Virus record (IMG/VR): IMGVR_UViG_3300023227_000007
Coordinates: 1-46,519 of that record
Length of the DNA stretch: 46,519 nt
Strand: one strand, 5' to 3'
Source: a virus
The translations under genes and the position numbers were made by a program. The notes under the pieces were generated by a model that made no database searches, was not told the DNA's origin, and saw only the letters and a program-made list of their open reading frames with translations. Shown here in pieces: positions 1 through 46,519 of this stretch; position 1 is the first letter of the stretch; each line of letters starts with the position of its first letter.

Positions 1-2
1 AC

Positions 3-3000
3 CGACGCGGTGAGGTTTTGGTCGAGGATCTGCACGACGAGAACGTGGTGATCGATAATTTCGGCAAGATTCAGTTTATCGATCCAGTAATCTACATTCG
101 GCCCGAGAAGCTGAAGAGTGGGCGGTCGGAACTTTTTGATAAAGACGAAATGGAGGGTAAGGGCGACAATGTTGTGGTTCCCGAGGTGACTCCGGTGCAA
201 AAGGCCAAGCTAAAAAATACCCTACTTTTCCCGTTTTTGGGCAACAAGTCGGCGATCAGCGGGAAGCTGGCAGGGGTGATCCTATCGGGTGCCGAGGGGG
301 TGAATCTGGTAGGTGACATGATGGCTGGTGCCGGGTTCTACGGCAATGTGCTCAATCGGTTAGGGTATCGCGGGGTTGCCAAGGTCCACAACGAGTGGAA
401 TGGGCTACGTGCTGCGACCTTTGCCGCAATTAAGAGCGACGTGGAGGGGGTGATCAAGGCTCAGGAGCGGTGGGTGGATGTATTTGACCAATTGGACGCT
501 GAGACGTCTGCTGATGGTCGTCCAGAGAACGAACGCCTGCAGGAGTTGGTTCGCAAGATTGATGCTGCTGCTCGAGAAGTGCTCATACCGCTTTTGCCGG
601 AGAATGCTTCGCAACTGGTCAAGACTGCGCCGATTGCTATGCCCCAAACGGCGGAGGTGGCCGGCCTGTATCTGGCGCTTCAGAACATCACGGATTTGGG
701 TAAACCGGTAGAGCTGGAGTTTGCAAAGAAGGATGGTTCGCTGAAACCATTAATCACGAAGCGTGGAGTTCGGGCCCAATACCGGAAGGGCGAAACCTAC
801 GCGAATCTGTTACGGCAATACTCGCAGAACATGGCCGAGACCCAGGTGGAGCAAGGAGACGGATACGAGAAGCTGGCCGATCGGGCCGGTCCTGATACGT
901 TTTTCATGCTGGATCCGGGCTATTCTGGGGATTCCAGCAACTACGCCACTCCGTTGGAGGCTCAGACTAGTCGAGAGGCGTTTCAAGGTCTCATCAATGG
1001 TCCGGTATTCGACGCCTGGAAGAAGGGAGCCAAGCTGCTCATCACAAATAACTGGGACGGAGGAACCGTCTTGCAACTGCGCCGGCTTGGGTTCACGGTT
1101 CTAAAGGAAACCAGAGGATCGGGAGCACTCGAGCTGGTGGCTTTCAATTATGATCCGCAATCAGGACAACTCTATGATCTCGAAGGCAAAACCCGACAAG
1201 AAGTCGAGGGACGAAGCGTGGCGGAAGTCGAACCGGTCAGTGACGAAGGGCGCGTTTCAGGAGAAGAACCTGCCGCTGAGCGACGGGGAGAACGAAATCC
1301 TAAACAGCAAACCGCCCAGCCAGTGGCCGATCGATCTTCGGAAACGCCACGACAAGACGCACCTGAGTCTAAAACAAAGCGATCCGGTAGTGAGCGAGTA
1401 GAGACTAATTCCTCGCGTGAATCGGTGGACGATCAGGCGGCGGTAACGGAGGGGCTTGCGGCGTTACGTCGGCGGGTTCCCTCCTCGGTTAAGGAGATTG
1501 TCGCAAATCAGAACTTTGAGCAGAATGGCCGCAAAATCCAGGGACGTCCTGACTTGGCAAATCCTGCGGAGGATTCTGAATCTCGTAGCGTAGTCGACGC
1601 AGTTGACGAGGCCATGAAACCTGGACGTGAGCGTGAAACGGTCGAAATGTGGGACAAAGCGGCACAGGAGCGGCTAGACAAGGACCGGGTGGGCTACGTT
1701 AGGGAGTTGATCGATCGCGCCAACGATGGCCGTGGGTTCGATGATCCGGTGCAGACTCGTGCGGCTCAGATGATCGTCAACGACTTGGTTCAGGACGCTG
1801 TATCGAGTGGCGATGCCCAGAAGATGAAGGACGCGCAGGCGGTGGTGCTCGCGTATCGGGTGACTGGAACCGAACAGGGGCGAGCATTGGCTGCTCGTCG
1901 TGATCCCCACAAAACTCCCGAGGAACGGTTTTCGGAGTTCATCGCGTCGTCGCTGTTTCTACCGAAGGCATCGGTTCGCAAAAACCTTTCTGACTCGTGG
2001 TCGGCGTCCGCCAAAGCGCGAGAGGTCGATCGTCTGCGCAACAAGATTGCGGATCTGGAGGCTGCGAAGCTCGGGACCGTGGTTGGTGCACCGGGCACTC
2101 CTGGGCAGGATAAGACCTTGGCCAATATGCGGCTGAAGTTGGGTGAAGCGATGCAACGTTCCAGCCAGCAGGAGATCGCTAAGAAGGCGGTTGATGGTCG
2201 CATGGCTAAGGTTGAGGCGGCGTTCCGTAAGATGGGTATCACGCTCGATCACATTTTCAATGGTGAGGCGTATTTGAAGCTGCGTGGAAACAAGTTGGTT
2301 GATTCGGCGATGAACAAGGCCGGCTACGATGCGAAAAAGAAACGGGTTGTCGGCCTGATTCGACGGGGTTGGTCGGATTCCGATGTCGCCCGTCGCACGG
2401 ATCAGAATGTATCTGCGGTGGTCAAGGTTCGCTCTGAGATTATTGCGGCTACTCGTGCAAGATTGGAAACGCTCGGCGACGCTGCTTTGGATCCGGACAA
2501 GCTCGATGCTGCGACGCTGGGTTCTGCTCGGGCTGACCTGAAATCTGGCACGTCTGGGGGGCTATCGGCAGCGGAGCGCCAGAAGAGAATCGATTTGATG
2601 CTCTCACGGATGGGGCTGATCGAGAACAAGGAGGCAGTGATTCGGACCGAAAAGGCGCAGGCAAAGCGTCGGCGCAGAAGCAATGCAAAGCCTAAACGCA
2701 AAGCGACACCGTTTCCGGCCAACGCAAAGCCGGGGAGCGTCGAGTTTCCTGCTGGTGCTGATGGGCAACGTCCCGACGACTTTGGAAACACGCAGCTCGG
2801 GCTCGGTGAGGATGCTGATATGGCTCCACCGGTGTTCGATATTTCGGATCCGGCACAGGTGGCCCAGGTCGCGAGAACGATTCAGATAGCTGACAGCGGC
2901 GCGTTCGATATGCTGTTTGAGTTTTGGATCAATTCGATTTTGTCCGGTCCTTTGACGCAGGGTGCAAATGTCGTCGGTAACTCGTTTAACACGGTTTGGG

Positions 3001-4679
3001 ACATGGGGGTGAAGCGCATGGGCGAGGCGATTCTTAACGCGGCAGTCAAGGATCCAACGGCGCCACAGCTCGGCGAGTTTAAGTGGATGCTCAAGGGGAT
3101 GAATAAGTCGTTAGCCGGGGCATGGGCTGCTGCGGTGAATACGTGGGCAACCGAGCAGAATATTTACACCAGTTCGATTCTGAATAGTCAGCTTGAGATT
3201 AACCCTGTTTTCGATAAGGCAGGCGGGATCAAGGCGGCGATTCCGGGCAAGACTGGTCGGGTTGTGCGTCTTCCTGGCCGGCTGTTGATGGCGACGGATG
3301 CGTTCTTTAAGGCGGCGATCGCTCGGACGCACGTGGCTGCGGAAGCATACCGCTTGGGTAAGTCATCAAAAAAGAAGGGGGCGGCATTGGTTTCGTTTAT
3401 TGAGGCGGAGATTGATACGCCGGGGTCGGAGTCTTGGCGTAAGGCGCTGCTGCTTGCGAACGAGTTGACCTTTCAGGATGATCATGATGGGACGCGGATG
3501 GGTAAATGGATGACCTACCTGTCGAAGGCGCGGGAGTTGGAGGTTCCGGGTGGGATCAAGCCTTTGCGGTTTGTGATGCCGTTTATTCGGACGCCGTGGA
3601 ACATCTTCCAGCAGGGTATCCGTCAGTCGCCGGTTGGCGCGGTGGCTTTCGCTGCTAGGATAGGCAGTGCTGGGCTTTACCGCATCAAGGATGGGCGACC
3701 AGTGGCGGTCAGCTACCCGACTCCTCTGCTGATCAAGCACACGGTAGAGCAGGTGCTTGCTTGGTCGATGGCCGGTTTACTTTATGGGGCTGCAGCCGGA
3801 GACGACGACGATGAGGACAAGCAGTTTTTGATCACTGGGTCTTTGCCGAGCGATCGGATTTCCCAGCGCAATCTCGACCGACGAGTGGGTCTGGCACCTT
3901 ACGCCATTCGATTTGGTGGCGCACAGGTCAGTTATTCGCGGATTGAGCCTTTAGCGACGATGCTGGGGCTTGGGGTGGATATGCTCTCTCGTTTGAAGTC
4001 AGGTGAGTCTGGGTTTGAGTCGTTTGGGGCGTTCATGTCTGCTTTGGGTGACTCGGTGGATTCCAAGACTTTTCTGCGGGGTTGGTCGGACCTTGCAGGC
4101 GCCATGTCAGGAGAGTCTCGGTTTACGAGCTTTGTTGCGTCCCAGTTATCGACGCTGATACCAAACCTTTTTCGTCAACCAGTTCGACAGCTTGATGGTG
4201 TCTATCGCGAGCGGGAGCATGGACTATTTGCCGAGGTGGTCCAGAATGTCTATGGGCCGGCCGGGTCTCCAAAAATCGACCCGTATGGCGAGGAGGTTGA
4301 ACGTCGAGGAGGGTCGTTATGGCGCATGCTGGTGCCGATCGAGGTGGGCAAAATCCCCGAGTTGAATCGAGTGGATCAGCTTTTGCTGAATTATCGGCAA
4401 ACGGCGGACGATCCGCAGTCGTGGGCACCATCCAACCTGCAGAAATCTATCACGGTGAATGGGGAGCGTCGCACTTTGTCCGGCAAGGTGCTGGAGGAAT
4501 ATAGCCGACGCTCAGGGAAGATGGCGGCTCGTTTGCTGCAATCTGTCTCGCTTAATGTCAGCCGTCCTACCTCCCAGGATGTGGAGAAAATTCGTAGGGC
4601 ATTTACCTTAGCTCGAGCCAATGTGCGCCGGGATATGTTTTTTGGAACTAGCGCGGATCGCTTTGCTGATCAAAATTGA
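3..4679 (+). CDS. Large phage polyvalent protein (partial), kinase-like end plus D12-type DNA methylase and ejected-protein domains
   Basis: The frame is open to the left edge, so the N-terminus is missing. The first residues (VEDLHDENVVID, then FIDP) look like the catalytic loop and metal-binding end of a kinase-like fold. Next comes a D12/Dam-like adenine methylase: FLGNKSA, a glycine-rich GAGFYG, and at about residue 297 a DPGY motif in place of the usual DPPY. A charged low-complexity linker (residues about 395-480) leads to helical regions. From about residue 970 a WINSILSGPLTQ-type segment and long hydrophobic stretches resemble the C-terminal part of large polyvalent proteins that are packaged in the virion and ejected with DNA. 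Role inferred: protection of, or early help to, incoming DNA. It lies just upstream of portal. The glycine in the methylase motif leaves activity uncertain. Confidence 0.75.
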   Translation, partial: RRGEVLVEDLHDENVVIDNFGKIQFIDPVIYIRPEKLKSGRSELFDKDEMEGKGDNVVVPEVTPVQKAKLKNTLLFPFLGNKSAISGKLAGVILSGAEGVNLVGDMMAGAGFYGNVLNRLGYRGVAKVHNEWNGLRAATFAAIKSDVEGVIKAQERWVDVFDQLDAETSADGRPENERLQELVRKIDAAAREVLIPLLPENASQLVKTAPIAMPQTAEVAGLYLALQNITDLGKPVELEFAKKDGSLKPLITKRGVRAQYRKGETYANLLRQYSQNMAETQVEQGDGYEKLADRAGPDTFFMLDPGYSGDSSNYATPLEAQTSREAFQGLINGPVFDAWKKGAKLLITNNWDGGTVLQLRRLGFTVLKETRGSGALELVAFNYDPQSGQLYDLEGKTRQEVEGRSVAEVEPVSDEGRVSGEEPAAERRGERNPKQQTAQPVADRSSETPRQDAPESKTKRSGSERVETNSSRESVDDQAAVTEGLAALRRRVPSSVKEIVANQNFEQNGRKIQGRPDLANPAEDSESRSVVDAVDEAMKPGRERETVEMWDKAAQERLDKDRVGYVRELIDRANDGRGFDDPVQTRAAQMIVNDLVQDAVSSGDAQKMKDAQAVVLAYRVTGTEQGRALAARRDPHKTPEERFSEFIASSLFLPKASVRKNLSDSWSASAKAREVDRLRNKIADLEAAKLGTVVGAPGTPGQDKTLANMRLKLGEAMQRSSQQEIAKKAVDGRMAKVEAAFRKMGITLDHIFNGEAYLKLRGNKLVDSAMNKAGYDAKKKRVVGLIRRGWSDSDVARRTDQNVSAVVKVRSEIIAATRARLETLGDAALDPDKLDAATLGSARADLKSGTSGGLSAAERQKRIDLMLSRMGLIENKEAVIRTEKAQAKRRRRSNAKPKRKATPFPANAKPGSVEFPAGADGQRPDDFGNTQLGLGEDADMAPPVFDISDPAQVAQVARTIQIADSGAFDMLFEFWINSILSGPLTQGANVVGNSFNTVWDMGVKRMGEAILNAAVKDPTAPQLGEFKWMLKGMNKSLAGAWAAAVNTWATEQNIYTSSILNSQLEINPVFDKAGGIKAAIPGKTGRVVRLPGRLLMATDAFFKAAIARTHVAAEAYRLGKSSKKKGAALVSFIEAEIDTPGSESWRKALLLANELTFQDDHDGTRMGKWMTYLSKARELEVPGGIKPLRFVMPFIRTPWNIFQQGIRQSPVGAVAFAARIGSAGLYRIKDGRPVAVSYPTPLLIKHTVEQVLAWSMAGLLYGAAAGDDDDEDKQFLITGSLPSDRISQRNLDRRVGLAPYAIRFGGAQVSYSRIEPLATMLGLGVDMLSRLKSGESGFESFGAFMSALGDSVDSKTFLRGWSDLAGAMSGESRFTSFVASQLSTLIPNLFRQPVRQLDGVYREREHGLFAEVVQNVYGPAGSPKIDPYGEEVERRGGSLWRMLVPIEVGKIPELNRVDQLLLNYRQTADDPQSWAPSNLQKSITVNGERRTLSGKVLEEYSRRSGKMAARLLQSVSLNVSRPTSQDVEKIRRAFTLARANVRRDMFFGTSADRFADQN

Positions 4680-4694
4680 TTGAAAATCAACGTT
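4676..4694. promoter_or_regulatory. Short dyad TTGATT-gaa-AATCAA followed by CGTT
   Basis: A perfect 6-bp inverted repeat with a 3-nt centre overlaps the stop codon of the polyvalent gene and precedes the portal gene. The right arm reads TCAACGTT. The same right arm, with a GTTGA left arm, occurs at 13671-13690 and 24954-24973, both also at gene boundaries. It could be an operator or a weak terminator. The sequence shows the dyad; the role is not known. Confidence 0.35.
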
Positions 4695-4713
4695 TAACGG
4701 GAGAGAACAAATC

Positions 4714-6921
4714 ATGGCAGAACACGGACAACTCGAAGTTTTACAGGATCGCATCAGCGGGGTGGAGGCTCCCCCGCATGTTGATAGCACAACTGGACAA
4801 CTTACGCCACGCGTTGCTTTCCCGTCCGTGCTTCAGCTCACCTATGATCAGGAGCTTGCGCTGGTGGATCATGCGATGACCCGGCTCGACGATATGGAAA
4901 AGGCGATGGGCCGCACGGACGTCATTGAGGACGAGTGGTGGAAGGGGGAGGGCGTTTCCTCCAATTCAATAGAAGGCGCGGCCGAGAGCTGGATGGGTCG
5001 ACGTTCACGTTTTGAGGCACTGTTTGAGAACCGGGTGGACTGGCGACCGTATTCATTGCCGTCGCCGAATATCTTTGAGGAGTCGAACTTGGTTGTTCCG
5101 ATCTCGCGCCGGATCTGCCGTCAGATGATTGCTCGAGCTCAGAACTATTTCTTTGCCACCGATCCTTGGTTTAATGCTACGCCGGAGGGGATGGAGGATG
5201 GGGAGTTGGCGGATCAGATCGATCGTTATGCCAAGTGGAAACTGAACCTGATAGGTTCAAAACGGGGCAAGGAGCGGATCGTCAAGCGTGCCATGCTACT
5301 CGGTGAGTGCGTGGTCAAAACCACTTATCAGACGCGTGATCAAATCTATGAGACGATGGTCAAGGCTCTAGTGGGCGCGGAGGGTGAGGCTATCCTGGAT
5401 GCTAACGGGGAGATGATCTTGGAGCGTGCGGACTGGATCGACACGGAAACTCCGGGGCTCCGGGTGTTGGGTAGTGATGGGGTGACGCAAGAACCGGAGG
5501 CGCCGGTTTACACCGATCAGAAAATAACTAAGCGGCATGTGATATTTGAGGGTCCAGAATCGCTCCCAATCTACTACAAGGATTTCTTGGCTCCCCTCGA
5601 TGCTTTTGATCTCCAGCAGGCGGACTGCATCGCGCATTTGTATGACCGCAGAGTCATGGATCTGGTCGATACTTACGCAAAGCATGGGGTATTCCGCGGC
5701 ACGGATACCCAACGTTTCGAGCAGATGAAGCGCACGGTAGACGCCATGCGGACGATGCTCGATAACAACTCAGAGCCGAAGAGTGGGTCTGCTCGTAATC
5801 GGGACGAGGAGGAGGAGGAGGACGATGCTGAATATTCCGGCGGCGGTCAGCCTATCGTGGAGATGGCCGAGGTGATGCTTTGGTATGATGCCAATGGGGA
5901 CGGCATACTTGAGAACATCGTTCTGCTGCTTGATCGCAAGAACCGGCTCCCTGTGCATTATAATTACGTGGCGAATATGTCACCAGATGGCTTGCGGCCG
6001 GTGGCGGTGGTGCGAGTTAACGAGGTGGACGACCGTTGGTATGGGCAGGGCGTCATGGAGATGTTTGACTCTACCCAGACGATCGTGGATCTGCTGGTGA
6101 ACCGGTGGAACCTGAGCCAATCGAAGGCAGGGCGAGTTGATTTCTGGGATCCTTCGAAGGTGCTAGAGGGGCGCGACGATCCGAACCTTTGCCTGAATTG
6201 GGGGCAGTCCTACACGACAGTGCCGGGAGTTGATGTGACCAAAGTGTTACAGTCTGTTTACCTGAACGACGTAAAATTTGAGGCGCTCAAGGATATGCTC
6301 GAGTTTTTCATGCAGATGGGGATGAACGAGTCGGGCGTGACGAATGCGAATGATGGGGCAGCTCTGGGCATGGATACCGCGAAGTTGGCTACCGGGATCC
6401 GCAATATTGAGAAGGCCGGCGAGGAGTTGTTTGCGCCGTTCCTTTCGGACCTGGAGCCGGGTCTTACCGATGTGCTCAAGAGTGAGATTCTAGTGCTTCT
6501 GGCTAACCTGAACAAGCCAGAGGTATTCAGCTACTTTGAGGGGCGAGAGCAGATTACTGCGACGATCGACCCGGCTGACGTGAGCGATGTGAATATGAAT
6601 GTGACCATGTTCATGACGCGCTACAAGGGAGAGCAGAAATTTCAGCAGATGTCGCAGGTTGCTGAAATCATTGAACGGTTTTACATGCTGGATCCGTTGG
6701 TCCAGGTGCACGTGGCCGAATACTACCGCGGTATGATCAAGGCGCTCGACCAGAAGATCAATGTGGACGAGCTGATTGTGCCTTTGCCACCGTTGCCGCC
6801 CGAGCAGGCGATCAACAGTGGGAAGGGGCCGCAGCCTAAGAGGGAGATGGTGACTCGTCCGAAGCCTTCGGCGGCTCCGTCTCAGTTGGACTCATCTTAT
6901 CAGCCTTCGGCAGGTGGTTAG
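4714..6921 (+). CDS. Phage portal protein (podovirus/N4-like large portal)
   Basis: A 735-residue protein of the size and make-up of podovirus head-tail connector (portal) subunits. Such a protein forms the dodecameric ring at the capsid vertex through which DNA is packaged and ejected. Typical features are an aromatic-rich N-terminal part (the W-P-[NS]-x-F-E-x-S-N type stretch near residue 115), a long mixed core, an acidic insertion of about 6 Glu plus Asp near residue 367, and a disordered proline/serine-rich tail. The start is ATG with GGGAGAG upstream. It follows the polyvalent gene by 34 nt and precedes the capsid genes, the usual neighbourhood. No terminase gene is visible next to it. 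Family assignment is from memory of related sequences. Confidence 0.8.
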   Translation: MAEHGQLEVLQDRISGVEAPPHVDSTTGQLTPRVAFPSVLQLTYDQELALVDHAMTRLDDMEKAMGRTDVIEDEWWKGEGVSSNSIEGAAESWMGRRSRFEALFENRVDWRPYSLPSPNIFEESNLVVPISRRICRQMIARAQNYFFATDPWFNATPEGMEDGELADQIDRYAKWKLNLIGSKRGKERIVKRAMLLGECVVKTTYQTRDQIYETMVKALVGAEGEAILDANGEMILERADWIDTETPGLRVLGSDGVTQEPEAPVYTDQKITKRHVIFEGPESLPIYYKDFLAPLDAFDLQQADCIAHLYDRRVMDLVDTYAKHGVFRGTDTQRFEQMKRTVDAMRTMLDNNSEPKSGSARNRDEEEEEDDAEYSGGGQPIVEMAEVMLWYDANGDGILENIVLLLDRKNRLPVHYNYVANMSPDGLRPVAVVRVNEVDDRWYGQGVMEMFDSTQTIVDLLVNRWNLSQSKAGRVDFWDPSKVLEGRDDPNLCLNWGQSYTTVPGVDVTKVLQSVYLNDVKFEALKDMLEFFMQMGMNESGVTNANDGAALGMDTAKLATGIRNIEKAGEELFAPFLSDLEPGLTDVLKSEILVLLANLNKPEVFSYFEGREQITATIDPADVSDVNMNVTMFMTRYKGEQKFQQMSQVAEIIERFYMLDPLVQVHVAEYYRGMIKALDQKINVDELIVPLPPLPPEQAINSGKGPQPKREMVTRPKPSAAPSQLDSSYQPSAGG

Positions 6922-7201
6922 CTGATTCCATGCTTAGAACGAGGTCTCGGCGGGCTCTTTCGAGCATAGATTTGGCGCGCTTGATGTCCTCGGGTTTGCC
7001 GTAGTTGAGGGCATCGATGGCGCCGTCGACGTAGGCCATTGTGGAGGCAGTGCTGTCGCACAGCGTAAATGCCGCTTTGCTGATGTGCTCGGCTTCGTCG
7101 GTGAGTTGGGCGAGGGACTTGCGCTCGGGTTTGATTTTGAGCGATGCGATCACTCGGGCGTAGCATTGCTTGAGGGCGGTGTAGGCATGGCCTGGCACCA
7201 T
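6836..7201 (-). CDS. Small hypothetical protein convergent with portal
   Basis: A 121-residue protein on the minus strand. The chosen ATG has AGGAG 6 nt upstream, better than the longer frame that would run back through three tRNA genes. It contains a helical region (residues about 10-90) and a Ser/Pro/Glu-rich tail. Its last 86 bp overlap the 3' end of the portal gene in the opposite strand. It lies downstream of the tRNA cluster and may share its transcript. I do not recognise the family. Confidence 0.5.
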   Translation of the reverse strand: MVPGHAYTALKQCYARVIASLKIKPERKSLAQLTDEAEHISKAAFTLCDSTASTMAYVDGAIDALNYGKPEDIKRAKSMLERARRDLVLSMESANHLPKADKMSPTETEPPKASDESPSPS

Positions 7202-7301
7202 TGAGTCTCCTGGCGCTGGGTTGATGTTAACCGGCTGCGTTTTTTGGTCTTTTATGCTGCGATCTTTCATAATCTGTGGGGTTCTGGATTGTAGTGGAGA
7301 C

Positions 7302-7392
7302 TGGCGGAAGGAGGAGGAGTCGAACCCCACCCGATTAAACGAGACCTGGGTTTCAAAGCCAGTCGCGGGCCTACCCCACTGCTTCACCTTCC
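7302..7392 (-). tRNA. tRNA-Ser(UGA)-like, type II
   Basis: Read on the minus strand, the gene starts GGAAGG and ends CCTTCC-G-CCA with CCA encoded. The anticodon loop is TTTGAAA, giving UGA. A T-loop TTCGACT and a long variable arm (TCTCG/TCGGG-type hairpin) fit a class II tRNA. The anticodon stem ends in a C-C mismatch and the last acceptor pair is T-T, so it is slightly degenerate. It is 91 nt with CCA. Some ends also resemble tRNA-Sec, but the anticodon is not UCA. Confidence 0.7.
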
Positions 7393-7397
7393 TAAAC

Positions 7398-7473
7398 TGG
7401 AGCACCCGGCAGGAATCGAACCCGCAACCTACGATATACAAAAACGTCGCTCTACCATTTGAGCTACGAGTGC
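7398..7473 (-). tRNA. tRNA-Thr(UGU)
   Basis: Minus-strand cloverleaf with acceptor GCACTCG/CGGGTGC, D-stem GCTC/GAGC, anticodon stem ACGTT/ATCGT (one T-T mismatch), loop TTTGTAT giving anticodon UGU, T-arm GCGGG-TTCGATT-CCTGC and an encoded CCA. It is 76 nt and lies between the other two tRNA genes with short spacers, so the three are probably one transcript. Confidence 0.85.
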
Positions 7474-7479
7474 ATAAAT

Positions 7480-7554
7480 TGGAAGCAGGGGACGGAATCG
7501 AACCGACGACTTCTGGGTTATGAGTCCAGTGATCTACCACTGATCTACCCTGCA
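7480..7554 (-). tRNA. tRNA-Met(CAU)-like
   Basis: Minus-strand cloverleaf with GCAGGG/CCCTGC acceptor pairs, perfect D-stem GATC/GATC, anticodon loop CTCATAA giving CAU, T-loop TTCGATT and encoded CCA. The 1-72 pair is T-T and the anticodon stem ends in an A-C mismatch; the GGG/CCC anticodon stem of initiator tRNA is absent. An elongator Met or an Ile-lysidine tRNA is therefore as likely as an initiator. Confidence 0.75.
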
Positions 7555-7601
7555 TCAAATAAGTTGACCTAAAATCGGGGTGTCCTAAGAGTCAACAAAT
7601 A

Positions 7602-7865
7602 ATGGACGTTGATGAACTGAACGATCGGAAAGACAGACGGTTGCGGGAAATCACGAAGCTGACGGAGTGCGATGCGTTTACGGGTTACTTCTCGGATCGG
7701 TTGCGCGAGCGGCAGAAGGAACTGGAGACGGCGGTGCTGGAGGACGATTCCCTGACTCCTGAGCAACGCGAAATTACGCGGCGCATGGCGACCGAATACC
7801 GGACCTACACGCGCAAGATTGTAAGCACTGACCGGGCATTGGCGTTGCGGCCGGCTATGGGTTAG
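7602..7865 (+). CDS. Small charged helical phage protein
   Basis: An 87-residue plus-strand ORF, rich in Arg, Glu and Leu, predicted helical from the pattern (LREITKL, RLRERQKELE). It starts 48 nt after the tRNA cluster, which runs the other way. An inverted repeat GTTGAC...GTCAAC (7563-7597) lies just upstream and could hold its promoter. Its stop overlaps by 4 nt the stop of the convergent glycosyltransferase-like gene. Short proteins of this kind often sit beside portal genes; function unknown. Confidence 0.6.
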   Translation: MDVDELNDRKDRRLREITKLTECDAFTGYFSDRLRERQKELETAVLEDDSLTPEQREITRRMATEYRTYTRKIVSTDRALALRPAMG

Positions 7866-8887
7866 TTTTCAGGGATCCACGGGATGTGTCGCGTCCTCAA
7901 ATGCCCGATGCATTCTCCTTCTAGTTCATGGTAGGCATGGTTGAGCACGTATTCCTTTTCGCTGCCTCCCTTTTTCTTTTCCCATATGACGTGGTCGCAC
8001 GGGCAATGGGTGATTACGTTTATCCGGCAGTTGGCGGGAAACCAGCGATTCCATACGATATACAGGTCTTCTGTTCCGGCGCCGGTGTATCCTTCAAAGT
8101 GGGCGAGGTCTAGCGCCTTGGTGTTCATTAGCGTGCAACCAAACCCACACCAGTCGGAGGGAACTACGGCACCGAGTCCTATGCCGGGGTAGGCGTTTTC
8201 AAGCCAGCCACGTCGACGGTATCGCTCTCCGTTAAGTGTCCAGACGTTTCCCTTGGTCGGGTAGTTTTTGATTCGCTTTTCGATCCGCATCATTCGTTTG
8301 GATTCTTTCTGGGCTTCTTCGTATGTTTTGAATTGATTCGCGATCCTGCGTCGAGCCTCTGCAATGGCACGTTCCGCATACCAGGGGAGTTTTCGTTCAT
8401 CGACGTCGAAGTCTTCCGCGATTTGATTTTGCGGAGTGCCCCGACCACCGAGATACATGCCGTTGTTGTAGGGGCAGGTGCTCACGGAGTAGTGACCATC
8501 GTCAAACTCCAGCATTTGCAACGAGCACTTGAGTGCATTGGGTGGGGGTAACACGTCGGAGTCTAGGGACCAGCAGTGGGTTGCTCCCAGCTTCCGTGCC
8601 GCGGTAAATGCTTCTGTGCGCAGACGAGCTATTAGCATTTGCGCGTTGGTCTTGTAGTTTTCGTGGTCGTCGGTAAGTCCAGGGATCGCGATTAAGTGTA
8701 TGCGCCATCCCTCGGGCATTATGCTTCGATATGCCTCGGCTACGGCGGCGAGTTCGGGCGACTCGTCGCCGACTAGGACAACGTGCCCCCCCTCAAGATG
8801 CCTTACGTTAGCTGCAACTCGGCGTAGCTGGGGGATCATAGCATAGGTGTATGCGCTCGTCGCGCAGATCGTGATGGCAAGATTCAT
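7862..8887 (-). CDS. GT-A-like glycosyltransferase
   Basis: A 341-residue protein with the layout of a nucleotide-sugar-dependent glycosyltransferase. It has an N-terminal beta/alpha start (MNLAITICATSA), then THCWSLDSDVLPP near residue 107, where D-x-D would bind the metal and sugar nucleotide. The C-terminal half holds WCGFGCTLMNTKAL and GTEDLYIVW, similar to the GAGTED-type acceptor region of family 2-like enzymes. It is the last gene of a minus-strand block of tail genes, with only 0-1 nt to the gene upstream. It may modify host surface glycans or a virion protein. Assignment rests on motifs only. Confidence 0.65.
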   Translation of the reverse strand: MNLAITICATSAYTYAMIPQLRRVAANVRHLEGGHVVLVGDESPELAAVAEAYRSIMPEGWRIHLIAIPGLTDDHENYKTNAQMLIARLRTEAFTAARKLGATHCWSLDSDVLPPPNALKCSLQMLEFDDGHYSVSTCPYNNGMYLGGRGTPQNQIAEDFDVDERKLPWYAERAIAEARRRIANQFKTYEEAQKESKRMMRIEKRIKNYPTKGNVWTLNGERYRRRGWLENAYPGIGLGAVVPSDWCGFGCTLMNTKALDLAHFEGYTGAGTEDLYIVWNRWFPANCRINVITHCPCDHVIWEKKKGGSEKEYVLNHAYHELEGECIGHLRTRHIPWIPEN

Positions 8888-10945
8888 TTATAGTGCGTTA
8901 TTTAGAGTCGTATGAAGGTAGATCAGTCGTGAGTCTGGGTAATAATGACCGTAATCTGATGAAAATGATTGCGGACCAACATCGACAAATCCGCCGCATG
9001 CTTCGTGAGCACTCCTAGTGCTACCTGTGAAAGCAATTAGCTGTGGTTTGAGGAGGGAGGTAGTGCTCTCAGTGGTGGATCCCGTTTGGCTTGTTATACG
9101 GTAGAGTCTTTCGGAACGGTTTGCTGCGATTACGTGATAATTGGAGTCTGCGTATTGTCCGCCCAGTCCTGCGGTAAAATCCAATTCATCGATGTCTTTG
9201 AACGGGCGCGCCAGTTGGTTTGCCGTGGCGGTAATAGCAATATTACTTAACGCTGGCGGGACCGGGACTGCGGCGGCGGCATCCTCACCAGTAAACGCTG
9301 TCAATGGGGGGGTGGTTTGGGTCGTGTTCGTAGTAGCCGTTGAAATTGAAATATAAAGAGGGTCGGTCGCTTCAATAGCGGAGGGAGGTTTCCAGCCGTT
9401 TGCTTGGGAGATCACGGAAGCACCATCGAGTCCTTTATGAAAAGTGGTCCGTGGCCATATCGGCATATTTATCCCATTAAGGGTTAATCTGGCGGTGAGG
9501 CGTTCACCAAATATATCGGTTCGACTCGCACCAAATGAAAGAGAACCTGTGGCTGGAAAGCCGTTGGGCGAAACAAGTATCTCGATTACTGCTGTGGTTA
9601 TTCCGGTCACGCTCCCGACGGACATGACATTTTCAAAAGTTCCGATCTCTCTGGTGGTGAATGTAGAGATTACGTTGTCTTCGTCGTCGTATTCCTCTTG
9701 GATGTATGAGTATGAAGTCGCACGTCCATGACAAGTAACCTTGGAGATTCCCATATTGGAATCGTGAGTGAAATAGGTAAAGGTTTGAGGCCAGCCGAAC
9801 GTGGCAAAGGTTGTTCTTGTGGTAATCTGCGGCCAAACTTCTACGGGAATTATATATGGGATCCATAAAGCTCGCGACCACTTTATGGTTTTATCCATGG
9901 TGGCTTCAGCAGTTCCTGTCGATCTCTGCGTATCCGTGGTAGTAATCCAGCTTTCCGCCGTGGTCGTTATAGTATGCGACGGATTTGTCGATAAGCCTTT
10001 CGTGATGGTCGCTTCGCGAAGCGATAGCGCTAATGAGACCGTCACTGTTTCGTAATTAACCGATATATAGGTCGCTGTCCCTGCGTCTGCGTCTGACGTG
10101 TAAGGATAGGTCGCCAGCACATAAGCGTTTGATGACGTATTTGGGCTCCCTGTTGCGCGGGTCGCCGTTGTCGTTTCCGTGATCGCTGATAGCAATACCG
10201 TGCCGGTTGCAGTCGGGCGAGCGAGGATCAAAACTTCGCGGAACGGATCGACGATACTGGCATAAACAATCCCTAAATTGGGATTTATGGTTACCGTAGT
10301 GACCGCAGTCCCAAGGGTAGACGCGCTGGTGCTCTGTGTGGAAGTTGAGGATCTGGTAGTGGACGCGGAGGAGGTGACGGGAAATAATACACCTCCTGAA
10401 TTTGACAAAGTTGTAATAGGAACGGTTGCGCTGCTATTTAGATACGTCACGACCACGGAAGTCTTAATAGTTGTGGCTTTTGATGATCGCATCGACGCGG
10501 TCAATACGTGTGAAGCGGTGGTTATCCCTGAATTTTCACCACTGTTCGAGGCTGTGGATGTTACACTCGTTTCCGCCGAGTAAGACGTTGAAGTAGGCCA
10601 TCCTGTGGTCGTTTCACTTAACGTCGTATATGTCGTCTCAGACGATTGGCTTAATGAAAAGCTTCTAGACGAGTAGGAAGTTCGACCGTTAGCATCTTGA
10701 GTTCGATAACGCTTTATCCGAGTAGACCATGACTGGTAGGTCATACGTCTAGGGCTATATCCGAATTCGTGAGTATCGGATTTGCTTATCGTTTCGGAAA
10801 AAGAAGAATTTACGTTGTAATCTTGATTATTAGTATATCCTTCTTTATATACGGTCGCCGAAACGCTCCCTACGCCTGATATATAAGCGCATGTTAACGA
10901 CATAGCTGGTGAGGCATACGTGGTGCGCTCTTGCCACGTTATCAT
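8888..10945 (-). CDS. Ser/Thr-rich tail or fibre-like protein
   Basis: A 685-residue protein very rich in Ser and Thr, with beta-strand-like alternation through most of its length and few charged residues. Such composition is usual for phage fibre or spike proteins; no known enzyme motif is seen. The start ATG overlaps the stop of the upstream gene (ATGA), so the two are translationally coupled. It ends directly at the start of the glycosyltransferase-like gene. A role in host contact is inferred from context and composition. Confidence 0.6.
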   Translation of the reverse strand: MITWQERTTYASPAMSLTCAYISGVGSVSATVYKEGYTNNQDYNVNSSFSETISKSDTHEFGYSPRRMTYQSWSTRIKRYRTQDANGRTSYSSRSFSLSQSSETTYTTLSETTTGWPTSTSYSAETSVTSTASNSGENSGITTASHVLTASMRSSKATTIKTSVVVTYLNSSATVPITTLSNSGGVLFPVTSSASTTRSSTSTQSTSASTLGTAVTTVTINPNLGIVYASIVDPFREVLILARPTATGTVLLSAITETTTATRATGSPNTSSNAYVLATYPYTSDADAGTATYISVNYETVTVSLALSLREATITKGLSTNPSHTITTTAESWITTTDTQRSTGTAEATMDKTIKWSRALWIPYIIPVEVWPQITTRTTFATFGWPQTFTYFTHDSNMGISKVTCHGRATSYSYIQEEYDDEDNVISTFTTREIGTFENVMSVGSVTGITTAVIEILVSPNGFPATGSLSFGASRTDIFGERLTARLTLNGINMPIWPRTTFHKGLDGASVISQANGWKPPSAIEATDPLYISISTATTNTTQTTPPLTAFTGEDAAAAVPVPPALSNIAITATANQLARPFKDIDELDFTAGLGGQYADSNYHVIAANRSERLYRITSQTGSTTESTTSLLKPQLIAFTGSTRSAHEACGGFVDVGPQSFSSDYGHYYPDSRLIYLHTTLNNAL

Positions 10946-11511
10946 GCTAGTTCGGGGCCAATCACCCAGGTATAATAAATATCATAAGGGGAGTGCCCAA
11001 ATACGGGAGTTGCTTGGTCAGACCGGTATGCCTCTACCGGAGTCGCGGTGATGGAATGGGCGCCAATAGTTTTATAACCCACTAGATTCACGATAATTCC
11101 AAGCAGCACCTTGAAAGACGTTGGTGGGCCTCCCTGTAAGATGCCAGGCGAACCGGGCGCGCTGGAATCAATGGTGATGTTTGCTGACGTGATCCGCCCA
11201 CTTGATGTATTGACATTCAAAACAACGTATTCGGTTCCAGACGCCGCGAGGGCGAGAGTCGCAAATATGTTAGAGGGAATCACTTGATTTATGGTGCCGG
11301 GGTGAAATTTCAGTTCTTCGTCGTCGCTGTTTAGATAAAAATCAAATGGGGAAACCGCGGTATATCCGCCGCCGCCGCCGCCGCCGCCGCCAATCGTGGA
11401 TTCAGGGGGGCGTTCAGGGTAGATTTCATACGTGCGCGGGGTTTCCGTCGGGGTGAAGTCGCCAGCCCCGTCCTTACTGAACTCATAGAATGGATCTCTT
11501 GGATCGTTCAT
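10942..11511 (-). CDS. Small structural/fibre-associated protein with nine-glycine run
   Basis: A 189-residue protein. Residues about 41-49 are nine glycines encoded by a run of GGC codons (the plus strand shows GCC repeats). The remainder is beta-rich (YVVLNVNTSSGRIT). It lies between two large tail genes in the minus-strand block, 3 nt after the 723-codon gene and overlapping the next by 4 nt. The glycine run probably forms a flexible link after an N-terminal virion-attachment part. Function inferred from position only. Confidence 0.55.
   Translation of the reverse strand: MNDPRDPFYEFSKDGAGDFTPTETPRTYEIYPERPPESTIGGGGGGGGGYTAVSPFDFYLNSDDEELKFHPGTINQVIPSNIFATLALAASGTEYVVLNVNTSSGRITSANITIDSSAPGSPGILQGGPPTSFKVLLGIIVNLVGYKTIGAHSITATPVEAYRSDQATPVFGHSPYDIYYTWVIGPELA
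11366..11392. repeat. Trinucleotide repeat (GCC)9, encodes polyglycine
   Basis: Nine near-perfect GCC units inside the minus-strand gene at 10942-11511. Gain or loss of a unit would change the glycine linker length without shifting the frame. Confidence 0.85.
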
Positions 11512-11514
11512 TGA

Positions 11515-13650
11515 TTAGGGCTCAATCAGTTCCCACGTTACGACCTCGAAGTAGTTCGTGCCATCAAGCGCAGTGAGCACCGGACGCACGTTGCGGCGTA
11601 AGATGCCATACTGCGAGCTGGTGTTGGACGTGGCGCCGGTGCCTTTGGCCTTTGTGGTGATAGTATTAGTGTAGGTGTCAGATTCGGAGTCAGTGGTATC
11701 GTATTCCTGCGTTCCCGTCGCCGATCCTCCTCCTGAAAGATAGCAACCGCGGTATTCGGCCTGCCTCACGCTCGATAATGTGCGGTATATCTCCGTGGAG
11801 ATCGTGTTCGCAGTGCCGGCACCGATTACTTGAGTGCCGACATAGAGTTCTTCGGTTCGGATAAACGTCACGGCGCAGGATATTTGCCCGATGTCGTAGG
11901 CCGCGGTCCCTGCCGTCGGTGGAGTCGTCACGATTTCAACGGTGACAGTCGCCAGCACTTGCTTCGATGACGGCGGAACGACCTCCGCGATTGCTACGGT
12001 GCCATCAGGAACGCTCTCGGTCGTAAGGTTCACCGTGCCGGGAATCGTCACGTTCACTAAATCGGTATAGGTATATTTCTCTTCGACGAGCGTGCCCTGA
12101 ATCGCTGTCCGGACGTAGACGATATATCCATCGTCCTCGCGATCTTCGCTCCCAATCAATACCCCGCTCGGGACGTTCGCCGCACCAAACGCCGTATTCG
12201 TGACAACCTTTGTGCCAGGAATCTTACCGTCTCTGGTAACCGACGAAATCAGGCCAGTGCCTTTAACGAATTCCGCAGTCCATATCCTTATACCGTCTTG
12301 ATCTTGGTAGTCAGCCCGAATCGCCGTGTAATCGGCAGGCGTCGAAATCGGGTTGGATGCAGCCAGCGCCACAATATGCCGGATACGTCGGATCAGTATA
12401 GCCCCACCTCGGCGCGTTTGGTCGACCTGGGAGACTTGACCGTTACCTTCAGCCCATTTCCGGTTGTAGACCGTGTATCCGTCTTCCTCTCTGGTGGATT
12501 CGTCGATCAAGACGACGCTGCCGCCGATCGTTTGAGTCGGAGTTGCTGGCAGGCTCCCTACACGCACTTGGTTGTAGATGACGAGTTTGCCGCCTTCCTT
12601 TGTTTGGACGTCGTTGACCAAGTATCCAGTACCGACAATTTCAGCGTAGGCTTGGGAGGTGAGGACGTAACCATCTTTTTCGGTGACGTCGCTGTCGATC
12701 AGGTTGCCGGACGGGGTGGTGGCATCGTCGGCGCCGAGATACTGGATCGACGTGATCTTGACCTGCCCCTTTTGACGGGTGCTTTCTTTGGTGGAGATGC
12801 GACCGACTCCTTTGGCAAATTGGTATGAGTATGTTGGCGATCCATCGGGGTTTTTTACGCTGGTATCGGTGAGCGTAAATCCGGACGGCGTTGATGGGAT
12901 TTCGTTGAAGAAAACGAGTGATTTTACTATGAGCTTACCGTTGCTCGAGTCTTTGGTGCTTTCGGAGAGTTTGCCGGCCGTAATGTATGTTCGGGAGATG
13001 GTGCGGACTGCACCGGACGTTTCGCTCTTTATGTCGGACAGGGCAACACTGAGCGAGTCGATCGTGCTAATGTCACCGACGTCGCCCGGAACGTAGGTGG
13101 CGGCGGATAGTTGCACGAATGTTCGGACAAATGCAGTTCGTCCGTTTTCCGTGTCGATTCGTTGGTCGCCCCCTATTTGGGTTTCAGAGAGTTCAACCTC
13201 GAGGTATTTTACTTTTAGCTGGCGCCGAAACTCGTCAGATTGGTTTACGATCTGCGTGGCGGCGTATGATGAGTTGTAAATGCTGCCGATCGATATGGCG
13301 GAGATATCCACGTCGGGCTGACCAATGAGTGTGCGAGTAATGGACTCTCTCGCGTTTACATCTGTGTCGGTAATCGGCTGGATCTCATCGACCATTGCTG
13401 TGGTCAACGTCTCGAATACCTGGATCAGGGTGTTGGGTTTGTTGAGTTCACCGCCGGCTAAATCCTGGGAAACAATGAGGCACTCGGTGTGCTTACTGTC
13501 GGCAGTCTTGGGTTCGAGGAGCACGCTGGCCAGTAGCTCGGCCTTGGTGTCGACGCTGTTGATCACGTCTGAACGGTAGGTGATTCGTAGTCGTCCACCG
13601 TAGAGACGATTCACGATTGGTGGTCGGTTTCTGCGATCAACGAGTGCCAT
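11515..13650 (-). CDS. Tail/fibre-like protein with internal repeats
   Basis: About 710 residues from the ATG at 13650 (MALVDRRNRPP); a TTG at 13686 would add 12 residues but lies in the divergent control region. The N-terminal third is probably an attachment part. The middle holds about five to six copies of a roughly 60-residue unit with the core E-D-G-Y-x-V-Y-x-x-x-x-A-x-G-x-G. The C-terminus is beta-rich. It is the first gene of the minus-strand tail block and faces the scaffold gene across a short divergent region. Repeats of this kind fit a fibre shaft or receptor-binding array; no enzyme motif is seen. Confidence 0.6.
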   Translation of the reverse strand: MALVDRRNRPPIVNRLYGGRLRITYRSDVINSVDTKAELLASVLLEPKTADSKHTECLIVSQDLAGGELNKPNTLIQVFETLTTAMVDEIQPITDTDVNARESITRTLIGQPDVDISAISIGSIYNSSYAATQIVNQSDEFRRQLKVKYLEVELSETQIGGDQRIDTENGRTAFVRTFVQLSAATYVPGDVGDISTIDSLSVALSDIKSETSGAVRTISRTYITAGKLSESTKDSSNGKLIVKSLVFFNEIPSTPSGFTLTDTSVKNPDGSPTYSYQFAKGVGRISTKESTRQKGQVKITSIQYLGADDATTPSGNLIDSDVTEKDGYVLTSQAYAEIVGTGYLVNDVQTKEGGKLVIYNQVRVGSLPATPTQTIGGSVVLIDESTREEDGYTVYNRKWAEGNGQVSQVDQTRRGGAILIRRIRHIVALAASNPISTPADYTAIRADYQDQDGIRIWTAEFVKGTGLISSVTRDGKIPGTKVVTNTAFGAANVPSGVLIGSEDREDDGYIVYVRTAIQGTLVEEKYTYTDLVNVTIPGTVNLTTESVPDGTVAIAEVVPPSSKQVLATVTVEIVTTPPTAGTAAYDIGQISCAVTFIRTEELYVGTQVIGAGTANTISTEIYRTLSSVRQAEYRGCYLSGGGSATGTQEYDTTDSESDTYTNTITTKAKGTGATSNTSSQYGILRRNVRPVLTALDGTNYFEVVTWELIEP
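12085..12870 (-). repeat. Tandem protein repeat, five clear copies (about 180 bp each)
   Basis: Reading along the protein, the cores are NPDGSPTYSYQFAKGVG, EKDGYVLTSQAYAEIVGTG, EEDGYTVYNRKWAEGNG, DQDGIRIWTAEFVKGTG and EDDGYIVYVRTAIQG. They are spaced about 60 residues apart, each followed by a basic/Gly turn and a PSG or PAD segment. A weaker copy (TENGRTAFVRTFVQL) lies upstream near 13110-13170. DNA identity between copies is low, so the duplication is old or maintained by selection. Confidence 0.65.
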
Positions 13651-13670
13651 GTGAACCGTTGTGATAGAAA

Positions 13671-13690
13671 GTTGAACAAAAATCAACGTT
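13671..13690. promoter_or_regulatory. Dyad GTTGA-N7-TCAACGTT in divergent intergenic region
   Basis: It lies between the minus-strand tail block and the plus-strand scaffold gene, so promoters for both must be nearby. The TCAACGTT arm is shared with 4687-4694 and 24966-24973. Operator role is a guess. Confidence 0.35.
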
Positions 13691-13725
13691 GACGATCAGG
13701 CATCTTTAGGAATATCGAGTAATCT

Positions 13726-14907
13726 ATGGCAATTTCTTCAGATCAGGCTGTCGCCGATCCCGAAACAGACACCGGCACCGATGATAATACAGCGGCGACG
13801 GTGGTAGAGGTTGCACAGGGTAACGACTTTACGTCGCGACTCGACTCAGCGGAAAACCCCGCCGATATCCTTAGTTTGCTTGATGACGTGAATTCTGGAG
13901 GGATTGAAGTCCCCCAGGGGGAAGCGAAAGAAAAGCCGACTGATGTTATTGAAACGGAGGAGACCGAAGAAACCGAGCAATTGGAAGAAACGGAAACCAA
14001 CGAAGGGGCGGCAAAATTAGAAGAAAAGGAAGATGAGGAGCCGGAAGGTTCCGATAGTGCCGAGAAACCCGAGGAAGACGAAGACGAAGACGAAACGGAA
14101 GGCGACGCCTCCGCACATCGTAAGCAGTTCAGGATCCGAGGGAGTGATGCAGTAGAGGAGCGAGCGCTTGAGCTGAAGAAGTTCAATCGCGATATGTCTC
14201 TTGACGAGTGTCTCGAACGTGCGCGGCGTGAAACTTCAGGTAGCAATACCGAAGATTCGAAGGCCGAGGATACGGAGGAAGAGCGGGCGGATGGCCTACC
14301 CTCGACCACAGATGCCACACGTCTCAAAATCAAGGAGCTGCGTTCTGAAAGGAGCAAAGCGATGACCGAGGAGTTGGATTTGGCTAAGGCGGACCGCCTA
14401 GACCAAGAGATCGACGACCTGCGGGATCACTTGATAGTGATCGATCGAGAAGAGCACGGTAAAGCGTCACAGAAGCAGTCGGCGGAGACTCGTCTTTACG
14501 ATGAGTCGTTTGATGCGGCTACGGCAAAAGCCCACGGGCTATACGATTTTCTGAAAGATTCCAAGAGCGCAGCGATGGTTCGTTTGCGTGAGATTGATGC
14601 GACTTTGAAGGAGAACGGCGACCCGCTGTTCAATGATCCTGACAAGCCGCTGAAGCTCGCGCAAATGGTGGCATCCGAGTTGCGCATTGCGCCTAAGTCC
14701 AAAAAGACCGCAGCGCCTTCTAAAGAAGCCAAAAAATCCGCCCCAGTTGAGTCCGCCCAAAAAGTTCAGCTCGCGTCGGGAAGTTCCCGGACGAGCACAC
14801 AATCTAATGGGAAGGATCAGCTTACTCAGACGCTGGATTCGATCAAGAGCCCTGCCGACCTAGCGCGAGCTATGGAGGCATTGGGTATCAGCATCGATAC
14901 GGGGTAA
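13726..14907 (+). CDS. Acidic scaffold-like capsid assembly protein
   Basis: A 393-residue, very acidic protein immediately upstream of the major capsid gene, the usual place of the scaffold that guides procapsid assembly and then leaves. Residues about 60-130 are mostly Glu, Asp and Thr. Residues about 150-330 are charged and helical. The C-terminal 60 residues are Lys/Ser-rich and end in a short helix, as in scaffolds that touch the shell with a basic C-terminus. ATG with AGGAA upstream. Assignment is by position and composition. Confidence 0.7.
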   Translation: MAISSDQAVADPETDTGTDDNTAATVVEVAQGNDFTSRLDSAENPADILSLLDDVNSGGIEVPQGEAKEKPTDVIETEETEETEQLEETETNEGAAKLEEKEDEEPEGSDSAEKPEEDEDEDETEGDASAHRKQFRIRGSDAVEERALELKKFNRDMSLDECLERARRETSGSNTEDSKAEDTEEERADGLPSTTDATRLKIKELRSERSKAMTEELDLAKADRLDQEIDDLRDHLIVIDREEHGKASQKQSAETRLYDESFDAATAKAHGLYDFLKDSKSAAMVRLREIDATLKENGDPLFNDPDKPLKLAQMVASELRIAPKSKKTAAPSKEAKKSAPVESAQKVQLASGSSRTSTQSNGKDQLTQTLDSIKSPADLARAMEALGISIDTG

Positions 14908-14968
14908 TCCCCCGGATCCAGTTAATCAGTAGGCTGACTCCGGCAGTTAACTTAAGGAGATCAGAAAA

Positions 14969-16450
14969 ATGGCTTATAGTGAAGTATCCCCCAACACTGG
15001 GGACGCGCTTTCGACAATGGACGACGGTTCAGTGCGGAAGCTTTGGCAGAAAACCGTGGATATGTTCGAACAGACCGAGGATTTCTTCGATCAGTTCGAG
15101 GGTAAGGGCAAAGGCTCCCCCGTCCTCATCAAAAACGACACATCTAAGGGTGCCGGTCAGACGATGACCATCACCAATCGCGCCGGTTATTACGGCGAGG
15201 GCAAAAGTGGCGACGCTCTTTTCGAAGAGACTTCCGACTACGAGGTTGATCGCATCAACAGCTACACGCTGTCTGTGGATTTTTTACGTAACGCTACGTC
15301 GATGACTGAGCGGACCGAGGAAGTCATGGGCATGCGCGGCGAGCTGCGTGGCGGTCAGGCTGCTGAGTTGGGCAGATGGATGGGCCGTGAAAAGTCCGCC
15401 CGGATGATGATGCTCTTTCGCGAGCGTGGTCTCTCGCCGAATTTGGTATTCGGTGGCGGACGAATGGCGGAGGCTGAGATCGTGTCTGCCGATGGCCTAA
15501 ACTGGGACGAGATTGTCTCGGCTCAGGCGCAACTCCAACCGATGGGCGGTCGTCCGGCTCTCATGGGTTACGATAAGGGTCGCAACGCGATCTATCGTTA
15601 CATCGTGGCTGGCACGACTCCTGGGTTGTTCAGTCTCGAGGTCGATGCTGATTTCAAGCAGGTTCTGCGCGAGGCCGGTGTCCGTGGTGACAGCAATGCG
15701 GTCTTCGATGGTGGCTTCGTGGACGTTCGTGGTAATCGCATCAAGCGGTTCAATCCGATCGATCACGATGGCGCTGGCGCTGTGGGTTCCCCTTGGAATC
15801 CCAAGGCGTTTCTCGGTGCTGCTATTACGGCTGGCACGGAGGCTTTTGACGTCAAGGGCGGTGGTAATATCACCTACGGTGCGCTGACTACGCCTCTCTA
15901 CTTTAAGTATTTTGAGGGTCATGACTTCGAGATGATGGCTGGTGATTTGCTTACGGCCAGCACGGTTGAGAAGTACTTCCTCATTGTGAATCCTCGCGGT
16001 TCTGGCTCAGACCAAGATGGCAAGGTCGGCATGTATGCATTCACCGTGGGTAACAACGGCAACAAGATTACGGTGTCGAAGCGTCTCGGTTCTGCCACTG
16101 CGGGTATCCGAAATGATACCGTTGGTGAGGTCGATTGGAACGCCGGCGTGTGGAATGGCAAGCACACCGATGTCCATGAGGTTGGTGCGACGATCATCCC
16201 TTGTAATGCAAAGGGTGTTCCTATCGGTGATACGGTAATCATGGGGGCTAATGCAGCCCTGCGTGGTTACGGTAAGTATCGGAACAAACGCTCCAGCGAG
16301 TCGAAGAACGGCGATTTTGTTCATTATCGCTACATCAGCTCGGTCTTTGGGCAGGCGTTGCGCAAGGACACGCTGGGTCGGATTCCGGGTTATATCCGGG
16401 TTCGCCACGCGTTGAACTACGCGGGTCTCGGTCTTCCGACGGTCACTTGA
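14969..16450 (+). CDS. Major capsid protein, N4-gp56-like family
   Basis: A 493-residue capsid shell subunit. It shows typical features of the N4-gp56 family: an N-terminal segment with DMFEQTEDFFDQFEGKGKGS, conserved MTITNRAGYYGEG, and ERTEEVMGMRGELRGGQ in the helical spine, then a beta-rich C-terminal half (VFGQALRKDTLGRIPGYIRV). A strong AAGGAGA precedes the ATG. It follows the scaffold-like gene by 61 nt and is followed by a terminator-like hairpin, as expected for the most abundant virion protein. Confidence 0.9.
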   Translation: MAYSEVSPNTGDALSTMDDGSVRKLWQKTVDMFEQTEDFFDQFEGKGKGSPVLIKNDTSKGAGQTMTITNRAGYYGEGKSGDALFEETSDYEVDRINSYTLSVDFLRNATSMTERTEEVMGMRGELRGGQAAELGRWMGREKSARMMMLFRERGLSPNLVFGGGRMAEAEIVSADGLNWDEIVSAQAQLQPMGGRPALMGYDKGRNAIYRYIVAGTTPGLFSLEVDADFKQVLREAGVRGDSNAVFDGGFVDVRGNRIKRFNPIDHDGAGAVGSPWNPKAFLGAAITAGTEAFDVKGGGNITYGALTTPLYFKYFEGHDFEMMAGDLLTASTVEKYFLIVNPRGSGSDQDGKVGMYAFTVGNNGNKITVSKRLGSATAGIRNDTVGEVDWNAGVWNGKHTDVHEVGATIIPCNAKGVPIGDTVIMGANAALRGYGKYRNKRSSESKNGDFVHYRYISSVFGQALRKDTLGRIPGYIRVRHALNYAGLGLPTVT

Positions 16451-16471
16451 GGTTAAGCCTCTGCTAGTTTC

Positions 16472-16503
16472 AGCCGGTCTTGGTTAATCCCGAGGCCGGC
16501 TTT
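16472..16503 (+). terminator. Intrinsic-terminator-like hairpin after capsid gene
   Basis: AGCCGG pairs with CCGGCT, with inner CT/AG and GG/CC pairs separated by small bulges and a TTAAT loop, followed by TTT. It probably dampens read-through from the capsid gene into the next genes. The T-run is short, so termination may be partial. Confidence 0.6.
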
Positions 16504-16514
16504 CTGGGTGAACA

Positions 16515-16922
16515 ATGAAATTGATTATCTGCATTCGTAAGAAGTTGAACCTGCACGGACATTCGGTGCGGTCGTTTCGATATGATGCGGTGAGGGATGT
16601 CCATATTTGGCAGGGGCGGGAGTTGGGAGTGGAGGAGTTTAATCGGGAGTCACAGGCTGTGATCACGAACAACTCGGACCTGGCTCCGTTTGCCTTGGTG
16701 GTCGAGGAGGCGCAAGAGGTGGCCGCAACGAGCGCGGCTCAGGATACGGTTTCACAGTTGGAGGGATCGCTGAAGAAGTGGAAGGGTTACAATAAGGCCG
16801 GAGCTTTGGCGGAGAACCTGGCAACGCTTGTGTCGGAGCATGCGGCGATGGACTCCATATTGACTCCAGTAGTTCCCGCTCCAGCACGGAAAAAGAAGAA
16901 GCGGGGAGGATCGTCCAAATGA
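16515..16922 (+). CDS. Hypothetical protein between capsid and adaptor genes
   Basis: A 135-residue protein. The N-terminal half (residues 1-60) is mixed and basic; the middle is Ala/Glu-rich and helical (VVEEAQEVAATSAAQ); the end is a KKKKRGG basic tail that may touch DNA or the capsid. It overlaps the next gene by 4 nt (ATGA), so it belongs to the head-completion operon. Not recognised. Confidence 0.6.
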   Translation: MKLIICIRKKLNLHGHSVRSFRYDAVRDVHIWQGRELGVEEFNRESQAVITNNSDLAPFALVVEEAQEVAATSAAQDTVSQLEGSLKKWKGYNKAGALAENLATLVSEHAAMDSILTPVVPAPARKKKKRGGSSK

Positions 16923-17623
16923 TGACCGTGGTTGAATTGCGCGATGATGCGCTGGGTAAGTTGGGAATCGTTTATGCTGATGCCTCTGCGGATGTTTTAC
17001 AGGATGTGCTGCAGGCGATCAACTGGGGGCAGCAGATGCTGTGGCGCTCCGGCACGGAGTATTTTACCCGGCAGCGCATTCCGGTTACGCTGATCGAGGG
17101 AACGGGGACCTACACGATGGAGGATTCGGTGCAGTCGCTGATTGGTCCGGTTATCTCTGCTGCGGGTGTCCCTTTGCGGCGGATTGATACGCGGGGCGAG
17201 ATGGAGGAGTTTGGTCTGATCTACCTTGGTCAAACTGTTCGGACCCTTTCTAACGCAGCGCCGATTGCCTACTTTGTGGACGATTTGCGGCAGACCGGCG
17301 ACGACGTGCATGACATTATCCTGTCGATCGTTCCTACGCCAGATTCTGGCGCGGTTACGAATCATTCGCCGGTGATAGTGGACGGAATACTTGAGCCTAC
17401 TGTCTACGTGACGGCTGATTTAACCTCTACCGATGCGGTGCAGGTTGCTGATGGCTACGTGGAGTCTCTTTTGCTGCCATTGGTGCGGCTGGCGATCACT
17501 CGCTCGTCCTATTTTAGCCGCGAGGAGCTTGAGGTGCGGATTCAGGCTGATGCAGATCAGGCGATGGCGATCTTGGGGATTGCGGATCCAGAGAAACCTT
17601 TGAAGAGGGAGGCTAAACGATGA
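16919..17623 (+). CDS. Head-tail adaptor/gatekeeper-like protein
   Basis: A 234-residue protein with a helical N-terminus (VELRDDALGKLGI, then AINWGQQMLWRSG) and a beta-rich middle with IEGTGTYTMEDSV, a pattern I know from adaptor or gateway proteins of podoviruses downstream of the capsid gene. The C-terminal helix (EELEVRIQADADQAMAIL) is similar to the DNA-tube-facing helix of such proteins. It is coupled at both ends by 4-nt overlaps. Specific family not certain. Confidence 0.55.
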   Translation: MMTVVELRDDALGKLGIVYADASADVLQDVLQAINWGQQMLWRSGTEYFTRQRIPVTLIEGTGTYTMEDSVQSLIGPVISAAGVPLRRIDTRGEMEEFGLIYLGQTVRTLSNAAPIAYFVDDLRQTGDDVHDIILSIVPTPDSGAVTNHSPVIVDGILEPTVYVTADLTSTDAVQVADGYVESLLLPLVRLAITRSSYFSREELEVRIQADADQAMAILGIADPEKPLKREAKR

Positions 17624-18495
17624 CTATTGTTGAGGCACTTTCACGTATCTCACGTCGGTATTCATCTCGGGCATATTCGGCGTTATCAGCGGCTGAGACG
17701 CAGGAGGCTCTCGAAGGGCTGAACGCGGGGATGCAGGAGCTGTATTCGCTGCTGCCGGAGGGTTACAAGATCAAGCCATTGTCGCTCTCAGTGGAAGCGC
17801 CGGCCAATCAAACGGTGAATGCGACAGAGGGATCTGCTACATTGACGGCGGACGATTTTGCTACTGCCGACATTGGGAAGACTTTTGTTTCGAGTGCGGA
17901 TCCGCTTTGGCACCGGGTGGCGGCGATCAATGCGTTTCGCGACGTTTGGCTTGGGGCGACAGGGGCCGAGGCCGGGATACTTTATCACGATTTCATTTTT
18001 GGCGACGACTACCCCTTTGTGCGGCTGGTCTCGGACCCGGTGCTCTTAGATGGGGCGCAAGCTCATCCGCTTCGGCTTTTGCAACAGAGCCAGATTGATA
18101 AACAGGAAATTGCGGGAGTGACGGCGAGTGTCGGGCGTCCTCGTTATTACTGGATCGAGCAGCAGGGAACCAGCCAAGGGTTGGATCCCATGATCGCGAT
18201 CCGCCTGCTGCCAGTTCCCGATCGGGCCTACCGGATTAGGGTGCGTGCATCCTATCTTCCGCGTCGTGCTCTTTTTGCCGATATTGCCGCAAATGGAGTT
18301 TTGCCGATTCCTGATTCTTGCGTTGAGGCGTTTATCCAAATCGTGGGCGCTCACATGTCGGGTCTTAAGGGCTGGGACGCGGTGACGCCTGCGAAGGCAG
18401 AGAGCGACGCTCTGGCTGGTCGAAGTATTCCCAGCCGCCTCCCTCCTCACATGCATCTCCAAATATCCCGGGTGGGAACGCCTGCCTATTTTTAA
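17620..18495 (+). CDS. Virion structural protein, adaptor/tail-tube-like
   Basis: A 291-residue protein that looks like a diverged partner of the adaptor-like gene before it: an N-terminal helix pair (SRISRRYSSRAYS, LEGLNAGMQELYSLLPEG), a beta-rich core with PRYYWIEQQGTSQGLDP, and a C-terminal helix. Phage genomes of this type often have two such genes in tandem. It overlaps the upstream stop by 4 nt. Function is inferred from position and fold-like pattern. Confidence 0.55.
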   Translation: MTIVEALSRISRRYSSRAYSALSAAETQEALEGLNAGMQELYSLLPEGYKIKPLSLSVEAPANQTVNATEGSATLTADDFATADIGKTFVSSADPLWHRVAAINAFRDVWLGATGAEAGILYHDFIFGDDYPFVRLVSDPVLLDGAQAHPLRLLQQSQIDKQEIAGVTASVGRPRYYWIEQQGTSQGLDPMIAIRLLPVPDRAYRIRVRASYLPRRALFADIAANGVLPIPDSCVEAFIQIVGAHMSGLKGWDAVTPAKAESDALAGRSIPSRLPPHMHLQISRVGTPAYF

Positions 18496-18515
18496 TTTAC
18501 TAAAATCATTACATC

Positions 18516-19028
18516 ATGAGCACATCTCCGTTTAATTCCTCCCGCACGCCCCTCCGCAACTTGCAACACCTCCTGAGCTCGTTGGTTTTTTCGGTGAGCA
18601 AAGTTTTTAATACCTTCGAGATTTGCGCTGCTCAGGTGCTTTTTAATCATAATGAGCGGATCGACACCATTGAGACGGGCCGGTTAAAGGTATCTCCTCG
18701 GGCTGCTGCTGCTGTCATTTCTACGGAAGGGAATGCAGTGTATTCCGCAGCTAATTTTGCCACCGGAGTCATTGAGCGTGATCCGAACGGATCAAATCGA
18801 GCGGACACGACTGATAGTGCCGTGAATCTGATCGCCGGCTTGGGTTTGACTGCAGATTACCAGAGTATTGATTGTCTCCTTGTTAATAAAAGCTCAGACC
18901 GTTCAGTTGGCCTTTCGGGAGGGACTGGAGTCACTCAGCAGTATGATATTAACTTTCGTGAATTACATGCGATTCGTATTAGTATTGTCCGCACAAGCGC
19001 AACTAACGTTTCCATCAGGTCGTTTTAA
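18516..19028 (+). CDS. Hypothetical virion-region protein
   Basis: A 170-residue protein. Residues 1-50 form an amphipathic helix region (LRNLQHLLSSLVFSVSKVF); the remainder is beta-rich with many Thr, Ser and Asn. It starts 20 nt after the preceding structural gene. It could be a small tail or decoration protein; no motif recognised. Confidence 0.5.
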   Translation: MSTSPFNSSRTPLRNLQHLLSSLVFSVSKVFNTFEICAAQVLFNHNERIDTIETGRLKVSPRAAAAVISTEGNAVYSAANFATGVIERDPNGSNRADTTDSAVNLIAGLGLTADYQSIDCLLVNKSSDRSVGLSGGTGVTQQYDINFRELHAIRISIVRTSATNVSIRSF

Positions 19029-19073
19029 TTAAATACTAGGAGCGCCTCAGTTTTACCAGTAATATAATAAATC

Positions 19074-19367
19074 ATGAAATCCGCAATTCCACACATTTCA
19101 ACGACCGGTCGCGTTCTGACTACTACTACTGGTGATGCTTACATTAATCTCGGGGACGCTCTTGCGCACGAGGTTCAAATCATTAACCGGTCCGGCACCG
19201 AGATTGACGTGAAGACGGCCAATAGCGAAATCGCTGTTCCGATACCAAATGGAGCCGGATTGGTGCTCGGACTTTCCGCTAATCTTTCGGAGGTAGCGGT
19301 GCGACGCACTGACGGCGATAATGCTCAGGTGTTCGTTAGCTTCGTCCACCTTCGATTCACCAACTAA
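19074..19367 (+). CDS. Small beta-rich virion-region protein
   Basis: A 97-residue protein, alternating hydrophobic and polar residues (AHEVQIINRSGTEIDVKTAN) as in a small beta-sandwich. The spacing to neighbours is 45 nt and 18 nt, with GGAGA before the next start. Possibly a head fibre, decoration or fibre-tip protein; unproven. Confidence 0.5.
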   Translation: MKSAIPHISTTGRVLTTTTGDAYINLGDALAHEVQIINRSGTEIDVKTANSEIAVPIPNGAGLVLGLSANLSEVAVRRTDGDNAQVFVSFVHLRFTN

Positions 19368-19385
19368 AAAAAGGAGACCCATAAA

Positions 19386-19742
19386 ATGAGATCACAAGGA
19401 GGATTAGGATATTCACCGGGGATTAGCTCAGGAGGTGCCCCTGCAGCTCATGCTTCGACGCATGCATCAGGTGGCAGCGACCCTATTGCTCCCGATGATT
19501 TCGGGGCCATGAGCGCTGCGCTTTCTGATTTAACTGGCGGAGAAGCTGGCTCCCTAGATGGACTGGCAACTGCTGGAGGCGCGATTGCTGAGAACTCTGT
19601 TCGGTTCGTGGTTCAAAACTTTGTGCTGTCGTCTTGGAAGCTAACGGATGACGATTCCGCAGAGAATGTCGCAGGCGGTATTATTCGTCCAGACGACTAT
19701 GCAACGACTACGAATGAGTTTGTCTGGCTCCAGGTCAGCTAA
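19386..19742 (+). CDS. Small fibre-like protein with HASTHASGG motif
   Basis: A 118-residue protein. The stretch AHASTHASGGSDPIAPDDFG is characteristic of phage tail fibres and baseplate-type proteins, in which the histidines bind metal inside a trimer. Before it is a Gly-rich N-terminus, after it a mostly beta C-terminus. It is flanked by small structural genes. Probably a trimeric fibre or collar protein. Confidence 0.6.
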   Translation: MRSQGGLGYSPGISSGGAPAAHASTHASGGSDPIAPDDFGAMSAALSDLTGGEAGSLDGLATAGGAIAENSVRFVVQNFVLSSWKLTDDDSAENVAGGIIRPDDYATTTNEFVWLQVS

Positions 19743-19761
19743 CGGAAAGGGAAACACTATT

Positions 19762-21513
19762 ATGAAAATCATTACACAATATTTGGTGCTTTGGGCACTC
19801 TTAGCCGGACTGCTCTTCGGTCAAGTGGAGACGGTCAAGAAGAGTCCGGGCAATGATGAAATTACAGAGGATTTGGTAATCCCTGAAGGACGGGCTCTGA
19901 CGGTCGATGGGACTCTGACGGTCAATGGCCTCGATGTTGGCAGTGTGTCGTCGCAATTCGCCGCCCGGCAAATGGCAGGCTACGGCATCAGCGACGGGGC
20001 GACGGCGAACCGTGGCGAGATCCTAACGCCGGGTGCGATTGGGGACGTGGCTGGTTTACCAATGTCATTTCTCGCGGTCATAGACGTAGGCACATCTGAC
20101 CCATCTTCAAATTCTGGCGTCATTTACATCGGAGACTCTACTTCTCCTAACTTCTCGACCGGGAGCGGGACCAGCAATGCCTCATACGCTTATATTACAA
20201 CCTCGGGAGACTTGCAGATTAGAGTAAACGGGTCGTCGGGAAGTAATTATCGCAGAGTGATTTACAGGGATTTCCGCACGGCTTATTCGGGTCGCAATGG
20301 ACTCCGATTGGCGATAGTTTTCCCTGAAGGGAATAGCACCACGAGCCCCAGAATCGAGGTCGATGGGGTGGATGTTACAGGGAGTTTTGACCCCAGCACC
20401 GGTGGGGCAATTCCGAACTGGATTCCAACTGCTCTAGAAACGACCAATTACCTATGGGGGTATGAATGGTCAGGGGGCCGCAATCCCTACGTCCGCGCCA
20501 TCATCGGCGCACTCAGCAGCGCCGAGTCCGAAACGTGGGGCACCACCGGCGAGCTGCCGACGTGGGCGACTAAGGCGGGTAGTGCGGTAAATCCTATCGC
20601 GAATAGCGGATTTGAAACGACTGGTTCCGAGGGGACTTCCGTTTTTGCCAATTGGTGGGGCGGCGCGAACCTCACAACATCAGCTGAAACTAGCGATCCT
20701 TACGTTGGCGCTAACTCTCTTAGGCTAACCGGAGGGGGTGCATTGTCCTCAACCCTGAACAACCATTTGAGGGCTGAGCCTTTCGGACTCGACAACTTCG
20801 GGGCTCCATGGACTCCCGGTCAATATGGCAGAGTTACTTTTGCGGCAAAACACGTTTCAGGGGGCAGTCTCTATTTCGGTAACGCTTACGTATCCCTGAA
20901 AACAGTCGCATCTGGAGACGCGAGCGGGTGGACTGAGTTTGAGTGGTCTGGGATTATTACTAGCAGCTCCGGCTATGCAGCCCCTGTTTTTGGAGCGGCA
21001 TCAAGCGCGGTTTGGTTAATTGATAAAGTAGTGTTTTTGCAAGAGGGATTAATAGACGACCCATACTACCAGCCAGCCCTTGCTACCGGTGACCGTCTAG
21101 GCCGCATGTCCCGCCGCTTGCTGGGTATCACTCCGATGGTCGCGCTCGGAGTCTCTGAGGTCGTCATCAGTCACACGCTATCATGGGACGGCACCAATCA
21201 CACCGCGCAATCCCTCACCGGCGGCAAAGCGTTTGAGGCGGGCTTTGTTCCGACCATGATTTCGCTCGTGCCCGACGCCGCCAGCTCCGGCGACGGTTGG
21301 ACTATCGGCACCTCCGCCGATGCCGACCAATACAAGACCGTGGCGAGCTACTCGACCGGGAAAACGATCTACACGCAGGCCGACTTCGCGAGCCGCGTTC
21401 CCGGCGGCACCGGCGCGACCAACCTCGACCTCCTCATCGATCCCGATACCGCCAATTACACCGGCAGCATCGAGGTCACCATCTACGGCAGCAACACCGC
21501 GGGATCCCCCTAA
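19762..21513 (+). CDS. Large fibre-like protein with N-terminal signal-type sequence
   Basis: About 583 residues from the ATG at 19762 (GGAAAGGG upstream). The first 25 residues look like a Sec signal (Lys, then YLVLWALLAGLLFG). Then LTVDGTLTVNGLDVGS, a repeat often found in tail fibres, and a jelly-roll-like Gly/Ser/Thr-rich body. A C-terminal domain (residues about 460-580) ends in SIEVTIYGS. An export-type signal in a probable virion protein is odd: it may be a membrane anchor, or the protein may act at the cell surface. Confidence 0.55.
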   Translation: MKIITQYLVLWALLAGLLFGQVETVKKSPGNDEITEDLVIPEGRALTVDGTLTVNGLDVGSVSSQFAARQMAGYGISDGATANRGEILTPGAIGDVAGLPMSFLAVIDVGTSDPSSNSGVIYIGDSTSPNFSTGSGTSNASYAYITTSGDLQIRVNGSSGSNYRRVIYRDFRTAYSGRNGLRLAIVFPEGNSTTSPRIEVDGVDVTGSFDPSTGGAIPNWIPTALETTNYLWGYEWSGGRNPYVRAIIGALSSAESETWGTTGELPTWATKAGSAVNPIANSGFETTGSEGTSVFANWWGGANLTTSAETSDPYVGANSLRLTGGGALSSTLNNHLRAEPFGLDNFGAPWTPGQYGRVTFAAKHVSGGSLYFGNAYVSLKTVASGDASGWTEFEWSGIITSSSGYAAPVFGAASSAVWLIDKVVFLQEGLIDDPYYQPALATGDRLGRMSRRLLGITPMVALGVSEVVISHTLSWDGTNHTAQSLTGGKAFEAGFVPTMISLVPDAASSGDGWTIGTSADADQYKTVASYSTGKTIYTQADFASRVPGGTGATNLDLLIDPDTANYTGSIEVTIYGSNTAGSP

Positions 21514-21526
21514 CCCCTAACCAACC

Positions 21527-22084
21527 ATGAAGCGAATCACTTATCTTATCCTCATTGGGCTGGCGTTATCGCTTGTCCTCTCCGCTCAATCGCAATCGCG
21601 AATCGTCGAGCTCGGCAGTGATGCGCCGAGTCCATCTGCTAGGGTCACGTCTATCGATCCCGGCGCAGGGGTTATCTTCTTCGGTTGGGTTGGGGACGAT
21701 GGTTTTGCCGTTGGCTCCGGCACCTATATTGCGCGATTTGCTCCGCTCACTGCCGATGCTGAGACCGGAGAATTTGCCGGTCTCACCGATGCCGAGATCG
21801 TAGCCGCCATCCTCGCCCCGGATCCTCCCGCAGCGGTGCCCGCCAGCGTGACGCCCTACCAACTTTGGCGAGCACTCAAGGCCGAGTTTGGTTTATCACG
21901 CACTGAAGTCCTGACCGCTGTAAACGCGATCACGAACGCGGACACCAAGGACGCCTACCTTACTGCCATCGAGACGCCCCAAACCTACGAACGGGCAGAC
22001 CCGACGATCGTTGCACTTGGGTTGATGCTCTCTCTTTCCTCCGATGATCTCGACACGCTGTTCCGTGCGGCCGCGAGGCTCTAA
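21527..22084 (+). CDS. Exported hypothetical protein with signal peptide
   Basis: A 185-residue protein. MKRITYLILIGLALSLVLSAQS is a clear signal peptide with a likely cut after LSA. The mature part starts beta-rich (IVELGSDAPSPSARV), then an Asp/Glu-rich helix part (LTDAEIVAAIL) and a C-terminal helical domain. It starts 13 nt after the fibre-like gene. Together with that gene it forms a pair of probably exported proteins in the structural region. Confidence 0.55.
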   Translation: MKRITYLILIGLALSLVLSAQSQSRIVELGSDAPSPSARVTSIDPGAGVIFFGWVGDDGFAVGSGTYIARFAPLTADAETGEFAGLTDAEIVAAILAPDPPAAVPASVTPYQLWRALKAEFGLSRTEVLTAVNAITNADTKDAYLTAIETPQTYERADPTIVALGLMLSLSSDDLDTLFRAAARL

Positions 22085-22089
22085 CCTCC

Positions 22090-22617
22090 ATGCGTCTCTC
22101 GCAAACAGAACTTAGATCGATCCTACTCATGGGCGGAGTGCCGTGTGTGGCACCGGGGTGGACGTTTTTTGATGCTTACTACGAGACGGTGAGCGTTGCG
22201 ACGGTGCGGAAGATTCAGACTGCTTGGATGGATACGCTACCTGATGAATTGACGACCAATCGGCGAATTGGAGGGGGGAAGTCCGTTCGGGTTCCTGTGC
22301 ACACGATGGCTGGTAAGACAAACCCGGCCGATGACGAAGCCGGTGATTGCGACGATCACGGCGTGGGGCTGATGAATCACGCCAGAACGGGAAACTGGTT
22401 GAAGTCAGTACGGCTTGGCATCCCCCTTGGTGGTCTCGCAATTGGCCCAACGATTTTCTATTCGCTCCCTTCCCGAGCTAACGGCATGCGGTCCGGCAAG
22501 CATCTTCTGAATTGGGCAATCAACGGGAGTCGGCGGCTTTACTTCTGGGAGCCGGGAGACTCTGACATTGCCATTTTAACGCCCACCGAAAGGGCAACCG
22601 CAACCTGGGGATGTTGA
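22090..22617 (+). CDS. DCDD-motif protein, transglutaminase/papain-like fold suspected
   Basis: A 175-residue protein. The core has GDCDDHGVGLMNHA near residue 88 and FWEPGDSDI near the C-terminus. Small phage proteins with a D-C-D-D start, an HALNW-type middle and a final EP are, to my memory, related to transglutaminase-like cysteine hydrolases. Here the middle is HLLNWAI. It could be a peptidoglycan-active enzyme, which suits its place at the head of the lysis-type genes. A catalytic role is not proven. Confidence 0.5.
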   Translation: MRLSQTELRSILLMGGVPCVAPGWTFFDAYYETVSVATVRKIQTAWMDTLPDELTTNRRIGGGKSVRVPVHTMAGKTNPADDEAGDCDDHGVGLMNHARTGNWLKSVRLGIPLGGLAIGPTIFYSLPSRANGMRSGKHLLNWAINGSRRLYFWEPGDSDIAILTPTERATATWGC

Positions 22618-22620
22618 GCG

Positions 22621-22749
22621 ATGATAAAGCGCCTTATCTTCATTTTTCTCACCCTCGCCTGCGCTGGATGTCAGACGGTCACTCCGGTGGAGCAGACCGA
22701 TGAGCCCGACGTTTGGCGCAATCCTAACGCCCGATATATTGAGCCATGA
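22621..22749 (+). CDS. Very small lipoprotein, o-spanin-like candidate
   Basis: A 42-residue ORF: MIKRLIFIFLTLACAGCQTV, then a Pro/Glu/Asp-rich tail. The signal and the lipobox (ACAGC) predict acylation at Cys17. The mature part is only 26 residues. It begins 3 nt after the DCDD gene and its last codons overlap the next gene by 4 nt. Its size fits a short o-spanin that spans from outer membrane to periplasm, but no partner in another frame was found. Confidence 0.5.
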   Translation: MIKRLIFIFLTLACAGCQTVTPVEQTDEPDVWRNPNARYIEP

Positions 22750-23504
22750 ATCCCGACGCACTCCCATCTACCTCTGAAGTCTTTTCCATCTCGTTTCTCT
22801 CCACGTGGGGCGGTATCTTGTTTTGGATTACGATGCTTGGTCGCGCATATAAATCGACGCGCAATGGTGGAGGGTTGCGTGGTCTTTACCGCGGTCTCAT
22901 TTACGGCGAAAACGTGCCGACCTCGATTGCCAAAGACTACGAGGTTGAGTTGGCTAGGGAGAATAAGCGAAAACCGAAGGGCCCCTTTCCGATCGCCCTA
23001 CTTGCCTTGTGCATCGCTTTTTTTTCAGTGGGGCCGATTGGTTGCGCCACAAACCCCGGCAATGAACCGACTACGACCGAGCAGCGTGTTCGGCAGGTTG
23101 AGCTTATTTCTGCTGCCGTATCCGGTATTGTGCAACTTGCCGTTGCTTCCGACATTGCCAAAAATCCCGACCATCGCGCCTACTATGCTGCGGCCTCTGA
23201 TGCTATCCTGATCGCCGCCGACACGGGAGTGAGTGATCCGACCTCGATTGCCGCTCTGGTCAAACGCTACACCTCCGACAGCTACGACGCGATCGCGGAG
23301 GCTTCGCTTGCGGCCGGCATGGGGCTCTACCAGTCGTTTTATTCCATTAACGTATCTAGTGCCTTGGACACAAAACCCGCGTTTAAGGTGGCCCTTGTCG
23401 CCATCGCTCAAGCAATCAACCGGGCTTCTTCTCCCGTCGCCGCGACCGAGCGACTTGCTGAACCTCCTTTTCTTCGGATTCCCGATGATCTGATCCTGCG
23501 TTAA
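22746..23504 (+). CDS. Two-part membrane protein in lysis module
   Basis: A 252-residue protein. The N-terminus has a first hydrophobic segment (residues about 13-32, FLSTWGGILFWITMLGRAY), then a basic stretch, a second segment (residues about 80-100, PIALLALCIAFFSVGPIGC) that ends with a lipobox-like cysteine, and an Ala-rich helical C-terminal domain. It looks like a holin-type N-terminus joined to a lipoprotein, so an internal start cannot be excluded. It couples with the small lipoprotein gene upstream. Confidence 0.5.
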   Translation: MNPDALPSTSEVFSISFLSTWGGILFWITMLGRAYKSTRNGGGLRGLYRGLIYGENVPTSIAKDYEVELARENKRKPKGPFPIALLALCIAFFSVGPIGCATNPGNEPTTTEQRVRQVELISAAVSGIVQLAVASDIAKNPDHRAYYAAASDAILIAADTGVSDPTSIAALVKRYTSDSYDAIAEASLAAGMGLYQSFYSINVSSALDTKPAFKVALVAIAQAINRASSPVAATERLAEPPFLRIPDDLILR

Positions 23505-23505
23505 A

Positions 23506-23700
23506 ATGGGCACGATCAAAGCAGTATTCTCTTTTCTTGCCGCCTTCCTGGGCGGACGAAACGCTGCGGCCAAACGTGCCAACACGCCAGAGATGAAGGC
23601 CAACGCTCAAGCCAAGCAGGACGCTGCGATTAAGGATGCAGTGCGGACCTCCGCAAAGAAGCGAAACCTCGAACAGATCAGAAAGGACTTGGCGGAATGA
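23506..23700 (+). CDS. Small inner-membrane-spanin-like protein
   Basis: A 64-residue protein with one N-terminal hydrophobic segment (IKAVFSFLAAFLGG) and a long charged helix (ANAQAKQDAAIKDAV). That is the layout of an i-spanin, shorter than usual. Its stop overlaps the start of a lipoprotein gene (ATGA), the arrangement expected for an i-spanin/o-spanin pair. Function is inferred from this pairing. Confidence 0.5.
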   Translation: MGTIKAVFSFLAAFLGGRNAAAKRANTPEMKANAQAKQDAAIKDAVRTSAKKRNLEQIRKDLAE

Positions 23701-24050
23701 GAACGTTTTCAGCACTTCTTTTTGTCGTGGTCCTATCGGGCTGCGGGACTTCCCCGGTCATCCCTGATTTGGTGGCTCCTGCAGAGTTAGCCAGCTTTGA
23801 TCCTGCCGATGGCGCCGAGCCTACCAGTGGCATCGTCTCCGTCGACGAGCAGGGGCTGACAATCACCACCAATGGTCGGGCACGCTACAACTCCTTGGTT
23901 GACGAATATGGGCACGAGTTTGTGCCTCGAATAAAAAAGGATTACGGCGTCTCGCCGTTGGAGGGGGGATTCTATTTTCTAAATAACGCCGGATTTGAAA
24001 AGTGGGGCATCATGGCCGAGTGGCGAAAAATGGGAAGGCAACCAAACTAA
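23697..24050 (+). CDS. Lipoprotein, o-spanin-like or surface lipoprotein
   Basis: A 117-residue protein with a signal and lipobox (FVVVLSGC, Cys16). The mature part is Asp/Pro-rich, then mixed with aromatic residues near the end (GGFYFLNNAGFEKWG). It is larger than usual o-spanins. It overlaps the genes on both sides (ATGA and TAATG). It may complete host lysis with the small protein before it, or act as a superinfection-exclusion lipoprotein. Confidence 0.5.
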   Translation: MRTFSALLFVVVLSGCGTSPVIPDLVAPAELASFDPADGAEPTSGIVSVDEQGLTITTNGRARYNSLVDEYGHEFVPRIKKDYGVSPLEGGFYFLNNAGFEKWGIMAEWRKMGRQPN

Positions 24051-24415
24051 TGACTCAACAACGCAAAGAAGAGCTAAAACAAAAAACGGTCAATGTGGTC
24101 GATTTATTCACGCGTTCTGCAGCGGTGATTGCGATGATGCTTTCGTCGTGGATGCTATTTACGGTTAACTCTAACGAGAACGATATCGTCAAAAGTCGAG
24201 GGGAGTATATTTCGTTGAGTGCCGATGTTTTAGTGCTTGGTAAGTCGCTCGATGAAGTCAGTCGTCTGTATTATCCTATCGATGCCGCAAACAAGCACGA
24301 GGCGTGGGCGTTGCGATTGGCGGCGGATAGTCGCGACGATCGCAGGGAGATTAAACAGCGGATGGACACGATCATCGATTTGTTGATGAACGGTCGGCGG
24401 CAGGTCTTGCCATAG
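24050..24415 (+). CDS. Membrane protein, holin-like candidate
   Basis: About 121 residues from the ATG that overlaps the previous TAA. One membrane segment (residues about 20-40, SAAVIAMMLSSWMLFTV) follows a basic N-terminus, then a periplasm- or cytoplasm-facing helix and a basic tail. A single-pass layout at the end of a lysis cluster suits a holin or antiholin, but no family match is recognised. Confidence 0.45.
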   Translation: MTQQRKEELKQKTVNVVDLFTRSAAVIAMMLSSWMLFTVNSNENDIVKSRGEYISLSADVLVLGKSLDEVSRLYYPIDAANKHEAWALRLAADSRDDRREIKQRMDTIIDLLMNGRRQVLP

Positions 24416-24831
24416 GGGATTTGGAAACGGCTGGAGACACCTCACCCTGTCGGGGTGGGTGGCAGGAAACGCCCTGTGGGTTTGTGGTATCCGTGTGGGT
24501 TGCCAGCGATCGAAGTCGCGCCGTAGCAATGCCCCCGGCATACGTCCAGTTCAGGGTTTTGAGCGCTCAGTCGGAGGCACAGGATTTACGCCTGCCGTCT
24601 GAATCACTCCGGTCCAGTCCGCTACGGTTGCGAGCCGTTTGACAAATCCGCCTGATAGGGACCTCCGACTGAGTGCTCAAATGCTACGGTCCTCAGCTCT
24701 TGCGAGCACGTAGAATTAAGCCCGGATGGTATTAGTGTAATCAGTCCGGGCACCGTATTTACCTCAGTGGCTGTCGCTGCACGCTGCACAGGTTGCGGTT
24801 CTGGTTGTCCGCATAGTTGGCGGCATCGAGT
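24416..24831. other. Gene-free, hairpin-rich stretch between lysis genes and integrase block
   Basis: No convincing ORF on either strand. It holds: a hairpin CACCTCACCC/GGGTGGGTG with one bulge (24438-24461); a 20-bp inverted repeat 24558-24577 with 24662-24681 (19 of 20 match) enclosing GGATTT/AAATCC (24582-24587, 24644-24649) and a small ACGG/CCGT hairpin; a hairpin GCCCGGA/TCCGGGC (24720-24751). The words GCTACGGT and TTGCGAGC occur twice, in and after the long hairpin. This could be a structured non-coding RNA or the phage attachment site; it lies where attP would be expected, downstream of the minus-strand integrase operon. Confidence 0.6.
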
Positions 24832-24868
24832 AAAAACAGAAAACCCGAAGCGAAAACGGCGCCTCGGG
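24832..24868 (-). terminator. Intrinsic terminator of integrase-regulator operon
   Basis: Read on the minus strand, CCCGAGGCG-type stem pairs with CGCTTCGGG (one wobble), loop CGTTTT, followed by TTTTCTGTTTTT. It lies about 98 nt beyond the stop of the XRE regulator, in the right orientation to end the minus-strand transcript. Confidence 0.7.
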
Positions 24869-24953
24869 CATCTGAATCTTAAGTCCACAAGAACTAAAAA
24901 AGTGTTAGCAGTCAGCACCGTTTTCGCTATGACAGCGCGATAGGAGCAGAAGA

Positions 24954-24973
24954 GTTGATCTAGAGTCAACGTT
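24954..24973. promoter_or_regulatory. Dyad GTTGA-N7-TCAACGTT
   Basis: Third copy of the dyad seen at 4676 and 13671. It overlaps the 3' end of the XRE regulator gene. Possible operator; function unknown. Confidence 0.3.
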
Positions 24974-25421
24974 TTTTTTGGAGGAACGAGTCAACTCCCA
25001 GTAGCCACGCCTTGATTGCGTCGGGATTTGCGAGGGCTTGGGAGAGGATCTGGGCTTGTTTGGATGTGAGTCCTTTGGAGAGGGCTTCGAGGTCGGCATG
25101 AAGCTTTGCGCGTGCCTTGTCTGCGGTCGATCGAGCAGCGCTGAACCGCCGCCCCATGTCTTTGCGCGATCGACTGTCCTCCACTCGGTCCGATGCGTGT
25201 TCGGCGCTCCATATGGCGATCCCGTCGAGGTAGCGGCGGTCTCCCTCTGCAATGCCCATCCCTTTGGTTAGGATCTTGGCTACCATCTTGAGGCTTGGCG
25301 TAATAAGCCCCTTTTGCATTTTCGAGAGGGTGGACTTGCTGATCTCGGCTCGTCGGGCGATCTCGGCTGGTCGTAGGTCCACCTCGAGGCGGAGTTTGTC
25401 GAAGTATTGCGGAAATGTCAT
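24966..25421 (-). CDS. XRE-family helix-turn-helix regulator
   Basis: A 151-residue protein with an N-terminal HTH (residues about 6-55): RPAEIARRAEISKSTLSKM is a textbook recognition pair and PSLKMVAKILTK the following helix. The C-terminal two thirds are helical and charged, without an S24-type autopeptidase Ser/Lys pair, so if this is the lysogeny repressor it is not SOS-cleaved in the LexA way. Its ATG overlaps the integrase stop (ATGA), so both are made from one mRNA. It could control lysogeny or integrase. Confidence 0.75.
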   Translation of the reverse strand: MTFPQYFDKLRLEVDLRPAEIARRAEISKSTLSKMQKGLITPSLKMVAKILTKGMGIAEGDRRYLDGIAIWSAEHASDRVEDSRSRKDMGRRFSAARSTADKARAKLHADLEALSKGLTSKQAQILSQALANPDAIKAWLLGVDSFLQKKR

Positions 25422-26614
25422 GGCGTTGGTGGGGTAATCTTTAGGAATTGTTGAGCTACAGTCGTCGGGACTAAAGCGGAGAGATATGAATTGTAGAGCC
25501 GGGTGGGGCTCTGGTGGCGCATTAGGGCTGCGACACGATTGGCATTGCCGTCTATCGACATGAGGTAAGTGCAGAATGCTCTCCGGAAGCCGTTAAACGG
25601 CCATAGCGGGAGGTGCAGATCGCCCTCAAGCGAGGACGTGTGTTTAATGATGCGCCGCCAGTATCGTTTGCTGGGGGCGACGAATGGGCCGGTCTGCTCG
25701 GTCGTGAGATCCAGCCACCCCCATAAATTGGGGGGCAGGCCCATATCGGTGCTTAGGATCCAGTCGTCGTCGGTTTTACAGATTTCGGCCGGTATTCGGA
25801 TCTGCTTTTCGTTGGTCTTGATCATGTCCCAGGTCATGCGGTCAGCTTCTGCTGTGCGGATGCCGGCGAAGGCTCGGACTGCGATGTTTGGGATGCATTG
25901 CGGCCGGTCGCTCATCACGAAGCGCAGGATTTCAGCGATCTGGGTCGGCGTCGGTATTTGCTTCGGCTTGCGCTGGGGTTTGGGCAGATCGTCTTTTCGC
26001 AGATCAGCAATGGGGTTTTTACCGATCCAGCCGACCCGCTTGGCGTATCTGAAGAAGTTCCCCAGTGTCGTGCATCGGTTGTGCGCGGTTCTTGCTGCTT
26101 TCGGGGATAGAATGAATTTGAGCACTTCGGCGCGAAGGATGGATGACATCATCCGGGATGGGCCGATGTTGCGTGCGAGTAGTCCGATCACGGAGTTGAG
26201 AGAGTCTACCGTGCGCCATTCTCGGTTGAGGCTACGCTTGATGCCGATGAAAAGTTGCCGAGCGTCATCGATGGTCACCTTGGAGTTGGAGTAATTGTCG
26301 AGGTAGTAGGTTGCGGCATCTGTGAGGGTTGCTCCGGTCGGCTGCAGGAGTCGGCGTGCTTGATCGAGGTCAGCGAGCACGTCTGGTTGCATGAGTGACT
26401 CGGCAGCGCCAGATCCGTAAGCGTTTAGGACTCGGCAGTGATTGCGCCATGCGGTGAGGGCTTTTTTCTCCGTCTCGAATCCTGGACGCTGGCGACGGCC
26501 GTTGATTGTGAGGGTGAGTTGCCACGGCTTTTTTCGTCCCTCGATGTGGGCGATGGGGATCGTTCCGCTTCGGGATGTCGGTGTCCGTTTTGTGGCAGTT
26601 TTGTGGGTGTTCAC
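25418..26614 (-). CDS. int: Tyrosine recombinase (phage integrase)
   Basis: A 398-residue integrase from a GTG start. The N-terminal arm-binding part is basic, a core-binding (SAM-like) domain covers about residues 85-190, and the catalytic domain follows. Arg I is in FAGIRTAEADRM. The second box is FNGFRRAF, in which the usual histidine of H-x-x-R is Asn; the third is MRHQS; the nucleophile tyrosine lies in RLYNSYL. It should integrate and excise the phage. No IntI-type additional patch is visible between the second and third boxes, so it is not taken as an integron integrase. It is divergent from the early operon. Confidence 0.85.
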   Translation of the reverse strand: MNTHKTATKRTPTSRSGTIPIAHIEGRKKPWQLTLTINGRRQRPGFETEKKALTAWRNHCRVLNAYGSGAAESLMQPDVLADLDQARRLLQPTGATLTDAATYYLDNYSNSKVTIDDARQLFIGIKRSLNREWRTVDSLNSVIGLLARNIGPSRMMSSILRAEVLKFILSPKAARTAHNRCTTLGNFFRYAKRVGWIGKNPIADLRKDDLPKPQRKPKQIPTPTQIAEILRFVMSDRPQCIPNIAVRAFAGIRTAEADRMTWDMIKTNEKQIRIPAEICKTDDDWILSTDMGLPPNLWGWLDLTTEQTGPFVAPSKRYWRRIIKHTSSLEGDLHLPLWPFNGFRRAFCTYLMSIDGNANRVAALMRHQSPTRLYNSYLSALVPTTVAQQFLKITPPTP

Positions 26615-26728
26615 GACGGTTTAAATGGGTAAATATGGGGTATTCGGAAGATATACGAATCGCAACTAAAATGATTATTTTAGAATACACGGGCTTGACT
26701 TGTGTAAGTATTTCCACAATTCTTCGGC
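26615..26728. promoter_or_regulatory. Divergent control region between integrase and early operon
   Basis: Several dyads lie here: ATTCG-N9-CGAAT (26642-26660), the perfect CTAAAAT-GATT-ATTTTAG (26666-26683), and TTGTG-N9-CACAA (about 26699-26717). A TTGACT hexamer (about 26695) could be the -35 box of a rightward early promoter. Together they look like an operator region for the XRE or RHH regulators. Which protein binds which dyad is not known. Confidence 0.55.
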
Positions 26729-26977
26729 GTGCCTAAAAATTCGAGTCCGATGATTGCGGTTCCGATAAGGTTTCCGGTCGATTTAAAAAAAGAATTGGAG
26801 GCGGCGGCGTCCAAGTTTGGGCTCAGTTTTTCCGACATCTCCCGTTTATCGATGGAGCGTGGGGTAAAGACCCTAGTTGCTCAGCTAGGAGCACAAGTGG
26901 CCACTAGGGGTATCCCCCTACCTGAACGCGTAATTGAAGACATCAAATTGCGTAAAATATTGGAAAAGAAGGGCTAA
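26729..26977 (+). CDS. Ribbon-helix-helix-like small DNA-binding protein
   Basis: An 82-residue protein from a GTG (an ATG at 26750 is the alternative). IAVPIRFPVDLKKELEAAAS followed by GLSFSDISRLSMERGV fits the beta strand plus two helices of Arc/MetJ-type repressors. It is the first gene of the rightward early operon, directly after the dyad-rich control region, which suits an autoregulator. The C-terminal part may be for oligomerisation. Confidence 0.6.
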   Translation: MPKNSSPMIAVPIRFPVDLKKELEAAASKFGLSFSDISRLSMERGVKTLVAQLGAQVATRGIPLPERVIEDIKLRKILEKKG

Positions 26978-26979
26978 TA

Positions 26980-27252
26980 ATGGGTTCATCCACTGAAGTC
27001 CTATCTTCGCTTCCACGGGTTCTCAAGATCGGGTTTGTGGGGCGGGTTATCCGATCGGATGCGCAGGCTGCGACCTACTGCGGTATGGGGCGCGAAAACT
27101 TCCGAAGCTGGGCATTGCGGAATAAATTGCGGCCTGAAATCAAGGCGCAGGAACGTGCACAAAACATCTACAGCGTCGAGGAATTAGACCTCATCATGGA
27201 CCAGGAAGTGGCCGATTGTAAGGCCGGCAAGCTGCGCCTCAGACAGCGTTGA
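26980..27252 (+). CDS. Winged-helix/MerR-like small DNA-binding protein
   Basis: A 90-residue protein with DAQAATYCGMGRENFRSWA, a MerR/excisionase-like helix-turn-helix, then NIYSVEELDLIM which resembles the wing and following helix. It begins 2 nt after the RHH-like gene. It might be an excisionase or an early regulator; the integrase lies just across the divergent promoter region. Confidence 0.5.
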   Translation: MGSSTEVLSSLPRVLKIGFVGRVIRSDAQAATYCGMGRENFRSWALRNKLRPEIKAQERAQNIYSVEELDLIMDQEVADCKAGKLRLRQR

Positions 27253-27260
27253 TTTTCATC

Positions 27261-28343
27261 ATGACCAAAACAAACGATAAAACGGACGGCTCTGCCGCCA
27301 TCACTAACGCAAAGAAATCCGCCCCACCGACTTTGAGGCAAATGCTGGAGGGACCGCAGTTTGCCGAGCAGGTGGCTAATGCGCTGCCAAAGCATCTCTC
27401 TCAAGAGCGATTCATTCGCGTCGCCATTACCGCGATGACCAAGACGCCAAAGCTGGCGCTGTGTCACCAGAAGTCGTTTTTCATGGCTCTGCTCCAGCTT
27501 TCGGCTCTTGGCCTTGAGCCAGACGGCCGTCAGGCGCATCTGATCCCGTTCAAAAACTCGAAGATGTCGTTGGCTGCGGGCCGCGAGGTTTGCGATTGCC
27601 AGCTCATCATCGACTGGAAGGGGTTAGCGGAGCTGGCCATGCGCTCCGGGATGGTGAGCAATCTGCATGCTGACGTCATCTATGCGGGTGATTTGTTTGT
27701 CTACAGTTCGGGTGAGGTCACTAATCATTTGCCGCATTGGTTGCGCACCGACGCAGCCAAGCCCGGAAAGCAAGGGGCGCGGTTGGGCTTTTATGCTCAG
27801 GCCCGCTTTAAGGATGGGAGCCAGAAGGCCGAGGTCATGTCCTTTGATCAGGTGCAGGCTATCCGCGCGCGGTCGGCTTCGGGCCAATCTGGGCCTTGGG
27901 TGACTGATTCAGACGAGATGGGGAAGAAGACCGCATTTCGGCGCCTATCGAAGTGGCTACCGCTTTCGCCTGAGTTTCGGGATGCGATCGCGCTGGACGA
28001 CGAAAGTAACGGCATGGTCAATGTGACACCTGAGCGCATGATGCTGGATCCGGCAGCTGGTCTTGGGGCTGCTCTGGCGCCATATTACGGCGAGGAGGAG
28101 GAATCTGGCCCAGAGCCAGAGAAACAGGCTGTGGCGGTGACGGAGGTGCAGAAGAAGGAGGCGCAGGACGCGTTGGAGGGTGCTATCCTCGATGATGTGA
28201 CCACCGAGGCGCAGCTCTACGCATTGGCGCAGCGCTCGCATCTGGTTCCCGACGGGAGTTCGGATCTGTTCTGGGATCTGCCGGCTTCGGCGTTGGTCAA
28301 ATTGGCCGCGATGATTCCTAGCTTGAAGAAGGAGGGTAAATAA
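27261..28343 (+). CDS. recT: RecT-family single-strand annealing protein
   Basis: About 360 residues from ATG at 27261 (the TTG 12 nt upstream has less support). It shows the RecT order: FIRVAITAMTKTPKLALC, then SFFMALLQLSALGLEPDG, HLIPFKN, CQLIIDWKGLAELAMRSG, and KKTAFRRLSKWLPLSPE. It anneals complementary strands in phage recombination, working with the RecE/DUF3799-type exonuclease encoded downstream. The C-terminal 90 residues are acidic and variable. The gene is in the early operon. Confidence 0.9.
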   Translation: MTKTNDKTDGSAAITNAKKSAPPTLRQMLEGPQFAEQVANALPKHLSQERFIRVAITAMTKTPKLALCHQKSFFMALLQLSALGLEPDGRQAHLIPFKNSKMSLAAGREVCDCQLIIDWKGLAELAMRSGMVSNLHADVIYAGDLFVYSSGEVTNHLPHWLRTDAAKPGKQGARLGFYAQARFKDGSQKAEVMSFDQVQAIRARSASGQSGPWVTDSDEMGKKTAFRRLSKWLPLSPEFRDAIALDDESNGMVNVTPERMMLDPAAGLGAALAPYYGEEEESGPEPEKQAVAVTEVQKKEAQDALEGAILDDVTTEAQLYALAQRSHLVPDGSSDLFWDLPASALVKLAAMIPSLKKEGK

Positions 28344-28344
28344 G

Positions 28345-29631
28345 ATGACTAACGATACTTCTATTCAAGCTATCGATATCGATGTCGAGGTGGTTGATGC
28401 TCCGATCGAGCTGGCTCTTGTGGTGAAGAACGAGGGAGTGGCTGGAGGTTCGGCAACGGAGATCCTGTCCGCGTTTAGTCCGCACTACCTGTTGGCGTCG
28501 GATTTGGTCAAAAAAGCCGAAGCGTTAATTGAAAGCGCCGGTGATGTGCCGGACGGCACTAATGCTAAGATGGCGCGGTTATTGCGGCTGGAGCTGCGGA
28601 CTGCTCGGGGTCTCGCCGGAAAGAAGCTTAAGAGTCTCAAGACTGACGCTTTGCGGTTCAGCCGAGCGGTTGATGGGGTCAATAATCTGTTCCTCCTCAT
28701 GGTTAAGCCGGTGGAGGAAAGGCTGGCCGAGATTGAGAACGCTCGAGAGGTTGCCGCGGAAAAGGCCAAGGTTGAGCTGCGTCTGCAGCGTGACGCTCTG
28801 GTGGCTCCCTATGATGTAAATACCCGTTTTATAGTGCTGGAGGAAATGACCGCCGAGGTGTTTCAGGAATATCTTGACGGCCTCGAGGCGCATAAGGTCG
28901 CGAAAATTGCCGCAGTGAAGAAGTTCCAGGACGACCTCACTGCTGCCTCGAAGAAAGCCGAGGACGATCGTTTCGCTGCCGAAAAAAAGGCCAAGGAGGA
29001 CGAGGCTGCGCGGGTGGCGAAAGATGCAGCGGAAAAAGCCGAACGAGACGCCGAGAACGAACGGCTCCGTAAGGAGAAGGCGGCGGCAGAATCGGAGGCT
29101 GTTCGGGTTGCCAAGGAAGCCAAGGAGGAGGCCGATCGTCTCGCTGCTAAACAGGCGGAGAAGGATGCCGCAGCGAAAAAAGAGCAGGATCGCAAAGATG
29201 CCGCAGCCAAGGCCGAGCAGGATCGAAAGGACGCAGAGGCGAAAGCCGAACAGGAAAAGCGGGACGCTGCAGCCAAGGTGGAGCGCGATCGTATCGAAAA
29301 AGAGAAAGCGGAGGCTTTGGCTGCAGCTGAAGTCGAACGCAAAAAGCGCGAAGAGTTGGAGGCGAAAGCCAAGGCCGACAAGGATGCGGTGGACGCCGAG
29401 GCTGCTCGTGTCGCCAAGGAAAAAGCCGACAAGGATGCGGCTGTGGCTGCGGCTGCTCATGCGGCTGCGATGGCTCCCGACAAGAAGAAGCTTGAAGCCT
29501 ACGCCGATGCTCTGCGCCTCGTCCCTATCCCCGAATTGAAGGACTCAGCGGCCATAGAAGTGCGCGATAGTTCCGTGCGTCGGCTACAGCTGCTGATTTT
29601 GCGCATTCTGAGCAGCGCCAGCGAACTTTAA
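28345..29631 (+). CDS. DUF1351-like protein with long coiled coil
   Basis: A 428-residue protein. Residues about 35-190 look like DUF1351, a family met between RecT and nuclease genes in phages (LELRTARGLAGKKLKSLKTD and VEERLAEIE). Residues about 205-385 are a long Ala/Lys/Glu/Asp-rich coiled coil, low in complexity. The C-terminus is a short helical end. It starts 1 nt after RecT with GGAGGG upstream. A helper role in recombination is inferred from context. Confidence 0.6.
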   Translation: MTNDTSIQAIDIDVEVVDAPIELALVVKNEGVAGGSATEILSAFSPHYLLASDLVKKAEALIESAGDVPDGTNAKMARLLRLELRTARGLAGKKLKSLKTDALRFSRAVDGVNNLFLLMVKPVEERLAEIENAREVAAEKAKVELRLQRDALVAPYDVNTRFIVLEEMTAEVFQEYLDGLEAHKVAKIAAVKKFQDDLTAASKKAEDDRFAAEKKAKEDEAARVAKDAAEKAERDAENERLRKEKAAAESEAVRVAKEAKEEADRLAAKQAEKDAAAKKEQDRKDAAAKAEQDRKDAEAKAEQEKRDAAAKVERDRIEKEKAEALAAAEVERKKREELEAKAKADKDAVDAEAARVAKEKADKDAAVAAAAHAAAMAPDKKKLEAYADALRLVPIPELKDSAAIEVRDSSVRRLQLLILRILSSASEL

Positions 29632-29653
29632 CCTTTAATCACCCCCAAATATT

Positions 29654-30124
29654 ATGCCCAAAATTGACATCAATCAAGTCGCTGAAATCATCAAGCGTAA
29701 CGAAGTCGCCCCCGAGGTTCTTCGCCAAATCATCGAAGAAATGCAGGCTGTTATCCAGCCCGAGTCTGATGAGGAGAAGCCACCGCCCATCAAAAAACAG
29801 TGGTGCTGTCTCGTCTCGGATCCCGATAATCGTCTTCCCGCCGATGCTGAGTTCGTCGCGTGGGTTGCGCAGATTCCCGAGAGCGAAAGTCCAGTCACTA
29901 CGGTTGAGCGGATTCACCGTGCCGCCTACGATTATAACGCCAGCAAGCGTGGCCGTTTGCACCCTGCCCTCACGATCGGTGAGGCAATGGAGAACGTCGC
30001 AGCAAAGCACTTTAAGGATGCCGAGTGCTGGGTGAAAACCAAGACGCCGGTCCTGATGCTTCGCACCGATAATCAAATCCCTACGACTGACTCGGAGAAG
30101 GATGCACGTTGGGGGCGCGTTTAA
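29654..30124 (+). CDS. Hypothetical protein in recombination operon
   Basis: A 156-residue protein with a helical N-terminus (VAEIIKRNEVAPEVLRQIIE) and a more globular part with WCCLVSDPDNRLPADAEFVA and an HPALT patch. It sits between the DUF1351-like protein and the exonuclease, 3 nt from the latter. No catalytic motif is recognised. Confidence 0.55.
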   Translation: MPKIDINQVAEIIKRNEVAPEVLRQIIEEMQAVIQPESDEEKPPPIKKQWCCLVSDPDNRLPADAEFVAWVAQIPESESPVTTVERIHRAAYDYNASKRGRLHPALTIGEAMENVAAKHFKDAECWVKTKTPVLMLRTDNQIPTTDSEKDARWGRV

Positions 30125-30127
30125 GCC

Positions 30128-31096
30128 ATGAGTGACATTACTCCATACGTCGAAGGTCCGATGCAGTTCGGAAAGATCAAGGACGAGCCTGCCGACGTCT
30201 ACCACGCAGCTGATGCTCTCAGTAATTCCAAGCTGAAGAATTTCAGCGAGCGACCGCTCTACTTCTGGCGTAAGCATGTAGCAAAGCTCATCAAGCAGGA
30301 GGAGACTCGTCCTTTACGCGTCGGGCGTGCGGTTGACGCGTGGATTTTAGAGGGTCCGGCTGTTTTCCATCGTGAATTCATCGTGGTCCCGGTGAACGCC
30401 CCAAAGGTGCCGACGTCAGTTCAGCGTGCCGCGGCGAAGCCAGCCCAGAAATCGATTGACGCGATGTTATGGTGGGACGATTTCGCCGCGATCGCGCAGG
30501 ACCGTTGTATCCTCTCCCAAGTCGAGTGGGCGGAGATCGCTCGTTTGGAGGAGACTTTGCGGTCGAGTCCCGAAGTCTGGGCAGCGCTTAACGCCGGCGA
30601 ATCCCAGATCACTTGGCGCAAGGATTACGGCAATGGTATTGTGGTGCAGGTGCGCACCGATGTTTGGTGCCCTAACGGGATTTCCGGCATTTGTGATACT
30701 GCGTGCATCGTGGATCTGAAGTCCTGCGTTAGTCTCTCGGATTCGTCGTTTTCGTCGTTCAATTCTCAGTTTTCTAAGCTCGGTTATTATCGGCAGGCTG
30801 GCCTCTATACCGCGGTGATCAGTGAGATCCTCCCAGCCGAGGAGCGTCCAGTCGATGGGCTGCGGTTTTTCTTTGCGGCCGCAGAAAAAGGGGAGCCATT
30901 TGCCGCTCAACTTTATGAGGCTTCTCAGGAAGATATCACGCTTGGTTTCCGGGAGTCGGTTGATGCGATCGAGCAGGTGACCAAGTGCTACCAGACAGGT
31001 GTTTGGCCTGGCTCGCTTGGCGGCGTGCAGATGCTACATATTCCGGCGTGGCATCGTCGCAAGGTCGAGGAGCGGCTTGATGGAGAACAGTCCTAA
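30128..31096 (+). CDS. PD-(D/E)XK exonuclease, DUF3799/RecE-like
   Basis: A 322-residue nuclease. SNSKLKNFSERPLYFWRKHV resembles the DNA-end entry helix, LRVGRAVDAWILEGP is the RecE-type RVGR/Hxx element, then VQVRTDVW (metal-binding Asp) and IVDLKSC (D-x-K catalytic pair), and YYRQAGLY downstream as in RecB-type folds. It should degrade one strand of duplex ends to expose single strands for RecT. It overlaps the next gene by TAATG. Confidence 0.8.
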   Translation: MSDITPYVEGPMQFGKIKDEPADVYHAADALSNSKLKNFSERPLYFWRKHVAKLIKQEETRPLRVGRAVDAWILEGPAVFHREFIVVPVNAPKVPTSVQRAAAKPAQKSIDAMLWWDDFAAIAQDRCILSQVEWAEIARLEETLRSSPEVWAALNAGESQITWRKDYGNGIVVQVRTDVWCPNGISGICDTACIVDLKSCVSLSDSSFSSFNSQFSKLGYYRQAGLYTAVISEILPAEERPVDGLRFFFAAAEKGEPFAAQLYEASQEDITLGFRESVDAIEQVTKCYQTGVWPGSLGGVQMLHIPAWHRRKVEERLDGEQS

Positions 31097-31296
31097 TGGC
31101 AGGCAAATCTCCCAGTGTCGTCTCTGTAATCATCCACAGGCGTGGGGATGCTCGCTACGAGTGGCATGCCTTGTGTCGTAGCACTTACATTGCCGTATCC
31201 TCCAGATCATTTGGCGATCGCGCTTCAGCCGTCCGAAACGCTCGGCGGTGTGCATCGGTGTTCAATCAATCAACAATCAAAATCCAAAAAGAATGA
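31096..31296 (+). CDS. Small DUF1508/YegP-like protein
   Basis: A 66-residue ORF starting with TAATG overlap. Pattern: a beta strand pair (VVSVIIHRRGD, RYEWHALC) and SSRSFGDRASAVRNARRCA, where the last resembles the helix of YegP-like DUF1508 domains. Basic overall. It is followed by the SSB-tailed gene. The resemblance is by eye only. Confidence 0.45.
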   Translation: MAGKSPSVVSVIIHRRGDARYEWHALCRSTYIAVSSRSFGDRASAVRNARRCASVFNQSTIKIQKE

Positions 31297-31703
31297 CAGA
31301 TGAAAAAGCAGACAAAGTAATCAGTTTACTGACCGAAATCAGGGACGCGTTAAAGTCGGGGGTGCCAGGTGGTGGCTCTGGCGGAGGTGGTGGCAAATCC
31401 TATACGGGCTGGAGGGCGTTCGTCGTTCCGGTTTTCATCAAAAAGCAGGCGGGTCAAGCGCTCGGCGATATGGTGAAGGGTTCGCTGGAATTTTGGTTCT
31501 CTAAGTATGAGCCTCGGCCATACAGGGGCAATATCAGCGATTCGGATGTGGCATTTCGTGCTGCGCTGGACGAGGCAGGCGCAGAGCTTAAGCTCGAGAA
31601 GAAGGATTACGAGGATCGGCCTGCTCGCAAAGAGGAGGAACCGGATAGCGCTGGTGCGCCGCCCGCGCTGCCGCTCGATGAGGATGAAGAACCGCCGTTC
31701 TGA
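31293..31703 (+). CDS. Small protein with SSB-type acidic C-terminal tip
   Basis: About 136 residues from ATG at 31293. The N-terminus is helical, then a run of glycines (residues about 25-35) and a globular part (GWRAFVVPVFIKKQAGQALGDM). The last residues are PALPLDEDEEPPF, the same type as the SSB tail (acidic, ending P-F) that recruits repair and replication proteins. The globular part is not an obvious OB fold. It may be a phage single-strand-binding protein or a decoy for SSB partners. It lies between the exonuclease and the nuclease. Confidence 0.5.
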   Translation: MTDEKADKVISLLTEIRDALKSGVPGGGSGGGGGKSYTGWRAFVVPVFIKKQAGQALGDMVKGSLEFWFSKYEPRPYRGNISDSDVAFRAALDEAGAELKLEKKDYEDRPARKEEEPDSAGAPPALPLDEDEEPPF

Positions 31704-31709
31704 TTTCTG

Positions 31710-32096
31710 ATGCGCGAGGACGAGCTCCAGACCATGATCATCAAGTGGTGGTCACTTGCCCATCGGGGACTTGGAATTAAGGACGAGCGTCTCCTGTTCC
31801 ATGTCCCCAATGGGGGCAAGCGCAACTTCCGCGAGGCGTGCCGGTTCAAGGCTCAGGGAGTTCGTGCCGGGGTTTGTGATTTGATCCTTTTGATTCCTCG
31901 GGGCCGTTATCCCGCGATGCTCCTGGAGCTGAAGGTCGGGAAGAATAAGCCAACGGCGGAGCAGCGGTCATTTATGGCGATCTGTGCGGAGGCCGGCTAC
32001 TATGTCGATGTCTCGTGGGACTGGAATAATGCGACCGATATTTTGAAACGCTACTGCGAGTTGAGTAGGGGTGGATCTATGGAGGAAAAGTCTTGA
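31710..32096 (+). CDS. VRR-NUC domain nuclease
   Basis: A 128-residue protein that covers a stand-alone VRR-NUC domain: HVPNGGKRN near residue 31, AQGVRAGVCDLIL, and MLLELKVGKN with E-x-K. These fit a PD-(D/E)XK nuclease that acts on branched DNA in phages (Holliday-junction resolvase type). ATG overlaps nothing; the next gene starts within its last codons. An AGTAGGGG word (32064-32071) falls near its end. Confidence 0.75.
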   Translation: MREDELQTMIIKWWSLAHRGLGIKDERLLFHVPNGGKRNFREACRFKAQGVRAGVCDLILLIPRGRYPAMLLELKVGKNKPTAEQRSFMAICAEAGYYVDVSWDWNNATDILKRYCELSRGGSMEEKS

Positions 32097-32608
32097 GGAA
32101 TATCTTGGAACTATCGGTGCTGGCTCGGCCAGAGTTTGCGTTGGCGTCGAGCCAAGCGGTAGGCACGTGGCTGCGATGCGTCTCGTATTTGGTGCGGGCT
32201 GGTGGTGATACCATCGTGGGTGCGTCCGGCTGGACGGATGCCGATTGGCGTGCTGCGGTCGGATGCTCATATGATGATGTTTTAGCCGCCCTACCTTTGG
32301 TTAAGGTGGGACTGTTCGACGTGTATGTGATTGCTGGATCGAAGCAGAGCGCAAAGGCCAGCAGGCGTGCTGCTCCGATGACACGTCCATCGCTTGAGGA
32401 ATGGATGGCTTACTCCGAGGAGGTGGGGTTTGTGCGTAATGATGCGCAGGCGTCGTATGACCATTACGAGTCGTGCGGCTGGCGGATCGGGTCCGGGGCA
32501 GGCAAGCCTGTTAAAGACTGGAAGGCATGCCTGCGGACCTGCAAAAATAGACGGGGTCCCGGGCGATCTACGTTCGGTGGTGATGATAAATTAAGGAATA
32601 CATTTTGA
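32093..32608 (+). CDS. Replication initiator/primosome-like protein
   Basis: A 171-residue protein from a TTG with GGAGGAAAAG ahead. The C-terminal part RPSLEEWMAYSEEVGF, YDHYESCGWRIGSG and KDWKACLRTC matches the tail of phage replication proteins that meet the helicase loader. The N-terminal 90 residues could be a winged helix (WTDADWRAAVGCSYDDVLAAL). It is just upstream of a DnaC-like gene, with TGATG overlap, as in O/P-type pairs. Confidence 0.6.
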   Translation: MRNILELSVLARPEFALASSQAVGTWLRCVSYLVRAGGDTIVGASGWTDADWRAAVGCSYDDVLAALPLVKVGLFDVYVIAGSKQSAKASRRAAPMTRPSLEEWMAYSEEVGFVRNDAQASYDHYESCGWRIGSGAGKPVKDWKACLRTCKNRRGPGRSTFGGDDKLRNTF

Positions 32609-33462
32609 TGGACGACGACGAAGGATTTGAACGAAAAGAGGCCACGGTATCAATTGGCAATATCGTGGATGCGATGCATGCTAGTTTACGATACAATGGC
32701 TGGTCGGAGGAGCGCATCGAACAGTTTAAGAATGCCCCGAAGCAGGACCTCGATGAAGTCGGACGGAAGTATCTTGAGGACGCAAAGCGATCCGATCGAA
32801 ATTCGCGATTTGAGTATGTCGTGGGTGATGAGTATTTGTCGTCGGATTGGGATCATCCGAGCATGCTGCTGGCGCCAGACTCGATCGAGGCGGTGCTGAA
32901 ATGGAACCCCGAAAATAAGAAGGGGCTCCTTGCGGCTGGACCGACTGGTCGTGGGAAGACTCGGTCAATCATGGCGTTGTTGTATCGGCTGATGGTCGTC
33001 GACGGTCGGGACGTGCATTACGCTGTGGCTCAGGACTGGTTTCATGAATTGGCGCAGCAGGAAAGTTTTGGGAGGGACTTGGCGCTGCCGTGGATCCGTA
33101 AGCAGGCGGCTTACGATATTTTCTTTTTGGACGATCTAGGACAGGAGGCGGTGGTGCGGTCAAAGGAGGACTGGGCAATGGGCTGGTTTTTCCGGTTTTT
33201 AGACATGCGGCGAGCAAAGGGATTGCCCCTAATTTGCACGACAAATTTAAGCGCGACGCAGATTTGTGGCTCGTCGAAGAGTTCCGAGATTCGGACCGAT
33301 CCTTTGCTCTGCCGGTTATTGGATCTCTGCGACATGGTGCATTTTTTGACGGTCGATGAAAAGCGAGAGCGCGAGAAAAGAATCCAAAAAGCGGCGGAAG
33401 CGAAGAAAAAGCACGCTGACCTTTTTAACGAGGCGACTTTGCCCAGTAGGGGGGGGGGATGA
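32608..33462 (+). CDS. DnaC-like helicase loader ATPase
   Basis: About 284 residues from the ATG that overlaps the upstream stop. AAGPTGRGKTRSIMAL is Walker A; IFFLDDLGQEA is Walker B; CTTNLSATQI is sensor-like. These fit the AAA+ loader that puts the host replicative helicase on the phage origin. The N-terminus is charged. The C-terminus is a basic helix ending PSRGGG, coded by a run of G, whose length can change the last codons. Confidence 0.8.
   Translation: MDDDEGFERKEATVSIGNIVDAMHASLRYNGWSEERIEQFKNAPKQDLDEVGRKYLEDAKRSDRNSRFEYVVGDEYLSSDWDHPSMLLAPDSIEAVLKWNPENKKGLLAAGPTGRGKTRSIMALLYRLMVVDGRDVHYAVAQDWFHELAQQESFGRDLALPWIRKQAAYDIFFLDDLGQEAVVRSKEDWAMGWFFRFLDMRRAKGLPLICTTNLSATQICGSSKSSEIRTDPLLCRLLDLCDMVHFLTVDEKREREKRIQKAAEAKKKHADLFNEATLPSRGGG
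33445..33458 (+). repeat. Mononucleotide run G10 within AGTAG(G)n, before next ATG
   Basis: AGTAG followed by G's, ten in all, directly before ATG 33459. It is an extended version of the AGTAGGGG word found near many starts downstream. Slippage would shift the end of the DnaC-like gene and the start distance of the following gene. Confidence 0.6.
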
Positions 33463-33815
33463 TAACTTCTATGAAATACCCAATTTACAAGCGCACCGTT
33501 TGGCGGTGCCTTAAAGGTCTACGGTTGTCCGATCCTAGGTTTTCCCGTTGGTGCGTTGATCACCATTTCTTCGGGCTTTTTCACCGCAGTGAGCATTGGC
33601 TCGGCTGCGAGACGTGGAGCATTGCCGGCGAATTTCGCGGGTGGTATTTTTGCAATTTTAAGAGCTACGGATGGTTGAATTCGGAGGAATCTAGGACATA
33701 CCTGGAGCTGCGTCTGGGGCGGGCCATTTGGCTAATTGGGCGCCAGAGTCCTGATCAGTATAAGGGCGTCGAGGTGTTCGGTGGCGTGCATGATCTCGAG
33801 GGGGTGGTGCTGTGA
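33459..33815 (+). CDS. Hypothetical Trp/Arg-rich small protein
   Basis: A 118-residue protein with many Trp, His, Arg and Phe (HHFFGLFHRSEHWLGCETW). Start is directly after the G-run. It overlaps the next gene by 4 nt. It ends the early-type operon before the cassette array. Not recognised. Confidence 0.5.
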   Translation: MITSMKYPIYKRTVWRCLKGLRLSDPRFSRWCVDHHFFGLFHRSEHWLGCETWSIAGEFRGWYFCNFKSYGWLNSEESRTYLELRLGRAIWLIGRQSPDQYKGVEVFGGVHDLEGVVL

Positions 33816-34063
33816 GCCTCGAGTATGTGCGCAGTTTCTACAAGGTGCCGGCAGAGATCGGGCGGCGCGTGGTCGTTTACGGTAAGGCTGGGATCATTGC
33901 AGAGGATCACGGTCATTACATTGGAGTAAATCTCGACTCAGATAGGCCCGGGAATGTCGGCCGTTATCATCCATGCGATGATGTCAAATATTTGGGTATG
34001 GGCGAAGTGCGAGAGCTGACGCGAGGAGATACGACGGAAGCGGTATCGAATGGGAGGTTATGA
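33812..34063 (+). CDS. Small phage protein of KOW-like beta fold
   Basis: An 83-residue protein from GTG. VPAEIGRRVVVYGKAGIIA, then YIGVNLDSD, then RYHPCDDVKYLG: the order of small phage proteins that I recall as of KOW-like beta type. It is the last gene with phage-type composition before 34064, where the cassette array starts. Confidence 0.5.
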   Translation: MSLEYVRSFYKVPAEIGRRVVVYGKAGIIAEDHGHYIGVNLDSDRPGNVGRYHPCDDVKYLGMGEVRELTRGDTTEAVSNGRL

Positions 34064-34121
34064 ACCCTAGGCGCATATCTCATTATTACGAGATCCCAGA
34101 ACCTGAAATCCTAACTGAATC

Positions 34122-34445
34122 ATGAAATACACATACTCAATCGAATCCTACTTCTCCAGTAAGTGGGTAAAGCTCTTCACTGAAACGCGAGACTTCTGCA
34201 AGGGTTGGCTTACTCACGCACAATACGACTACCCAAGAAACGCTAAGCGAATCGTGAGGAGCGACGGCAAGGTCATGGCCGAAATCAAAGCCAACGACGA
34301 GGTGAGCATCGGCATGATCGCAAGCTACCCGACTCCGGAACAATACGAGAGAGCAGCAAATGTCGCTCTCGCAAAGGCGGCACGCATCCGAGAAGCGGAC
34401 GGACATGAAGAACGCCGAATGAACCGCATATCGCTATCCACCTAA
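34122..34445 (+). CDS. Cassette ORF 1, hypothetical
   Basis: A 107-residue protein, with an N-terminus of alternating aromatic and polar residues (YSIESYFSSKWVKLF) and a helical, Arg-rich end. It is the first ORF of the array; the stop TAA lies in a probable R'' box ACCTAAC (34440-34446). No R' box was found 5' of it, so the left end of the array is not sharply defined. Not recognised. Confidence 0.55.
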   Translation: MKYTYSIESYFSSKWVKLFTETRDFCKGWLTHAQYDYPRNAKRIVRSDGKVMAEIKANDEVSIGMIASYPTPEQYERAANVALAKAARIREADGHEERRMNRISLST

Positions 34446-34556
34446 CAACTTCTACCATGAACGCCGCCAACAATCACCTCCCAAACATTGACCACCAATG
34501 ATACCCGCAAACCAAACCCCTCCCACGACCGCCAAGCCGCGACCAGCTGGTTCGCA
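34440..34556 (+). other. Possible attC site (weak; boxes only)
   Basis: R'' ACCTAAC and R' GTTCGCA frame 117 bp that include the start and leader of the following ORF. The inner arms do not pair convincingly. It is listed because the leader type TPP...AGS and the codon phase of the crossover point agree with the better sites. Confidence 0.35.
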
Positions 34557-34920
34557 CTTTTCCGTAGCAGTCAAATCTGAATGGAAAGGAGGCTGGCAAG
34601 CTGAGTTCAGTGTCGGAGTGCAGACCTTCGCAGTCGGGCCAGAGTATAAGACGTTTTCAGAAGCACAGTGGATGTCTGACCGACTACGGGAAGCCCTCAC
34701 GTCTATTGCGAAGTCTGAACCCGCACAACGGTCTGCATCGCTTTGCTGCCCAGACTGCGAGGATACCGGCATGGTGGGCGATCAGGAAGCAGGCGGCATG
34801 TATCGGGGATCCAAACGGACGCTCAACGACGAATGGGCAATGTGCGGGTGTGATCCGGGGGCCCTGGCGGTCCGTAATCTCGCAAAACGATCAGGGCCGA
34901 ACACCGGAGATCAGCTATGA
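34498..34920 (+). CDS. Cassette ORF 2, zinc-ribbon-like hypothetical
   Basis: A 140-residue protein. The N-terminal 20 residues (TPPTTAKPRPAGS) are coded inside the attC-like region. The following part is beta-rich, then LCCPDCEDTG and CGCDP give two Cys pairs, possibly a zinc site. It ends in SGPNTGDQL, where GCCGAAC (34896-34902) is an R''-type box. ATG overlap with next ORF. Not recognised. Confidence 0.55.
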   Translation: MIPANQTPPTTAKPRPAGSHFSVAVKSEWKGGWQAEFSVGVQTFAVGPEYKTFSEAQWMSDRLREALTSIAKSEPAQRSASLCCPDCEDTGMVGDQEAGGMYRGSKRTLNDEWAMCGCDPGALAVRNLAKRSGPNTGDQL

Positions 34921-35237
34921 GCGACTCAAATAAAGGCAACTGGGCGACGGCTACGGCCGCCCAAAAAGAGGCAGTGAATGAAGCGTGGCGTCGCGCCGCA
35001 CAACGGTCCGAATCGGTGGATTTGCTGACCAACCGGAAAACAGACTCCATCGTCAAAGACAGAGACTACCATATCACCGGATACGTGCTTACATCTAAGT
35101 CAGGAAAGGAATCCTGCGTCGTAGATAGAGCAGCAGTCCGATGGCTCACGAGCGTGGAATGGTGGGAGCTCATGCACCCCGCGAGCGACGACCTCGCGCC
35201 GAACAATGAACACACCCCGAAAAACGACCGTGAATAA
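34917..35237 (+). CDS. Cassette ORF 3, hypothetical
   Basis: A 106-residue polar protein (TAAQKEAVNEAWRRAAQRSE, then DYHITGYVLTSKSG). The C-terminus passes an R''-type box GCCGAAC at 35198-35204 and overlaps the next ORF by 32 nt. No R' box was found at its 5' end. Function unknown. Confidence 0.5.
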   Translation: MSDSNKGNWATATAAQKEAVNEAWRRAAQRSESVDLLTNRKTDSIVKDRDYHITGYVLTSKSGKESCVVDRAAVRWLTSVEWWELMHPASDDLAPNNEHTPKNDRE

Positions 35238-35270
35238 CACTCAAAATTCCAAAGGCGTGACTGGATCGAA
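35198..35270 (+). other. Possible degenerate attC site
   Basis: R'' GCCGAAC and, 73 bp on, GATCGAA in the place of R' after the usual CTG spacer. The GTT core is changed to GAT and the arms do not pair, so it is probably inactive. The leader it encodes (NTPRKT...GVTGSN) keeps the type and phase of the other leaders. Confidence 0.3.
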
Positions 35271-35574
35271 TTGTCTGCATAATCTGGTTTCCTTATTTCG
35301 CAACCGGTTGATCCCCAGCGAGGGCCGGACTCAGGGCGAGCAATACTATGACGACAGGTGGTTCGCGCTCTCCGACGGGTGCGATACGGTCCAGAATCTA
35401 GCCGATGACCTCGAACCGATTATCGAGGAAAGTGAACGTCGAAAGGAAGCACTCGAATGGTGCCTACGCAAACTCAAAACCCATCACGCGACCAAGCGCG
35501 GAATCTCCGCGTTAATCAAAGAAACTGAAGCGATGACGAACACCCAGTTGAGCCGCGAGCCCAAACAACCCTAA
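35206..35574 (+). CDS. Cassette ORF 4, helical hypothetical
   Basis: A 122-residue protein. It starts inside the degenerate attC-like site. The core has QGEQYYDDRWFALSDGCDTV, then a charged helix (EPIIEESERRKEALEWCLRK). Its C-terminal residues are coded within the next attC (R'' GACGAAC 35535-35541 and left arm). Not recognised. Confidence 0.5.
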   Translation: MNTPRKTTVNNTQNSKGVTGSNCLHNLVSLFRNRLIPSEGRTQGEQYYDDRWFALSDGCDTVQNLADDLEPIIEESERRKEALEWCLRKLKTHHATKRGISALIKETEAMTNTQLSREPKQP

Positions 35575-35661
35575 CCCAGCCCCATCCAATATCATGCCCA
35601 ATAATCCCACCCCTCCCGCTGCCGTGCAACCTAGGCTTGTTGGCTCAACGTCTGGTTCGGC
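35535..35661 (+). other. attC site, long class (127 bp)
   Basis: R'' GACGAAC; spacer ACCCAG; left arm TTGAGCC (35548-35554) and further CAACCCTA; right arm TAGGCTTGTTGGCTCAA (ends 35648); spacer CGTCTG; R' GTTCGGC (35655-35661). Spacers are 6 nt at both sides. The start codon of the next ORF (35594) is in the loop. Confidence 0.65.
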
Positions 35662-36496
35662 CAATCTGGAAGACTTACTAGCGAGGTGCAAAAAGCTCCA
35701 TTCGTTTATCGGATGGTATTGCATGTCATGCGATTCCGAGGTCGATGCGACATACCGAGAACGCTGCGCGTCATGTGGCGGCGTCCTACATGACGAGACA
35801 ATCACCGGAAACCTAGTCGAAGCGGCGACTTATGAATTAAACGCACTGAAGTGTCCGTGGCATCCTATCGAAACTGCACCGAAGGACGATAGGATAGACA
35901 TATGGCTGTCTTGCGGCACCCGATGGTGCGACTGTTACTATGATGTGATTTGCGACCAATGGCGAACGAGTAGGCCATCCGGGAATCTCCTTTCGGTCAA
36001 AGCAAGGTTTGTATCTCACTGGATGCCCATACCGCAATCACCGAAACCCGCGAATGATGCGCCTCGCCAGAAGCGACTGGTTCGGCTCGATCGCTCAAAC
36101 TACCTCGACTTCGATCCGCCTCAACGCTGCGAGTGCGGGGGATCCCTCCAAGTCAAAGACTATCCAAACCGCCGGGATGAATCGAGGTATGAGGTATTCT
36201 GCCCGCAATGCTCACAATGTGACCCAAACGGCTACGGATCGCAGCGTGAAGTAATCGACCAATTCCCCAGTATACTTTCTGAGAACTCTGGTTCTAAATT
36301 TTATGCCGATGATAGAGGCAACGTCGTGGACTACTACGACGAAACTGAGCAAGTCGCGCGAATAGATAGAGAGGCTACCGTCAACGGGAAGGCCGATCAA
36401 AGCACCTTCGACAACTGGGCGGGAGGCCAAGCACTAGAGGCGTGGATGCGACTCAACGACTACGGGGAGGAACTCGATGAGGCGGCCCGAATTTGA
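35594..36496 (+). CDS. Cassette ORF 5, DUF551-type domain fused through a cassette boundary to a zinc-ribbon-like domain
   Basis: A 300-residue ORF that seems to join two cassettes. Residues 1-22 (PTPPAAVQPRLVGS) are coded in attC. Then CMSCDSE...CASCGG (zinc-ribbon-like). Residues about 88-152 (CPWHPIETAPKDDRIDIWL to HWMPIPQSP) match DUF551, which usually ends a protein right there. At residues about 152-163 a boundary site follows (R' 36080-36086). The second part has CECGGSL and CPQCSQC, a second zinc ribbon, and an acidic end. One frame runs through without a stop. It may be one fused protein or two genes. Confidence 0.6.
   Translation: MPNNPTPPAAVQPRLVGSTSGSANLEDLLARCKKLHSFIGWYCMSCDSEVDATYRERCASCGGVLHDETITGNLVEAATYELNALKCPWHPIETAPKDDRIDIWLSCGTRWCDCYYDVICDQWRTSRPSGNLLSVKARFVSHWMPIPQSPKPANDAPRQKRLVRLDRSNYLDFDPPQRCECGGSLQVKDYPNRRDESRYEVFCPQCSQCDPNGYGSQREVIDQFPSILSENSGSKFYADDRGNVVDYYDETEQVARIDREATVNGKADQSTFDNWAGGQALEAWMRLNDYGEELDEAARI
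36041..36086 (+). other. Cassette boundary inside an ORF (attC-like right half)
   Basis: CCGAAAC, then a block ending CGACTG, then R' GTTCGGC. A 39-bp block (36044-36082) recurs with one change at 36572-36610, and a diverged copy at 37855-37893. The sequence is translated in frame as PKPANDAPRQKRLVR. Clear arms of an inverted repeat are missing, so recombination competence is uncertain. Confidence 0.5.
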
Positions 36497-36550
36497 TGCG
36501 AGCCCGGCGGATTGAGCCGCAAGCCGTAGGCTCAAATCGCTTTGTTCGGC
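36485..36550 (+). other. attC-like site
   Basis: Arms GCGGATTGAGCC (36507-36518) and GGCTCAAATCGC (36529-36540) pair with one extrahelical A; R' is GTTCGGC (36544-36550). The R'' is poor (GCCCGAA at 36485-36491). It follows ORF 5 directly, as the 3' site of a cassette should. Confidence 0.55.
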
Positions 36551-36571
36551 ACTATTCCCACCCCACCTCAA

Positions 36572-36614
36572 AAACCCGCGAATGATGCGCCTCGCCAGCA
36601 GCGACTGGTTAGCC
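36572..36614 (+). repeat. Second copy of 39-bp cassette-boundary repeat, with R'-like GTTAGCC
   Basis: It is identical to 36044-36082 except for one base. Only 64 bp separate its R'-like box from that of the preceding site, so nothing but attC material lies between them: an ORF-less cassette or a partly deleted one. Its frame (PTPPQKPANDAPRQQRLVS) stays open and stops at 36650-36652, overlapping the next start as ATGA. Confidence 0.6.
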
Positions 36615-36648
36615 TCCGAATTTCAACCGTAACAGAAAATATAATACA

Positions 36649-36897
36649 ATGAGCGATACACCCAAAACTGACAGCGCATTTGATACCGGTCCCGGTTCGG
36701 GCAAGCTAATGTGCCAACTACTCGAAAAGGAGACCGCACGCCACGCGGAGATACTACACGACGGCTATGCTGTCTACTCGCAACTCACGGACCACGAAAA
36801 GAAATACACATCAGCAGAAAACGTTTCCACCGTTCTCGATGCGTTCAAACGCGCAGTGGCTAACAACGAGGTCAGACGCGACCCGTCGAAGGCTTAA
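36649..36897 (+). CDS. Cassette ORF 6, TPKTD-type small protein
   Basis: An 82-residue protein starting SDTPKTDSAF, of the TPRTD/TPKTD style known for small phage and environmental-bacterial proteins, followed by a helix (CQLLEKETARHAEILHDG) and a second (VSTVLDAFKRAVAN). The start overlaps the stop of a leader frame upstream, so coupling is likely. Function unknown. Confidence 0.55.
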   Translation: MSDTPKTDSAFDTGPGSGKLMCQLLEKETARHAEILHDGYAVYSQLTDHEKKYTSAENVSTVLDAFKRAVANNEVRRDPSKA

Positions 36898-36918
36898 AAC
36901 CTCAACCAACCAATAAAA

Positions 36919-37227
36919 ATGTCATACCAAAATAAAATGTCAGAAGCCGGACAGCGAGGGTCGTTGTCTGAAGTGGTTTGTTATGCTCAGATTGGCATCG
37001 ACTGCTGCAATCAACCGATAATCCCAACGCGTGCCAAGCTGTCGATGCACACCAATCGGCACACCAGCACGTCAGGAAACTCGTGGGGATGGGTCGATGG
37101 TTGCTCGCTAAACATATGCTGGTCAAACGACGGCGAGAAATTCAACAGAAAAAAGGCCGCTGAACTGGTTGCTTTGCATAACAAAAAGTTCAGAGGCGAA
37201 GAGAGCGCAGCGAACGCAGTTCTCTGA
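36919..37227 (+). CDS. Cassette ORF 7, hypothetical
   Basis: A 102-residue protein starting in the weak attC at 36922-36986. Beyond the R' box the protein has YAQIGIDCCNQPIIPTRA, then TSTSGNSWGWVDGCS and a Lys-rich helix. The cassette has a perfect heptamer match: R' GTTATGC (36980-36986) and R'' GCATAAC (37176-37182). The stop TGA is in the right arm of the attC. Not recognised. Confidence 0.55.
   Translation: MSYQNKMSEAGQRGSLSEVVCYAQIGIDCCNQPIIPTRAKLSMHTNRHTSTSGNSWGWVDGCSLNICWSNDGEKFNRKKAAELVALHNKKFRGEESAANAVL
36922..36986 (+). other. attC site, weak R''
   Basis: TCATACC as a degenerate R'', TCAGA left arm (36940-36944) with TCTGA right arm (36967-36971), spacer, R' GTTATGC (36980-36986). 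It aligns well with the site at 37176-37242 along its whole length. Confidence 0.5.
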
Positions 37228-37242
37228 AACGTCGAGTTAGAT
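37176..37242 (+). other. attC site, short class (67 bp)
   Basis: R'' GCATAAC; AAAAAG; left arm TTCAGAG (37189-37195); right arm CTCTGAA (37222-37228); ACGTCGA; R' GTTAGAT (37236-37242). Arms pair perfectly. Confidence 0.75.
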
Positions 37243-37251
37243 AATTTTACT

Positions 37252-37476
37252 ATGAAAACACCAAGAACCGATCAAGAATCCAAGATGACTCCCCGCACCG
37301 GAGTCGCAGTCGTAGAGGCTGCATTTGCCGAGGGACTGGAGAAGGAACTCCACGAAATGTCGATCACGCTTTCACGCATAACCGAGTGCGGCGGAATCGG
37401 GGCCGAGGATATGTATCACGACGCCCGCGACCTGCTAGACCGCCACGGGGAGACGAGAAAGAATGCTTCTGCCTAA
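37252..37476 (+). CDS. Cassette ORF 8, TPRTD-type small protein
   Basis: A 74-residue protein starting KTPRTDQESKMTPRTG, with the TPRT motif twice, then a helix (FAEGLEKELHEMSITLSRI). It starts 16 nt after the R' box, the standard place for a cassette gene. Its stop codon is inside R'' GCCTAAC (37471-37477). It shows family resemblance to the protein at 36649-36897. Function unknown. Confidence 0.6.
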   Translation: MKTPRTDQESKMTPRTGVAVVEAAFAEGLEKELHEMSITLSRITECGGIGAEDMYHDARDLLDRHGETRKNASA

Positions 37477-37601
37477 CATCGAGATCACCAATTCCGAGGG
37501 ACAATAACTATGCCTGCCAAACTAACTATCGAAAACAGCTTTGACTACGCCAACCCCGACAAGGTGCGCCCCTCGGAATTGGGTGCGGCGACTGGTTGGG
37601 T
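37471..37601 (+). other. attC site, long class (131 bp)
   Basis: R'' GCCTAAC; left arm CACCAATTCCGAGGG (37486-37500); right arm CCCTCGGAATTGGGTG (37570-37585) with one extrahelical G; spacer CGGCGACTG; R' GTTGGGT (37595-37601). The loop of about 69 nt contains the ATG of the next ORF. Confidence 0.8.
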
Positions 37602-38148
37602 GCTTCCGCTGGATCGAGACGGGGCAGACGATGATTCGCCCCACGGATACCCCGCGACCAATGAGGACGGGACCGCGCCGATAGTCGAGCGCGACACAAT
37701 ATGGATCCATGAAACGTGGTGTTATGATGCCTGCCAATGTGGGGGATGTGCTACGGGATGGAGAGAATACCCAATCGACGGCAAGCGATTCCACTACCTC
37801 GCCGAACGATTTAGATATGACGGGACCATCCAGAAAATGAGCACACATACGCCAGAACCCGTGAATGGTGGGCCTTGTCATCGGCGACTGGTTCTGCATC
37901 TTCCGCTAACTTTTCATTGGTATGATGAAACCGCCCGTGGGGCTAATTGCATCGAATACCGTGTGATGAAACCGCGATGGGAGAAACAGATATGGGACCG
38001 CCGAGACGAGATCACTCATGTCCGCTTCTCTCGCGGCTATACGTCCCGCACAATCGAATACCCCGTCGAGAGAATCGACAAAGGATCGTGTCCGATACCG
38101 GGATGGACCGACCAATATTTCCGAATCCACTTCACGCAGAACAATTAG
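37510..38148 (+). CDS. Cassette ORF 9, two-cassette fusion, weakly ASCH-like
   Basis: A 212-residue ORF that starts in the loop of the attC at 37471-37601. First part: TIWIHETWCYDACQCGGC resembles the WVRETW stretch of ASCH-type phage proteins. At residues about 115-130 a boundary copy follows (TPEPVNGGPCHRRLV), then the second part with YRVMKPRWEKQIWDRRDEI, similar to the MPRWASR region at the end of the same families. So the two halves of what may be one domain lie at either side of a boundary, or the boundary was inserted. Stop TAG is in the next attC. Confidence 0.5.
   Translation: MPAKLTIENSFDYANPDKVRPSELGAATGWVLPLDRDGADDDSPHGYPATNEDGTAPIVERDTIWIHETWCYDACQCGGCATGWREYPIDGKRFHYLAERFRYDGTIQKMSTHTPEPVNGGPCHRRLVLHLPLTFHWYDETARGANCIEYRVMKPRWEKQIWDRRDEITHVRFSRGYTSRTIEYPVERIDKGSCPIPGWTDQYFRIHFTQNN
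37852..37897 (+). other. Cassette boundary inside an ORF (attC-like)
   Basis: R'' CCAGAAC, a block like that at 36044-36082, spacer CGACTG, R' GTTCTGC (37891-37897). The R' is the exact reverse complement of the R'' GCAGAAC of the site at 38136, so a cassette boundary here is credible although arms are unclear. Codon phase equals that of the boundary at 36080. Confidence 0.55.
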
Positions 38149-38192
38149 TTCAGAGGCGCACAACGTGCGTTCTCTGGAACGTCTGGTTAGAC
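38136..38192 (+). other. attC site, short class (57 bp)
   Basis: R'' GCAGAAC; AATTAG; left arm TTCAGAG (38149-38155); GCGC...GTGCG centre; right arm CTCTG-G-AA (38172-38179) with an extrahelical G; CGTCTG; R' GTTAGAC (38186-38192), a perfect GTTRRRY. Confidence 0.85.
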
Positions 38193-38201
38193 TCCGATTT
38201 A

Positions 38202-38458
38202 TGAACTATCTAAAACGAATCAAATGCCGCATCGTGGGGCACAATTACCGAGTAGTGCAGCGATTCTCTGGCTCAGTGCGGCGCGTGAAATGCGACTGCT
38301 GTGATGCTGACTGGGGGATGAATGATAATACTCGATCCCTTATCGACTGGGACAACGAACTAGAAGAAATGCACGGCCGCACTGTGGGGATAAAAGAACC
38401 AAAGTTTACCCATGCTAACAAATCAACTGAGCCGATGCAGGCCCCTAAAACACCATGA
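38202..38458 (+). CDS. Cassette ORF 10, DUF1660-like phage protein
   Basis: An 85-residue protein. KCRIVGHNYRVVQRFSGSVR, then VKCDCCDADWGMND and LIDWDNELEEMHG are in the order of DUF1660, a small zinc-binding type family known in phages. It starts 16 nt after R' GTTAGAC. The last 15 residues (NKSTEPMQAPKTP) are coded in the next attC. It overlaps the next ORF by ATGA. Confidence 0.65.
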
Positions 38459-38543
38459 CTACTCCAAACTCCCAAACTCAAACACCTCCCGCCGAAGCCA
38501 AGAAACGCCCAGAGCCTGCATTGGCTCCAGTGGCTGGTTCGGC
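38413..38543 (+). other. attC site, long class (131 bp)
   Basis: R'' TGCTAAC; left arm ACTGAGCCGATGCAGGC (38426-38442); right arm GCCTGCATTGGCTCCAGT (38514-38531) with one extrahelical C and one mismatch; GGCTG; R' GTTCGGC (38537-38543). The loop contains the ATG of the next ORF. Confidence 0.8.
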
Positions 38544-38760
38544 CTACGGTTTTGAACTCAACGAATATGAGATGCGGGCATTTGCTCTGATAGAGGGAGC
38601 GAGCGAACCGGCAAAGGACCGACTACTCTTATCCCTAATTATGCGCCATCACAGCGGAGGAGGCCCCGGCAAGGCATACGATGCCAGTCAACTTTTATGG
38701 TGGGAGAATCGAATAGCTCGTCACCCCATCATGCAAAGTCTCGATGGGCCGAACATCTAG
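38455..38760 (+). CDS. Cassette ORF 11, hypothetical with attC-coded leader
   Basis: A 101-residue protein. Residues 1-29 (TPPAEAKK...PVAGS) are coded in attC; no start codon lies near the R' box, so initiation within the attC is hard to avoid. The body has ELNEYEMRAFALIEGASEPA and LLSLIMRHHSGGG. The cassette has a perfect heptamer match GTTCGGC/GCCGAAC. Not recognised. Confidence 0.6.
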   Translation: MTTPNSQTQTPPAEAKKRPEPALAPVAGSAYGFELNEYEMRAFALIEGASEPAKDRLLLSLIMRHHSGGGPGKAYDASQLLWWENRIARHPIMQSLDGPNI

Positions 38761-38807
38761 TTCAGATGCGGCGATTTATCGCCGTTATCTGAAACGTCTG
38801 GTTGGGC
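38748..38807 (+). other. attC site, short class (60 bp)
   Basis: R'' GCCGAAC; ATCTAG; left arm TTCAGAT (38761-38767); central hairpin GGCGA-TTTA-TCGCC; right arm ATCTGAA (38787-38793); ACGTCTG; R' GTTGGGC (38801-38807). Perfect arms; this is the clearest site in the array. Confidence 0.9.
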
Positions 38808-38837
38808 GTTTCCTGACCGTAATCAAATAAACAATAC

Positions 38838-39146
38838 ATGAAAGTAACAACGATAGGCCACAAATACGAACTCGACAGCTTCGAGGGATCTCCTCCGCAA
38901 CCGCTACAATTCATCGAGAAGCGAGAATCGCCCGTCGCAGGCGAAGGGCTCGAAACCGTGAACGATGGAACGACCAACGAGGAAGTGCTCGAAGTGCTGA
39001 TCGACCGCGTGAAATACCTGAACGGGAAATTCCCGTGTCGGGAAAACGCCATCGTCATCACGAAGCTGGAAGAGTCGCTGATGTGGCTCAATAAACGCAC
39101 GGCTGACCGGAAGACGCGAGGTGTCGAAGGAAAGGCCGCAGCTTGA
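38838..39146 (+). CDS. Cassette ORF 12, Acb2/Tad1-hairpin-like phage protein (anti-defence candidate)
   Basis: A 102-residue protein. N-terminal part KYELDSFEGSPPQPLQFIEK is a beta region seen in a family of small phage proteins; the C-terminal part EEVLEVLIDRVKYLNGKFPC with RENAIVITKLEESLMWLNKR is a helical hairpin with R-E-N...T-K-L-E-E-x-x-M-W, the pattern of the Acb2/Tad1-type hairpin. Acb2 proteins sponge cyclic nucleotides and so block CBASS immunity. The cassette is well formed: R' GTTGGGC at its start, GCCCAAC at its end (39180-39186). The anti-CBASS role is an inference from the motif. Confidence 0.55.
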   Translation: MKVTTIGHKYELDSFEGSPPQPLQFIEKRESPVAGEGLETVNDGTTNEEVLEVLIDRVKYLNGKFPCRENAIVITKLEESLMWLNKRTADRKTRGVEGKAAA

Positions 39147-39152
39147 CCCAAT

Positions 39153-39186
39153 GGGCGGTGACGGTCCAATCCCCGATCCGCCCAAC
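39153..39186 (+). other. Right edge of array: hairpin and lone R'' box
   Basis: GGGCGG (39153-39158) pairs with CCGCCC (39178-39183), and R'' GCCCAAC follows at 39180-39186. The right half of an attC is not found downstream; instead a gene of phage-type composition starts at 39195. The array thus ends in a half site. Confidence 0.5.
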
Positions 39187-39194
39187 AAGTCATT

Positions 39195-39551
39195 ATGACC
39201 AAGCCATGCACAGTTACTTCGGCAAATGGCCGAAAATGGGCGAGTTACAATCGTCGTCGTTCTGCTGACCGATCTGCCGATCAACGCAAGCGGGAGGAGA
39301 ATCGTTTGGATCGCAGTGCGATGGTCGATGCCTTGTTGATCGAGGAACACGAGCAGTTGCCTCCTAATCCGCAGTCTTTGCCGAATGGAAAGCCTCCGCT
39401 TTTGTTGAAGGTGACGATCGAGGTGGCTGGGCAGAAGCGCGTATGGCGATCACGGCATGAGGAAGGCTACGGCTGGTCGGTATCAGGTAATCTGATATGC
39501 AAGGCGATCAGAACAATTATGCGGTTTGGGCCGATGGAAAGTTCCAGTTGA
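39195..39551 (+). CDS. Basic hypothetical phage protein
   Basis: A 118-residue protein with a basic N-terminal half (NRRRSADRSADQRKREENRL) and a beta-rich C-terminal half (KVTIEVAGQKRVWRSR). Codon use returns to the G/T-rich phage type within the first codons. It is the first gene right of the array. Not recognised. Confidence 0.55.
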   Translation: MTKPCTVTSANGRKWASYNRRRSADRSADQRKREENRLDRSAMVDALLIEEHEQLPPNPQSLPNGKPPLLLKVTIEVAGQKRVWRSRHEEGYGWSVSGNLICKAIRTIMRFGPMESSS

Positions 39552-39598
39552 GAACGTCTATTTTAATCACTTCGCCCTTTGGTAGTAGGGGATTTCCT

Positions 39599-39802
39599 AT
39601 GCTTAAAATCTGGCAATTTAAACGTGGGATTCGTTCCGGCTACAGGGACTCCCAAAGGAAAGAAAAACGAGATCTTACGGAAGGCAGCACTTTCAAGGAG
39701 GGGTATGTGGTCGGCATGACCGCTTATGCCCTTTCGATAAGTCTGGAGGTGGCGCTGCGTGATGGAGTGGCTGCTTTTGAATCACGGACTGATCGTGAGT
39801 AG
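39599..39802 (+). CDS. Small hypothetical protein
   Basis: A 67-residue protein. The ATG is 7 nt after AGTAGGGG (39584-39591), which decides this start over an upstream one overlapping the previous gene. Basic N-terminus (KIWQFKRGIRSGYRD), then an Ala/Leu-rich amphipathic helix. The stop TAG is part of the next AGTAGGGG word. Confidence 0.55.
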   Translation: MLKIWQFKRGIRSGYRDSQRKEKRDLTEGSTFKEGYVVGMTAYALSISLEVALRDGVAAFESRTDRE

Positions 39803-39810
39803 GGGATAAT

Positions 39811-40314
39811 ATGAATTTGATAAATAGATCTTTTTATCGATGCGCTGGGTGCCTAGCGGTGATTGCCGTGGATGGTGTGTCTGCTGCGGCAAAGTGTGGC
39901 GCTTGTGGCTCCTCTTTGGAGTCGATGGGTAATGTCCACATGGCGGAGAAGGTGAAGGTTTCTGGCGGGTGCAATTGTGATGCTCGCTGCACTCACGCCA
40001 AAGGGCCAAAGTGTGATTGCCGGTGCCGGGGCCAAAATCACGGGGCAGGGCTAGTCGTTATTGCGTCGGGCCTCGATGCTATGCCCAGTGACCATCTCGA
40101 GGCTAAGGGGCGATTTAATGAGTTTGAGAATGCTGTTCAGGATTTGGAGTCGTGGTCGGCTGGGCGGAAGGTTGGCGACCGTCTGCGTGCGGAATGGGTG
40201 CTGTCCAAGGCGAAGGCGTCAAGGCAGCATAAGCATCGGATGAAGCTGATCCGGGACTTCCGAGTTGGTGCGCTTGCGGGGGAGGAGGAGCCTCCGTTTC
40301 TGGAGCTTCTTTAA
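39811..40314 (+). CDS. Cys-rich zinc-binding phage protein
   Basis: A 167-residue protein. CAGCLAV...CGACGS gives a zinc-ribbon pair; then CNCDARCTHAKGPKCDCRC with GQNHG, a motif I recall in small phage proteins. The C-terminal half is helical and basic. The start is ATG 5 nt after AGTAGGGG. Probably binds zinc; role unknown. Confidence 0.65.
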   Translation: MNLINRSFYRCAGCLAVIAVDGVSAAAKCGACGSSLESMGNVHMAEKVKVSGGCNCDARCTHAKGPKCDCRCRGQNHGAGLVVIASGLDAMPSDHLEAKGRFNEFENAVQDLESWSAGRKVGDRLRAEWVLSKAKASRQHKHRMKLIRDFRVGALAGEEEPPFLELL

Positions 40315-40378
40315 TAGATCGATGGGCACCAGTAGGGGTGATCTCTCGACCGTAAATTCAAAATAAATTCAAAATAAA

Positions 40379-40801
40379 ATGAGCACTCACGCAGCAATCA
40401 TTCGCAAAACCGAGACCGGGACCTATGCCGGTATTTATTGCCATTTCGATGGCTACTTGACTGGCCTTGGTCGTCTCCTCCACTACCATTATCAGGATCC
40501 TGAAAAGGTGGCGGCGCTGATCGCTCTCGGTGATATCTCGTATCTGGAGAAAAGCGTCATTCCTGATCCTGAAAAGGGGGAGCATTCTTATGCGAACAGT
40601 CAGGAGGGTGTTGTCGTCGCCTACCACCGTGATCGTGGTGAGCAGTGGGGCAGTGTTAAGCCGACCGAGCGTGCCATTCTTAAGGGCGTAGTGGACCATA
40701 TCGATTCTCGCTACACCTACGTTTTCGAGGACGGCGTTTGGCGGAGCGGCGGAATCCGGCTAAATGAGCTGCTTTATCTCAAGGCGAAGGAGGGCGAATA
40801 A
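40379..40801 (+). CDS. Conserved phage hypothetical protein
   Basis: A 140-residue protein. AGIYCHFDGYLTGLGRLLHY, then VAALIALGDISYLEK, match a small family common in phages (CHWDGYL...LGDIS). Function is not known to me. A plus-strand AGTAGGGG (40331-40338) lies 40 nt upstream, farther than usual. Overlaps next start by TAATG. Confidence 0.65.
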   Translation: MSTHAAIIRKTETGTYAGIYCHFDGYLTGLGRLLHYHYQDPEKVAALIALGDISYLEKSVIPDPEKGEHSYANSQEGVVVAYHRDRGEQWGSVKPTERAILKGVVDHIDSRYTYVFEDGVWRSGGIRLNELLYLKAKEGE

Positions 40802-41055
40802 TGGGCTTTGAAATCGAGAAGGGGATTCCTGTTCCAAGTCAGAGTTTTGGTCACAGGTATGCGCGATATCCGTGGCGCGAAATGGAAATCGGCGACAGCT
40901 TTTTGGTTAAGTGCTCTCGCTCAAAAGAGCGACAAGCTATTTCTGCTTCTGCGACTCAGTTTAGTCGTCGCAATCCAGAGTATAAATTTATCACGCGATC
41001 GGATCTTCTAGATGGGGTTATTCATGTCCGTGTCTGGCGGGTGGGTGGGGTTTAA
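40801..41055 (+). CDS. Small hypothetical protein
   Basis: An 84-residue protein (WREMEIGDSFLVKCSRSKER, then HVRVWRVGG). The pattern of a beta hairpin plus helix and SKER-type basic patch recalls small phage proteins for which no role is known. Coupled with the gene upstream (TAATG). Confidence 0.55.
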   Translation: MGFEIEKGIPVPSQSFGHRYARYPWREMEIGDSFLVKCSRSKERQAISASATQFSRRNPEYKFITRSDLLDGVIHVRVWRVGGV

Positions 41056-41099
41056 ATCCTGATTTTTATATTGCTCAGAGCAATCAGTAGGGATCAGCC

Positions 41100-41675
41100 A
41101 TGAAACCACTATCATTTGTTCTTGATCGCTTCGGTGCAGGGTTCCGAAAGCTAGAAATCCGTTCAGTCTATAATTCTTGGCATGGGACGGTCGAGTTTTG
41201 GACCGATGCAGAGTTTGCCGAGCCAGAGGGTTCGTTAGGCGGCGAGCCCTTTGTTTCTCTTTGTGGCATCAATGCGGATGGTCTTCGCGTCCATATCTCG
41301 TCTTTCGATACGGCCGAATCAGCTAGGGCGTTGGCTCGTCAGCTTGGGGCTTACGTCGATCCGGCTGCGGTCGTGGGTGTCATTGTCTCGCTTGAGGCAG
41401 AAGCGTGTAATGTTGATGCGTCGATCAGTATTTCTGAAGCTTATGACGGCATGGATCAATTCCAGCGCGAAATGATGCGCGTTGCTTGCGAGTTTGAGGC
41501 GTGGTCGTGGGATAATTTCGATTACGAGGTGCTTGAGGATCCTTGGTCCTATCTACTGGCGGACAGGTTCGGGGCGGTGCTGGTGCAGACCGGTCGCACC
41601 ATGCTCGATCTCGCAGATCTAGGGATCAGCGATTGGGAGGCAATTGGCGCAATTTTGAAAACGATTCGGCTTTGA
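41100..41675 (+). CDS. Acidic hypothetical protein
   Basis: A 191-residue acidic protein. Middle part VVGVIVSLEAEACNVD, then MDQFQREMMRVACEFEAWSW. The start is ATG 8 nt after AGTAGGGA (41086-41093). Acidic, Asp/Glu/Trp-rich proteins in early regions sometimes mimic DNA, but there is no specific support here. Confidence 0.5.
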   Translation: MKPLSFVLDRFGAGFRKLEIRSVYNSWHGTVEFWTDAEFAEPEGSLGGEPFVSLCGINADGLRVHISSFDTAESARALARQLGAYVDPAAVVGVIVSLEAEACNVDASISISEAYDGMDQFQREMMRVACEFEAWSWDNFDYEVLEDPWSYLLADRFGAVLVQTGRTMLDLADLGISDWEAIGAILKTIRL

Positions 41676-41688
41676 AGTAGGGGGATGT

Positions 41689-42294
41689 ATGATGAAACGC
41701 AAAAAGCCAAGATCGGCCATTCCTTCTCCTTCCTCATTCACTGTTCGTATTCCTCGATGCGAGCGCAGGGGGCGTAATTCTTTAATCCGTGCTTGCGGCA
41801 ATGCGGGGGCGGCGATCATTGGAGGCGTGGGTGTTAGCCTCGGTTGTGGTGGTATGATGAGCTCCGATTTCATTGGATGCGTTGCTCATCCTTCTCGCCA
41901 TTTTTATCGGAATGCGGAATCCATTGGTTTTCAGCGCGGGGCGCTTTACGGTGTCCTTTTCCCCGACTCCGATGCGGCTTTTGATGCGATGCTGGTCGCT
42001 GGGTATTCGCATGTCATGCGTTCGATGCGCGAGTCTCGATATGGGTTCTTCGGTTCCATGCGTCGTTCCATGCGCAAGGCCATAAAGCGGGGCGATTTGT
42101 CGGTCGAGGGAGTGCGTGCTTATTACGATTCCCTCACTGCTGCTGGCGTGTTTATCGGGCTCCGGACTCCGTTGCAGCGCGAGAAGCGATTTGTTCAGAA
42201 TGCTGACTATTGGGTGAAGTTTGATTTGCCGCGGATATCTCGTAAGACGGCTTCTTTGCCGTGCGTTTTTGAATCCTTTCTAGCTTTGAAGTAG
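41689..42294 (+). CDS. Hypothetical protein
   Basis: A 201-residue protein with a basic N-terminus (KRKKPRSAIPSPSS), a Gly/Ala-rich hydrophobic stretch (residues about 37-56), and a basic helical C-terminal part (GSMRRSMRKAIKRGDLS). The start follows AGTAGGGGG by 4 nt; a second ATG lies one codon on. Stop TAG is within the next AGTAGGGA. Confidence 0.5.
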   Translation: MMKRKKPRSAIPSPSSFTVRIPRCERRGRNSLIRACGNAGAAIIGGVGVSLGCGGMMSSDFIGCVAHPSRHFYRNAESIGFQRGALYGVLFPDSDAAFDAMLVAGYSHVMRSMRESRYGFFGSMRRSMRKAIKRGDLSVEGVRAYYDSLTAAGVFIGLRTPLQREKRFVQNADYWVKFDLPRISRKTASLPCVFESFLALK

Positions 42295-42302
42295 GGACTC
42301 TT

Positions 42303-42881
42303 ATGCCAATAACATCAGCCATTCAAATCGGTTATTATTTCGCCCAGCATGACGGGGAGCTTCGGCCGGAAATCTTAGAGCTATTCGAATCCGCGGCGAG
42401 CGCTTTGGATCGAATCGAAGAGCAAGGAGGCGACGACTTCTGGGGTGATCGGCCTAATCTCATTACTTGGGACGAGGTCTGTGATTCCATCGCCAGTCAC
42501 ATCGCTTTTCATGTGGACGTCGAGTCGCTGTTTCATATCTACGATTGGGAGCCGTTCCTCCGTGATTTGGTCGGGTTGCCTGATAAGAAGGCGCTGCCTC
42601 CCGATCCTGAAATAATTCCAAATCTCTCCGCAGTGCGCCACAAAGAGTGGCACAATACCAAGACTGGCCAGACGGCTTCCCTCGGTGAATCTCTTCCTTG
42701 GCTGAGTTCCCGCGGGGCGTGGGTCATTCGTTCCCGCGGGTGGACCATCTACAATCGCAATCGCAATGTTACTGGCATCGGTCGCTTCCCGTTTAAGAGC
42801 GAGGAGGAGGCCAATGCTTGGATTGCTAAGGAGTCCGCTCGTCGTCTGGCCTATGTTAAATCCATCGATTCCACGAAATAA
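42303..42881 (+). CDS. Hypothetical protein
   Basis: A 192-residue protein. PEILELFESAASALDRIEEQ is a charged helix; WVIRSRGWTIYNRNRNVTGI and FKSEEEANAWIAKESARRLA form a C-terminal part like a small sheet plus helix (DRBM- or KTSC-like in pattern only). ATG 5 nt after AGTAGGGA. Confidence 0.5.
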   Translation: MPITSAIQIGYYFAQHDGELRPEILELFESAASALDRIEEQGGDDFWGDRPNLITWDEVCDSIASHIAFHVDVESLFHIYDWEPFLRDLVGLPDKKALPPDPEIIPNLSAVRHKEWHNTKTGQTASLGESLPWLSSRGAWVIRSRGWTIYNRNRNVTGIGRFPFKSEEEANAWIAKESARRLAYVKSIDSTK

Positions 42882-42892
42882 GGACAAATATC

Positions 42893-43201
42893 ATGAGTGA
42901 AAAAATGAAAATATTGAATCAATCCATCGGGAAAGCGGGCCAATCGCTTACGGCTATTTCGTTGGTTGCGCTCGGTCCGCATAAGCTGAAGACGACCATC
43001 AGGTCGGATTCCCATCCGGGACAGTGCGCTGCCGGTGTCGAGCTGCATGACGGCGTGCAATGGCGCTTTTTGGCGAGCATTCCGGCTTCCGGCATGGCTA
43101 CTCCTCATTCGCTGGTCTATGCTCGTGTGGTTCCGGAAATGGATGGTTTTGAGTTGGACCGTGGGGAGCTTATCCGCCTCGCCACCCTTATCCTTTTTTA
43201 A
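42893..43201 (+). CDS. Hypothetical protein
   Basis: A 102-residue protein with beta-rich pattern (LKTTIRSDSHPGQCAAGVEL). It has a conventional AAGGACA before the start rather than the AGTAGGGG word. Ends in a hydrophobic helix (LIRLATLILF). Not recognised. Confidence 0.5.
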   Translation: MSEKMKILNQSIGKAGQSLTAISLVALGPHKLKTTIRSDSHPGQCAAGVELHDGVQWRFLASIPASGMATPHSLVYARVVPEMDGFELDRGELIRLATLILF

Positions 43202-43233
43202 TCCCTCGTCTTGTTGTAGTAGGGGTTTCGGCA

Positions 43234-43608
43234 ATGAAAATTATCCAATCAAATATTCCCGGCGTTCAAATCACTGAGGTGCCATCAAAGACCGTGACGG
43301 TCACAATCGACTTCGAGACGATTCTTCGTCGTGTTGCCGAGTGCTGCATTGACAATATTGTCGATGGCATTAGCTGCGACGACGCCGACGAAATCGCGAC
43401 TTACGGTCCCTTGATTCATGATGTTTCCTTGGCTCTTTTCAGTTGGGATGAGGATCTGGTGCGGCGCTTTTTTGTCGATGGCTACTGCGCGGCGCTCCTT
43501 CCGGTCGACGTTGATAAGGTCTGGGAGGGTGAGGTCTTTCGGAATGTGGTTATTACTCGCAAGGGTAAGAAGGATATCTCGATCGGCCACCTTGCGCTTG
43601 CTTGGTAA
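43234..43608 (+). CDS. Hypothetical protein
   Basis: A 124-residue acidic protein (ILRRVAECCIDNIVDGISCD, then EDLVRRFFVDGYCAALLP). ATG 8 nt after AGTAGGGG (43218-43225). Not recognised. Confidence 0.5.
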   Translation: MKIIQSNIPGVQITEVPSKTVTVTIDFETILRRVAECCIDNIVDGISCDDADEIATYGPLIHDVSLALFSWDEDLVRRFFVDGYCAALLPVDVDKVWEGEVFRNVVITRKGKKDISIGHLALAW

Positions 43609-43656
43609 TCTTCCCCTTTTTTTTAAATCCTCCATCCTCCAAAGTAGGGACCAGTC

Positions 43657-44007
43657 ATGAATATTATCGACCGTATTATCCTCTCCGCCATCAAGCGGCC
43701 AGCCATTGCCTCCTTCTTGGCGGCTGAGTATCTGAAGCCCATCGAGGAGGTGGACGGTGCGATCAAAGAACTCGACGAGCGGGTCGATCGGGAGTTCGTC
43801 TCGATCGATGCGTGGGAGTCCAATTCTCGGATGGACGAGCGTGAGCAGGATCGTGAAATGCAGTCAGCCATCGAGGAAAAATTGGGCGGGCTGGATTTCA
43901 GTGAGCTGGTCGACGTCGATCAGGCTTCGGTCGAGATTCTGAAGGCCATCGAATCCTCCGACTCCCTCCGCGAGTCGTTGCTCGGTTTGATCAATAAGGG
44001 AGCATAA
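43657..44007 (+). CDS. Acidic helical hypothetical protein
   Basis: A 116-residue protein, mostly helix with heptad-like Glu, Asp and Leu (EEVDGAIKELDERVDREF). ATG follows AGTAGGGA by 6 nt. Possible coiled-coil partner protein; function unknown. Confidence 0.5.
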   Translation: MNIIDRIILSAIKRPAIASFLAAEYLKPIEEVDGAIKELDERVDREFVSIDAWESNSRMDEREQDREMQSAIEEKLGGLDFSELVDVDQASVEILKAIESSDSLRESLLGLINKGA

Positions 44008-44011
44008 TATT

Positions 44012-44389
44012 ATGCCTAATCTTAAATCTATCCCCGTGGACCTTACTTGGTCTTTTGCTATCGGCGTCCATGCCAATGTCTTGCGCAATCCAGATGCCTC
44101 TCAGTTGGCATTTAGGGGAGCGCTCCAGCAGATCGGTCAGGCGGCGAAGCTTGCAGACCGCGTCAAGCCTCTCATGGAGTCGCGCGATTCCCTCCGCGAT
44201 TGCCTGATCGAAGCTCGGGACGTTCTCATCGATCATCAGCCGGATTGGTTTGATACGGTTGAAGAGCAGGCGTGTTTCCTTCGTCGTATCGCTCGTTTCA
44301 ATGATGCCTTGGGTGTTGCTATGGGTGGGGCGGAAAAGGTGCCTGTTTGCTATTGCGCTGCGTCTCCTGTGCGTCCTTCTGCTTTTTGA
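44012..44389 (+). CDS. Hypothetical protein
   Basis: A 125-residue protein with helical core (FRGALQQIGQAAKLADRVKP). It starts 4 nt after the previous stop without an AGTAGGGG word. Not recognised. Confidence 0.5.
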   Translation: MPNLKSIPVDLTWSFAIGVHANVLRNPDASQLAFRGALQQIGQAAKLADRVKPLMESRDSLRDCLIEARDVLIDHQPDWFDTVEEQACFLRRIARFNDALGVAMGGAEKVPVCYCAASPVRPSAF

Positions 44390-44419
44390 ATCATGGCGGT
44401 GGGCGGAGTAGGGGGCTTT

Positions 44420-44695
44420 ATGAATCTTCGTGAAGAATACTATTCCCTCCGCTCCGCTTATCGGCGGGCTCATCGCACCCATAGCTTCGTCCACCAGTTG
44501 GACGTGTTCTTCGCTGGTCGCGAGCTGGTAGGGCAGTGGGATCCTTTATTCAGTCGCAAGGGGCTTGAGGTCAATCTCTGGCGCAAGTCCGGTCCAGAGT
44601 GGGGCACCATCGGCAAGACCCTTGAGGGTTCCTTTCCTACGTCGCCGGCGTTCACTCGGTGGCTCGATTTTGATTCAAATCAATCTTCCCAGTAG
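44420..44695 (+). CDS. Small basic hypothetical protein
   Basis: A 91-residue protein (EEYYSLRSAYRRAHRTHSFV, then LEVNLWRKSGPEWG). The start ATG follows AGTAGGGGG by 4 nt, preferred over an ATG 27 nt upstream. Its stop TAG lies in the next AGTAGGGG. Confidence 0.5.
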   Translation: MNLREEYYSLRSAYRRAHRTHSFVHQLDVFFAGRELVGQWDPLFSRKGLEVNLWRKSGPEWGTIGKTLEGSFPTSPAFTRWLDFDSNQSSQ

Positions 44696-44703
44696 GGGTG
44701 TTT

Positions 44704-44880
44704 ATGGACGAATCTGAATTTCAAGAAATATTAATTAGCGCATTGCTGGGCTCCGGTCATCTGGATCTCAGCAATATCCAGTCGTTTCGGGAGGGCATGC
44801 TCCTCACGAATGATGAAGGCTTTACGGCCACGATCGAGGACGGCAGAGAGTTTCAAATCACTATTGTGCGCAGTCGTTAA
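44704..44880 (+). CDS. Very small acidic hypothetical protein
   Basis: A 58-residue protein (DESEFQEILISALLGSGHLD). ATG 5 nt after AGTAGGGG; a GTG two codons before falls inside the word and is less likely. Followed by a 45-nt pyrimidine-rich spacer. Confidence 0.45.
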   Translation: MDESEFQEILISALLGSGHLDLSNIQSFREGMLLTNDEGFTATIEDGREFQITIVRSR

Positions 44881-44925
44881 TCCTCTTCCGTCCTCTTCCC
44901 TCCTCGATCCTTTCCCTTCCCCCTT

Positions 44926-45249
44926 ATGCCTGCTCTCCTCCCTCCCTCCCTTCGCGATCTCAGCTTGGTCGCCAATCTTGAAGCGTGCGCTTCTCTTCTT
45001 GAATCAATCCCAAATGATACGGCGTGCAAAATCACCGCGGCTTGGGCGCGTCGGTCGCTGGATTACGCAAAGAATCCGCCTCATCCACCGGTGGACGATA
45101 TGGGGGTGCTTGCTATCCTTACTGAGGTCTCTGCGTCCGAAAAGCTGAACGGGTGCGCTGATCGTGTGCGGCTCCATGGTCTCTCCCTTCGGTGCCTACG
45201 TCTGACTGGTCGCACTCCGGCTGCGCTGCTCGAGCTCCTCAATCTTTAA
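44926..45249 (+). CDS. Hypothetical protein
   Basis: A 107-residue helical protein (LEACASLLESIPNDTACKIT, then VRLHGLSLRCLRLTG). Upstream is a spacer of almost only C and T, without any Shine-Dalgarno-like purines, so initiation is unusual. Not recognised. Confidence 0.45.
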   Translation: MPALLPPSLRDLSLVANLEACASLLESIPNDTACKITAAWARRSLDYAKNPPHPPVDDMGVLAILTEVSASEKLNGCADRVRLHGLSLRCLRLTGRTPAALLELLNL

Positions 45250-45278
45250 TCGGTCCCTTCGCCCCAGTAGGGGGTTGT

Positions 45279-45503
45279 ATGCTCGTCATCAAAATGAAAT
45301 CTAAAATCCTCAATTCCGCCCATGTTCAATCAATGGTTGCGGCCCTTAAATCGGCAGGAATCTCCTGCGAAAAGACCGCGACGACTCGCGTTTGCACTGC
45401 CACCAATTCGCAGACCGGCGTCAAGGAAGTCGTCTTCCGTGCCATGAAGCACAGTCGCAATCGCACTTGGTTGGTTTCCTATAGCGCCGATCTATTTGTC
45501 TGA
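45279..45503 (+). CDS. Small hypothetical protein
   Basis: A 74-residue protein (MVAALKSAGISCEKTATTRV, then VVFRAMKHSRNRTWLVSY), a helix-strand pattern. ATG 4 nt after AGTAGGGGG (45266-45274), which decides the start against an upstream in-frame ATG that overlaps the previous gene. Confidence 0.5.
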   Translation: MLVIKMKSKILNSAHVQSMVAALKSAGISCEKTATTRVCTATNSQTGVKEVVFRAMKHSRNRTWLVSYSADLFV

Positions 45504-45538
45504 TCGGCTTTAATCCTCCTTCCTCTTCCCTCTCGCCA

Positions 45539-45769
45539 ATGAATCTAGATCAAATCCTCGCTGAAATCCTCGCCACCTACGACCATCCAGATATCGCTGC
45601 GCTGGCCCATGAAATGGCCATCGGCAATCTCTCGGTGCGCAGGCAGCTGGCCGACTCAATCTGCGGCAAGCCCACTGGTAAAGTTCGGCCTTCGTTTCTC
45701 TTGGAAATCAGCCGATGGGGTATTAACGACGGTCTCAGCCAGTGCGGTGAAATCCGTAGATTGGCTTAG
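45539..45769 (+). CDS. Small hypothetical protein
   Basis: A 76-residue helical protein (DIAALAHEMAIGNLSVRRQL). Preceded by a C/T-rich spacer instead of a purine-rich binding site. Not recognised. Confidence 0.45.
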   Translation: MNLDQILAEILATYDHPDIAALAHEMAIGNLSVRRQLADSICGKPTGKVRPSFLLEISRWGINDGLSQCGEIRRLA

Positions 45770-45820
45770 TCTGGATGCCTCTCTTTTTTATTTCCGCTCT
45801 TCGCTCCAGTAGTGACCCTC

Positions 45821-46123
45821 ATGTCCTCCTTACCTCCCATTCTTCTCACTTCTCGGTCCTTGATCGTGCAGGCAGCAATTGTTACCGAGTTGGCTATCCC
45901 AAATTGGACAGGCAGCACTCCTGTCCAGTTGGCGGAGGCGGGGAGACTCCATCCTTCGGCATCTCGTGCTTGGGCGCTGCGCTTGCTGAATGGTGAGCTC
46001 GGTTCGGCATGGTATCGTAGCTACGGCTTTGTTGATTACATGCTCATGAGCGCCAAATTCGTCAAGGGGTTCTGCGAGGAGGTGGAGCGGGTGTATTTTG
46101 AATCAAATGGTTCTTCCCAGTAG
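45821..46123 (+). CDS. Hypothetical protein, possibly sequence-specific DNA-binding
   Basis: A 100-residue protein; VQLAEAGRLHPSASRAWALR resembles a helix-turn-helix-like pair but without clear family. ATG 6 nt after AGTAGTGA (45808-45815), a variant of the recurrent word. Stop TAG belongs to the next copy. Confidence 0.4.
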   Translation: MSSLPPILLTSRSLIVQAAIVTELAIPNWTGSTPVQLAEAGRLHPSASRAWALRLLNGELGSAWYRSYGFVDYMLMSAKFVKGFCEEVERVYFESNGSSQ

Positions 46124-46131
46124 TGGTTCGT

Positions 46132-46386
46132 ATGACCTCCTCTACCGCTAAATTCTCCCTCAATGAAATCCAAGTCCAGCATTCGGTGCGCGTCCACCTT
46201 GGGTTCGAGCACTTGACTGTTGATGCCCCTAATGGGTGGGCTGATGTCAAAAAGTTGACCGGCAAAATCCTCACCTTTGACGGTCGTAGGTTTGGTTGGG
46301 TCGGCTGGAATTCCGACCGAAATGTTGCTTATTTCCGGCGCGATCTTGATGGGTCATTCCCCCTCGTTGCGACCGTCTCCCAGTGA
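46132..46386 (+). CDS. Small beta-rich hypothetical protein
   Basis: An 84-residue protein (HLTVDAPNGWADVKKLTGKI, then FGWVGWNSDRNVAYF). ATG after AGTAGTGG (46119-46126). Last complete gene in the window. Not recognised. Confidence 0.45.
   Translation: MTSSTAKFSLNEIQVQHSVRVHLGFEHLTVDAPNGWADVKKLTGKILTFDGRRFGWVGWNSDRNVAYFRRDLDGSFPLVATVSQ

Positions 46387-46519
<133 letters not shown>

Follow-up and report, generated by a model that had tools for sequence, protein, structure and literature searches.

The 46,519-nucleotide stretch of phage DNA analysed here (the window) carries a two-block signal at the starts of genes. The full signal, TTTTNAA(T)-N14-15-AGTAGGG(G/A), is real and strongly non-random. 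Judged from its geometry alone, in a single record, it is probably a phage-specific promoter-type element, to which we give a probability of roughly 55%. The purine-rich half had been noticed in a sequence-only reading as a word repeated before many small genes; that repeat was confirmed, with its coordinates, while the upstream T-rich block TTTTNAA(T) had been overlooked.

The phage and its repeated word

The 46.5 kb IMG/VR virus record originates from an environmental sample and represents a temperate, podovirus-like phage of bacteria. The phage also encodes RecT, and the following genes were located in the window:

18-4679, internal virion protein-like product (by similarity)
4714-6921, portal
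14969-16450, major head protein
24966-25421, HTH_3 protein
25418-26614, minus strand, tyrosine integrase
26980-27252, MerR-like protein
32605-33462, DnaC-like loader gene

On the left, the sequence is extended by about 15.5 kb in a longer contig of this phage, which adds a terminase and the N-terminal portion of a giant polyvalent protein. Three contigs are near-identical to the window (99.8-100% agreement). Two of them extend to its right side, and both break off near 37 kb, so the gene array at 39.6-46.1 kb is known from a single record. No match was found among GenBank phages for 25 kb of the phage DNA or for the portal. The capsid, the terminase, RecT and three array proteins, used as queries, returned only the near-identical contigs or phages sharing RecT (sometimes together with a VRR-NUC nuclease), and no orthologous region was found for a conservation check. 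Two genomes with a match in the genome scan described below, Methylotenera and alphaproteobacterium HTCC2255, guided a host search with the portal; it gave nothing in the 399 genomes belonging to the order of the former and nothing in the 385 belonging to the class of the latter.

The exact word AGTAGGGG occurs 10 times in the window, always on the + strand, where dinucleotide shuffles led us to expect 0.5 copies (maximum 2 in 100 shuffles). Thirteen copies in 6.5 kb had been claimed, and this number holds if variants are counted: the interval 39584-46126 contains 8 exact copies, three of AGTAGGGA (41086, 42290 and 43643) and two of AGTAGTG[GA], namely AGTAGTGA at 45808 and the G form at 46119. 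As an identical word, the count is 8. The two further upstream copies that had been reported, at 32064 and 33445, are both present and exact, giving a set of 15, all on the + strand. Outside the array and these two copies, the exact word is absent from the window. The 15 elements and one candidate are as follows:

Element 1, 32040..32071, + strand: block 1 at 32040-32049 and block 2 AGTAGGGG at 32064-32071, within the 3' end of gene 31710-32096; downstream start TTG 32093, with its own GGAGG
Element 2, 33421..33452, + strand: within the 3' end of the DnaC-like gene; next ATG 33459
Element 3, 39560..39591, + strand: 5' of ATG 39599
Element 4, 39774..39805, + strand: gives the TAG stop of gene 39599-39802; ATG 39811
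Element 5, 40307..40338, + strand: 48 nt to ATG 40379, which is not ribosome-binding spacing
Element 6 (AGTAGGGA), 41062..41093, + strand: ATG 41100
Element 7, 41652..41683, + strand: ATG 41689
Element 8 (AGTAGGGA), 42266..42297, + strand: gives a TAG stop; ATG 42303
Candidate decayed element, 42853..42884, + strand: TGTTAAATCC then AATAAGGA; ATG 42893; second-best non-member in the profile scan, 11.6 bits, compared with at least 22 in the members
Element 9, 43194..43225, + strand: ATG 43234
Element 10 (AGTAGGGA), 43619..43650, + strand: ATG 43657
Element 11, 44383..44414, + strand: ATG 44420
Element 12, 44667..44698, + strand: gives a TAG stop; ATG 44704
Element 13, 45242..45273, + strand: ATG 45279
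Element 14 (AGTAGTGA), 45784..45815, + strand: ATG 45821
Element 15 (AGTAGTGG), 46095..46126, + strand: gives a TAG stop; ATG 46132

Elements 4-15 lie between the genes of a small-gene array (39599..46386, + strand, about 19 genes) whose products mostly have no family match. When the array proteins were compared with one another, no detectable similarity and no paralogues were found. A distance of 4-9 nt to the ATG had been described for nearly all copies; 12 of the 13 array copies finish 5-8 nt 5' of a start ATG, the exception being copy 40331, with its ATG at +48. Across the 15 copies the ATG stands at +13 in eight and at +14 to +16 in five (13/15 within +13..+16, copy 33445 having it at +14), while an ATG at +13 was seen at 1.9% of random places. 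Copy 32064 lies within coding sequence, where the nearby ATG is an in-frame codon five codons before the stop of that gene, and the gene after it begins at TTG (+29). The observation that four copies provide the TAG stop of the preceding gene was borne out for those at 39798, 42290, 44691 and 46119.

A second block at a fixed distance

Alignment of the 15 copies on the word revealed a second conserved block, TTTTNAA(T), with its first T at -23 in every copy. The T at -23, -21 and -20 and the A at -18 were each present in 15/15, the T at -22 in 13/15 and the A at -17 in 11/15. When TTTTNAA was sought around the + strand AGTAGGG words, allowing a single mismatch at most, it was found at -23 in 13/13, and at other offsets from -80 to +79 in no more than 2/13, save two neighbours overlapping -23; its background frequency is 0.56% per position. 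Five AGTAGGG/AGTAGTG words outside the set have no T-rich block (8488, 21027 and 38251, and on the minus strand 226 and 23002), and the structural genes of the longer contig contain no copy other than the AGTAGGG without block 1 at window position 226. With a two-block profile, the members scored 22-29 bits, and no other site in the window exceeded 11.6 bits, the next-best one reaching about half the score of the members. The site at 42877, before ATG 42893, is among the best non-members and may be a decayed copy.

Between copies, identity was 72% in block 1 and 92% in block 2, and it was close to the random 25% in the 14-nt spacer (27%), the upstream flank (26%) and the gene starts (26%). Depending on the copy, block 1 lies in non-coding DNA, on a stop codon or in any of the three codon phases; the constraint on it therefore acts on nucleotides. 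As identity in the spacer and flanks is no higher than random, the copies are maintained by selection on the two blocks and their distance rather than by duplication or shuffling, and the mutual dissimilarity of the array proteins likewise indicates that the copies are not recent duplicates. The same two grounds led us to reject a 40-nt unit that was recently duplicated or shuffled. The constant distance, about two helical turns over an unconserved spacer, would reflect the need of a protein touching DNA at two places.

A linker for homologous gene shuffling had also been proposed, that is, a short shared sequence at gene borders by which accessory genes are exchanged between phages. The elements do stand at the borders of unrelated small genes, but the sequence between and around the blocks is not shared above random level, two copies lie within the coding sequence of replication-region genes, and the block spacing never varies. 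We consider this origin very unlikely. A terminator scan suggested block 1 as the U-tract of an intrinsic terminator, which was ruled out by hairpin energies: the hairpin before the T run averaged -3.9 kcal/mol, compared with -3.2 kcal/mol at random places and -3.8 kcal/mol before other TTTT runs, and 5 of the 15 copies had no hairpin.

Promoter-type, translational and operator readings

In the promoter-type reading, a sigma-type or similar specificity factor, either a host alternative factor or one encoded by the phage, would recognise block 1 in the manner of a -35 element and block 2 in the manner of a -10 element. Transcription would start at or beside the start codon, giving each small accessory gene or gene pair its own leaderless or very short-leader mRNA, and the AGGGG in block 2 may double as a weak Shine-Dalgarno sequence on transcripts reading through from the preceding gene. 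When the common ATG (+13, 8 copies) is taken as +1, block 1 occupies -36..-31 and block 2 occupies -13..-6, which is the register of a sigma-type promoter, and the two blocks keep this arrangement at a near-fixed spacing (-23 offset in 15/15). Of the 13 element genes, 8 have a T directly before the ATG, compared with 8 among 40 others that start with ATG (Fisher test, p = 0.012); the trend for any pyrimidine is weak (11/13 and 21/40, respectively, p = 0.053). Transcription usually prefers to start at a pyrimidine-purine step, and the T-before-ATG trend agrees with this.

The element does not resemble the housekeeping consensus TTGACA/TATAAT, block 2 reading GTAGGG. Four sigma-70-like sites were found in the region, fewer than the 10.6 in shuffles, and none of them coincides with an element. 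To our knowledge, a G-rich -10-like block is atypical and fits no known sigma factor consensus. Among the proteins of the window and its neighbourhood that were scanned with Pfam and PHROGs, we recognised neither a sigma factor nor an RNA polymerase; this set lacks part of the genome, and most of its small proteins have no family. The gap of 5-8 nt to the ATG suits a Shine-Dalgarno sequence equally well and counts against the promoter reading.

The main rival to the promoter reading is an element acting in translation, in which AGTAGGG would be a ribosome-binding block and the T-rich block a U-rich enhancer of the ribosomal protein S1 type, or in which a phage RNA-binding protein would bind both blocks and control an mRNA regulon. 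We regard this as possible, at well under even odds. It is consistent with the position of the 12 array copies that end 5-8 nt before an ATG and with the similarly placed repeats of cluster K phages, presumed translational by their authors (PMC3203893, PMC11373665). It also draws on the ability of AGGGG to pair with the anti-Shine-Dalgarno sequence. Against the canonical anti-Shine-Dalgarno sequence, which may not be that of the host, AGUAGGGG pairs through AGGGG only, at -5.2 kcal/mol, compared with -8.7 kcal/mol for GGAGG and -12.2 kcal/mol for AAGGAGGU. The claim that AGTA is unnecessary for Shine-Dalgarno pairing was thereby upheld, and an invariant AGTA with no role in pairing argues against a translational element. 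Pairing with the canonical 16S 3' end likewise does not account for the conserved bases, as AGT and block 1 stay unpaired.

Two copies weigh further against translation. Copies 32064 and 40331 cannot be ribosome-binding sites, because a separate GGAGG lies downstream of the former and the latter is 48 nt from its ATG, yet both retain the two blocks and their spacing. Moreover, S1 does not require an exact block spacing in 15/15 copies. A special ribosome-binding block matching a modified 16S end, as proposed earlier, explains neither the T-rich block at -23 nor copy 32064, whose downstream gene has GGAGG. A protein-binding site on mRNA had been proposed as well. Binding by a protein is compatible with the data, but the fixed two-block geometry suits DNA better than mRNA.

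A simpler version, in which the host has an unusual 16S tail and the words are its plain Shine-Dalgarno sites, would explain their placement before ATG. Against it, other genes of the same phage are preceded by ordinary strong GGAGG/GGAGA sites (14969, 16919, 17620, 19386, 28345 and 40801), and the pattern of 16 bases and more occurs at about chance level in a genome collection (65 stretches). This version is largely refuted by block 1, which it leaves unexplained, and we consider it extremely improbable.

Alternatively, a phage repressor or activator could bind both blocks as one DNA site, the true promoter lying elsewhere or overlapping. Such an operator would fit two blocks separated by about two helical turns of unconserved spacer, and the HTH_3 protein (24966-25421) and the MerR-like protein (26980-27252) are encoded by the phage. 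However, the blocks are asymmetric and all on a single strand, operators are not usually so tightly coupled to start codons, and sigma-70-like promoters in the region do not exceed shuffle expectation. We rate an operator as unlikely.

A narrower form of the promoter-type reading can be put forward tentatively, as a clearly less probable proposal than the general one. Here a factor outside the known sigma classes would read TTTTNAAT-N14-AGTAGGG as a phage-private start system and produce leaderless mRNAs from the ATGs of accessory genes. If this were true, any gene landing behind the 32-bp cassette would join the regulon.

Known start-associated repeats and occurrence in other genomes

The SAS/ESAS repeats of cluster K mycobacteriophages are the closest known case. 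SAS are 13-bp repeats situated a few nt before ATG codons in the non-structural half of the genome, some of them giving the upstream stop, and their conservation exceeds Shine-Dalgarno pairing (PMC3203893). The upstream extended element, ESAS, was afterwards interpreted as a promoter whose -35 and -10 hexamers are separated by 17-18 bp (PMC11373665, the Adephagia study of 2024), and according to a 2025 survey of 188 genomes the role of the cluster K repeats still needs experimental verification (PMC12699233). Both systems belong to temperate phages and comprise between about a dozen and 19 copies, essentially all on the same strand, confined to non-structural genes, a few nt before ATG, with some supplying the preceding stop, with conservation beyond Shine-Dalgarno pairing and with a second element upstream. 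Here, all 15 copies are in the + orientation near gene starts at 32-33.5 and 39.6-46.1 kb. Another likeness is that SAS are essentially absent from the host genomes checked. In contrast, the 13-bp SAS consensus GGGATAGGAGCCC is unrelated to AGTAGGG(G/A). In cluster K, roughly half of the sites have a 17-bp inverted repeat as their upstream part, whereas here a short T-rich block stands at every site with invariant spacing; no 17-bp imperfect inverted repeat was found upstream of the copies, which have only the T-rich block in common. The element thus seems to work like SAS/ESAS without being a member, because its position and habit are the same while its sequence differs and its two-block form is simpler and invariant.

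As in the early and late promoters of the jumbo phages AR9 and phiKZ, a short phage-specific consensus stands before many genes; those promoters were recognised through motif over-representation, the late promoters of phiKZ using a TATG motif (PMC5312081). Unlike the present phage, in which none was recognised, AR9 and phiKZ encode multisubunit RNA polymerases, and the leaders of AR9 are 26-491 nt long rather than leaderless (PMC5312081). With canonical Shine-Dalgarno sites the element shares a purine-rich stretch 5-8 nt before ATG, and it differs from them in the non-pairing invariant AGTA, the obligatory upstream block and the two copies away from a usable start. Start-associated repeats of phages have been known since 2011 and their role is unproven. 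The present element separates the possibilities more cleanly: since it has short, unvarying blocks at a rigid spacing and two copies off usable starts, promoter and translation roles predict different things. A promoter role would point to an unrecognised transcription factor of phage or host, and it would suggest that the small accessory genes, which are possibly anti-host, are expressed from leaderless mRNAs.

Within the collections searched, the element is private to this phage. Among viral contigs, one matched the strict pattern and 71 gave single matches to a looser pattern; these matches were chance-like, and none of the contigs carried an array. In a genome collection holding one genome per prokaryote species (257 billion bases), the strict pattern was found in 65 stretches, compared with about 60 estimated by chance. 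No lineage in this collection was enriched in a way that would mark the host, whose genome may be absent from it, and the three stretches in Helicobacter suis are explained by one tandem repeat. A host-wide promoter or ribosome-binding site was rejected on this chance-level scan and on the looser pattern, which occurs 1-6 times per genome in eight matched genomes of 1.7-5.6 Mb, compared with 15 elements in the 46.5-kb window.

The two parts of the accessory region

Base skew reverses inside the accessory region (34000-46400). The + strand is A-rich at 34-38 kb, the part with attC-like repeats, and T-rich at 40-46 kb, where the array of small genes separated by copies of the element is located. 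This flip suggests that the accessory region is composed of two gene sets of different acquisition. Three imperfect repeats with integron attC-like boxes were identified left of the element array, within 34.1-39.2 kb:

37176-37242, imperfect repeat, attC-like boxes
38136-38192, imperfect repeat, attC-like boxes
38748-38807, imperfect repeat, attC-like boxes

The box order was GCNGAAC/GCATAAC, AGTTCAGAGGCG, CTCTGAA and GTTRRRY, and minus-strand folding was better than that of shuffled sequences in two of the three repeats (z -3.4 and -3.1). None of the NCBIfam integron-integrase models matched the phage integrase. The 34.1-39.2 kb region has the appearance of a small phage-borne cassette array that lacks an integron integrase, and such phage arrays have already been described (PMC9892861).

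Possible variants of the element

Pyrimidine-rich TTAATCCTCC-type stretches were found 3' of three genes:

44876-44896, 3' of gene
45509-45529, 3' of gene
46393-46413, 3' of gene

They resemble block 1, the T-rich upstream half of the element, followed by CTCC but without AGTAGGG, and are possibly related elements, weaker or decayed. At element 2, ten G residues (33449-33458) directly follow the AGTA of AGTAGGGG and precede ATG 33459, where the end of the DnaC-like gene overlaps the next gene; this run is a possible slippage site.

Window ends and tRNA genes

Window 1-4679 joined to L034:2-8623(-), from a longer contig of the same phage, encoded a single giant polyvalent protein (>4000 codons) with kinase, ADP-ribosyltransferase and ParB-like domains. 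The L034 strain showed 92% identity to the window start across the 286-bp overlap, versus 99.8% elsewhere. Two tandem tRNA genes were flanked by the portal gene on one side and a minus-strand gene block on the other:

7398-7473, minus, tRNA-Thr(TGT)
7480-7554, minus, tRNA-Met(CAT)

The contig end carries a long poly-C run (46482-46511), possibly an artefact of assembly or sequencing, and the window end there is probably artificial.
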